IMG/VR virus record: IMGVR_UViG_3300025322_000106
Span: 1 to 33,169 of that record
DNA length: 33,169 bases
Reading direction: 5' to 3' (one strand)
Source of the DNA: a virus
The notes beneath the pieces were generated by a model. The model searched no databases, was not told where the DNA came from, and was given only the letters and a program-made list of their open reading frames with translations. The position numbers were made by a program, and so were the translations under genes. This document shows, one piece after another, positions 1-33,169 of this stretch (position 1 is its first letter; the number at the start of each line of letters is the position of its first letter).

Positions 1-1
1 A

Positions 2-448
2 GCGCGCGCGGCGAACCAGGCTTATTTCTACCGCACCGAACTCATCGCCCGCACTGAGATACTTCGCGCCAGCAATAACGGCGCGCTGGCGATCTACGAG
101 CGCAACCAGGACGTGCTGAAAGGTTGGCAGTGGACGGCGACGAAAGATGAAAGAACGTGTCCAATCTGCGGCGCATTGGACGGCCAGCAATTCCGCTTCG
201 GCAGCCAGCACTTGCCGCCGCCGACGGGCAGCCACCCGCGCTGCCGCTGCACGCCGACGCCGATCTTAATCAATTCCGCGTTGGAAGAGCGCATCGTCGG
301 CGCGCGCCAGACCTACCGCGAATGGGCCGCCGCGCGCGGGATCACCATCGCGCAGGACGGCGGGGTGCTGTACTTCCGCTCGACGCCGCCGCCGAAATCC
401 CCTAGCGCAGATGCAGTCAAAGCCGCGCCGCATTTGTATTCCACGTGA
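2..448 (+). CDS. Minor head protein (Mu gpF / SPP1 gp7-like), C-terminal part
   Basis: The reading frame is open from the left edge, so this is the last 148 residues of a larger gene. Near the start it reads RTEILRASNNGALAIYE, then a treble-clef-like block with C-P-I-C followed by DGQQF, and an H-P-R-C-R-C motif about 25 residues later. This order (TE..N, C-x2-C, DG, HPxCRC) is typical of the head morphogenesis domain of Mu gpF and SPP1 gp7, which is a minor capsid component that binds the portal region and is usually encoded just downstream of the portal gene. The last 30 residues are poorly ordered and proline-rich. Its TGA stop overlaps the GTG start of the next gene, suggesting translational coupling. 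Family assignment is from recognised motifs; the role in this phage is inferred from the following capsid genes. Confidence 0.85.
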   Translation, partial: ARAANQAYFYRTELIARTEILRASNNGALAIYERNQDVLKGWQWTATKDERTCPICGALDGQQFRFGSQHLPPPTGSHPRCRCTPTPILINSALEERIVGARQTYREWAAARGITIAQDGGVLYFRSTPPPKSPSADAVKAAPHLYST

Positions 449-696
449 CTCTTTCGACGCTCCCCGCCGCGCCACTCGTCGTTTCTCCGACGCGCCCTCC
501 TTCAACTGTCGCTCAGGGCTGGCTCTTGCAGCACCGCACGGGCAGCGGCCTGTTCGTCGTCAGCCAGGCGGGGACGCTGCTTTTCCGGCTGGATACCGTT
601 TCAGGCACGCTCTTCGCCTGGGATAAGAAGGCCGGGCGCGAGATACCCATACGCTTGTCCGACTTGACAGGCCTCTTGCCGCCCGCGAAAATCTGA
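445..696 (+). CDS. Small hypothetical protein coupled to minor head gene
   Basis: An 83-residue protein starting at GTG inside the stop codon of the minor head gene (GTGA overlap). No ribosome binding site is visible, so expression probably depends on coupling. The C-terminal half reads like a small beta-rich domain (SGLFVVSQAGTLLFRLD, then GTLFAWDKKAGREIPI), while the first 25 residues are low-complexity. I do not recognise the family. Position between the minor head protein and the capsid protease suggests a head-module accessory, but nothing in the sequence defines a function. A later in-frame start cannot be excluded. Confidence 0.5.
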   Translation: MTLSTLPAAPLVVSPTRPPSTVAQGWLLQHRTGSGLFVVSQAGTLLFRLDTVSGTLFAWDKKAGREIPIRLSDLTGLLPPAKI

Positions 697-704
697 CATA
701 CAAT
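664..704 (+). promoter_or_regulatory. Candidate sigma70 promoter region before the capsid protease
   Basis: Two overlapping options are visible. TTGACA (664-669) has a 17-nt spacer to GAAAAT (687-692): a perfect -35 with a poor -10. TTGCCG (676-681) has a 17-nt spacer to TACAAT (699-704): a weaker -35 with a good -10. Either would start transcription upstream of the hairpins at 716-736 and 758-796. Not proven; the tract lies at the end of the preceding gene. Confidence 0.4.
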
Positions 705-715
705 ACGTCCGAGTT

Positions 716-736
716 CCCTGGCAACGCCCGCCAGGG
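716..736. repeat. Intercistronic GC hairpin (CCCTGGC/GCCAGGG)
   Basis: Perfect 7-bp inverted repeat CCCTGGC (716-722) and GCCAGGG (730-736) with a 7-nt loop, in the gap before the capsid protease. It is nearly the same element as the hairpin at 14399-14420: both carry CCCTGGC, then CCCGCCAGGGCAG. There is no T tract after it, so it is not a typical terminator. Confidence 0.7.
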
Positions 737-757
737 CAGTTGTGCCGCAGAGCCGTG

Positions 758-796
758 AGCCGCGCCGGGATCGCTTCCGGGAGCGGCTTTTGTTTT
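758..796 (+). terminator. Intrinsic-terminator-like hairpin just upstream of the capsid protease
   Basis: AGCCGC (758-763) pairs with GCGGCT (783-788). Inside, CCGGGA pairs with TTCCGG around a TCGC loop. The stem is followed by TTTTGTTTT. The structure ends 14 nt before the ATG at 811, so it could act as an attenuator between a promoter near 700 and the protease gene, or reduce read-through from the minor head gene. The 12-nt word AGCCGTGAGCCG at 751-762 recurs at 2599-2610 before the next gene. Confidence 0.55.
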
Positions 797-810
797 GCGG
801 AGCAGGGATT

Positions 811-2568
811 ATGCCTTACAAAGTTTTCGGCTTATGCGTTCATAAACTAAACGCCGACGGGTCGAAGGGCGAGCGGGTCAAGTGTCACAAGACGCCGGCG
901 GAAGCCGCCGAGCACGTCAAGGCGCTGTACGCCAACGTCAAGGATTCGGAGCGCGGCCTATGGCCGACTCTTTTAGAAGCCGTCAGCACCAATCAGAAAA
1001 TGGATGCCGTGCGGCGCGCTTTTACCGAAAAGTTCAATCCGCAATCGGGTAATGCGATCCAGGCAGATTATTGCTATATCAAAGAGTTCTTCCTGGATGA
1101 TGGCTATCTGATCGCGGAAAAGGGGGCTGATCTTTACCGGGTTGATTTTTCAAAAAGCGATGACGAATACAAATTCCCGGAAAAAAGCGAATGGAAAAAG
1201 GTTCAACTGACTTACACGGCTGAATCTAAACGGCTCTACGAACGCACTTATTCCACCGAACTGCGCAAGCAGTACGCCAAACAGGGGATCGCCATGCCGG
1301 ACGGCTCGTATCCCATCCCCGACAAGGCCGCGCTCTCGGACGCCATCCAAGCCTACGGACGCTCCCCCGACGAGGCCACCAAACGCCACATCACGAAACG
1401 CGCGCGCGCGCTGGGCGCGGCGGCCATGCTCCCGGAAAAATGGTCTTCAGCTGCCGCTCAGACGGGCGCGAAGAACGCAGAATCTTTACGCACTGGCTAT
1501 TTTGCCGAGCGGATCGATCTGCGCGAAAGCGAACTGGACGCGGCTGAATTCATCGCGCGGCGCGTGACGCTCATCCGGCCCGGCTTCTCGACCAACACGG
1601 ACAAGGCGGGCCGTGTGCGCTATTACCCGCCTGAGACGTTGCGCCAGGCGGCCAAGATCTTCGAGGGCACGCGCGCTTATGCCGACCATCCGCGCCGCTC
1701 GGATGAGAAGGAGCTGCCGGAGCGCAGCATACGCGATCTGGTCGGCTATTACGCCAATGTGTCCGCCCTGGATGACGGACGGCTGGTCGGAGATTACAAG
1801 GTCGTGGGCGAGGCGCGGCAATGGCTGTGGCCGCTCATCACCGAAGCCGTACAACACAAGCCTGATCTGGTGGAACTTTCCATCAATGCGCTGGGCAGGA
1901 CCCGCCTGGGCGAGGCTGAGGGAAGAGCCGCAATCATCGTCGAGAGCATCGTGGATGCTAACAGCGTGGACGTGGTGACGACCGGCGCGGCCGGCGGGAG
2001 TTTCGCGGGCGCGCTGCTTCATTCGGACGGCGGCGACTGGACGGGGAAACTGCTCGCCGCGCTCTCCTTCGACGAATGGCGCGCCGCGCGCCCAGAGTTT
2101 ATCGAGCAGCTCAAGGGGGAATGGAAGACCGTGCGCGAGTCGGAAGCCGCGCAATCGCTCAAGCAAGAACTGATGGAAGCCAAACAAAAAATCGAGCAGC
2201 TTTCTGCCGCGAGCCGGGCCGACGACTCCGAGCTGGCGAATCTTCGCCGGGAGAAATTGGCCGACGGGCTGCTGGCCGAGAGCGGCTTGCCCCACAAACT
2301 GCGGGCGGCGGTGCGCCCCGAACTCTTGACCTGCGCCGACGAAGCCGGGATGAAGACAGTCCTCACGCGGGAAAAGGCGAAATACGACAGCCTGCCGCGC
2401 GTCCCGGTTTCGGTCAGCGGCGCGGGCCAGAAGTCCGGCGGGCCGCCAGACGCCGCGCCGCAACCGGTTCATCCGGCGGTCGCGCTCATGGGATTAGACG
2501 AGAGCGCAATGCCGCAACCAGGAGAATCGGCGGAAGAGTACCGGCTGCGTAAAATACGCGGCCAGTAA
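811..2568 (+). CDS. Capsid maturation protease fused to scaffold, with extra N-terminal domains
   Basis: A 585-residue protein. The middle third has the pattern of phage prohead serine proteases: YYPPETLRQAAKIF followed by YADHP (candidate catalytic His293), then VELSINALGR (candidate Ser357) and an ANSVDVVTTGAAGG segment matching the conserved end of the fold. After it, about residues 440-500 form a charged, heptad-like helix (EAAQSLKQELMEAKQKIEQL) and a flexible proline-rich tail, as expected for a scaffold that is cleaved during capsid maturation. Residues 1-190 are extra: a start reading MPYKVFGLCVHKLN and a compact MPDGSYPIPDKAALSDAI...HITKRARALGA unit that I associate with a small domain (DUF6582-like) common in phage head proteins. 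The ATG at 811 is preceded by AGCAGGG; upstream in-frame codons lie in the terminator hairpin and are rejected. It is directly followed by decoration and capsid genes. Confidence 0.82.
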   Translation: MPYKVFGLCVHKLNADGSKGERVKCHKTPAEAAEHVKALYANVKDSERGLWPTLLEAVSTNQKMDAVRRAFTEKFNPQSGNAIQADYCYIKEFFLDDGYLIAEKGADLYRVDFSKSDDEYKFPEKSEWKKVQLTYTAESKRLYERTYSTELRKQYAKQGIAMPDGSYPIPDKAALSDAIQAYGRSPDEATKRHITKRARALGAAAMLPEKWSSAAAQTGAKNAESLRTGYFAERIDLRESELDAAEFIARRVTLIRPGFSTNTDKAGRVRYYPPETLRQAAKIFEGTRAYADHPRRSDEKELPERSIRDLVGYYANVSALDDGRLVGDYKVVGEARQWLWPLITEAVQHKPDLVELSINALGRTRLGEAEGRAAIIVESIVDANSVDVVTTGAAGGSFAGALLHSDGGDWTGKLLAALSFDEWRAARPEFIEQLKGEWKTVRESEAAQSLKQELMEAKQKIEQLSAASRADDSELANLRREKLADGLLAESGLPHKLRAAVRPELLTCADEAGMKTVLTREKAKYDSLPRVPVSVSGAGQKSGGPPDAAPQPVHPAVALMGLDESAMPQPGESAEEYRLRKIRGQ

Positions 2569-2587
2569 GGGCAGGGTAATCCTGCCC
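2569..2587. repeat. Intercistronic GC hairpin (GGGCAGG/CCTGCCC)
   Basis: Perfect 7-bp inverted repeat GGGCAGG (2569-2575) and CCTGCCC (2581-2587), 5-nt loop, immediately after the protease stop codon. No T tract follows. The gap also repeats AGCCGTGAGCCG (2599-2610) seen before the protease gene. Confidence 0.7.
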
Positions 2588-2633
2588 CAACATCGCGGAG
2601 CCGTGAGCCGGACGATGAGAAAAGGATACGGCT

Positions 2634-3176
2634 ATGGCAACTGCGATTTTAGGCAATCCCAACCTGTTCCCGACGGACACGATCATCTACGGTAGCGGGA
2701 ACGGGACGAACATTCTCACAAAGGGGGACTGGGTGCAATGGTCGGGCGGCGTCATCGTCGGCCTGAACACCCAGGCCAGCCCCGCCTTCCGGCTCTCCGG
2801 CATCGGCGTGGCGCTCGACCACAATCCGAAATACGACGACCTGGGCCGGGCGATCAACAACAGCGCGCTGCCCGTCCTGACGCACGGCGTGCTGCGCGTC
2901 TCCGGCGGCTCGGCGGCCTCGCTGACCGGCGCGCCCGGATACGGCGCGGCGGTCTATCCGGCCTCGACCGCTTCAGGCATCGTCGGGCAGACGGGCGCGA
3001 CCGGCGTCGGCGGCGTATGGCTGACCGCGCCGCGCCAGGCCATCAGCGCCAACCCGACCGGGGCGGTAGCCTCGGGCGTCGCCAAGCTGGTGCGGATCGT
3101 CGCCGCGGGCGACATCACCGCCGCGCAGTGGGACATCCTGTTCGACGCGCGCAATCTCGCGGTGGACTATTACTAG
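2634..3176 (+). CDS. Probable capsid decoration / head-stabilising protein
   Basis: A 180-residue protein rich in Gly, Ala, Ser and Thr with short beta-strand-like blocks (GDWVQWSGGVIVGLN; LTHGVLRVSGG; VAKLVRIVAAGDITAAQWDILFD) and no catalytic motif. Its place between a capsid protease and the major capsid protein is where many phages encode a capsid cement or decoration protein (DUF2190-like or lambda gpD-like in role). AGGAT lies 9 nt upstream of the ATG. The role is inferred from gene order and composition only; a head fibre component is the main alternative. Confidence 0.6.
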   Translation: MATAILGNPNLFPTDTIIYGSGNGTNILTKGDWVQWSGGVIVGLNTQASPAFRLSGIGVALDHNPKYDDLGRAINNSALPVLTHGVLRVSGGSAASLTGAPGYGAAVYPASTASGIVGQTGATGVGGVWLTAPRQAISANPTGAVASGVAKLVRIVAAGDITAAQWDILFDARNLAVDYY

Positions 3177-3193
3177 GCCGAGGAGATGAGACC

Positions 3194-4258
3194 ATGAATA
3201 CACAGAAGATCATCGAGATCCTCGACCCGCAAGCCGGCAAGATCCGCGAAACGATCGGGCAGCATTACACCGGCCCGGCGCTGGACGTCGAGCAGCTTTT
3301 CGCCGCGCGCCGCAACGGACACCGGATCACGCTCCAGGAGGCCTCGACCACCAACGAATTCCCGGTCATCCTGCGCGACGGCATCCGCTCGATCACGTTC
3401 GACTCTTATGCCCGCGTCCCGACCACCTGGCAGGAATGGGCCATGACCATGCCCTCCGACAAGCAGGCCGAAAACTGGGCCGAAGAGAACGACATCGGGG
3501 AGCTGCCGGTAGTGCACGAAGACACGCCCTTCCCGGAGGCTAAGCTCGATCTGGATCGGACGCTCGAAATCCGCAACCAGAAACGCGGCCTGATCATCTC
3601 CGTCACTGAAGAGATGATCCGCTTCAACCGCCTGAACATCCTGAAGCGGCACGCCGAGAAGCTGGGCCGCGCGGCGGCGCGCACGCGCGAAGTGGCCTGC
3701 TACTCGGTTGCCACGGCCGCCGGGAACTACAACCGCACGACCGCCGACAACGACATCGGCAACAATACGGCGGCCACGACTTTCAGCGCGACCGGGTTGA
3801 ACACGGCCTTGACCACGCTGCGCACCATGAAGGACCGCAAGACGGGGAGTTATCTGGGCGTCAACCCGGACACGCTGCTCGTCACGCCGCGCCTGGAAAT
3901 GGCGGTCAAGCAATTGCTTTTGTCGCCCTTCCTGATCGGGCCGAGCGACGTCGTCACGGCGCAGACGTATGGTACCGGCACCACCAACCCCTTCCGGGGC
4001 GTGGTCAACCGCATCATCGTCAGCCCGCGCGTCGGCTCGTCCTACCAGTGGGTGCTGATGGAAGCCAAGCAAGCCGTAATCCTGCAGGAAGTCGAAGGGC
4101 TGCAAATCCTGCAAGAATCCGCCGGTCGCGTCGAGCACGAAGGGTATTTCGTCTACGACCACGTGCGCTACCGCGTGCGCGATTGGTACGGCGTCGGCAT
4201 GCTGAACGATCGATACGCGTACTTCAGTTCTTCGACGACTGCTCCGGCGGTTGACTAA
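3194..4258 (+). CDS. Major capsid protein (Mu gpT-like, HK97 fold)
   Basis: A 354-residue protein with a strong GAGGAGATGAGACC ribosome binding region before the ATG. The size, position after protease and decoration genes, and the sequence suit a major capsid protein: an N-terminal arm (residues 1-60), a stretch around WQEWAMTMPSDKQAENWAEEND and RNQKRGLIISVTEEMIRFNRLN resembling Mu-like gpT capsid proteins, an LLVTPRLEMAVKQLLLSPF block, and a C-terminal Arg/Tyr-rich strand region (YFVYDHVRYRVRDWYGVG) typical of the HK97 fold. The same frame is open upstream through the decoration gene, but that extension has no ribosome binding site and looks like noncoding translation. The protein would self-assemble into the icosahedral shell and be processed by the upstream protease. 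Confidence 0.88.
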   Translation: MNTQKIIEILDPQAGKIRETIGQHYTGPALDVEQLFAARRNGHRITLQEASTTNEFPVILRDGIRSITFDSYARVPTTWQEWAMTMPSDKQAENWAEENDIGELPVVHEDTPFPEAKLDLDRTLEIRNQKRGLIISVTEEMIRFNRLNILKRHAEKLGRAAARTREVACYSVATAAGNYNRTTADNDIGNNTAATTFSATGLNTALTTLRTMKDRKTGSYLGVNPDTLLVTPRLEMAVKQLLLSPFLIGPSDVVTAQTYGTGTTNPFRGVVNRIIVSPRVGSSYQWVLMEAKQAVILQEVEGLQILQESAGRVEHEGYFVYDHVRYRVRDWYGVGMLNDRYAYFSSSTTAPAVD

Positions 4259-4277
4259 CTGGAATAGGGATTACCAC

Positions 4278-4308
4278 GGGGAGCGACCGTAGGTCCGGCT
4301 CGCTCCCC
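4278..4308. repeat. Intercistronic GC hairpin after the capsid gene
   Basis: GGGGAGCGA (4278-4286) pairs with TCGCTCCCC (4300-4308), with an inner CCG/CGG pairing. Only GTTTGG follows, so a weak terminator or an RNA-stability hairpin at the capsid gene 3' end are both possible. Confidence 0.65.
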
Positions 4309-4327
4309 CCGTTTGGAGAAAAACAGA

Positions 4328-4717
4328 ATGGCCGATAAACTCCCCGATCACGTCAAGCTACAGAAATTCGTGGAAGCGGCGCTCAGCAACCCGCAGCACC
4401 CGGTCTACCGCCTGGGGCTGACGCATTCGCCCATGCTGCAGCACTACGCGGTCAACGTCTCGCTGATGGCCTCGCTCAAACCAGAGGACTGGTTCGCGCA
4501 GTATCCGAAATACACCGAGCAGTTGACCGAGGTCATGCGGCTGTGCGAAGCCGAAGGACCGGAGAGCGGCGCGCCTGCTCCCTTGACGCAGGCCGATCTT
4601 GACGCGCTCAAGGCGAAGATCGCGGAACTGGAAAAGCGCGTAAACCTGGCCGCCGCGCCCGCTGCTCAGGAGACTGTACCGGAGACTCCCGCCGATGACA
4701 CAAGCGACGGTGGGTGA
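4328..4717 (+). CDS. Hypothetical head-module protein with C-terminal coiled coil
   Basis: A 129-residue protein starting at ATG 4328 with GGAGAA nine bases upstream (a TTG at 4313 is in frame but lies upstream of this site). Residues 1-80 look helical and contain many aromatic residues (QHYAVNVSLMASLKPEDWFAQYPKYTEQL). Residues about 92-108 form a short heptad helix (LDALKAKIAELEKRV), then an Ala/Pro/Thr/Asp-rich acidic tail. I do not recognise the family. The position right after the capsid gene suggests a small virion or connector-assembly protein. The last 23 nt overlap the next gene. Confidence 0.6.
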   Translation: MADKLPDHVKLQKFVEAALSNPQHPVYRLGLTHSPMLQHYAVNVSLMASLKPEDWFAQYPKYTEQLTEVMRLCEAEGPESGAPAPLTQADLDALKAKIAELEKRVNLAAAPAAQETVPETPADDTSDGG

Positions 4718-5045
4718 GATCAAACATTTCACCGCGACCATCGCCAGCGGCGCGCCGACTTCCAGCGCGTTCTTCCTGGGCGGATACCGCGCTTTCGGCC
4801 TGCTCATCCCGGTGCTGACCAGCGCCGCGGTTGGCTGGCTAGGTGAGAACACCGGCGGCAGTTGGACACTCTTTCGCAATACTGCCGGAGCGCAGTACAG
4901 CGCCGCCACGCCCGGCGGCACGGGCGGGATGCTCCTGGGCGCGGAAGGCTTGTCTTTCCTGGAAGGCTATCCGGGACAGGTGCGCGTCTCGGCCAATGCG
5001 AACCAGGCCGCTGACCGGAATTTCGTCTGGTATCTCAAGGGCTAA
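4695..5045 (+). CDS. Hypothetical small virion protein, beta-rich
   Basis: A 116-residue protein overlapping the end of the previous gene. It is rich in Gly, Ala and Thr with alternating hydrophobic strands (YRAFGLLIPVLTSAAVGWLG; GQVRVSANANQAADRNFVWYL). The ending VRVSANANQAADRNFVWYL is a style seen in small phage surface proteins, so a head spike or decoration role is possible, but no family is recognised with certainty. Its TAA abuts the next ATG with no spacing. Confidence 0.55.
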   Translation: MTQATVGEIKHFTATIASGAPTSSAFFLGGYRAFGLLIPVLTSAAVGWLGENTGGSWTLFRNTAGAQYSAATPGGTGGMLLGAEGLSFLEGYPGQVRVSANANQAADRNFVWYLKG

Positions 5046-5594
5046 ATGGCGCTCACGACCGCGCAGCAGGTGCGGCTGAGAATTTCCGACCGTTGGCGTT
5101 GGGCGGAGGAATATCGCGGCGGCGACGGGACGGCACTGAAGTTCAAGCTCGGCCAGGGCGCGCCGTTTAGCAATCTGTCGGCGCTTTCGGCCTTCGTGCC
5201 GGTCGCGGCGGGCTGGAGCGCGACCGGCGGAACGTTCGACACCGGCTTGGGCCTGGTGGAATTCTCCGGCCTGGTCAGCGCCAATTCCGCCTGGCGCGCG
5301 GAGTATCAGTGGGCCGTGTTCAGCGACGAGGAGATCGGCCAGTTCACCGCCGCCGGCGCGACCATCGCGGGCGCGGCGCTGGAGGCCGTGCGAACGCTCA
5401 TGTTCGACTCACTGCGGCGGGCGAAGTGGGCCGCGCCGGACGGCACGGAATACGACGACACGGCGGCCATGGCGCAGTTGCGCGCCATGCACGCGCTGCT
5501 CCTGGACGAGTCGACCCGCGACGACGGCGCGCAGGGCGGGATCGAGAGCTGGGCCGAGCAGCAGCAATACTGGTCGTCGGAATATAGCGGATGA
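5046..5594 (+). CDS. Head-tail connector / head completion protein (gp6/gp15-like adaptor)
   Basis: A 182-residue protein. The N-terminus MALTTAQQVRLRISDRWRW and a C-terminal helix-rich half resemble the small helical adaptors that attach under the portal ring in siphoviruses. The middle part (residues 25-85) looks like an inserted beta domain describing a measured surface (FKLGQGAPF, FVPVAAGWSATGGTFD, EYQWAVFSDEEI), and the helices follow (IAGAALEAVRTLMFDSLRRAKWA). Location after capsid and small head genes and before the stopper-like gene supports the assignment. The stop overlaps the next start (ATGA). Confidence 0.6.
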   Translation: MALTTAQQVRLRISDRWRWAEEYRGGDGTALKFKLGQGAPFSNLSALSAFVPVAAGWSATGGTFDTGLGLVEFSGLVSANSAWRAEYQWAVFSDEEIGQFTAAGATIAGAALEAVRTLMFDSLRRAKWAAPDGTEYDDTAAMAQLRAMHALLLDESTRDDGAQGGIESWAEQQQYWSSEYSG

Positions 5595-5983
5595 GCCGTC
5601 CTGACCCGGCGCGCATCCAGCGCAACGCGCTGGACGTGATCGGCAACGCCGGCGAGACGGCGACCGTGCGCCAGTACATCAGCGGCGTGACCGGCACGCC
5701 AAAATTCGGCGCGGCGACGACGTTCAACTACGTCGAGCGCACCGTCACCGGGCTTTTCGCCAGCACGCTCTTCGGAGCGCCGCGCCCGAACGAGCGCGAC
5801 CTGGCAGGCGGGCAGGCGCAGAACGCCGACATGCTATTTACCACGCTGAGCGCGCTCGGCGCGCAGGACGAGATCGTTTGGCGCGGCACGGCCTACCGCG
5901 TCGCGGGCGCGGCCATGCCTGAAAATCTGGGCGGGCGCGTGTTGTTCCGCCAACCGCTGCGGCTGGCGAGCAAAACCGGGTAA
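5591..5983 (+). CDS. Probable head closure / stopper protein
   Basis: A 130-residue protein coupled by ATGA to the adaptor gene. It is predicted beta-rich with a compact run TATVRQYISGVTG and later DEIVWRGTAYRVAGAAMPENLGGRVLFRQPLRLA, a pattern similar to small beta-barrel head closure proteins, where a strand reports a value after a W-R-G-x-x-Y-R-V hairpin. This fits the usual order adaptor, stopper, gp10-like, terminator, but here the next three members are displaced by the 6-kb modification cassette. Assignment is by order and fold style, not by a firm family signature. Confidence 0.55.
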   Translation: MSRPDPARIQRNALDVIGNAGETATVRQYISGVTGTPKFGAATTFNYVERTVTGLFASTLFGAPRPNERDLAGGQAQNADMLFTTLSALGAQDEIVWRGTAYRVAGAAMPENLGGRVLFRQPLRLASKTG

Positions 5984-5986
5984 GTA

Positions 5987-6007
5987 CGGGCGGGATGACC
6001 CCGCCCG
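5987..6007. repeat. Intercistronic GC hairpin at the start of the modification cassette
   Basis: Perfect 8-bp inverted repeat CGGGCGGG (5987-5994) and CCCGCCCG (6000-6007), 5-nt loop, in the gap between the stopper-like gene and the first glycosyltransferase. No T tract follows. It sits exactly at the left edge of the inserted cassette. Confidence 0.75.
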
Positions 6008-6024
6008 CTAGGAGCCAAAGAGCC

Positions 6025-7458
6025 ATGAAAAATCTGAATCCCCAAACACAACAGCCCTATAAAATCCTGTGGTTCGGCGACCTGGTGGCCCCAAGCGGCT
6101 TCGGGCGCATCGGCAACGAGGTCCTGCGCCGCCTGCACCAGCGCGGCTACAGCATCCAGGCCGCGGCGCTTAATTACACCGGCTGGCCGCACGATTTCCC
6201 CTTTCACGTCTGGCCGCTCGGCGGGCAGGATATTTGGAACTCCCTGGTTACGATCGTCAACACGACCCGGCCCGACCTGCTCATTTCCTGCCAGGACTTC
6301 CCCTATCATCAGACGCTATGGAACGCCTGCCGGATCGATTTTTCCCGCGTCAAATGGGTCTGGATTACGCCCATCGACGGGACGCCCGTTCATCCCGACT
6401 GGTTGAAAATGGCCGATTACGCCGACGGCGGGATGGTCATCTCGCGCTTCGGCGTCGAAGCCCTGCGCCAGTCTGGGAAGCGCGCCGCGCTCTGTCATCC
6501 GGGCGTGAACTTGCAGGAGTTCTATCCGGCGGCGGACGACGAAAAAAAGACGCTGCGTGAGAAGGCCGGTTACGACGCGGGCGATTACGTCGTCGGCGTC
6601 GTGTGCATGAACCAGGGCCGCAAGGCCATCCCGCCCATGCTCGAAGCCTTCCACGAATTTGCGCGCGCCAAACCCGAAGCGCGCCTGTTCCTGGACATGG
6701 ACAAGGTGAGTCCGGCGGGTTGGGACGTTCCTACGCTGCTGAAACAAACCGGCTGGACGGAAGCCGAACAGAAGCGCGCAGATTACCGCCAGGATTTGTT
6801 CGAGCGCACGACCGACGCGGCCAGCGGCGCGTCGCCCTTCCACCCGCTGCGCTCTCGCTACGCGCTGATGGATGCGCACATGGTCATCAGCCACCGTGAG
6901 GGCTTCGGCCTGCCGCTGGTGGAATCGATGGCCTGCCGCGTGCCGACGCTGGCGCTGGACTGGTGCAGCGGCCCGGAGATCGTCGGCGAGGGGCGGGGAA
7001 TGCTCGTCAAACGGCTGGCCTACATGGAGCATGGCACCTGGGGCGGCGCGCGCGACGCCTTCCCGGACGTGTCCGATCTGATCGAAAAAATGGAAATGCT
7101 CTACGCCGATCGCGCATTGGCGGCGTACACGGCCGAGCGCGGCTACGAGTGGGCGATCCGGCAGACATGGGACGTGACCGCCGACCAGGTAGAAACTGTG
7201 CTACAATCGGCGTTGAAGCGCGAACGAAAGGACAAACCGAGCCATGAGCCTGCCCCAAGCCCTGCCCCTGACGCCAACCAACTTAGCGATACACGCGGCC
7301 CCGCGAGCCGCCCCGGTGATGGGCGCGAGCCTGAGATTGTCAATCGTGATCCCGGCCTACAACGACCTGAAGGCTCTCATCTTGTGCCTGAAATCGCTGG
7401 TAGCGACGGCGGGCGCGGAGGGGATGGCCGGCCGGATGGAAATCCTGGTGCAGGATGA
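6025..7458 (+). CDS. Family GT4-like glycosyltransferase with unusual C-terminal tail
   Basis: A 477-residue GT-B type glycosyltransferase. The N-terminus KILWFGDLVAPSGFGRIGNEVLRRL is the glycine-rich acceptor-side loop of the fold. The donor side carries FYPAADDEKKTLREKAGY, then VVGVVCMNQGRKAIPPMLEAF, and the E-x7-E motif HREGFGLPLVESMA with Glu292 and Glu300, which binds the nucleotide-sugar in this family. No signal peptide or membrane segment is visible. The ATG at 6025 follows AGGAGCCAAAGAGCC. The normal fold seems complete near residue 395; the remaining about 75 residues are Pro/Gly/Asp-rich and almost entirely overlap the next gene in another frame (7244-7458), which suggests the original stop was lost. 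It probably moves a sugar onto a virion protein or a host glycan. Confidence 0.85.
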   Translation: MKNLNPQTQQPYKILWFGDLVAPSGFGRIGNEVLRRLHQRGYSIQAAALNYTGWPHDFPFHVWPLGGQDIWNSLVTIVNTTRPDLLISCQDFPYHQTLWNACRIDFSRVKWVWITPIDGTPVHPDWLKMADYADGGMVISRFGVEALRQSGKRAALCHPGVNLQEFYPAADDEKKTLREKAGYDAGDYVVGVVCMNQGRKAIPPMLEAFHEFARAKPEARLFLDMDKVSPAGWDVPTLLKQTGWTEAEQKRADYRQDLFERTTDAASGASPFHPLRSRYALMDAHMVISHREGFGLPLVESMACRVPTLALDWCSGPEIVGEGRGMLVKRLAYMEHGTWGGARDAFPDVSDLIEKMEMLYADRALAAYTAERGYEWAIRQTWDVTADQVETVLQSALKRERKDKPSHEPAPSPAPDANQLSDTRGPASRPGDGREPEIVNRDPGLQRPEGSHLVPEIAGSDGGRGGDGRPDGNPGAG

Positions 7459-8149
7459 CGCCAGCCCGGACGTCGACCTGACCGAGATCATCGGCCCGCC
7501 GGCGCAGGTGGCGCGCAATCCGCGCAACCTGGGCTTTGCCGGCAATTGCAATGCAGGCGCGGCGCGCGCCGGGGGCGACGTGCTGTTCTTTCTGAACCAG
7601 GACACGCAGGCGCAGCCCGGCTGGTTCGGGCCGCTTATGGGGATGTTCGACGAACGCGCCTACGTGGGCATCGTCGGGCCGAAACTCGTTTTCCCGCTCG
7701 GCCCGAATGGGACGGGCGCATTACCCGGTTTGACCGCGCCGCGCCCGCCCGCGTATTCCATCCAATCCTGCGGCGGACTCTACGACGGCGGCAAAGGCCC
7801 GTTCCATCGCTATATTGGTTTCGCCGCCGACGATTGGCGCGTGAATATTGCCGAGCGCGTCTCCTGGACGACCGGCGCGGCGCTGGCGATCCGAAATAAT
7901 CTGTTTGCTTCAGCGGGTCTGTTTGATATTGGTTACGGACGCGGCTATTTTGAAGACGTGGATTTGTGCGAGCGCGTGAAACTGCGCGGCTTTGAAGTCT
8001 GGTACTGCCCGGAAGCCGTCTTCACGCATCGAGTCGGCGCATCCAACGCGGCGACGGCGGAAAGTTTCCGCGCCAACTCATTACGCTTCCACGAAAAATG
8101 GGATCGGCGCATTACGCCGGACACCTCGATAATCCATGTGGCATATTGA
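7244..8149 (+). CDS. Family GT2 (rhamnosyltransferase-like) glycosyltransferase
   Basis: A 301-residue GT-A type enzyme. After a short leader comes LSIVIPAYNDLKALILCLKSL, then VQDDASPD, a NLGFAGNCNAGAARAGG segment, FFLNQD with Asp120 as the metal/nucleotide-binding acidic residue, and GYFEDVDLCERVKLRGFEVWY with Glu237-Asp238, the usual catalytic base region of WbbL-like rhamnosyltransferases. The ATG at 7244 has AAAGGA upstream; ATG 7319 is a possible later start that would reduce the 215-nt overlap with the preceding glycosyltransferase. No membrane anchor is visible. Its TGA stop lies inside the -35 box of the HNH gene promoter that follows. Confidence 0.87.
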   Translation: MSLPQALPLTPTNLAIHAAPRAAPVMGASLRLSIVIPAYNDLKALILCLKSLVATAGAEGMAGRMEILVQDDASPDVDLTEIIGPPAQVARNPRNLGFAGNCNAGAARAGGDVLFFLNQDTQAQPGWFGPLMGMFDERAYVGIVGPKLVFPLGPNGTGALPGLTAPRPPAYSIQSCGGLYDGGKGPFHRYIGFAADDWRVNIAERVSWTTGAALAIRNNLFASAGLFDIGYGRGYFEDVDLCERVKLRGFEVWYCPEAVFTHRVGASNAATAESFRANSLRFHEKWDRRITPDTSIIHVAY

Positions 8150-8174
8150 TGTGAGCGCCATAATGTTCTATACT
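8146..8174 (+). promoter_or_regulatory. Sigma70 promoter of the HNH endonuclease gene
   Basis: TTGATG (8146-8151), 17-nt spacer, TATACT (8169-8174). The TGA stop of the GT2 gene (8147-8149) is part of the -35 box. The predicted start of transcription near 8181 lies just before a leader hairpin and 60 nt before the ATG at 8241, supporting that ATG over upstream in-frame starts. Confidence 0.6.
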
Positions 8175-8183
8175 ATAGGAAGT

Positions 8184-8212
8184 GCTCCGGCGATGCGGAA
8201 ACATCCCGGAGC
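8184..8212 (+). other. Leader hairpin of the HNH gene
   Basis: GCTCCGG (8184-8190) pairs with CCGGAGC (8206-8212), then after a one-base bulge GATG (8192-8195) pairs with CATC (8202-8205), loop CGGAAA. It would form at the very 5' end of the transcript from the promoter at 8146-8174. Confidence 0.6.
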
Positions 8213-8240
8213 GTGGCTGAACCTACACGAGAAGTCCAGC

Positions 8241-8954
8241 ATGATTGATTCTATCCCGCATTACAAAACCTGCAAGGACTGTTCCCGATCACTTCCTGCT
8301 ACAACCGAATACTTTTCACCATGCCGGAAGGGTGACAAAGTATGGCTTGCATCATATTGCAAGCCATGTACAGCCGCTCGGACAAGAATTTGGAATGCAA
8401 ATAACCCTGAGCGATCTAAGGCAAGAGCAAATCAGTGGTATCAGGAAAATAAAGAGCAGCATCGAGCGAACGCAAGACGTTGGGCAGCGGCCAACGTAGA
8501 TAAGGTTCGTGCCATTACTTTGAAATGCAAGTGGAAGCATATCGAAAGAAGCCGTGCTTATTCGCGTGAGTATGCCAGAAATCATCGGGAGCAAAAGAAA
8601 GAGGCTGATAAAAATCGCAAGGCTAATAACCCGGAAAGGGCCAAAGAATTATCCCGACTCCGGTATCAGCGAAACCGTGATACCTATCTGGCCCGTACAA
8701 GGAACTACCGCGCACGCAAGCGCGAGGCGGCTGGCACACATACAGCAGCAGATACCAAGAAACAATACACAATGCAAAAGGGTTTATGCTGGTGGTGTAG
8801 TTACGAATTGGGGCAGCAGTACCATGTTGACCATCGCATACCGTTAGCGCGGGGTGGCAGCAATGGCCCGGAAAACATTGTGATCAGCTGCCCGTCCTGT
8901 AATACTTCAAGACGAGACAAACTGCCTCACGAATGGAACGGACGGCTTTTATGA
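8241..8954 (+). CDS. Free-standing HNH homing-type endonuclease
   Basis: A 237-residue basic protein. The N-terminus has a zinc-ribbon-like block (C-K-D-C, about 24 residues, C, then C-K-P-C). A long Arg/Asn/Glu-rich region with repeated NPERxKxxxxxRY-type units follows (NNPERSKARANQWYQENK, NNPERAKELSRLRYQRNR), probably DNA-binding. The C-terminus has the HNH nuclease motif: CWWC, YHVDHRIPLARGGSN, NIVISCPSCN. It is visibly AT-richer than its neighbours, which suggests separate acquisition. It sits between two glycosyltransferase genes without disrupting either, has its own promoter and leader hairpin, and GAGAAG lies before the ATG. Its TGA overlaps the next gene's ATG. It is most likely a selfish endonuclease, not part of the sugar pathway. 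Confidence 0.85.
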   Translation: MIDSIPHYKTCKDCSRSLPATTEYFSPCRKGDKVWLASYCKPCTAARTRIWNANNPERSKARANQWYQENKEQHRANARRWAAANVDKVRAITLKCKWKHIERSRAYSREYARNHREQKKEADKNRKANNPERAKELSRLRYQRNRDTYLARTRNYRARKREAAGTHTAADTKKQYTMQKGLCWWCSYELGQQYHVDHRIPLARGGSNGPENIVISCPSCNTSRRDKLPHEWNGRLL

Positions 8955-9832
8955 CTTCGCTCCGCATCCTCATCACCTGCATCCACTATCCCGTCGCCTC
9001 GGGCCGCTACATGGCGCGCGCCTTCCGGCGGCTCGGCCACGACGTGCAGACGGCGGGCCATTCAACCGGGACAAAAATCTGGGGGATGGAAGTGGACGAA
9101 CGATACGTCTGGAAGCCCGATTGGGAAGATGGCTTTGCTCCCGGAACGCGCCGAACATTCCATCCCGATTTAGTCATTCACGCCGAATCTGCCTATGCCG
9201 GCCATCGGATCAATGGCGTTCCGCTCATCCTGTGGGGCATGGATAACCACGTGCGCGATTATGCTAGCGCGGATTACGACGCTATGTTCTTCGCCCACTC
9301 CTGGGGCGCGCGCTCTTCCGAGCCGAACGCCTACTGGCTGCCGCCGGGTTATGATCCAGAAATGCATACCGACTTGGGCAGGGAGCGCGACATTGACGTG
9401 CTGATAATTGGCTATCCCTACAGCGAACGGGTGGAGATCCTGGCTGCGATGGATGCCAGCGGACTAAAAAATACGGTGGGCATGCTGGGCCCACTCTTCG
9501 ACGAGTACAACGCGCTCTACAACCGCGCCAAGATCGCGTTGGTACGGAGCTCCTACGGCGATCTGACGACGCGCTTTTTCGAGAACATGGCGCAGGGATG
9601 CTGCGTCCTGGCCGATACCGCGCCGGACATTGACCGGCTGGGCTTCATCGCCGGGACGGACTTCTGGCCCTATGCTTCCGCGCCCGAGGCCGTCGAAGCG
9701 GCGCACGCGCTCCTGGTGAATGACCGCTGGCGCTCGCTGGCGGCGGCGGGCAAGGAAAAGGTCAAATCGTACACCTGGGACGCGCGCGCGTTGGAACTCC
9801 TGCGGCGCGTCCGAGAGTTAAAAATAGCATGA
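8951..9832 (+). CDS. CgeB-like GT-B glycosyltransferase
   Basis: A 293-residue protein starting RILITCIHYPVASGRYMARAFRRLGHDV, the acceptor-side Rossmann loop of GT-B enzymes. Further features are FHPDLVIHAESAYAGHRINGVPLILWGMDNH, the domain linker SERVEILAAMDASGL and a donor-side region LYNRAKIALVRSSYGDLTTRFFENMAQGCCVLADTAPDIDRL that matches CgeB/Glyco_trans_1_2 proteins (RxxExxAxGxxxL style). It ends with the common SYTWDARALELL closing helix. ATG 8951 overlaps the HNH stop (ATGA); ATG 8933 is a possible alternative. It overlaps the following methyltransferase by ATGA. It is the third glycosyltransferase in the cassette and of a different subclass from the first two. Confidence 0.78.
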   Translation: MTSLRILITCIHYPVASGRYMARAFRRLGHDVQTAGHSTGTKIWGMEVDERYVWKPDWEDGFAPGTRRTFHPDLVIHAESAYAGHRINGVPLILWGMDNHVRDYASADYDAMFFAHSWGARSSEPNAYWLPPGYDPEMHTDLGRERDIDVLIIGYPYSERVEILAAMDASGLKNTVGMLGPLFDEYNALYNRAKIALVRSSYGDLTTRFFENMAQGCCVLADTAPDIDRLGFIAGTDFWPYASAPEAVEAAHALLVNDRWRSLAAAGKEKVKSYTWDARALELLRRVRELKIA

Positions 9833-10521
9833 AGCTAAATCTCGGCTGCGGACGCGTGATCTTCCCGTTGGAGCGCGGCGCGCCTTCGCCCTATCCCGCG
9901 CATCTGGACCCGCTGCCGGATATTTGCTACGAGCCGGGCTGGGTCAACGTGGACAAATTCCTTATGCCGGGCGTGAACGAACAAATCGACCTGTTCGCCT
10001 TCCCCTGGCTGCGCTCGTCCACCGGCAGTCCCTGGAATGACAACTCTGCCGACGCGATCTATTGCAGCCATCTGGTCGAGCACGTTCCGCACCAGGTGAA
10101 ACTCGTGCGCGCGCTGCCAGCGATCTGGCATAGGATCTATAACGAAAGAGTGGAAAATCTGGACGGCTGGTTCGTGTTTTTCGCGGAATGCTGGCGCATT
10201 CTCAAGCCGGACGGCCTGTTGTACGTGCGCGCGCCATTCGCCACGAGCAACGCGGCGCTTTCCGACCCGACGCACACGCGATACGTCACGCCCGGAACGT
10301 TCTCCTATCTGACCGGCGACAATCCCGACGCGCCGTTCGACTACCATGCGCCGCTCAAGTTCGAGCAGGCCGAGCCGGTGCTGCTGCGTTTCACCGAGGG
10401 CAACGCCGAGATCATCCAGGCCATGCCGCACGCGCTGGCCGAGAAGATGGTCTACCGCTATTTCAACGTGGCCGATGAGATCCGCATCGTGCTGCGGGCG
10501 GTGAAGGGAGAAGAGTCATGA
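9829..10521 (+). CDS. Class I SAM-dependent methyltransferase
   Basis: A 230-residue protein beginning MKLNLGCGR, a clear motif I for SAM binding. WVNVDKFLMPGV supplies the acidic end of strand 2, SADAIYCSHLVEHVPHQ is the motif around strand 4, and AECWRILKPDGLLYVRAPF is the usual motif III strand. This arrangement is that of small-molecule or sugar/O-methyltransferases found in glycan loci rather than DNA methyltransferases (no DPPY or PCQ). The gene is linked by ATGA overlaps to a glycosyltransferase upstream and to the LAGLIDADG gene downstream. It may methylate the sugar added by the neighbouring enzymes; the substrate is inferred from context. Confidence 0.8.
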   Translation: MKLNLGCGRVIFPLERGAPSPYPAHLDPLPDICYEPGWVNVDKFLMPGVNEQIDLFAFPWLRSSTGSPWNDNSADAIYCSHLVEHVPHQVKLVRALPAIWHRIYNERVENLDGWFVFFAECWRILKPDGLLYVRAPFATSNAALSDPTHTRYVTPGTFSYLTGDNPDAPFDYHAPLKFEQAEPVLLRFTEGNAEIIQAMPHALAEKMVYRYFNVADEIRIVLRAVKGEES

Positions 10522-10955
10522 TAACGGAAATAGAATTGTCTTATTTGGCCGGCATTTTTGACGGTGAAGGTTGTGTCTCAACGGCAGGGGGACAGCAGAA
10601 TATGCAGCTCCATTGTAGTGTCGGAAATACAGATCCGAAAATGTTGTTGCCTTTTGAAAATTTGTGGGGAGGAAAGATTACCCGCAATAATATCATACCG
10701 AAGCCAAATGAACGCCCATTCTATCAATGGCATATTTACTCACAACAGGCAGGGATATTCCTTAAAGAGATTTTGCCATATCTTGTGATTAAACATTCCC
10801 AAGCAGCCCTGGGATTACAATTGGTATCTCGTCCTGATTTGCGCCTTATGCGCGGTCATCCAGATATACGAGCCGAAGAATGGAAATTGCGGAGCTGGAT
10901 CTGTGAAAAAATGAAGACACTTCGAGGACAATCATATCATTGGGAACCTAGATGA
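10518..10955 (+). CDS. Single-motif LAGLIDADG homing endonuclease
   Basis: A 145-residue protein with the signature LSYLAGIFDGEGCVS at residues 7-21, where the second acidic residue coordinates the catalytic metal. The rest alternates strands and helices (LHCSVGNTDPKMLLPFENLWGG; PFYQWHIYSQQAGIFLKEILPYL) as in the LAGLIDADG fold. With one motif and this length it should act as a homodimer. It is AT-richer than its neighbours, has GGGAGAAGAG before its ATG, and is joined to the methyltransferase and the radical SAM gene by ATGA overlaps on both sides, so it sits in the operon without an intron. It is most likely a selfish element. Confidence 0.88.
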   Translation: MITEIELSYLAGIFDGEGCVSTAGGQQNMQLHCSVGNTDPKMLLPFENLWGGKITRNNIIPKPNERPFYQWHIYSQQAGIFLKEILPYLVIKHSQAALGLQLVSRPDLRLMRGHPDIRAEEWKLRSWICEKMKTLRGQSYHWEPR

Positions 10956-12232
10956 ATATCTGTCTAGTATTTCCTCGTTCAACTTTTCTCATAGACCCGC
11001 TGGTATATCCACCTTTGGGCGTTTGGTATCTGGCCGCGCAGTTGGAAGCGCAGGGATACGCGACCGATTTCCGCGACCTGACTTGCGACCCGTTTCCCCA
11101 GGACGGTGAATTCGAGCAGGTCTGGATCAGCGCCACCAGCCCGCAGATGCACGAGGTCAGGCGGCTGGCCGGACTCACGCGCGCCTGGGAGAAAAGCGCG
11201 GTCGTCCTCGGCGGGGCTGCGCCCTGGACGAACCCCGATTCTTGCCGCGCTTTGGGCTTCGATGTGATCGTGTCGGGCGAGAGCGACCATCCGCAGACGG
11301 TCAGTCGGATCGTATCCGGGGCCGCGCGGCGCGCAACGACGCTTTCCTTTGCGCCGCCGATCACGCCCGGCCCGCTGGATTGGGCCTTGCCGCCCGTCAG
11401 GAGATGGGACGACAAATATCACGCGACGCTCCACGATCGCGAGGGGCGTCCTCATCGCACGACCACGCTCTTCACTTCGCGCGGATGTCCGATGGCGTGC
11501 GCCTTCTGCGAGTCGGGCAGGAACGGCGTGATCTGGGACCGTTCCGTGCGCTACGAACCCCTCTCCATCGTCGAGGCGCAAATCCGCGAAGCGGTCGAGC
11601 GCGGACACACGGGGCTGATGTACTACGACGACATCCTGCCGCTCAACAAGCCGCGCATGCTCTCCCTCCTGGAAGTGATGAAAAGGTACAGCGTCGTATG
11701 GCGCTGCTTCCTGCGCACGGACGTGATCTCGCACCAGGGCGGCCTGGACTACCTGCGGCAGATGGCCGAGGGCGGCCTGGTCCAAGTGCTGGCCGGAGTG
11801 GAGAGCGCCGACAATCGCATCAAAGCCAACGTCCATAAAGGCACGACCATCGAGCAGGATACGCAAGTCTTAGGCTGGTGTAAGCAGTTGGGCATTAAGT
11901 TCAAAGCGTCCTTCATCCTGGGCCTGCCGGGAGAAGACCGCGAGAGCATGGAGCGCACACGCGATTGGATTCTTACGCACCGCCCCGACCGGGTGGACGT
12001 GAACACGCTCATCCCGTTCCCTGGCACGCCTATGACGCGGCGCGCGGAAGATTATTTGGGTGTAAAATACGATGTGAAATGGGAAGAAGAACTGCCCGAG
12101 GAATTTTGGTTCAAGGGAGCGCGCGAGCACAACGAGTCTATCGTCTCCACCTCGCACCTGACGCGCCAGGAGATCACGGAGTTCCGCGACCGGTTGATGC
12201 AAGACATCGAACGGGAAGGGATACCTTATTAA
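10952..12232 (+). CDS. B12-binding-type radical SAM enzyme
   Basis: A 426-residue protein. Residues 1-110 look like a B12-binding-type Rossmann domain (YPPLGVWYLAAQLEAQGYATDFRDL; SAVVLGGAAPWTN; GFDVIVSGESDH) but lack the DxHxxG cobalamin ligand motif. The radical SAM core has C179-x3-C183-x2-C186 in TSRGCPMACAFC for the 4Fe-4S cluster, then GHTGLMYYDDILPLNK, VLAGVESADNRI, KFKASFILGLPGED and VDVNTLIPFPGTP, the standard B12-radical SAM block series. Such enzymes methylate unactivated carbons or rearrange sugars and lipids. It closes the modification cassette; the TAA overlaps the next ATG. Methylation or modification of the virion glycan is the likely role, inferred from neighbours. Confidence 0.87.
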   Translation: MNICLVFPRSTFLIDPLVYPPLGVWYLAAQLEAQGYATDFRDLTCDPFPQDGEFEQVWISATSPQMHEVRRLAGLTRAWEKSAVVLGGAAPWTNPDSCRALGFDVIVSGESDHPQTVSRIVSGAARRATTLSFAPPITPGPLDWALPPVRRWDDKYHATLHDREGRPHRTTTLFTSRGCPMACAFCESGRNGVIWDRSVRYEPLSIVEAQIREAVERGHTGLMYYDDILPLNKPRMLSLLEVMKRYSVVWRCFLRTDVISHQGGLDYLRQMAEGGLVQVLAGVESADNRIKANVHKGTTIEQDTQVLGWCKQLGIKFKASFILGLPGEDRESMERTRDWILTHRPDRVDVNTLIPFPGTPMTRRAEDYLGVKYDVKWEEELPEEFWFKGAREHNESIVSTSHLTRQEITEFRDRLMQDIEREGIPY

Positions 12233-12666
12233 TGCAAATCACGATTGACGCCAGCGACTACCGCAAACTCGCGCGCCAGGCGAGCCAGGCCGAGCGCGCC
12301 ACGGCCCGCGCCGCGCGCCAGGCGGTGAAGAGCGCCAGCTTCGCGGTCGAGAAGCGCGTCAAAATCGAGATGCCCGTGGACACGGGCCGGGCGCGCGCCT
12401 CCTGGGGGCACTGGACGCCGAGCGATATCGGCAAGCCGGGCAACGAGGCCAGCGCCGCCGATGCGACTTGGCGGAGCGAAGACGGCGGGCTGACGATCAC
12501 GCAGGGTAGCAACGTCGGCTACATTGAGCAGCTCAATCAGGGCCATTCGCGCCAGGCCCCCGCCGGATTTTTGGACACCGCCCAACTCACGGGGCAGGTA
12601 GAACTTGAAAAAGAGTTGGGATTGATCGACCCGCTCGACCCTAACCTGCGCTGGCTGGAGTTGTAA
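12232..12666 (+). CDS. HK97 gp10-like tail completion protein
   Basis: A 144-residue protein with a basic helical N-terminus (RATARAARQAVKSASFAVEKRVKIEM), then PVDTGRARASWGHW, GSNVGYIEQLNQGHSRQAPAGFLD and a closing helix. The succession VDTGRLRxS, Y.xxLNxGxSxQAPxGF is the hallmark of HK97 gp10-like neck/tail completion proteins, which act at the head-tail interface. It normally follows the stopper gene directly; here the modification cassette separates them. ATG 12232 overlaps the TAA of the radical SAM gene, and its own TAA overlaps the next ATG. Confidence 0.85.
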   Translation: MQITIDASDYRKLARQASQAERATARAARQAVKSASFAVEKRVKIEMPVDTGRARASWGHWTPSDIGKPGNEASAADATWRSEDGGLTITQGSNVGYIEQLNQGHSRQAPAGFLDTAQLTGQVELEKELGLIDPLDPNLRWLEL

Positions 12667-12878
12667 TGCAAAAAAACTATCCCTTTTCACGAAAAAAGAA
12701 GATTGTAGCCGTTTTTGAAAAGCCCGAAGACAAAACGTATATCTATTGGCGTTATGACGACGGCGAAGAATGCGGGGCTTATAATCTGATGTATCAGACT
12801 GATGCGGGTGGCATCCAAACGCTTAAGGCGTTTCTCGAAGAAGCCATGCAAGCCGACAAAGGGGCGGATAAAAACTGA
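12666..12878 (+). CDS. Small hypothetical protein in the neck module
   Basis: A 70-residue protein, strongly basic at the start (KNYPFSRKKKIVAVFEKPEDK) and acidic at the end. It has strand-like blocks (TYIYWRYDDGEECGAYNLMYQT). The start overlaps the gp10-like gene stop and its TGA shares an A with the next ATG. It is relatively AT-rich. No family is recognised. It could be an accessory carried with the neck genes. Confidence 0.5.
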   Translation: MQKNYPFSRKKKIVAVFEKPEDKTYIYWRYDDGEECGAYNLMYQTDAGGIQTLKAFLEEAMQADKGADKN

Positions 12879-13405
12879 TGCCCTTCACCGCCCACCCCGG
12901 CGCGTTCTTCAATGTAGCCGGTTCTTTCAATGACTTTTTCGAGACGCAGATCACGGCCAAAGGGCTGCCGTCATGGATGACGAGCGCCGTCGTGAATTTT
13001 GACATGCCGCAGCAGCCGCTGACATTCCCCAGCTTCAGCGTCGCACACCTGGGAACGGAGACGCGCGAAATGGCGCAAGGCCGCGCGCTGGACGACGGCT
13101 GGCGCGGCGCGGAGCAGATCGGCTTGGCGGAAGTCTCTTGCTGGGAATCCTACGCGCGCGCCAGCGGGCTGCACGTGCGCAATCTGCGCCAGATGCGCGA
13201 CATGGCCGCGCGCGTGTTCGCCACCGGCGCAGGCATCTCTATTCTGGACATATACGGTACAACCGCCAGCCCGACCGCGAACGGTACGATCATCCGCGCC
13301 AATCCCGCGCGCGAGACGCCGGTCGCGCCCGACCCAAACCCGGATGTGATGCGCGTCCGGCTGGTGGTACAATACCGCTGGCTGGAGCGAGTGACAGCTG
13401 GATAA
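12878..13405 (+). CDS. Probable tail terminator protein
   Basis: A 175-residue protein in the slot between the gp10-like gene and the tail tube genes, where the tail terminator (lambda gpU-like role) is normally encoded. The opening GAFFNVAGSFNDFFETQI, the internal FPSFSVAHLGTE, AEVSCWESYARASGLHVRNLRQMRDMAARVF and the end VMRVRLVVQYRWLERV match the helix-strand order of such proteins (a helix presenting RDMAARVF, last strand ending Y-R-W). It would cap the growing tail tube. Assignment rests on gene order and secondary-structure style. Confidence 0.62.
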   Translation: MPFTAHPGAFFNVAGSFNDFFETQITAKGLPSWMTSAVVNFDMPQQPLTFPSFSVAHLGTETREMAQGRALDDGWRGAEQIGLAEVSCWESYARASGLHVRNLRQMRDMAARVFATGAGISILDIYGTTASPTANGTIIRANPARETPVAPDPNPDVMRVRLVVQYRWLERVTAG

Positions 13406-13430
13406 ACGATCCCAAGAGCCTGAGAGCCTG

Positions 13431-13459
13431 AAGGGGCGGGCGCGTAGCGTCCCGCCCTT
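13431..13459. repeat. Intercistronic GC hairpin before the tail tube genes
   Basis: AAGGGGCGGG (13431-13440) pairs with CCCGCCCTT (13451-13459) with one bulged G. The loop is CGCGTAGCGT. It is followed by a good AAAGGAG ribosome binding site for the gene at 13480. A tandem AGAGCCTG pair precedes it (about 13415-13430). No T tract. Confidence 0.65.
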
Positions 13460-13479
13460 ACTAACAAAGGAGTCAGGCT

Positions 13480-13953
13480 ATGTCAAGAGAAGTCAGGACG
13501 TTTGCTGAAGGAGCGCTGCGCTGGGCGCAGGCCTCGGGCACCGGCGGCTGGGCCACGGCCTCGGGCGCATTGACGGCGCTCATCGGGTTCGTCCAGGCCG
13601 GAACGACCTACAACTCGGCGCGCGGCGTGGCGACGGTCATGGAGCGCGGCACGGCCCATCATCACAAGGTCACGACCGTTAATGCGCAGGAACTGCAATT
13701 CACCTACCTGCAAGCTGTGACCGGCAACAAGGCCGCGCCTGCGACCGCCTCGGGCGCTTCGACCCCCCAAGTCCATTTTGAGATCAAGGGCACGGACACA
13801 GAGCTGCCGAGCGTCACGGCGCAGTATTATCAGTTTCACAACTGCGTCAAGGTCACGGAGGGCTGGACGGAAGGCGAAAACGGCAACCAGTGGCAGGAGA
13901 CCTGGCGCGCGCTTTCCATGACCGGGCCCACCGGCAGCGGCTATATCGCCTGA
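13480..13953 (+). CDS. Tail tube-like protein 1
   Basis: A 157-residue protein with strong AAAGGAG seven bases before the ATG, as expected for an abundant structural protein. It starts EVRTFAEGALRWAQASGTGGWATASGALTALIGFVQAGTTYNSARGVATVMERG, then HHHKVTTVNAQELQFTYLQ and VHFEIKGTDTELPSVTAQYYQFHNCVKVTEGWTEGENGNQWQETW, a run of beta strands closing with WRALSMTGP. This fits a major tail tube protein, which polymerises into stacked rings around the tape measure. It lies between the terminator and chaperone genes. A second related gene follows; which of the two forms the tube cannot be decided. Confidence 0.7.
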   Translation: MSREVRTFAEGALRWAQASGTGGWATASGALTALIGFVQAGTTYNSARGVATVMERGTAHHHKVTTVNAQELQFTYLQAVTGNKAAPATASGASTPQVHFEIKGTDTELPSVTAQYYQFHNCVKVTEGWTEGENGNQWQETWRALSMTGPTGSGYIA

Positions 13954-13956
13954 GCC

Positions 13957-14385
13957 ATGCCAGGGCCGGGAACGGGCGAGGTCTATGCCTTCGCTGAGGG
14001 CAAACTCTACTTATATGCCAGCGCGTCGGGGAGCACGAGCGGCAGCGGGATCGGCTTCGCGCAGAATGCCAGCCTGCGTTTCGTCTACGGCTGGCAGGAA
14101 TTTCGCGGTTTCGGGCAGGTCTATCGGCGCGTTCTGACCGGGCGGCGTGCAGAGCTGGCGATCGAAACGCTCCTGGCCGACCTGACTCTTTTCCGGCTCG
14201 CCAATGCTTCCGCCGCCGTCAACGCGAAATTTGAAGGTTTGATTTCCAGCGGCGTAACGCAAAGCGCGCAATTCGTGCTGTATTCCGGCGCGGTCTCGGA
14301 AGCCAATTTCCAGCAGGCTGGCGGGGACCTGATGCGCGGGCGCTACGCGATGGCCGCCAACGCCTGGAGCGCCTTCGGGAACTAG
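13957..14385 (+). CDS. Tail tube-like protein 2
   Basis: A 142-residue protein three bases after the first tube-like gene. Both open with a similar phrase (EVRTFAEGALRW against EVYAFAEGKLYLY). Further blocks are IGFAQNASLRFVYGWQEFRGF, RRAELAIETLLADLTLFRL, AQFVLYSGAVSEANFQQAG and a closing strand GRYAMAANAWSAFG. This architecture (small beta barrel with one helix) is that of tail tube or tail-tip adaptor proteins. It could be a duplicated tube subunit or a component restricted to one end of the tube. No obvious ribosome binding site is visible, so coupling to the first gene is likely. Confidence 0.6.
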   Translation: MPGPGTGEVYAFAEGKLYLYASASGSTSGSGIGFAQNASLRFVYGWQEFRGFGQVYRRVLTGRRAELAIETLLADLTLFRLANASAAVNAKFEGLISSGVTQSAQFVLYSGAVSEANFQQAGGDLMRGRYAMAANAWSAFGN

Positions 14386-14398
14386 GCGGATGATCTAA

Positions 14399-14420
14399 CC
14401 CTGGCGCATGCCCGCCAGGG
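14399..14420. repeat. Intercistronic GC hairpin (CCCTGGCG/CGCCAGGG)
   Basis: Perfect 8-bp inverted repeat CCCTGGCG (14399-14406) and CGCCAGGG (14413-14420), 6-nt loop, between the second tube-like gene and the tail chaperone gene. It is a close copy of the 716-736 hairpin, sharing CCCTGGC at the left and CCCGCCAGGGCAG at the right. Confidence 0.75.
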
Positions 14421-14450
14421 CAGGTGAGATCACCTTCAGGGAAATTACCC

Positions 14451-14978
14451 ATGCTTAATGAGCCGATGCTGGCTACAACATTGGACGATTTGGGCACAAC
14501 CCCGGTGCTTGTGACGTTGACGCGCCCGGACGGAAAGTTGATCCTGGTCCCCGTCAAGCCGCTTTCGGAAGAGGCCTTGTGGCAGCTGCGGCGCACGATA
14601 AGCAGGCCCAAACCGCCGGTCAAAGATTTTCAGAAGGTCAACGGGCGCGTGACGGAGATCCTGGACTACGACCATCCGGACTACGTGCGCGGCGTCGAAG
14701 AGGCTGACCAACTGCTGGCCCACCGCGTGCTTCTGGCGGCGGTGCAGATCGAAATCCCCGGCGAAACTGAAACTGAAAAAATTGACGCGCTCAAGAATCG
14801 CATGGGCGGATGGGCCTGGCGCGCGCTGCTGACCGTCTCCAACCGCCTGAACGCGGTGACGGAGGAGGAGATGGGAAACATCCTGCGCTCCTTTCGATCC
14901 GTTGATGCTGCTCTCCCACAAGACGATGATCCGCCGGGGGCTGACGCCGAGCCAATGGCGGAGATTGCCGCGCCTTGA
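14451..14978 (+). CDS. Tail assembly chaperone (gpG-like)
   Basis: A 175-residue protein in the slot between tail tube and tape measure. After a short beta start (VLVTLTRPDGKLILVPVKPLS) it is helical and acidic with a central EILDYDHPDYVRGVEEADQLLAHRVL helix and a C-terminal DALKNRMGGWAWRALLTVSNRLNAVTEEEMGN helix, ending in a disordered acidic tail (LPQDDDPPGADAEPMAE). This resembles siphovirus tail assembly chaperones of the lambda gpG type. The next ORF overlaps its 3' end in another frame, the classical gpG/gpT arrangement. ATG 14451 is chosen over an in-frame upstream start at 14424, which lies in the hairpin gap. Confidence 0.72.
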   Translation: MLNEPMLATTLDDLGTTPVLVTLTRPDGKLILVPVKPLSEEALWQLRRTISRPKPPVKDFQKVNGRVTEILDYDHPDYVRGVEEADQLLAHRVLLAAVQIEIPGETETEKIDALKNRMGGWAWRALLTVSNRLNAVTEEEMGNILRSFRSVDAALPQDDDPPGADAEPMAEIAAP

Positions 14979-15105
14979 ACGGGCCGAAATGCTGGCCTAT
15001 GAACGCTGGCGTGAAATGGAGCGCGCTGCGCTCCTGGAGCAGGCCGTCCGGCTTGGAAATGAAGCCGGACTTCTGGCGCAATTCCTGATCCTGCTAGGCG
15101 ATTAA
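14905..15105 (+). CDS. Tail chaperone extension (gpT-like), likely made by +1 frameshift
   Basis: A 66-residue stretch (from ATG 14905; an in-frame TTG at 14902 is also possible) that is strongly helical and charged (LTPSQWRRLPRLERAEMLAYERWREMERAALLEQAVRL), typical of the T part of gpGT chaperones. No ribosome binding site precedes it. Its frame is +1 relative to the gpG-like gene and is open from 14854 onward, so it overlaps gpG for up to about 125 nt. Candidate +1 slip sites are TTT-C at 14892-14895 and GGG-G at 14937-14940, where the tRNA re-pairs with an almost identical codon. The gene ends directly against the tape measure ATG. Confidence 0.6.
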   Translation: MLLSHKTMIRRGLTPSQWRRLPRLERAEMLAYERWREMERAALLEQAVRLGNEAGLLAQFLILLGD

Positions 15106-17253
15106 ATGGCGACGCGCGAAACCACCATCCGGCTCTCGGTCGCCGACAACTTCTCCGCGCAGCTGCGCGCCTTCGCCCGCGCTATAGACGAAGGCGAGAG
15201 GGGCGTAAAAAGCCTGGGGAACAGCACGCGGGCGGCGCAGACCCAATCCGGGGACCTGCTCAAGACTCTGGGGGGCTACATCTCCGTGACGGCCATCACG
15301 GCCGGCGTGGTGGGCCTGGGCAAAGAGATCGTCCGCTTGGGGATGAATATGGAGCAGACGCGCATCGCCTTCACGACGCTCACCGGCTCGTCCGCCGAAG
15401 CGCAGCGGCACCTGGAAGAGCTGCGCGCCTTCGCCGCCAAGACCCCGTTTCAATTCACCGATTTGACCGAAGCCAGCAAGCGCCTGATGGCTTACGGCTT
15501 CACCGCCTCGGAGATCATCCCCATCCTGCGCGACGTGGGCGACGCCACCGCCGCCCTCGGCACGGGATCATTCGGCATTGACCGCATCACGCGCGCGCTG
15601 GGCCAGATGCAGACGCGCGGCAAGATCGCTAGTCAGGAGATGCTGCAGCTCACCGAAGCCGGCATTCCCGCCTGGCGCTTGCTGGCCGAGAGCATGGGCG
15701 TCACGACCGCCGAAGTGCAGAAGATGGTCGAGAAGGGCCTGATCCCCGCCGAGCAGGGCATCCAGGCCATCCTGGCCGGGATGCGCGAAGATTTCGGCGG
15801 CCTGATGGCGCAGCAGGCGCAGACGGCTGGCGGGGCGCTCTCCAACCTGGTGGACGCGCTGGAAGCGACGGGGACCAAGTTGGGGGAAGATTTAAACCCG
15901 GCATTGCGCGATACATTCGTCGCGCTCACCGAATTGACGCAAGGTTTGGACACGTTCATCTCCATCGCGGGTCCAGGTTTCTGGACGAGTGTCACAAAGG
16001 AGATCGACGCGCACCAACAGACGATCGTCGGCACGTCGCGCAGTTACGCCGATTACCGCGCCGAAATGGAGCGCACGAACATCATCGCCGGACGCGCCAT
16101 CGAACTCTGGGAGGAAGGCGTTCCGACCGGTCGGCTCGTGGCAGACACGACCAATATCCTGACCGAGGCCGAATACAACCAGGCGCGCGCGCTCATCAAC
16201 GTCGGCGACCAGCGCCGCGAAAGCATCGGGCTGCTGGAAGCGAATAACCAGGCGCTGTTGGACTTGCGCCCGACGCTGCAAGATCAGGAAGTTGCAGAGC
16301 AGGCGGCCAAAGAATCGCTCAAAGATTACAACGAAGCCTTGAAGGATCTGAACTTTCTGATCGCCGGGCCGATCCGCGAGGAAGACGAGAACTATATCGA
16401 GCGGCGCGACCGCATCCAGGACGAGATCGACCAGACGAAAGAGCGTTTAAACGAGTTGGCGGGCGTGCAGAGCGAAACGGCGGCGCGGGAAATGGAGAGC
16501 CTGGGGGAGCTCGAAACGAAATACGCCGAGAACGAAGCCGCGCACACCGAGGCCACGCGCAAGATCATCTTCAACATCGTTGCGCAGCAGCTGGCGAACG
16601 CCGATCTGACGCAGGAGGGCGCGGGGCATCTGACCGAGCTCGCCCGGCAGTGGGGATTGATCGACGAAAAGACTGCTGACGCGACGCAGGCTGTTATCGG
16701 CGCGGTGGGGGATGTCGCTGAATCCGGGAATTGGGATGATTGGCTGGAGCAGATCGACCTCATCACGAACGCCATCCTAGAAATCCCGACTGAAGTTCGG
16801 GTCAGCGTCCGCATCCAGAGCAATGTCCCAGGCGGGGGGCCAGTACCCGATGCGGGCATCCCGCCGGACGAAGGTCACACGGGCGGGGGTGGGGGCGGAG
16901 GCGGCGGCGCGCAGGCGGGCGGCGTCGTGATTGTCCCTAGCGAGCCGGAAATTGAGATCGGCGGAATGCGGCAGCACGGCGGCAGCTTCATGGCCGGGCA
17001 GATGATCGGCGTGAACGAATCGTGGGCGACGCGGCCCGAGGTCGTGGTGACGCCGCAGACGGGCGGATACGTCCTGACGCGCCAGGACGCCATGGCGGCG
17101 CTCGCCAGCGCGGGCAGCGTCACGATCATGCCCGGCGCCGTCGTGGTCAACGCCGCGCCGGGGCAGGACGCGGGCGAAGTCGCGCGCGCCGCCGTGACGC
17201 TCCTGGGCCGCGAACTGCGCGCCGCGCTGCGCAACGGCGCAGGGACGCAATAA
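15106..17253 (+). CDS. Tail tape measure protein
   Basis: A 715-residue protein, the longest in the tail module after the distal protein. Residues 1-110 contain the usual helical start (TTIRLSVADNFSAQLRAFARAIDEGERGVKSL). Residues about 60-240 read like the TP901-type tape measure core (GYISVTAITAGVVGLGKEIVRLGMNMEQTRIAFTTLTG; YGFTASEIIPILRDVGDATAALG; RGKIASQEMLQLTEAGIPAWRLLAESMG). Long coiled helices follow (WDDRDRIQDEIDQTKERLNELAG region). Residues about 575-605 are a Gly-rich run GGGGGGGGA, and the last 100 residues form a small domain (WATRPEVVVTPQTGGYVLTRQDAMAALASAGSVTIMPGAVVVN). The length corresponds to a tail in the order of 100 nm by the usual rule. Located right after the chaperones; TAA overlaps the next ATG. 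Confidence 0.92.
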   Translation: MATRETTIRLSVADNFSAQLRAFARAIDEGERGVKSLGNSTRAAQTQSGDLLKTLGGYISVTAITAGVVGLGKEIVRLGMNMEQTRIAFTTLTGSSAEAQRHLEELRAFAAKTPFQFTDLTEASKRLMAYGFTASEIIPILRDVGDATAALGTGSFGIDRITRALGQMQTRGKIASQEMLQLTEAGIPAWRLLAESMGVTTAEVQKMVEKGLIPAEQGIQAILAGMREDFGGLMAQQAQTAGGALSNLVDALEATGTKLGEDLNPALRDTFVALTELTQGLDTFISIAGPGFWTSVTKEIDAHQQTIVGTSRSYADYRAEMERTNIIAGRAIELWEEGVPTGRLVADTTNILTEAEYNQARALINVGDQRRESIGLLEANNQALLDLRPTLQDQEVAEQAAKESLKDYNEALKDLNFLIAGPIREEDENYIERRDRIQDEIDQTKERLNELAGVQSETAAREMESLGELETKYAENEAAHTEATRKIIFNIVAQQLANADLTQEGAGHLTELARQWGLIDEKTADATQAVIGAVGDVAESGNWDDWLEQIDLITNAILEIPTEVRVSVRIQSNVPGGGPVPDAGIPPDEGHTGGGGGGGGGAQAGGVVIVPSEPEIEIGGMRQHGGSFMAGQMIGVNESWATRPEVVVTPQTGGYVLTRQDAMAALASAGSVTIMPGAVVVNAAPGQDAGEVARAAVTLLGRELRAALRNGAGTQ

Positions 17254-19709
17254 TGACCACGGCTGTTTTCAAGCTCGTGAAAGGTGTGAAGTCGCTCGAC
17301 CTGATGGCCGGGCGCTACTTGGTCGCAGAAGATTTCGTGCCGCCCGCCCCGGCCACGCGGCCCACGCTGGCGCGCGGATCGAGCGCCAACCGGAGCGGCG
17401 CGACGCGCGTCGTCGGCGTGAACGTGGACGAGCGCGATTTCACCTTCGGGCTGCACGTCCTGGGCGCGAGCGAATGGGAGAACCGGCGCGGGATCGCCGA
17501 CGTGCAAGCGTTCCTCTCGCTGGCCGGGGACGAATCCGAACCGCTCTATCTGGAATTCAAACCGAACAGCGATACGCCCGCGCCGCTGTGGGGGCAGGAC
17601 GGGACGCTCTTCTACGAAATTCTGCACGGCTGGGCGGGCGTATCGGAACTCTACGCGCAGACGCGCGACGCGGCCCTGCCGCAGTGCGCCGCGCGGCTGA
17701 TCGTCAAGGGCGTTGCCGTCGGGCGCAAGCAGCGGCTGTGCTCGGCCAAAGGCGCGGCGCGCGAGGACGACATCGGCAAGAACTTCTCGCGCGGCCTGGT
17801 CGTCCAGGCCGGCCCGCTGACGAATCTATTCACCAATCCGGTGTTCGGAAACACGACCTACGACACGGGTTGGACGACGGCGGCGGCGCTGGTCAGCGAA
17901 AAGAACACCGACGAGAATTTTACCTTGTTCGGCTCGGCCTCGGCGCGGTTGTACTGCATCACGACGGCCACGGGCGCATTCACGCAGAGCCTGACGCTGG
18001 CGGTGGAAACACACGTTCTCTCGTGCTATGCCAAACGCGAGGACGGCGCGGCGGTGACGGCCAGTGACCTTAAGATCATTTACGACACTGTCGAGCAGAC
18101 CACGACTTTCATTTCCGTCGGCGACGGCTGGTATCTCCTGCAGGCCAGCGTCACCGGCCTGGGCATCGCGGCGGCGACGGGCGTTTCCGTCCAGTATCCG
18201 CGCCAGGTCTACGTGGACGGTTTCCAGGCGCTGGCCGCCATCGACCAGCGGCCCTTCTTCTACGGCGACCAGCTCGGCTGCGCCTGGTCTGGAACGGCGC
18301 ACGCCAGCACGAGCACGCAGACGGCGACGGTGCTCACCATCACCGCCACGGATGACACGCTCCGCGAAGCGCAGGGCTGCATACGCATCGTCTGGCGTCC
18401 GCACCTGGCGAACACGGTCTCGGCCTCGCTCGCGACGCAGTATCTGTTCTCCAGCGGCGCGTCCGGCTTGAACGCCTACTACCAGGCCAGCGACGACAAG
18501 TTCTATTTCACCGACGGGACGACGACGATCAGCACTGCGGCGCAGACGTTCGGCGCGTTCAATATCCTGTTCCTGCATTTCGTGTGGGGGCCAAGCGGGA
18601 TCGCGATCTACAAGGACGGCGCCAGCGCGGCCTCCAGCGCCAGCTTCGACCCGGTGGCGGCGGCGACGCTCTACCTGCTGTGCAACAGTTCCAGCGCGCA
18701 GCAGGCGGTCTGCACGGCGATGGACTTCACCGTCTTCGGCGTGGAATTGACCGCGGCGCAGGTCAGCGACGACTACACCAACCTGACGCAGGTCGCCGCC
18801 GACGTGGAGCGCGTGGGGGCGCTGCCCTGGTTGTGGACGAAGGACGGCGACTCGATAGTCGATAACTGTGATGATTCGACGCGGGATAATTGGCTCGCCG
18901 CGGGCGGCCTGCCCGGCAGCCTTCAGGCGGAAACGGCGCTAGAAGTTCTTTTGAGCAGTTTAGGCTCAGTCTGGATCAGCCTGTGCGACATAGATTACGG
19001 CAAGTTTTTGTTGCCCACGAGCTTTCTATACGTCGAGCAGAGCGGCGTGGTGGACGCCAATTCGAGCGGCGGTGAATACCTGGATACGAGCGTCAATACG
19101 GGCAGCGTCCCCGTGGGAATTACGCCGTCAGGCTTCCTGACGGCGGGAGTTTACGATCTGCTGGCAGGACGCGAAGTGATCTTCTTTGCGCGCATGATGG
19201 ACGCCGGGGCGAATTTGCAGATCGCCGCCGCGTTCGATTTCGGGAATTCCGAGACCGTCACCGAATTTTTGAGCGTCACGCTGGGGGCCGCCATGCGCCT
19301 GATGCGGACGCCGCCGATCGTCCTGCCTACGATGCGCTGGTTCAAAGATTACCTGGGCGTTTTTATCACCGGCGGGAGCTCGAATTGGACGCTGCGCGCT
19401 AAACGAAGTGTGGCCGGAGCGGCGAATGTCAGCGTAGATTATTTCGCGGTCCTGCCGCGCCCCATCGTAAAAGTTTCGACCATTACCACGGGAACGCGTT
19501 TTGTTCTGGATGCGGCGGGCGCTGTTCAAATCACTAGCGGATTGGCTGTGGATAAAGATCTGCAAATGATCGGGGATGTTCTGGAACTCGTACCGGGCAA
19601 GCTCAATCTGTTGATCTGTTTCAACGGAGATACGGACGCCAACCCGACCATCACGAATACGCTCACCTTCAACCGCATTCTTATTACCCCGCGTTATGCT
19701 CTGTTATGA
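17253..19709 (+). CDS. Distal tail protein with carbohydrate-binding-like modules
   Basis: An 818-residue protein. Residues 1-170 are beta-rich and start FKLVKGVKSLDLMAGRYLVAEDFVPP, then FTFGLHVLGASEWENRRGIADVQAFLSLAGDESEPLYLEFKP, similar to distal tail (Dit) domains. Residues about 188-330 begin NLFTNPVFGNTTYDTGWT, the start typical of CBM4/9-like sandwiches on phage tails, and end RQVYVDGFQAL. Residues about 345-520 look like a laminin-G/concanavalin-like fold (CIRIVWRPHLA; FNILFLHFVWGPSGIAIYKDGASAASS; FTVFGVELTAAQVSDDY). Further beta modules follow to the end. Such modules usually bind host surface sugars. The ATG at 17253 is chosen because it overlaps the tape measure TAA; the upstream frame runs inside the tape measure gene. 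Confidence 0.75.
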   Translation: MTTAVFKLVKGVKSLDLMAGRYLVAEDFVPPAPATRPTLARGSSANRSGATRVVGVNVDERDFTFGLHVLGASEWENRRGIADVQAFLSLAGDESEPLYLEFKPNSDTPAPLWGQDGTLFYEILHGWAGVSELYAQTRDAALPQCAARLIVKGVAVGRKQRLCSAKGAAREDDIGKNFSRGLVVQAGPLTNLFTNPVFGNTTYDTGWTTAAALVSEKNTDENFTLFGSASARLYCITTATGAFTQSLTLAVETHVLSCYAKREDGAAVTASDLKIIYDTVEQTTTFISVGDGWYLLQASVTGLGIAAATGVSVQYPRQVYVDGFQALAAIDQRPFFYGDQLGCAWSGTAHASTSTQTATVLTITATDDTLREAQGCIRIVWRPHLANTVSASLATQYLFSSGASGLNAYYQASDDKFYFTDGTTTISTAAQTFGAFNILFLHFVWGPSGIAIYKDGASAASSASFDPVAAATLYLLCNSSSAQQAVCTAMDFTVFGVELTAAQVSDDYTNLTQVAADVERVGALPWLWTKDGDSIVDNCDDSTRDNWLAAGGLPGSLQAETALEVLLSSLGSVWISLCDIDYGKFLLPTSFLYVEQSGVVDANSSGGEYLDTSVNTGSVPVGITPSGFLTAGVYDLLAGREVIFFARMMDAGANLQIAAAFDFGNSETVTEFLSVTLGAAMRLMRTPPIVLPTMRWFKDYLGVFITGGSSNWTLRAKRSVAGAANVSVDYFAVLPRPIVKVSTITTGTRFVLDAAGAVQITSGLAVDKDLQMIGDVLELVPGKLNLLICFNGDTDANPTITNTLTFNRILITPRYALL

Positions 19710-21301
19710 ATCTGAACGATCTAGCGCTCGAAATTTACAGCAGCGGGACGACGCGCGCCTCCGATATGGTGAATGATCTGCGGCGCGCTGAACAGCTGGC
19801 CTTTGACACCTTCTATCCCGGCGGCCTGTTCGGGACCTTCGCCTGTTTCATCCCGCGCGATCCCAGCGCGGCGTGGCCGTTCAAGGCCGGGCAGCGGCTG
19901 GTCGTGCGCAATGGCCTGAGCATCGTCTACGAAGGCGTGCTCATCTCGCCGGGGTATAGCGCGCAGCGCGAGCGCGGCGGGCGCTGGCTCGTGGCGGCGG
20001 GCTACTGGGGGCAGCTGCTCGGCGTGCGCGGCCTGAGAAAGCCCTGGTGCGACACGCGTATTGATACGGATGCCTGGATCAGCCAGACGGTCACGGACGA
20101 GCCGCAGGCGGGAGACGACCGGCGCGCGCGCATCCGCATCACGCCGAAGGGCGTGGCCTGGGTCGCCACTGAACTCTACCGCGTGCGCTACAGCGTCCCG
20201 ACGGGCCAGACGATCAAGCGCGTGACGATGGACTACGACCTGACCACCAGCGCAGCGGCGGCCTCCTGGACGCTGCGCCTGCGCGACAACACGGGCGCGG
20301 CAGATGTGTGGAGCGTAAGCCGCGTGGCCGCCGGGAGCAGTACGGGCAGCCAGGATGTGACCCTCGGCACGCCGCGCCAGACGCTCGACCTGGAGCTCAT
20401 GTCGGACGCGACGCAGACGCCGGTTGAAGATGGGAGCGTTTACGGGCAGATCACGAACGTCAAAATGTATACCGAGACCGGCTCGATCACGCCGACTGAG
20501 ATCGCAAAGGACTGGCGCGCGGCGATCGCGGAAGTGAACTCGGACGAGACGCAGATCGACAGCAACACGCTCACGCTCGAACCCTGGGTCACGGGGGGCG
20601 ACGTGGACTATGAGATGGCCGCCGACAACCTGGCGCGCTTGGCGGCGCTGGGCGACGCCTCATTCAACCCCTGGGCGGCCTATCTGCTGGAAAGCGAGGC
20701 CGCCGCGACGCCCAACGGCGAGCCGGTGCTGGCGTTCAAGCAGCAGAGCGCGCTCACTGATTACGATTATGCGCTGCGCATCGACGACGCGGCGCTGGCC
20801 GGGCTGGAACTGCGTAAGACGGAAGTCTGGAACTGGATCGTGGTCTCCTATCGCGACGGCGAGGGGCGCACGCAGTGGCTGACGCCGGACGACGACGCCA
20901 ATCTCGAGGACACGACCAGCGTCACGACCTACGGTCAGCGCGAGAAAATCTTATCTTCCAGTTTCACGTCGAGCGCGGTCGCCACGAATTTCGCGCGGCG
21001 CTTTCTGGCGAGCAACAAGGACGAGAAATTCTATGTTTCGGGCGGCATCCCGGTCGTGGGCTGGCTGCGCGGCAAGCAGGGGCAGGTCATCCCGGCCTCG
21101 CAGCTGCGCGCCGGGAAACGGGTCAAGATCGAGAATTACCTGACAGACGAGGTCGGCGTGAGCGCCGCCGGATTGACCTTCATCGTCACGCGCACGAGTT
21201 ACCAGGATGCCGCCGAGACGTGCACGCTGGAGTGCGGCGTTTCGGACGATCTGGCGACGATGATCGCGCAATTGGCGCGCGGACAGGACGCTTTGATATG
21301 A
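19706..21301 (+). CDS. Tail hub / baseplate protein (Tal-like)
   Basis: A 531-residue protein starting inside the previous stop codon. Residues 1-100 are a hub-type domain: CFIPRDPSAAWPFKAGQRLVVRNGLSIVYEGVLISPGYS, the pattern of baseplate hub proteins in which a measuring strand is followed by a bounded loop. Residues about 150-270 are an inserted jelly-roll-like sandwich (YRVRYSVPTGQTIKRVTMDYDLTTSAAAASWTLRLRDN...). Residues 275-520 return to hub-like segments (WRAAIAEVNSDETQIDSNTLTLEPW; LEDTTSVTTYGQREKILSSSFTSSAVATNFARRFL; GKRVKIENYLTD; TFIVTRTSYQDAAETCTLECG). The last match is the closing hub strand found in Tal/hub proteins. It forms the tail tip and would contact the distal protein. Confidence 0.72.
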   Translation: MNLNDLALEIYSSGTTRASDMVNDLRRAEQLAFDTFYPGGLFGTFACFIPRDPSAAWPFKAGQRLVVRNGLSIVYEGVLISPGYSAQRERGGRWLVAAGYWGQLLGVRGLRKPWCDTRIDTDAWISQTVTDEPQAGDDRRARIRITPKGVAWVATELYRVRYSVPTGQTIKRVTMDYDLTTSAAAASWTLRLRDNTGAADVWSVSRVAAGSSTGSQDVTLGTPRQTLDLELMSDATQTPVEDGSVYGQITNVKMYTETGSITPTEIAKDWRAAIAEVNSDETQIDSNTLTLEPWVTGGDVDYEMAADNLARLAALGDASFNPWAAYLLESEAAATPNGEPVLAFKQQSALTDYDYALRIDDAALAGLELRKTEVWNWIVVSYRDGEGRTQWLTPDDDANLEDTTSVTTYGQREKILSSSFTSSAVATNFARRFLASNKDEKFYVSGGIPVVGWLRGKQGQVIPASQLRAGKRVKIENYLTDEVGVSAAGLTFIVTRTSYQDAAETCTLECGVSDDLATMIAQLARGQDALI

Positions 21302-21690
21302 GCCGCATGTATATCGGCGTGAAGGCCGACGACCCCGCTGCCGTCGCCTGGGCGGCGGAGTTCGCGCGACAGCGCGGCTGGATCGACGTGCGCGTGGAAA
21401 AGTGGCTCTACGTTTCGGGTGAAGCGCCGCCGCTCCTGAGCGAAGCCGAAGGATCGTCCTGGCCCGCGCCGCCGTTCAAGATTCGGACGACTACCGCTGA
21501 CGTGGTGATTTTACTGGACGACCTGGTAACGCCCTGGCCGGCGCGGCCCGGCGGCGTCGTGCCGCTGAGCTACCCGATGGACGTGTGGCAGATCGTGGGG
21601 GACTGGCTACAGGTCAGCCGGGCCAATGCGGAGACCGGGACGCCGGAGTTGTGGACGCGGGCTGACCCGAAGAAATTGGCGGTGATCTAA
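21298..21690 (+). CDS. SH3-like small tail-tip protein
   Basis: A 130-residue protein overlapping the hub gene by ATGA. The N-terminal part (MYIGVKADDPAAVAWAAEFARQRGWIDVRVEKWLYV) is unrecognised. The C-terminal half contains an SH3-type barrel: FKIRTTTADVVILLDD then VPLSYPMDVWQIVGDWLQVS, where the W-x-I-V-G-D-W-L-x-V strand is typical of bacterial SH3 domains that bind peptides or cell-wall material. It is the last gene of the plus-strand late module. A cell-wall contact or tail-tip closure role is inferred. It overlaps the end of the minus-strand gene cluster by 4 nt. Confidence 0.6.
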   Translation: MSRMYIGVKADDPAAVAWAAEFARQRGWIDVRVEKWLYVSGEAPPLLSEAEGSSWPAPPFKIRTTTADVVILLDDLVTPWPARPGGVVPLSYPMDVWQIVGDWLQVSRANAETGTPELWTRADPKKLAVI

Positions 21691-21935
21691 CCTAATGAGA
21701 TATTTTCTTCAACTGAAATCAGGTGCGCCTCGATCTGTTCAGCATTTGCGTTGAATCCCCATACCCACCTATCGCGCCAAATGGAGCGTGACGGATCCGC
21801 GATAATACGAACGACGTCGACTGGAAGCGAATAGGTCAGCCGCCATAGCCCATCGGGGGAGATAATCTCAATCAGAAGATTCATCAAATCTATCCCTGGG
21901 AAAATTGACAAGATCTCAATCAAGTTGAATTCCAT
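21687..21935 (-). CDS. Small hypothetical protein at the end of the early module
   Basis: An 82-residue protein, the last gene on the minus strand. It reads EFNLIEILSIFPGIDLMNLLIEIISPDGLWRLTYSLPVDVVRIIADPSRSIWRDRWVWGF, a hydrophobic then aromatic-rich protein without a clear family. ATG 21935 overlaps the end of the previous gene by 20 nt. The stop codon is the reverse of bases used by the converging plus-strand stop. Somewhat AT-richer than its neighbours. Function unknown. Confidence 0.5.
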   Translation of the reverse strand: MEFNLIEILSIFPGIDLMNLLIEIISPDGLWRLTYSLPVDVVRIIADPSRSIWRDRWVWGFNANAEQIEAHLISVEENISLG

Positions 21936-22194
21936 CCAGCCACGCCTCGAAGGTCGCCAGCCTGGGGTCATCCGCGAGTCTCGCCTCCTCCTCGGCGTAG
22001 GCCGCCACAGTCGCCTCGTCCACCTGGCTGCCCCGGTGCCGCGCGGACGGGTCGCCGGGCTCCACGACGATCATGCAGTATGGCGACCACTCGACCAGGA
22101 AGCGCCGTCCGCAGGCAGGGCAGGCCCACTCCTCGGCGCCGCTGGTGTGCGCCTTGTCCAAGATCATCTCGTGCCACGCTGCAGGGCCATTCAT
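21916..22194 (-). CDS. Small zinc-ribbon protein
   Basis: A 92-residue protein with AAAGGA just upstream of ATG 22194. Residues about 24-45 form a likely metal site: WACPACGRRFLVEWSPYCMIVVEPGD (C-x2-C, then a distant Cys). The rest is acidic (EATVAAYAEEEARLADDPRLATFEAWLDG). It is coupled by ATGA to the regulator-like gene upstream. Phages often encode such small one-finger proteins next to early genes; the role here is unknown. Confidence 0.6.
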   Translation of the reverse strand: MNGPAAWHEMILDKAHTSGAEEWACPACGRRFLVEWSPYCMIVVEPGDPSARHRGSQVDEATVAAYAEEEARLADDPRLATFEAWLDGIQLD

Positions 22195-22538
22195 AGATTC
22201 CTTTCCCGCTCCGCCAGCCAGTCGGCGGCCCGGCTCACCCACTCCGGCATGTTGCGCGCGCGGCATTTGCGAAGGTGTACCACGCCGCAGCGCGGGCAGA
22301 CATCGGCAAGTGCCTGACGAATTGGGGGCAATCCGAGAGCGACAAGGAGTTTATTGGGAGCGCCACGGTCTCTATTGGCGACGCGGCGCAAAAAGCCCCG
22401 ATCAAAAATCAGGCCTGATTTTTCCTTGAGATGTTCTGCCACTCCACGCCAAGTAAAAAAACGCTCTTTCAATTCTAAAAGCCCTTCACGCGCCTTTTGT
22501 TCGATTTCCGGTCTGGCGGGCGTTTTTTGTGGTCGCAT
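22191..22538 (-). CDS. Putative DNA-binding regulator with HTH-like and zinc-ribbon regions
   Basis: A 115-residue basic protein. Residues 20-75 resemble a helix-turn-helix module: FFTWRGVAEHLKEKSGLIFDRGFLRRVANRDRGAPNKLLVALGLPP, the order seen in small phage proteins that end with 'KLGLP'. Residues 85-95 have CPRCGVVHLRKC, a zinc-binding type clasp. A 6-bp palindrome GTGACC/GGTCAC with a 3-nt spacer sits 16 bp upstream of the start codon (22554-22568), a possible self-regulation site. Coupled downstream by ATGA to the zinc-ribbon gene. Exact role unknown. Confidence 0.58.
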   Translation of the reverse strand: MRPQKTPARPEIEQKAREGLLELKERFFTWRGVAEHLKEKSGLIFDRGFLRRVANRDRGAPNKLLVALGLPPIRQALADVCPRCGVVHLRKCRARNMPEWVSRAADWLAERERNL

Positions 22539-22553
22539 TCAAAATAGCATCCT

Positions 22554-22568
22554 GTGACCTGTGGTCAC
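22554..22568. promoter_or_regulatory. Palindromic operator candidate
   Basis: GTGACC (22554-22559), TGT spacer, GGTCAC (22563-22568), lying between the HNH gene and the regulator-like gene, 16 bp before the latter's ATG. No clear -10/-35 is visible beside it. Confidence 0.4.
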
Positions 22569-22626
22569 GTAACCGTTTTTTGCTCTAGCGCGATCCTGAA
22601 ACGGCCAAATGCGCGGATTTCTAATT

Positions 22627-23109
22627 TCAGAAGTCAAATCCTTTTTGCTTGCGCCGAATGGCTAGAAATACCTGGGCATCTTCAAGAGTCTGAAAGACCA
22701 TATCGTGCTTCAAGGCGTTACAAACCTGACAAGCGGCGACGAAATTATCCGGGTCGCTATTCTGGAAAATCACATAGGGCAACTTGTGATCCCAGGTCAA
22801 TTGAATAAGGATAGGATCGTTGTTTCGATAGCGGATTGATTTGAAGGCAACGCCGCAATAAAAACAGGCATAGCCCTGATTTTCCAAAATGTGCTCACGT
22901 TCTTCGCGGTTTGGGATTTTTCGGCGTTGAGTAGTGGCCGATTCCCGTTCAAACTTCTTTGGTTTTTTGCTCACTGCAATTGCTCCACAGCATACATAGC
23001 ACCCATCGCGGATGAAAGAAGTTGTTTGGCAATCTTTGCAATAACCGCGTTCAATTCCGATGCGCCCATAAAGCGCGATAACTGGCTTCTTTTTCTTTGC
23101 CCTTGCCAT
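22627..23109 (-). CDS. HNH endonuclease with own promoter
   Basis: A 160-residue basic protein. The N-terminal half has a zinc-binding block (GYCKDCQTTSFIRDGCYVCCGAIAV). The C-terminal half has the HNH motif: ENQGYACFYCGVAFKS, LTWDHKLPYVIFQNSDPDNFVAACQVCNALKHDM, with the DH pair and C-x2-C framing. It is AT-richer than surrounding genes. It has a promoter (TTGAAA, 17 nt, TAAAAT) about 120 nt upstream and an inverted repeat in the leader. The arrangement, upstream stop codon forming part of the -35 box, repeats that of the other HNH gene at 8241. Probably a free-standing homing endonuclease. Confidence 0.83.
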   Translation of the reverse strand: MARAKKKKPVIALYGRIGIERGYCKDCQTTSFIRDGCYVCCGAIAVSKKPKKFERESATTQRRKIPNREEREHILENQGYACFYCGVAFKSIRYRNNDPILIQLTWDHKLPYVIFQNSDPDNFVAACQVCNALKHDMVFQTLEDAQVFLAIRRKQKGFDF

Positions 23110-23150
23110 CTCATTACCAAAAAGCGACCCGCGTACTTTGCCATTCTCTT

Positions 23151-23223
23151 GTCACAGAAGAACGGACGCCGCACGCAGGCCGCTGTTTGGTTGGCAAAAT
23201 GAAAACGCCCGCTCTTCTGTGAC
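23151..23223 (-). other. Leader inverted repeat of the minus-strand HNH gene
   Basis: GTCACAGAAGA (23151-23161) and TCTTCTGTGAC (23213-23223) are perfect 11-bp arms separated by 51 nt. The right arm coincides with the predicted transcription start, so the RNA could form a long-range stem beginning at its first base, or the DNA could hold a split operator. A second inverted pair TTTGCCA (23137-23143) and TGGCAAA (23192-23198) interleaves with it, so both cannot form as simple nested stems. Confidence 0.6.
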
Positions 23224-23229
23224 GTGTTC

Positions 23230-23258
23230 ATTTTACCATGCATCGCGCTGCTTTTCAA
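23230..23258 (-). promoter_or_regulatory. Sigma70 promoter of the minus-strand HNH gene
   Basis: On the minus strand: TTGAAA (23258-23253), 17-nt spacer, TAAAAT (23235-23230). The TGA stop of the upstream small zinc gene (23257-23255) lies inside the -35 box. Predicted start near 23223, at the edge of an 11-bp inverted repeat. Confidence 0.6.
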
Positions 23259-23464
23259 TCTCGCCGCTTCCCGCCCCTGCTGCCCGGCGCGTGCCCCCGC
23301 AGGTAAGCGCGCTCTCTGCCCCATCGGTCGCGCGTCGGCTTGGGCTTGCCACAGCCGCAGCTACACTCGCCCGGCTCCGGAGAGACCGGGAGCGCCAGTA
23401 CGTTTCTTAGGACCCGGCAGACTTGTAATGGTTGCCGGTCTTGGGCTGACGGCAGAATTTGCAT
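23255..23464 (-). CDS. Small phage zinc-finger-like protein
   Basis: A 69-residue protein ending with GECSCGCGKPKPTRDRWGRERAYLRGHAPGSRGG, a form I recognise from many small phage proteins (CxCGCG, then a RxYLRGH block). AAGG lies seven bases before ATG 23464. The first 28 residues are less conserved in style, so the start could be further downstream, for example at a GTG. Probably a small zinc-binding nucleic-acid-associated protein; function unknown. Its stop codon is used by the promoter of the next gene. Confidence 0.6.
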   Translation of the reverse strand: MQILPSAQDRQPLQVCRVLRNVLALPVSPEPGECSCGCGKPKPTRDRWGRERAYLRGHAPGSRGGKRRD

Positions 23465-23642
23465 GGAAGAGCCTTTTTTGCCATTTTTTAGGGTATCTCG
23501 CCTGTCACAAACCGTCCCGCCGGTATCCGCGCCGATTCAACGTGTCCCACCTATGCACAAAACACGCTCACCGCCCCCGCGCCGCCCGCCGAGCGCGCCC
23601 TTCCGGGGCAGGGGGATCATCGGCGCGCCCCACCCTACCCGG
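23465..23642. other. Intergenic stretch without recognised gene
   Basis: 178 nt between two cysteine-rich genes. It is GC-rich apart from AT-rich runs TTTTTTGCC and ATTTTTTAGGG near 23475-23492. A possible -10-like TAAAAA on the minus strand is seen there, but no well-spaced -35, and no gene or strong hairpin is evident. Confidence 0.4.
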
Positions 23643-24056
23643 TCAAGCACGCTTGCGACCCGCCGCGTAAAACCGCAGCTTGCCCCTGCCGCCGCCCTGC
23701 GCGTGCTTGTGGCAATGCGTGGCGGAGTTCGAGATGATCGTATTGCACGCGGGCGCGGCGCACCGCTTCCGCAGGTTGTAATTGCGCGCCCGCGCGCGCT
23801 TGAGCATCTCCCCGGTCGAGATGGGGCGCGGGCCGCGCCGGAAGCGCGTGCCGTCGGCGTTGCAGTGCAGATTGTAGAGCGCGTCGAACTTGCACGGCAG
23901 GCCGTGGTACACGTCGCCCCGGTCACCGTTGCGCCCGAACGGATGCAGGATGCCGTCCATACATTCCGGCGCGATGCTCCCGGCGCGCTCGCAGGCGCAC
24001 GCGGAGCGGAGCGCGCAGGGGTTGCGCCGATGCTTGCGTCCGTTAGTCGCGGCCAT
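23643..24056 (-). CDS. Cysteine/histidine-rich zinc-binding protein
   Basis: A 137-residue protein starting at ATG 24056, overlapping the end of the DNA methyltransferase by 14 nt. It has several candidate metal ligands: CALRSACACE, APEC, GLPCKFDALYNLHC, then RCAAPACNTIISNSATHCHKH (C-x4-C, H-C-x-H). The central HHGLPCKF...NADGTRFRRG block looks like a degenerate HNH/treble-clef or a one-off zinc fold. Basic C-terminus (GGRGKLRFYAAGRKRA). No family is certain. Neighbouring methyltransferase suggests a DNA-related task, but this is only context. Confidence 0.55.
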   Translation of the reverse strand: MAATNGRKHRRNPCALRSACACERAGSIAPECMDGILHPFGRNGDRGDVYHGLPCKFDALYNLHCNADGTRFRRGPRPISTGEMLKRARARNYNLRKRCAAPACNTIISNSATHCHKHAQGGGRGKLRFYAAGRKRA

Positions 24057-25509
24057 AGCACTGGACGATCTCGAAGTCAATCTTAAGGTGCGGGTACTTC
24101 TTTGAGTGCAGGCGGCGGAAGAACGAAGCGCACCACTTCTCCATCGCCTTGTCCGTCCCGTCCAGGCCGAGCTGCTTGAGTCCTTTTTGTTCCACTTGCC
24201 AGCAGACATGGACGTGCAACAGCCGGAAGCCGACCGACTCGCAGACCTGCCGCCAGTAGCCGGGGAAGTCCACGACGGCATGGTTTCGGACGAATGGTTT
24301 CAAAACCCAGCATGCATGGGCGCTTGGGCGCAGCGCGGCGCGCGTCTGCTCCAGGATCAGGCGACTCGCAGACCAAAATGTATCGCCCTGCATCGCGCCG
24401 ACTTGTGATTCAGATTTTCCATAAGTGCCATTGAACATTCCCCGCGCTCCGATATTGTCAGGTGATACAAATACATCGGGTCGCTGCGTTTTGAACTCCC
24501 CGCGCGCATAGCGTTCCGCTTTCCGCTGCCGCGCCTCGTCGGCGTCATTCCCGGCATTGATGGACGCCTCATAAGGCGGAGAGCTCACCGCCGCGTCCAG
24601 CGCGCCATCGGGCAGCGCCGCGAGCTGGCCGGTGCTTGCGCCGTAGCCATTTCGCCGGCTGCTGCCTTCACGGACGCGGCGCTCGTCTTCGATAGCGTCC
24701 AGGCGCGGATGGCCGCTGTCATGTCCAGGCGGCCCAGCGTAGGGCGGCGACGAGATGGCGGCGTCGAGTCGGCCTTCGGGCATCTGGCCCATCTGACCCT
24801 CGGCCTGTCCATATCCTGCCAAATTTCGCGGCACGCTTTGCGCTTGCCCGCCCCAGGCTCCGGTTTGGTCAGGATGATGTCCGCCGCTCACATAAGGCGG
24901 TGAGGCCACGCACGCCGCCGCACCCGACTCGGCGAGCACGGCCAGCAGGCGGCGGCTGTCGCCCTGGACGATGCGCGCCGTCCCGCGCTGAGCGAAGCTC
25001 CCGTTGAAGCGGTTCTCCCAGCGCGGGATGTTCCCCCGGTAGACGTGCGCCGCCTGATGCGGGATGCGCCGCTCGATGACCCTGCCCGTCCGTTTATTCA
25101 TCTTCGCCTTCGGCGCGAGCGCCGTCTCGCACGACGGGCATAATGCGCGCATCTCGCGCAACAGGCCGATGAACTCCTGGCGGCCCTGATAGCGCCGCCA
25201 GAAGTCGCGGTCGAAGCCTGGGCAGGTATAGGATTCCTGGGCCAGCTCGATAAAGTCCGGTTCAAGCTCCATGCCGACGAAGTCCATCCCGAACTGCATC
25301 GCGTGGAAGGCGAAGCCGCCGATCCCTGCGAAAGGATCAATGACTCGATTTCCAGGCTTGAGCCAGACCTCGTCCAGGCAGTGGCGGTAAATGCGCTCGG
25401 CCAGGGCGAAACTCACCTTCGCCGGGTGCCGATACGACTCGGCTAGCAAGATATTTTTAGGCCAGGGTTTGTAATAACCATGCCATGAGTCGAAGCCGAT
25501 CGCGTTCAT
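24043..25509 (-). CDS. DNA methyltransferase (N4C/N6A type) with three SPPY motifs
   Basis: A 488-residue protein. Motif I is VIDPFAGIGGFAFHAM, with Asp58. The catalytic motif IV SPPY occurs three times: VASPPYVSGG (203-206), ISSPPYAGPPG (254-257) and VSSPPYEASIN (310-313), each followed by a variable Gly-rich loop (residues 209-305) and preceded by LDAA-type segments. Order motif I then SPPY suggests a gamma-like arrangement; SPPY with a serine favours N4-cytosine methylation, though N6-adenine is possible. A zinc-ribbon-like C-PSC...site (ALCPSCETALAP) lies about residue 130. ATG 25509 has AGGGTGAAGG nearby; an in-frame upstream extension is rejected. The TGA of the upstream frame overlaps this ATG (ATGA). 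It likely protects phage DNA from host restriction or is an orphan regulator. Confidence 0.82.
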   Translation of the reverse strand: MNAIGFDSWHGYYKPWPKNILLAESYRHPAKVSFALAERIYRHCLDEVWLKPGNRVIDPFAGIGGFAFHAMQFGMDFVGMELEPDFIELAQESYTCPGFDRDFWRRYQGRQEFIGLLREMRALCPSCETALAPKAKMNKRTGRVIERRIPHQAAHVYRGNIPRWENRFNGSFAQRGTARIVQGDSRRLLAVLAESGAAACVASPPYVSGGHHPDQTGAWGGQAQSVPRNLAGYGQAEGQMGQMPEGRLDAAISSPPYAGPPGHDSGHPRLDAIEDERRVREGSSRRNGYGASTGQLAALPDGALDAAVSSPPYEASINAGNDADEARQRKAERYARGEFKTQRPDVFVSPDNIGARGMFNGTYGKSESQVGAMQGDTFWSASRLILEQTRAALRPSAHACWVLKPFVRNHAVVDFPGYWRQVCESVGFRLLHVHVCWQVEQKGLKQLGLDGTDKAMEKWCASFFRRLHSKKYPHLKIDFEIVQCYGRD

Positions 25510-25598
25510 GCCTTCACCCTGAGCAGCTCCATGAGCCGCGCCTCGGTGCGATCGCGCGGCGGCAGCGTCGGCAGGCCGAGCGCGGGCTTCGGAAACGT
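25506..25598 (-). pseudogene. Detached 3' end of the upstream gene (after an in-frame TGA)
   Basis: After the TGA at 25599-25601 the same frame continues for 30 codons as gene-like sequence (TFPKPALGLPTLPPRDRT, then EARLMELLRVKA) and ends in a TGA that overlaps the methyltransferase ATG, the same ATGA coupling used by most genes here. It has no start codon of its own except a late internal ATG. The TGA lies directly after a palindromic element (25602-25622), so the upstream gene was probably longer once. Confidence 0.5.
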
Positions 25599-25997
25599 TC
25601 ACACTTGCCCCGGGCGCAAGTGCCGGGGTTTCTTCACCTTGCGCAACTTCCATCCGCAGTGTTCCGAGTTCCAAAATGCCGCCGGAAGTGCCGCGCTGCG
25701 CCACTTGCGGCTCTGCGCGCTCGGTTTCCACTCGAACTTTATCATGTCGTTCTTGGTCAAAATGATGCGCGCCATGCCTGGGCCGCGCCCGTCGTTGCTG
25801 TAATAGACACTTGCACCTGGCGTCCCCCGCCGTAGGGCGGGTGATGCAGGTGTGCCGTCTTGTACGATCTCGATCAGTAAATCTCGTCCTGCTTTGTTAA
25901 TCGTGAAATTTCCGCGCTCATACAGATTTACTGTCTCAGGCTTGTCTGTAAGTTCTGGGAACTGCCTGTGTTTTTCTTCACCGGATATGAAACGCAT
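25599..25997 (-). CDS. Hypothetical protein, probably truncated by a palindromic element
   Basis: A 132-residue protein with GGAG ten bases before ATG 25997. It reads like a small beta-rich DNA-associated protein: residues 15-45 ELTDKPETVNLYERGNFTINKAGRDLLIEIVQDG, residues 75-100 MARIILTKNDMIKFEWKPS. Two GC-rich palindromes lie inside: one near 25814-25852 (coding TPASPALRRGTPGASV) and one at 25602-25622 (coding the final HLRPGQV). The second ends at the stop TGA, and the frame continues beyond it. No family is recognised. The original protein was likely longer by about 30 residues. Confidence 0.5.
   Translation of the reverse strand: MRFISGEEKHRQFPELTDKPETVNLYERGNFTINKAGRDLLIEIVQDGTPASPALRRGTPGASVYYSNDGRGPGMARIILTKNDMIKFEWKPSAQSRKWRSAALPAAFWNSEHCGWKLRKVKKPRHLRPGQV
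25602..25622. repeat. Palindromic element at the 3' end of the truncated gene
   Basis: CACTTGC (25602-25608) and GCAAGTG (25616-25622) with loop CCCGGGC, flanked by a further CCGGGG that can pair with CCCCGG. It is inserted in frame at the end of the gene and is followed directly (minus strand) by the premature-looking TGA. Confidence 0.6.
25814..25852. repeat. Nested palindromic element inside a coding region
   Basis: Outer arms CACCTG (25814-25819) and CAGGTG (25847-25852); inner arms CCCGCC (25826-25831) and GGCGGG (25836-25841) around GTAG. The core GTAGGGCGGG resembles the GTAGGGACGGGG element at 33068-33089. It stays in frame and encodes an Ala/Pro/Gly/Arg run. Confidence 0.6.
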
Positions 25998-25999
25998 TA

Positions 26000-26695
26000 T
26001 CAATTATCTCCGCTCCCGTTCTCCCTGCTGGCCCTGACCACCACCCGCGCCACGCCCGCCCAGGCGCGGCCCGTGAGCGCGACGAAACGCGGATGATCGG
26101 CAGGATGGCGCTCAAGATAGAGCGCCGTTTCGCGCGCGCTCCAAATCTCCATCACGCGCGCGCCGGAGTCATCGTCCGCCCCCCACTTCGCATCCGCAAG
26201 CACGTCGGCAGCCAGGTGCAGCGCGTCGCGCAGCCGCGCCGGCGCGCGGTCGATCTCGCCCAGAATCTCGGAGTGCCACCGGCGGAGCTTGCCTGAGAGC
26301 AGCTCCGCGTCCGCGTCCGCATCCGCGCCGCCGCCCGCCATGTCGTGCAGCTGCGCGGCGAAGGCTTCCAGCGTCGCGCCGGGAGTCACGGCCCATGTCT
26401 CCATCAATTGAATGACATCGGACACGTGGATACGATCCAGATGGCGCGCCGCGACCAGGTAGAATGAATAGGTCAAGTCTCCCATCACCCCGATTATGTT
26501 CTGGCGGAATTCCGCAGCTCTTGCCCAATCGCGTACCGTGCGAGGGCTGCGACGCTCGTAGGCGGCGATGCGCTCGTCCCACTGCGGGTATCCGGCTTCG
26601 CGCGCTTCCAGGCAGAACTCGCACAGTGCCCAGGCGCCGTCGTCCTTCGACTGGTGGGCGGCCTGGAGCTTGAGTCGGAACTCGTTGTCATTCAT
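26000..26695 (-). CDS. Hypothetical HTH-containing early protein
   Basis: A 231-residue acidic protein. Residues 40-65 (RIAAYERRSPRTVRDWARAAEFRQ) look like a helix-turn-helix of the kind 'S-x-R-T-V-R-D-W', and residues 70-100 (YSFYLVAARHLDRIHVSDVIQLMETWAV) are helical. A GADADADAEL repeat around residue 125 comes from a GCGTCC-type microsatellite. The C-terminal third is helical again, ending WAGVARVVVRASREN. The gene is joined by ATGA to the nuclease-like gene upstream. It may act in replication or regulation; no family is certain. Confidence 0.62.
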   Translation of the reverse strand: MNDNEFRLKLQAAHQSKDDGAWALCEFCLEAREAGYPQWDERIAAYERRSPRTVRDWARAAEFRQNIIGVMGDLTYSFYLVAARHLDRIHVSDVIQLMETWAVTPGATLEAFAAQLHDMAGGGADADADAELLSGKLRRWHSEILGEIDRAPARLRDALHLAADVLADAKWGADDDSGARVMEIWSARETALYLERHPADHPRFVALTGRAWAGVARVVVRASRENGSGDN

Positions 26696-27036
26696 CGCCT
26701 GCTCCTTTTGCGCAGAGTGGACGCGTCAATTTCCTTGATCTCGATGCCGTGGACTGCCAGCATCAGTTTTTTCTTCAGGCGGTAGGCGATGGTCAAAAAT
26801 CCTTTGACATCCTCCACGCAATTCCTGGCCTGTTCAAGGTTGACATACCAAAAATCCGCCTCGTAAACGCAAATCTTGTGACCGTTGACCGTGATCGGAA
26901 AGCGCGGATGAACAGTCAGATCCGCGATTTTCCCCGCCCGCTCCAGCAGCTTCAGCTCGCCATAGCGCGCGGCCTCGGCCTGCGACGCGAAGCGGTGGCC
27001 GTCGAGCGTGACGGGCTTCGCCCCGTATTTGCTCAT
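26692..27036 (-). CDS. DUF1064-type phage nuclease-like protein
   Basis: A 114-residue protein reading MSKYGAKPVTLDGHRFASQAEAARYGELKLLERAGKI then LTVHPRFPITVNGHKICVYEADFWYV and VEDVKGFLTIAYRLKKKLML. This order (SKYxxKxxxxDGxxFxSxxEAxRYxxLxxL, Y.ADFxY, EDVKGxxT.xYxxKxK) is the DUF1064 signature, with the acidic E-D-V-K triad like a PD-(D/E)xK nuclease active site (Asp in ADF, Glu-Asp and Lys in EDVKG). In other phages such proteins act near recombination/replication genes, possibly as resolvase or endonuclease. ATG 27036 overlaps the upstream stop. Confidence 0.82.
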   Translation of the reverse strand: MSKYGAKPVTLDGHRFASQAEAARYGELKLLERAGKIADLTVHPRFPITVNGHKICVYEADFWYVNLEQARNCVEDVKGFLTIAYRLKKKLMLAVHGIEIKEIDASTLRKRSRR

Positions 27037-27305
27037 GGCCGGCAGCTTTCCGCTTCCGGGTCCTGCCAGAAGCCGAAGAAGCAGTTGCCCAGGATCAGGC
27101 CGAACCTGCCCGGCTGAATGGCGGCGGCGCGGCGGCGCGTGTGCCAGCGCGTGTACGTCCCGACGATGCACCAGCCGTCCACGCTGAACAGCCCGGCGCA
27201 GTCCGGCTCAGCGTGGTATTCATCCAACGCGGTATTGGTTTCGGCGGTCAGCGTCCAGCCGCGCCCGACGACCAGCGCGCCCTCGGTGTTGACATAGATG
27301 CTCAT
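27033..27305 (-). CDS. Small hypothetical protein in the early operon
   Basis: A 90-residue protein with an excellent GGAGGACTT site before ATG 27305. It reads MSIYVNTEGALVVGRGWTLTAETNTALDEYHAEPDCAGLFSVDGWCIVGTYTRWHTRRRAAAI then LGNCFFGFWQDPEAESC, a beta-strand start with several Trp/Cys and a basic patch. No family is recognised. Coupled by ATGA on both sides within the operon. The strong ribosome binding site suggests it is expressed well. Confidence 0.58.
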   Translation of the reverse strand: MSIYVNTEGALVVGRGWTLTAETNTALDEYHAEPDCAGLFSVDGWCIVGTYTRWHTRRRAAAIQPGRFGLILGNCFFGFWQDPEAESCRP

Positions 27306-27991
27306 AAGTCCTCCCGCATTGCGCGCAATAAAATCGTGCCGATGAATTCCGTATAGGCCGGCGGGATGGCCTCGGTCAGTTCGCGCTGGAGCATCCAATC
27401 AATCCCCATCGCCCATCCGATCTCGGCGACCGTGGAGCGCGGTCTGTGGTTCTTCCGCTTGGCGCGCTGCCCGTCCCCGCCCCCGGAGCACAGCACCGGG
27501 ATTTCAACTCGGCGACTTTGCCCGCCGATCATGGCCCAGGTCGCGCCGTAATGGTGCGCGCAGGGCGGCGTGAGCTCGAATTGCTCCGGCCAAATCTCGA
27601 AAAACCTGTGCCGCTCGATGGGCAGGCCTAAAGCCGATCCGCACAACATGAGCGGGTTGACGAGCAGGGCCCGCGCGCCCGCCACGTTCTCGATGACGTA
27701 GGGCCTGCCGAGCTCCCGCAATGCATCCCGGACGGGCGCGATCAGGTCGGGATGCGATGCGCGGTAGTCTTCGGGCGTGGCTTCGCTGTAGAACTGGCAC
27801 GGGGGCGAAGCGTGGACAGCGTCGAACTCGCGCCCGTGCGCAGCCAGGTATTCCAGCGCATCGGCCGGGACGAAATCGAACGGATATCGCGGCTGGGAGT
27901 AGCGATCCACGCCGACGATCTCCGAGAAACCGGCGCGATGATAACCGACCGCCGCCCCTCCGGCGCCGGAGAACAGGTCGAGCAATCTCAT
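27302..27991 (-). CDS. Short C5-cytosine DNA methyltransferase
   Basis: A 229-residue protein with clear C5-MTase motifs: LLDLFSGAGGAAVGYHRAGF (motif I), SPPCQ with the catalytic Cys65, VIENVAGA (ENV 101-103), and a QxRxR-like IERHRFFE (about residues 124-131). The normal motif IX/X region appears near GGQSRR and AIPPAYTEFIG. The protein is short, with only a small target-recognition region (about residues 140-190: TPPCAHHYGATWAMIGG, CSGGGDGQRAKRKNH). It would methylate C in a short context, most simply to protect phage DNA. It overlaps the gene upstream by ATGA and the following gene likewise. Confidence 0.88.
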   Translation of the reverse strand: MRLLDLFSGAGGAAVGYHRAGFSEIVGVDRYSQPRYPFDFVPADALEYLAAHGREFDAVHASPPCQFYSEATPEDYRASHPDLIAPVRDALRELGRPYVIENVAGARALLVNPLMLCGSALGLPIERHRFFEIWPEQFELTPPCAHHYGATWAMIGGQSRRVEIPVLCSGGGDGQRAKRKNHRPRSTVAEIGWAMGIDWMLQRELTEAIPPAYTEFIGTILLRAMREDL

Positions 27992-28206
27992 GCGCCCATC
28001 CCCTCCGGGAGCGCGTCCGGCGCGGCTTCGCGCAGCACGCGCTCCCACGCGGCCTGCGCGCGCGCCGCCTCCACGCGCAGGCGAAAGGCGCGGGCGACCA
28101 GGCCGATAGGCACGAAGCCGCGCAGCTGCTTTTCACGTCCGACTCTCTCTTCGGCAAGACGGGCTTGCTCCATCAGGTCAAGGATTGCTTGCGGTAAGTT
28201 TTCCAT
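27988..28206 (-). CDS. Small helical hypothetical protein
   Basis: A 72-residue protein, nearly all helical (ENLPQAILDLMEQARLAEERVGREKQLRGF; ARAFRLRVEAARAQAAWERVLREA). It overlaps the end of the HNH-like gene upstream by 29 nt and the 5-cytosine methyltransferase ATG by 4 nt. It could be a small regulator or a dimerising accessory. No family is recognised. Confidence 0.5.
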   Translation of the reverse strand: MENLPQAILDLMEQARLAEERVGREKQLRGFVPIGLVARAFRLRVEAARAQAAWERVLREAAPDALPEGMGA

Positions 28207-28573
28207 TCTGCCAATTCCTTTTTGTCAATTCCGGCGTGATGATGGAATGCCAAAGGCCGTGACAATCATCGCACAAATCTTCAGTCGGCCAATCATCGGG
28301 ATTGATGCCGTGTTCACGCGCCAAAACGACAGGAAAATAGTGATGCGTCTGAGCATATGGCGCGCCGCGGCGCGCGCAATATTTGGGAGCCATTGATCCG
28401 GCGGCCCAGGGCAGCGAGTCGAAGTTTATTTTATTCAAGGGGATGAACTTACCGTCCCACATCTGCAAGCACAAGTCACATTGCCGGAAAGCGACGTGAT
28501 GGCCGTCCGACTCGATACGCCTGACTGTGGTAAAGGTCGTCAAGCTTCCTTGACCGCAACGGATACAATTCAT
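28178..28573 (-). CDS. HNH-like zinc protein (probable nuclease relative)
   Basis: A 131-residue protein with GGAGG shortly before ATG 28573. It starts MNCIRCGQGSLTTFTTVRRIESDGHHVAFRQCDLCLQMW, a zinc-ribbon (C-x2-C, C-x2-C). A second part reads KYCARRGAPYAQTHHYFPVVLAREHGINPDDWPTEDLCDDCHGLWHSI, matching the HNH-like order H-H-Y-F-P, D-D-W, C-D-D-C-H-G-L-W-H, with Cys and His pairs in treble-clef spacing. It is less canonical than the two HNH genes and has no own promoter. It sits in the operon beside the 5-cytosine methyltransferase and primase genes; it may be a nuclease of a small modification set or a nucleic-acid-binding protein. Confidence 0.58.
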   Translation of the reverse strand: MNCIRCGQGSLTTFTTVRRIESDGHHVAFRQCDLCLQMWDGKFIPLNKINFDSLPWAAGSMAPKYCARRGAPYAQTHHYFPVVLAREHGINPDDWPTEDLCDDCHGLWHSIITPELTKRNWQNGKLTASNP

Positions 28574-29031
28574 TCCGGCCTCCGCTTGGGATGGTCCCAA
28601 GCTTCCAGCGCCGCGCCGCGCTCCTGGGCGACTTTCGCCCACCAAAGTTCTTCGTCCGCCGCGCTACGCTGGCATACCGGGATCGTCGGCGCGACCATGC
28701 GCCCGCGGTAGCGTTCGGGAGGCGGCGGCGGGACGAAGGCGCGCAGGGCGCGGCGGCCTGCGGCGATGTGGACGCGCGCGCCCTGTTCCCCCGTGCGGCA
28801 GACGATCTTTTCCGCGTCGTCCAGTTTGTGGCGCAATTCCTTCTCATTCCACGCCGGGCTGCAACGATTGGCGTTGTACCATTGGAGCGCGTCCCAAGCC
28901 TCGACGCGCTCCAGGCCGAAGCGGAAGCATTCGCAGGCCACGCGCAGGGTCGCGTTGTGGCCGCCGGAGCCTGAGATGGCCGCCGGAAGCTTTTCTAAGT
29001 AAGCCAACATCCTCGAATAAAGTTCCATCAT
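28570..29031 (-). CDS. Primase-associated (PriCT-like) protein
   Basis: A 153-residue protein beginning MELYSRMLAYLEKLPAAISGSGGHNATLRVACECFRFGLERVEAWDALQWYNANRCSPAWNEKELRHKLDDAEK. The order 'LPAAISGSGGHNATLRVA', 'FGL', 'W-YNxRCxPxW-EKELxxKL' is the helical module commonly found attached to phage and plasmid primases/helicases. The second half is unordered and proline-rich with RYRGRMVAPTI and WDHPKRRPE. ATG 29031 and 29028 are both possible; no clear ribosome binding site. It follows the prim-pol/helicase gene and the origin-like tract, supporting a replication role. Confidence 0.75.
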   Translation of the reverse strand: MMELYSRMLAYLEKLPAAISGSGGHNATLRVACECFRFGLERVEAWDALQWYNANRCSPAWNEKELRHKLDDAEKIVCRTGEQGARVHIAAGRRALRAFVPPPPPERYRGRMVAPTIPVCQRSAADEELWWAKVAQERGAALEAWDHPKRRPE

Positions 29032-29071
29032 AAGCCAATCAAACAGTTCTCACATTCCGCCCGCTTTTTGA

Positions 29072-29110
29072 CTTTTTCCCCGTCTCTCTTAGAGAGAGAC
29101 GGGGAAAAAG
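29072..29110. repeat. 18-bp perfect palindrome with 3-nt loop
   Basis: Left arm 29072-29089 (starts CTTTTTCCCC, ends TCTCTCT), loop TAG (29090-29092), right arm 29093-29110 (AGAGAGAC then GGGGAAAAAG). All 18 pairs match. The run of T lies at the 5' side and A at the 3' side on both strands, so neither strand would give a U tract after the stem; a cruciform or RNA-duplex element is more likely than a terminator. It adjoins the GATACCAG repeats. Confidence 0.9.
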
Positions 29111-29117
29111 CCGGGTT

Positions 29118-29216
29118 GGTACCACTTGATACCATATACCAGAAATAATGCGACTGTATGCAGTTTGACCGGTATCATCACAGTTGATACCAGTTGATAC
29201 CAGTATGCCTGGTATC
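29118..29216. repeat. GATACCAG iteron-like repeat tract (candidate origin)
   Basis: Direct copies of GATACCA(G) at 29128-29134, 29186-29193 and 29196-29203, the last two within tandem CAGTTGATAC units (29181-29200) followed by CAGT. Inverted copies GGTATC (29171-29176) and CTGGTATC (29209-29216). Degenerate copies GGTACCA (29118-29124) and TATACCAG (29135-29142). The intervening DNA is AT-richer than the surroundings. It lies between the prim-pol/helicase stop and the primase-associated gene, a common place for phage origins or repressor/partition sites. Confidence 0.65.
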
Positions 29217-29243
29217 CCTTCTTTTTTGGCTCAGCCAAGATCG

Positions 29244-30761
29244 TCAATCGAGCGGGTAGAGCAGGAAACCGCCGCGATTGCCTTTCTTCTCCCCCAACTG
29301 CTTGCCTCCCCTCATGTGCCGGATCATGTCAAGCACCTTGTTCCGGTTGCCGCCGATGCGCTCGTAAATCTGGTTTGCCGACATCTCCCCGAACTTTTGG
29401 AGCTCCCCCAGGATCAAGGTTTGCAGCTCAGAGTCGGGCAAGTCCGCGTCCGCGTCGGCGGCGGCAGTTTCGGACGGCCAGAAACGCGCGGTGACCAGTT
29501 CGTGCGATGGGTCGTTCTCGAAAGCGAACTTGGCGGAGAAGGCTTTTATCATCGGCCCGCGCGTCTTGGTCGGCGTGACTGTCACGGTCTCTTCCTCGCG
29601 CGTGATGAGCAGGGCCAGGTCGAGCTTGGCCTCGATGGTGCCGTGGCCGCGAAGGGTCTCGCCTGCGCGCGTCGCCAGGCCGTTGCTCTTGCGCTGGTGA
29701 TGGATGACGACGACCGCCGCGCCGGTTTCTGCCAGCCAGCGCAGCCCGGACATGGGGCCGTTCATCTCGGCGGAGTTCTCGTCCGCCTCGCCCGCGATGA
29801 CATTCAAATTGTCAATCACGAGCAGGCGCACGTCGCGGTCTACCATGCGCGCGGCCAGGGCGCGCACCGACTCGCCGTCCCCGGCGGCCAGGATCGGCTC
29901 CGGCATGCTGACATAGTAAAACGGCGCGGCATCAGAAATTCCGCGCGCCCGCGCCAGGGCCGCGAAACGTTCGTGCGTTCTTCGCTGGCCATTGTCAAAG
30001 TCAAGCCACAGGACTGCGCCCGGCGCAGTGACGAGGCCGGTCATCGGATTGTCGGGCTGCGTCAACCAGCGATAGCCGGCAGCCACGCTCACGGCCATAT
30101 CCGAAAGAAACATGCTTTTGAGCGTGCCCGGCGCGCCGTACCAGATGGATAGGCTGCCCTCGGAGATGATCCCCTCTACGATCCATATGAGCGGGTCTCG
30201 GGGCGCGAAGGCGTCCTTGAGCGTGAACACCTGCCAGGGATCAGGCTCGCGGGTGAGCAGGTCTAGGATGGGCAGGGGCAGCGGCTCAATCGCCACGTCG
30301 TCCGACCAGGCATAAGGTTTTCCGTTTGGGTGAATACTAGGGGGCAGAACCACGTAGCCGCCCGCGCCGCGCACATCAATGCCGGGCGCGAGCTTGCCGG
30401 CGCTGTTTTTGATTTTGCAATCCTGGGGAATTCTGAAAAGGAGATGGCGGCCGCCGCCGCCGGTCAGAGAGATGGCGGTCATCGGATTCAAACCATATCT
30501 TTGCGTGAGTGTTTCCCACTGCGTCAAGCCGTCTTGCTCGCCGTGCTTGTCAAGATCAATGGCGATCAGGCCGGACTTGCCGCAGTTGAGTCCGATGTTG
30601 GCCTGCGGCGCCTTCTCCCACCAGCGGCGGATGATGTCGATTCGTATCGTCGCATCGTTCAACCCGTGCGGCGTGAGCGGTGTCTTATCACGCGGTTTGA
30701 TCGGGAAGACGTACCATCCCGCTTTGGCGTACTCTTCAGCCTGTTGGCCTAACTCAGACAT
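29244..30761 (-). CDS. Primase-polymerase / RepA-like helicase fusion
   Basis: A 505-residue replication protein. Residues 1-160 are a bifunctional prim-pol (AEP) domain: GWYVFPIKPRDKTPLTPHG, NIGLNCGKSGLIAIDLDKHG with Asp69 and Asp71, LTGGGGRHLLFR with His106, and VRGAGGYVVLPPSIHPNGKPYAW. Residues 190-400 are a RecA-like AAA_25 helicase core: GAPGTLKS Walker A (209-216), LLVID Walker B (313-317), VVVIHHQRKSNG, and arginine-rich RGPMIKAFSAKF. The C-terminus (ELQTLILGELQKFGEMSANQIYERIGGNRNKVLDMIRHMRGG) looks like a winged helix. A DADADL microsatellite links domains. ATG 30761 has AAGGG eight bases upstream, an excellent promoter 200 nt further and a folded leader. Confidence 0.9.
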   Translation of the reverse strand: MSELGQQAEEYAKAGWYVFPIKPRDKTPLTPHGLNDATIRIDIIRRWWEKAPQANIGLNCGKSGLIAIDLDKHGEQDGLTQWETLTQRYGLNPMTAISLTGGGGRHLLFRIPQDCKIKNSAGKLAPGIDVRGAGGYVVLPPSIHPNGKPYAWSDDVAIEPLPLPILDLLTREPDPWQVFTLKDAFAPRDPLIWIVEGIISEGSLSIWYGAPGTLKSMFLSDMAVSVAAGYRWLTQPDNPMTGLVTAPGAVLWLDFDNGQRRTHERFAALARARGISDAAPFYYVSMPEPILAAGDGESVRALAARMVDRDVRLLVIDNLNVIAGEADENSAEMNGPMSGLRWLAETGAAVVVIHHQRKSNGLATRAGETLRGHGTIEAKLDLALLITREEETVTVTPTKTRGPMIKAFSAKFAFENDPSHELVTARFWPSETAAADADADLPDSELQTLILGELQKFGEMSANQIYERIGGNRNKVLDMIRHMRGGKQLGEKKGNRGGFLLYPLD

Positions 30762-30955
30762 AGAAAAAGACCCTTGCGGACATAGGACGCTGGCCCGGCG
30801 GCTTGGCGGCCACCTGCCCGAACCCGGAAAAAGGCAGATACCAAGCCAGCGTCTTACGACCGTAAAGGTCTTTGCTCCGGGTTGTCAGCGGTCTGGCTGC
30901 CACGCCAGCCGCGCTCTCCGCGCCGCCGCCTGGCCTTGCAGCCTGACGACGGCGA
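30762..30955 (-). other. Untranslated leader of the prim-pol/helicase gene
   Basis: About 190 nt between the promoter near 30969 and the ATG at 30761. It holds the nested stem at 30786-30853 and otherwise no recognised gene. Confidence 0.55.
30786..30853 (-). other. Nested stem in the leader of the prim-pol/helicase
   Basis: GACGCTGG (30786-30793) pairs with CCAGCGTC (30846-30853); CTTGG (30802-30806) with CCAAG (30841-30845); CTGCC (30814-30818) with GGCAG (30833-30837). The RNA would form a multi-part stem ending about 25 nt before the start codon, so it may control translation. Confidence 0.55.
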
Positions 30956-31315
30956 CTAAGATAACCGCATTATAACGCGGATGCGACGGCGAGTCAATTG
31001 GAATTTTGCCGCCCGCCCGCCGCCTTCAGCCTGCGTGGTTCGTTGGCGCACTGGTTTGCGCCCGACTACAGGCGCGGCGCGCGCGGCGCTGACGGCCTGT
31101 TGCAACTCCGTCAGCATTTCGCACGGCGTCGCCGTGAGCCGCGCGCGCGCGGCCTCGTCGTCCTCGCCGCCCGTGAAGAGCTCTCCGGAAATGACGTTGT
31201 GCATTTCCCCCTGCGCGTCCTTGAATCCCAGGGTCGTCGTCCCGCATAGGAACAGCCCAGGCGGGCAAGCTCCTAGCGGGCAGGGGAAGGCGGCGGGGCG
31301 GATGGTGATTTTCAT
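30956..31315 (-). CDS. Small conserved phage protein of unknown role
   Basis: A 119-residue protein with perfect AGGAGGA eight bases before ATG 31315. It starts MKITIRPAAFPCPLGACPPGLFLCGTTTLGFKDAQGEMHNVISGELFTGGEDDEAARARLTATPCEML, a pattern I have seen in many phage small proteins (PCPLGxCPPGLFLxxxxLGFK, then SGExFxGG). The Cys pairs may bind metal. The C-terminal half is basic (VVGRKPVRQRTTQAEGGGRAAKFQLTRRRIRVIMRLS). It carries the promoter of the next gene in its 3' end. Function unknown. Confidence 0.7.
   Translation of the reverse strand: MKITIRPAAFPCPLGACPPGLFLCGTTTLGFKDAQGEMHNVISGELFTGGEDDEAARARLTATPCEMLTELQQAVSAARAAPVVGRKPVRQRTTQAEGGGRAAKFQLTRRRIRVIMRLS
30969..30997 (-). promoter_or_regulatory. 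Consensus sigma70 promoter of the prim-pol/helicase
   Basis: On the minus strand: TTGACT (30997-30992), 17-nt spacer, TATAAT (30974-30969). The -10 is perfect consensus and the -35 is one base off. It lies inside the 3' end of the preceding gene and directs transcription toward 30761. Start predicted near 30962. Confidence 0.75.
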
Positions 31316-31326
31316 GTTTGTTCCTC

Positions 31327-31569
31327 CTAGGCGGGGGGGATGATATTCTTCCGCCGCCATTCGACCACGTCCAGCGGCAGGCTGTCCAGCGTGATGAGTC
31401 TGCGCTGTACAGATCTGCGCCCGTGCAGGGCCTTCATAGCGGTCACGGTCTTGCGCGCGTCCTCGTAATCGAAGAGCGCGGCAATGTCCTGGACGATGCC
31501 GCCCTCCGACCACCAGATAAGCCATACATTGGCGGCGGCGATTTCGTGAGTGTGGCTTCCGCCGCTCAT
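31327..31569 (-). CDS. Small hypothetical early protein
   Basis: An 80-residue protein reading AANVWLIWWSEGGIVQDIAALFDYEDARKTVTAMKALHGRRSVQRRLITLDSLPLDVVEWRRKNI, an alpha/beta pattern. ATG 31569 overlaps the previous gene's stop. No family is recognised. It lies between zinc-ribbon genes and the conserved early gene, with 11 bases to the latter. Confidence 0.55.
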   Translation of the reverse strand: MSGGSHTHEIAAANVWLIWWSEGGIVQDIAALFDYEDARKTVTAMKALHGRRSVQRRLITLDSLPLDVVEWRRKNIIPPA

Positions 31570-31895
31570 TTCGCCTGCTCAAGGAGCCCGCGCTCCCAGA
31601 TGCCGGCGGCGCGGCAGAGCGTGACTCCGTCCGGCTCGGCATGCACCCATTCGCCCAGCGGATTTTTACGGGCCTGCATCTGCCCCGCCGCGCAGCGCGG
31701 GCACACGTCGCGGGCGCAGGCGGCGCGCTCGGCGGCGGCTTCTTCATGCAGTGCCGTTTCAATGTGCGGCGCGGCCAGGTCAATGAATTGCCGCTCCTGC
31801 GATTTGGCATAGGCATCATTACGTTGGCTCAGGTTGGTCGCGCAGTAGATATTGCGTGCGACCTGTTCCGGGGATGGCGCTACGGTGTGGATCAT
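31566..31895 (-). CDS. Small zinc-binding hypothetical protein
   Basis: A 109-residue protein. The first part is helical (PEQVARNIYCATNLSQRNDAYAKSQERQFIDLAAPHIETALHEEAAAERAACARD). The middle has CPRCAAGQMQARK then, about 20 residues on, DGVTLCRAAGIWE, a zinc-ribbon style clasp. ATG 31895 overlaps the preceding stop. The style resembles small phage proteins with a single zinc finger. Function unknown. Confidence 0.58.
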   Translation of the reverse strand: MIHTVAPSPEQVARNIYCATNLSQRNDAYAKSQERQFIDLAAPHIETALHEEAAAERAACARDVCPRCAAGQMQARKNPLGEWVHAEPDGVTLCRAAGIWERGLLEQAK

Positions 31896-32314
31896 GGTTG
31901 CCCGCCCTGCTGCTCGGCCAGCCAGTAGGCGAGCGCGGCCAGCAGACGGTCGGACGCGTTCGGCAAGTCGTGATCGGAATAACCATAACCACGGCAGACA
32001 TGGCCGTAGTCCAGCCGGAACTCGTCCAGGTATTGCCCGATCCCGGCCAGGTCGCTCACTGGCGGCGACCAGCCCGCCGCGCCGCAGTCCGGGCACGTCC
32101 CGGCCACCTGCCAATCGCCGTCCGTGCTCCGGCGCAGGTGCACGCCGTCCACAAGGGCGCTGGTCCCGTCCACGAGATCGGCGTGGACTCCGATTTTGGT
32201 GAGCGCGGCGCGGGTACGCAGCCCCAACTCGATTTTCTTTTCAGCGTCGCTTTCCGCCATTTGCTGCTTGCGCTGCTCCCATGCGGCCAGCGCCGCTTCT
32301 CGTAACTTCGTCAT
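31892..32314 (-). CDS. Small CxxC hypothetical protein
   Basis: A 140-residue protein from ATG 32314, with AAAGGAG six bases upstream (the ATG at 32320 would be too close to that site). It contains a helical start (TKLREAALAAWEQRKQQMAESDAEKKI), GTCPDCGAAGWSPPV with C-x2-C, and an aromatic-acidic end (LDEFRLDYGHVCRGYGYSDHDLPNASDRLLAALAYWL). No family is recognised. It overlaps the next gene by ATGA. Confidence 0.6.
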   Translation of the reverse strand: MTKLREAALAAWEQRKQQMAESDAEKKIELGLRTRAALTKIGVHADLVDGTSALVDGVHLRRSTDGDWQVAGTCPDCGAAGWSPPVSDLAGIGQYLDEFRLDYGHVCRGYGYSDHDLPNASDRLLAALAYWLAEQQGGQP

Positions 32315-32325
32315 GGTCATCTCCT

Positions 32326-32808
32326 TTACCAGTCCAGGAAACCTTCGGGCGTCAGCGTCAGAAGCGCGTGCGCCGTCTGCGCGTACTCTTCGATGAGCGG
32401 CTCGGCCAGCCGCAGCCGCCGCGCCGTCTCCTGTCGCATCACGTCCCGCAGCGCGAGGATGCGCGCTTCGAGATCCGCAATCTCGGTGGCCCCATCCCGC
32501 TCAACCGCCTTCCAGATTTCCAGGGCGCGCTCGCAGGCGCGGGCACTGTTCTCCCAGAAAGGCGCATCGTCATCCCCAATTTCGGTGGAAGCGCCTTTGC
32601 GCCGATACAGCGCCGCGCCTTTGCGCAGCGCCTCGGGCCAGTCGTCGGCCTGGCGCGCGGCGGCGCGGAACTCTTCTTCACGCTCCCGCCTGCGCTCGCG
32701 GCGCGCCCGCTCTTCCTGCTCGGCGCGGCGCTCGTCGGCGGCGCGGTAGTCGTCCAGTTCGGATTGCAGGTAGCGCGCCTTGAATTCGCATTCGCTTTCT
32801 TTGCTCAT
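32326..32808 (-). CDS. Charged coiled-coil hypothetical protein
   Basis: A 160-residue protein, from ATG 32808 (AAGGAGAA eight bases upstream; the ATG at 32814 is too close). It is dominated by a very charged helix (YLQSELDDYRAADERRAEQEERARRERRREREEEFRAAARQADDWPEALRKG) and a second acidic helix (ENSARACERALEIWKAVERDGATEIADLEARILALRDVMRQETARRLRLAEPLIEEY). No catalytic motif. Possibly a structural partner in the replication module, but this is only position-based. Confidence 0.55.
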   Translation of the reverse strand: MSKESECEFKARYLQSELDDYRAADERRAEQEERARRERRREREEEFRAAARQADDWPEALRKGAALYRRKGASTEIGDDDAPFWENSARACERALEIWKAVERDGATEIADLEARILALRDVMRQETARRLRLAEPLIEEYAQTAHALLTLTPEGFLDW

Positions 32809-32832
32809 GGTCATTTCTCCTTAGGGGGATGT

Positions 32833-32864
32833 GCCCGGCGCGGTCAACGCGCGCCGCGCCGGGC
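32833..32864. repeat. Intercistronic GC hairpin between two early genes
   Basis: GCCCGGCGCGG (32833-32843) pairs perfectly with CCGCGCCGGGC (32854-32864), an 11-bp stem with a 10-nt loop, between the right-edge gene and the charged coiled-coil gene. No T tract follows on the minus strand. It shows the hairpin pattern is not limited to the late module. Confidence 0.7.
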
Positions 32865-32887
32865 TGAGCCAACACCCAATAGGTCAC

Positions 32888-33169
32888 TTAGAACGGATTC
32901 ATCGTTTCGATGACGATCTTCTCCGCCTGGGCCAAAGTGCGGCCCGGCTTCGCCTTGAGCCATTCGCTCACCCGCAGCGTGCCCAGGGCCTGACGCATGT
33001 CCGACTCCTTGGCCTCCTGCGCTTTCAGGAACTTCTCCCACCGTTCGCGGTCGCCGTTCGCGGCGGCGGACGGGGACACCCCGTCCCTACGCGCGCCCGG
33101 CTTGGGGAAGACCAGCAGGCGCACGTCGAAGGTCTTGACGTAGTTCCCGCTCTTGGTCTTCTCCTTGCC
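32888..33169 (-). CDS. Partial hypothetical protein cut by the right edge
   Basis: The frame is open to the edge of the window; 93 residues of the C-terminal part are visible (start outside or at a GTG near 33124). It reads GKEKTKSGNYVKTFDVRLLVFPKPG, then RRDGVSPSAAANGDRERWEKFLKAQEAKESDMRQALGTLRVSEWLKAKPGRTLAQAEKIVIETMNPF. The RRDGVSPS piece is encoded by the palindrome at 33068-33086. The rest looks helical and basic. No family is recognised. Confidence 0.55.
   Translation of the reverse strand, partial: GKEKTKSGNYVKTFDVRLLVFPKPGARRDGVSPSAAANGDRERWEKFLKAQEAKESDMRQALGTLRVSEWLKAKPGRTLAQAEKIVIETMNPF
33068..33089. repeat. GTAGGG-type palindrome inside a coding region
   Basis: GGACGGGG (33068-33075) and CCCCGTCC (33079-33086) around ACA, followed by CTA (reading GTAGGGACGGGG on the minus strand). 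It stays in frame and encodes R-R-D-G-V-S-P-S. Confidence 0.65.

Follow-up and report, generated by a model that had tools for sequence, protein, structure and literature searches.

Which function is served by the noncoding stretch that separates two replication genes in the leftward replication operon of a viral contig of 33,169 bases (hereafter the window, meaning the whole stretch of DNA analysed)? This gap of 212 bases (29032..29243) holds short repeats and a palindrome, and an earlier note on this DNA had proposed it as an iteron origin with a hairpin, possibly bound by the helicase or by a primase-associated protein. We consider it likely, with a probability of about 0.78, that the gap is the phage replication origin, at which the helicase encoded upstream would bind the iterons by its C-terminal domain and the hairpin would be the opening/priming site.

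Anatomy of a candidate origin between two replication genes

Reading leftward, the gap starts directly past the stop codon of the helicase gene and ends at the gene of a 153-aa protein. It is AT-richer than its surroundings, as had been claimed, with a GC content of 0.46 (0.43 in the repeats) vs 0.63 in the window overall. Allowing for up to two mismatches, the motif TTGATACCA has seven matches in both orientations, which span 29116 to 29218 with a 10-bp spacing in places. Three of these are exact and lie on the plus strand (29126..29134, 29184..29192 and 29194..29202), the second being 10 bp from the next copy. The remaining sites are TTGGTACCA (29116..29124, plus strand, one mismatch), which is nearly palindromic itself and is overlapped by a minus-strand match at 29117, and the minus-strand sites ATGATACCG (29170..29178) and GGGATACCA (29210..29218), each with two mismatches, the latter being the inverted partner of the 29194 site, with which it forms an 8-bp stem. 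The five or more repeat copies in both orientations described in the earlier note stand as to orientation, with seven TTGATACCA-like sites, but the exact octamer GATACCAG is found three times and not five, namely twice on the plus strand (29186 and 29196) and once inverted (29209); the shorter GATACC is present in 5 copies. No other 110-bp stretch of the window is as dense in TTGATACCA matches (7 vs at most 3 elsewhere), and the repeat score of 18 for the region compares to a maximum of 7 among 3000 dinucleotide shuffles.

Next to the repeats lies a perfect hairpin (29072..29110), the 18-bp palindrome reported previously, with 100% complementary arms (29072–29089 and 29093–29110) and a 3-nt loop. 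Its tip reads CTCTAAGAG on the helicase-coding strand, and no other palindrome in the window combines arms of 11 bp or more with a loop of up to 8. Given its high stability (the whole gap, folded as single-stranded DNA, has a z of −8.0 vs shuffles) and its position 3′ of a gene, the hairpin could be a terminator or an RNA stabiliser behind the helicase gene, in which case the repeats would be secondary. However, a T tract after the stem is absent on both strands, no intrinsic terminator was called at the hairpin by our scan, the Rfam search gave no matches, and arrays whose motif follows a helicase domain, as described below, would be left unexplained, so that we regard a transcript end as very improbable.

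The two flanking genes are those named previously, a PrimPol plus AAA_25 gene on one side and a gene with a weak PriCT_1 match on the other. The first (29244..30761, minus strand) encodes a 505-aa protein composed of a PrimPol domain (aa 8–162, Pfam PF09250, E 2.9e-49) and a RepA-like AAA_25 helicase domain (aa 182–360, Pfam PF13481, E 7.7e-33). In an AlphaFold2 model, the helicase part has its best structural match among helicases in RSF1010 RepA (1nlf/1g8y, E 4e-11 to 7e-11, TM by target 0.68); a search of the PDB by sequence gave no matches; the PrimPol part was poorly modelled, the alignment having few relatives there. The modelled C-terminus is predicted to contain H443–457, E459–461, H462–469, H473–485 and E500–504, and for aa 443–505 (pLDDT about 80) this element order is similar to that of the winged helix predicted in a related helicase family, termed below the swap family. 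According to this model and by analogy with that family, we propose that the C-terminal domain of the window helicase (aa ~443–505), the coding part of which occupies 29247..29435 on the minus strand, reads the iterons.

The next gene (28570..29031, minus strand) encodes the 153-aa protein, whose match to PriCT_1, a primase C-terminal domain, is weak (E 0.0016, below the curated cut-off). A stretch homologous to this protein lies behind PrimPol within a single ORF in the related locus L014, and in L016 the homologous stretch starts a longer replication protein; no comparable gap was found among the PriCT relatives inspected. In L014 (4455–6185), PrimPol and PriCT form one polypeptide, and the window has the helicase domain and the candidate origin between them. 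Compared with L014, the primase module thus seems to be split in the window, as judged from the sequences. No RepC-like initiator was found among the neighboring genes searched in Pfam and PHROGs, which covered part of the ORFs. The same leftward operon also encodes two predicted DNA methyltransferases, of the N4/N6 and C5 types (24043–25731 and 27302–28048), and a DUF1064/Holliday-junction-resolvase-type protein (26692–27171).

Two further assemblies of 46,531 and 35,895 bases carry the same virus, with 99.9–100% identity over most of the shared part. Positions 2050–33169 of the window align to 45851–14732 of the 46.5-kb sister contig (G001) and positions 1–585 to 908–10 of that contig at 88–90%, so that the contigs overlap at both ends. 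This pattern would fit a genome of ~47 kb that is circular or circularly permuted and contains a diverged stretch close to the start of the window. Since these two near-identical assemblies were the only other copies of the window array found, the gap itself could not be aligned. Analysis of the GC skew, which had been suggested as a check, was uninformative to negative and gives no support for an origin: the skew of the window tracks gene direction, and the cumulative skew of the 46.5-kb contig has no extreme at the array, its extremes lying elsewhere. In the sister contig, repeat-rich windows at 2151–2576 and near 12676 score as high as the array or higher. The former, which lies outside the window, is by eye an apparent tandem duplication of ~50 bp with a repeat score above that of the array, so that a high value of this score, taken by itself, lacks specificity.

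With respect to the host, all relatives of the window helicase from the cellular genome collection (six loci) come from assemblies of Chloroflexota/Anaerolineae, and among plasmids the closest one is a Candidatus Promineifilum breve phage-plasmid. These relatives give a lead, and Chloroflexota are the likely host group of the virus. Elsewhere in the window, the structural gene region (5995–12232) is by eye broken up by other ORFs, which resemble glycosyltransferases, a methyltransferase, an HNH nuclease and a radical-SAM/B12-type protein, and AT-richer, insert-like stretches lie at 8.0–9.0 and 10.5–10.9 kb.

Repeat arrays behind AAA_25 helicase genes

The recurrence of the layout was surveyed in 91 AAA_25 loci with enough downstream sequence, which form 39 clusters at 60% identity, by scoring the 250 bp after the stop codon against 100 shuffles (floor p = 0.0099). 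Short repeats, both direct and inverted, formed a significant array in 32/39 families, or in 27/34 when the five families that had prompted the idea were left out, and their motif varies between families; the other seven of the 39 scored low. The median array score was 20 after the helicase stop codon compared to 1–3 at more remote offsets, which reached 2.5 kb in both directions, and scores of at least 10 were reached in 77% of cases after the helicase vs 3.5% at 659 ends of other ORFs in these loci. The comparison therefore favors the iteron origin with a hairpin put forward in the earlier note, given that most of the independent AAA_25 families have an array after this gene.

Within the lineage of the window helicase, all inspected relatives (11 loci, comprising viral contigs and five Chloroflexota assemblies) have an array together with a hairpin, and the motifs differ between lineages; with its three exact sites, the window array has fewer than most relatives. 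A scan for two neighboring TTGATACCA units showed that an unrelated phage family (three loci) shares the motif, with six GATACC and four GGTATC clustered directly behind its own AAA_25 helicase gene. Otherwise, exact-motif scans of viral contigs mostly gave repeats in unrelated places (seven loci are examples), which were set aside as uninformative.

Arrays whose motifs differ greatly were also found right after the AAA_25 stop codon in the cultured marine Roseobacter phages CRP-831 (motif TTTATAC) and CRP-811 (TTTGTAG), phage-plasmid III of Candidatus Promineifilum breve (CTGTACA) and a 17-kb Klebsiella plasmid (GTGCGGC). In a further set of annotated records, the array reached the shuffle floor in Idiomarinaceae phage 1N2-2, Caenibius p1, pMRAD08, a Methylobacterium currus plasmid, an E. 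coli O145 plasmid and, weakly, phage IME_EC2; two further annotated records were borderline. The same layout is present in the complete circular phage-plasmids Ca. Promineifilum breve pIII, pMRAD08, pKp_Goe_795-4, Caenibius p1 and the M. currus plasmid, and no other annotated initiator was found in the two circular phage-plasmids inspected whole. Five annotated AAA_25 phages or phage groups (Mycobacterium Acadian, Corynebacterium EmiRose, Jerseyvirus, Kagunavirus and Vibrio 19E33.1) have no array after the gene, and the array-behind-helicase rule, as read from these sequences, thus holds commonly but not in every case. Both Acadian and EmiRose have a phage-encoded DNA polymerase I beside the helicase.

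The surroundings of the arrays bear on two alternative functions. The repeats could form an operator, by which a repressor or activator controls the downstream genes or by which the helicase itself regulates them via its C-terminal domain. Short inverted half-sites such as GATACCAG-N5-CTGGTATC look operator-like, the winged helix is also a regulator fold, and the array lies upstream of the next gene of the operon. However, whereas the gene before the array was the helicase in all 39 loci, the largest ORF behind it belonged to 35 different families and lay on the opposite strand in 13, and no promoter-like site was found in 28900–29400 of the window by a scan restricted to the sigma-70 type. 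Together with the domain dependence of the motif in the swap family, this makes an operator function quite unlikely. Alternatively, clusters of short repeats beside replication genes are typical of parS and inc sites, and the relatives include phage-plasmids, as would fit a partition or incompatibility site (a parS-like centromere). Yet the array goes with the helicase gene and not with a ParA/ParB pair, no annotated ParB was noticed beside the array in the inspected regions, and the motif follows the helicase C-terminal domain in the swap family, which leaves a partition site with hardly any probability. The variety of the genes behind the arrays also means that a special binding role for the PriCT protein, the primase-associated candidate of the earlier note, is unsupported.

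A natural exchange of iterons and C-terminal domains

The question of which protein reads the repeats could be addressed in the swap family, the members of which have nearly identical helicases (90% identical core) and different iterons. Three loci carry the motif ACGGAATGG, seven carry GACAAATGG and two carry a third motif, ACGAAATGG. For the ACGGAATGG and GACAAATGG groups, the identity of the helicase core was 0.918/0.898 within groups and 0.904 between them, and that of the flank downstream of the hairpin was 0.843/0.840 within and 0.844 between, whereas the identity of the C-terminal domain was 0.753/0.744 within groups and fell to 0.484 between them. The C-terminal winged-helix domain of this family follows the iteron motif; the helicase core and the downstream flank do not. 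Similarly, among pairs with a core identity of 0.88–0.97, which are non-independent, the C-terminal identity was 0.84 for the same motif (n = 36) and 0.52 for different motifs (n = 24).

The residues that discriminate between the motif groups are concentrated in the C-terminal domain (28/29; Fisher's p 2e-17, a descriptive value that ignores relatedness). In the AlphaFold2 model of this domain, a helix is followed by a strand pair, two further helices and a wing, and 18 of the discriminating residues fall in helix 2, helix 3 and the turn between them, where they make up 18/27 variable positions of the helix-turn-helix. In a Foldseek search, many of the matches to the domain were winged-helix domains, with weak E-values (best 0.13). 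Taken together, these comparisons suggest that the C-terminal tail of the helicase itself recognises the iterons, and of the binders considered in the earlier note the helicase is favored, by co-segregation of motif and C-terminal domain in a family related to, and distinct from, that of the window.

As the C-terminal domain and the array adjoin in the DNA, they may have been transferred jointly without any binding. The reader of the origin might then be another initiator, or a protein of the host, with domain and array co-segregating merely as exchanged neighbors, and the replication protein of pRN1 indeed showed no specific binding to its downstream stem-loop (PMC4234260). This alternative is unlikely: the exchange ends right behind the iterons, neither the hairpin core nor the downstream flank follows the motif, and the discriminating residues cluster in the helix-turn-helix.

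The hairpin behaves differently from the iterons. In the swap family, members of both motif groups share one and the same hairpin core, GGGCGCGTAAGTCTTAATACGCGCCC, although the flanking iterons are exchanged. Since this core is constant across swapped iterons, its reader seems not to be the C-terminal domain, and the sequences point to a division of labor with iterons for the C-terminal domain and the hairpin core for another activity. By analogy with RSF1010 (described below), we propose strand opening or priming as this activity. Many arrays contain a hairpin close to their downstream end. It is flanked by iterons in inverted orientation, and its tip is AT-rich (for example CCCTTTAGGG, CCTATAGG or CTATAAG, compared to CTCTAAGAG in the window). 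A TA step is found at the center of the best palindrome in 26/32 arrays, and only 20/32 arrays have a best palindrome that surpasses every one of 20 shuffles. Long hairpins similar to that of the window, accompanied by few iterons, are also seen behind the helicase genes of the Enterobacteria phage IME_EC2 (downstream of 2662 in the locus analysed) and the Serratia phage Susuwatari (downstream of 3679), with the tips CTCTTATAGAG and CCTCTAGAGAGG, respectively.

A proposed mode of initiation and its relation to known replicons

We infer the following sequence of events at the window gap. The PrimPol/RepA-type helicase would bind the TTGATACCA iterons behind its own gene via its C-terminal winged-helix domain and assemble there as a ring, and in this form it would open the AT-richer DNA. 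On the exposed strands, the 18-bp palindrome could then form a hairpin (or cruciform). At this structure or close by, both strands would be primed by the PrimPol domain, which may act together with the PriCT protein encoded next in the operon. These first primers would serve a host or phage polymerase, and the gap would thereby act as the origin.

The layout is known from a few mobile elements, the nearest functional match being SaPI rep/ori. There, the iterons lie directly downstream of the helicase gene and are recognised by the C-terminal domain of the helicase, which is accompanied by a primase (PMC7581432); the SCCmec helicase Cch2, of 3′–5′ polarity, behaves like SaPI Rep and has a putative origin (PMC7581432). 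In the window, the iterons are likewise immediately downstream of the helicase gene, and reading by the C-terminal domain is suggested here by co-segregation in the related family. In contrast, the SaPI and SCCmec helicases are of the Rep/Cch (MCM-like) kind, that of the window is an AAA_25 protein with the RSF1010 RepA fold, and many AAA_25 arrays hold a hairpin.

A second parallel is the arrangement of pRN1, the orf904 product of which combines PrimPol, an SF3 helicase and a C-terminal winged helix in one protein, with a stem-loop directly 3′ of the gene that is needed for replication (PMC4234260). The Bordetella phage BIP-1 has a stem-loop behind a PrimPol-SF3-winged-helix protein, and the authors of that study noted the pRN1 layout in phages (PMC4234260). 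The window protein similarly has PrimPol and, according to its model, a C-terminal winged helix, with a stem-loop 3′ of its gene; however, pRN1 and BIP-1 have an SF3 helicase and a large stem-loop without iterons, as opposed to AAA_25 with the RepA fold and a hairpin plus iterons. Because the helicase is of the RepA/DnaB kind, the locus can be assigned to neither the SaPI nor the pRN1/BIP-1 kind.

The oriV of RSF1010 (IncQ) is served by the hexameric RepA, by RepC, which reads the iterons, and by the primase RepB′, which starts at the short stem-loops ssiA and ssiB once these are exposed by RepA (PMC4234260). The window shares with it iterons and, by family and fold only, a RepA-type helicase. 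The three separate proteins of RSF1010 would be replaced by a fusion of reader, helicase and primase, as we propose, and its two ssi sites, by analogy, by one symmetric hairpin. The alpha protein of phage P4 also unites primase, helicase and an origin-binding winged helix that binds repeats in one polypeptide (PMC4234260), as is proposed here for the window protein; P4 uses a TOPRIM primase, in contrast to the PrimPol PF09250 and RepA-type helicase found here. The RepA-like initiator of mycobacteriophages was not used as a precedent, its helix-turn-helix being N-terminal and its origin repeats not having been found (PMC7157519).

According to our best reading, the working principle resembles that of SaPI rep/ori, pRN1 and RSF1010, and the difference is an SF4 RepA-type helicase as the proposed origin reader. 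For this helicase family the layout has apparently not been described before; a search of the literature accessible to us found no description of a coupling between iterons and C-terminal domain for RepA-type helicases, which is weak evidence of absence. Beyond the window, we consider it somewhat more probable than its opposite that these loci belong to a class of origins widespread among phages and phage-plasmids, where a hexameric SF4 DnaB/RepA-like helicase recognises its own origin via a fast-evolving winged helix and iterons directly behind its gene, both exchanged as a cassette, while a separate, slowly changing, AT-tipped hairpin serves all specificities as the opening/priming site.

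If this is true, the origins of many uncultured phages and phage-plasmids would be readable from the genome as a repeated 7–10-mer behind the AAA_25 stop codon, and RepA/DnaB-like helicases would be loadable at an origin without a separate initiator. Natural domain swaps would be at hand for testing specificity, and for hosts that are hard to work with, such as Chloroflexota, the arrangement may yield small replicons.
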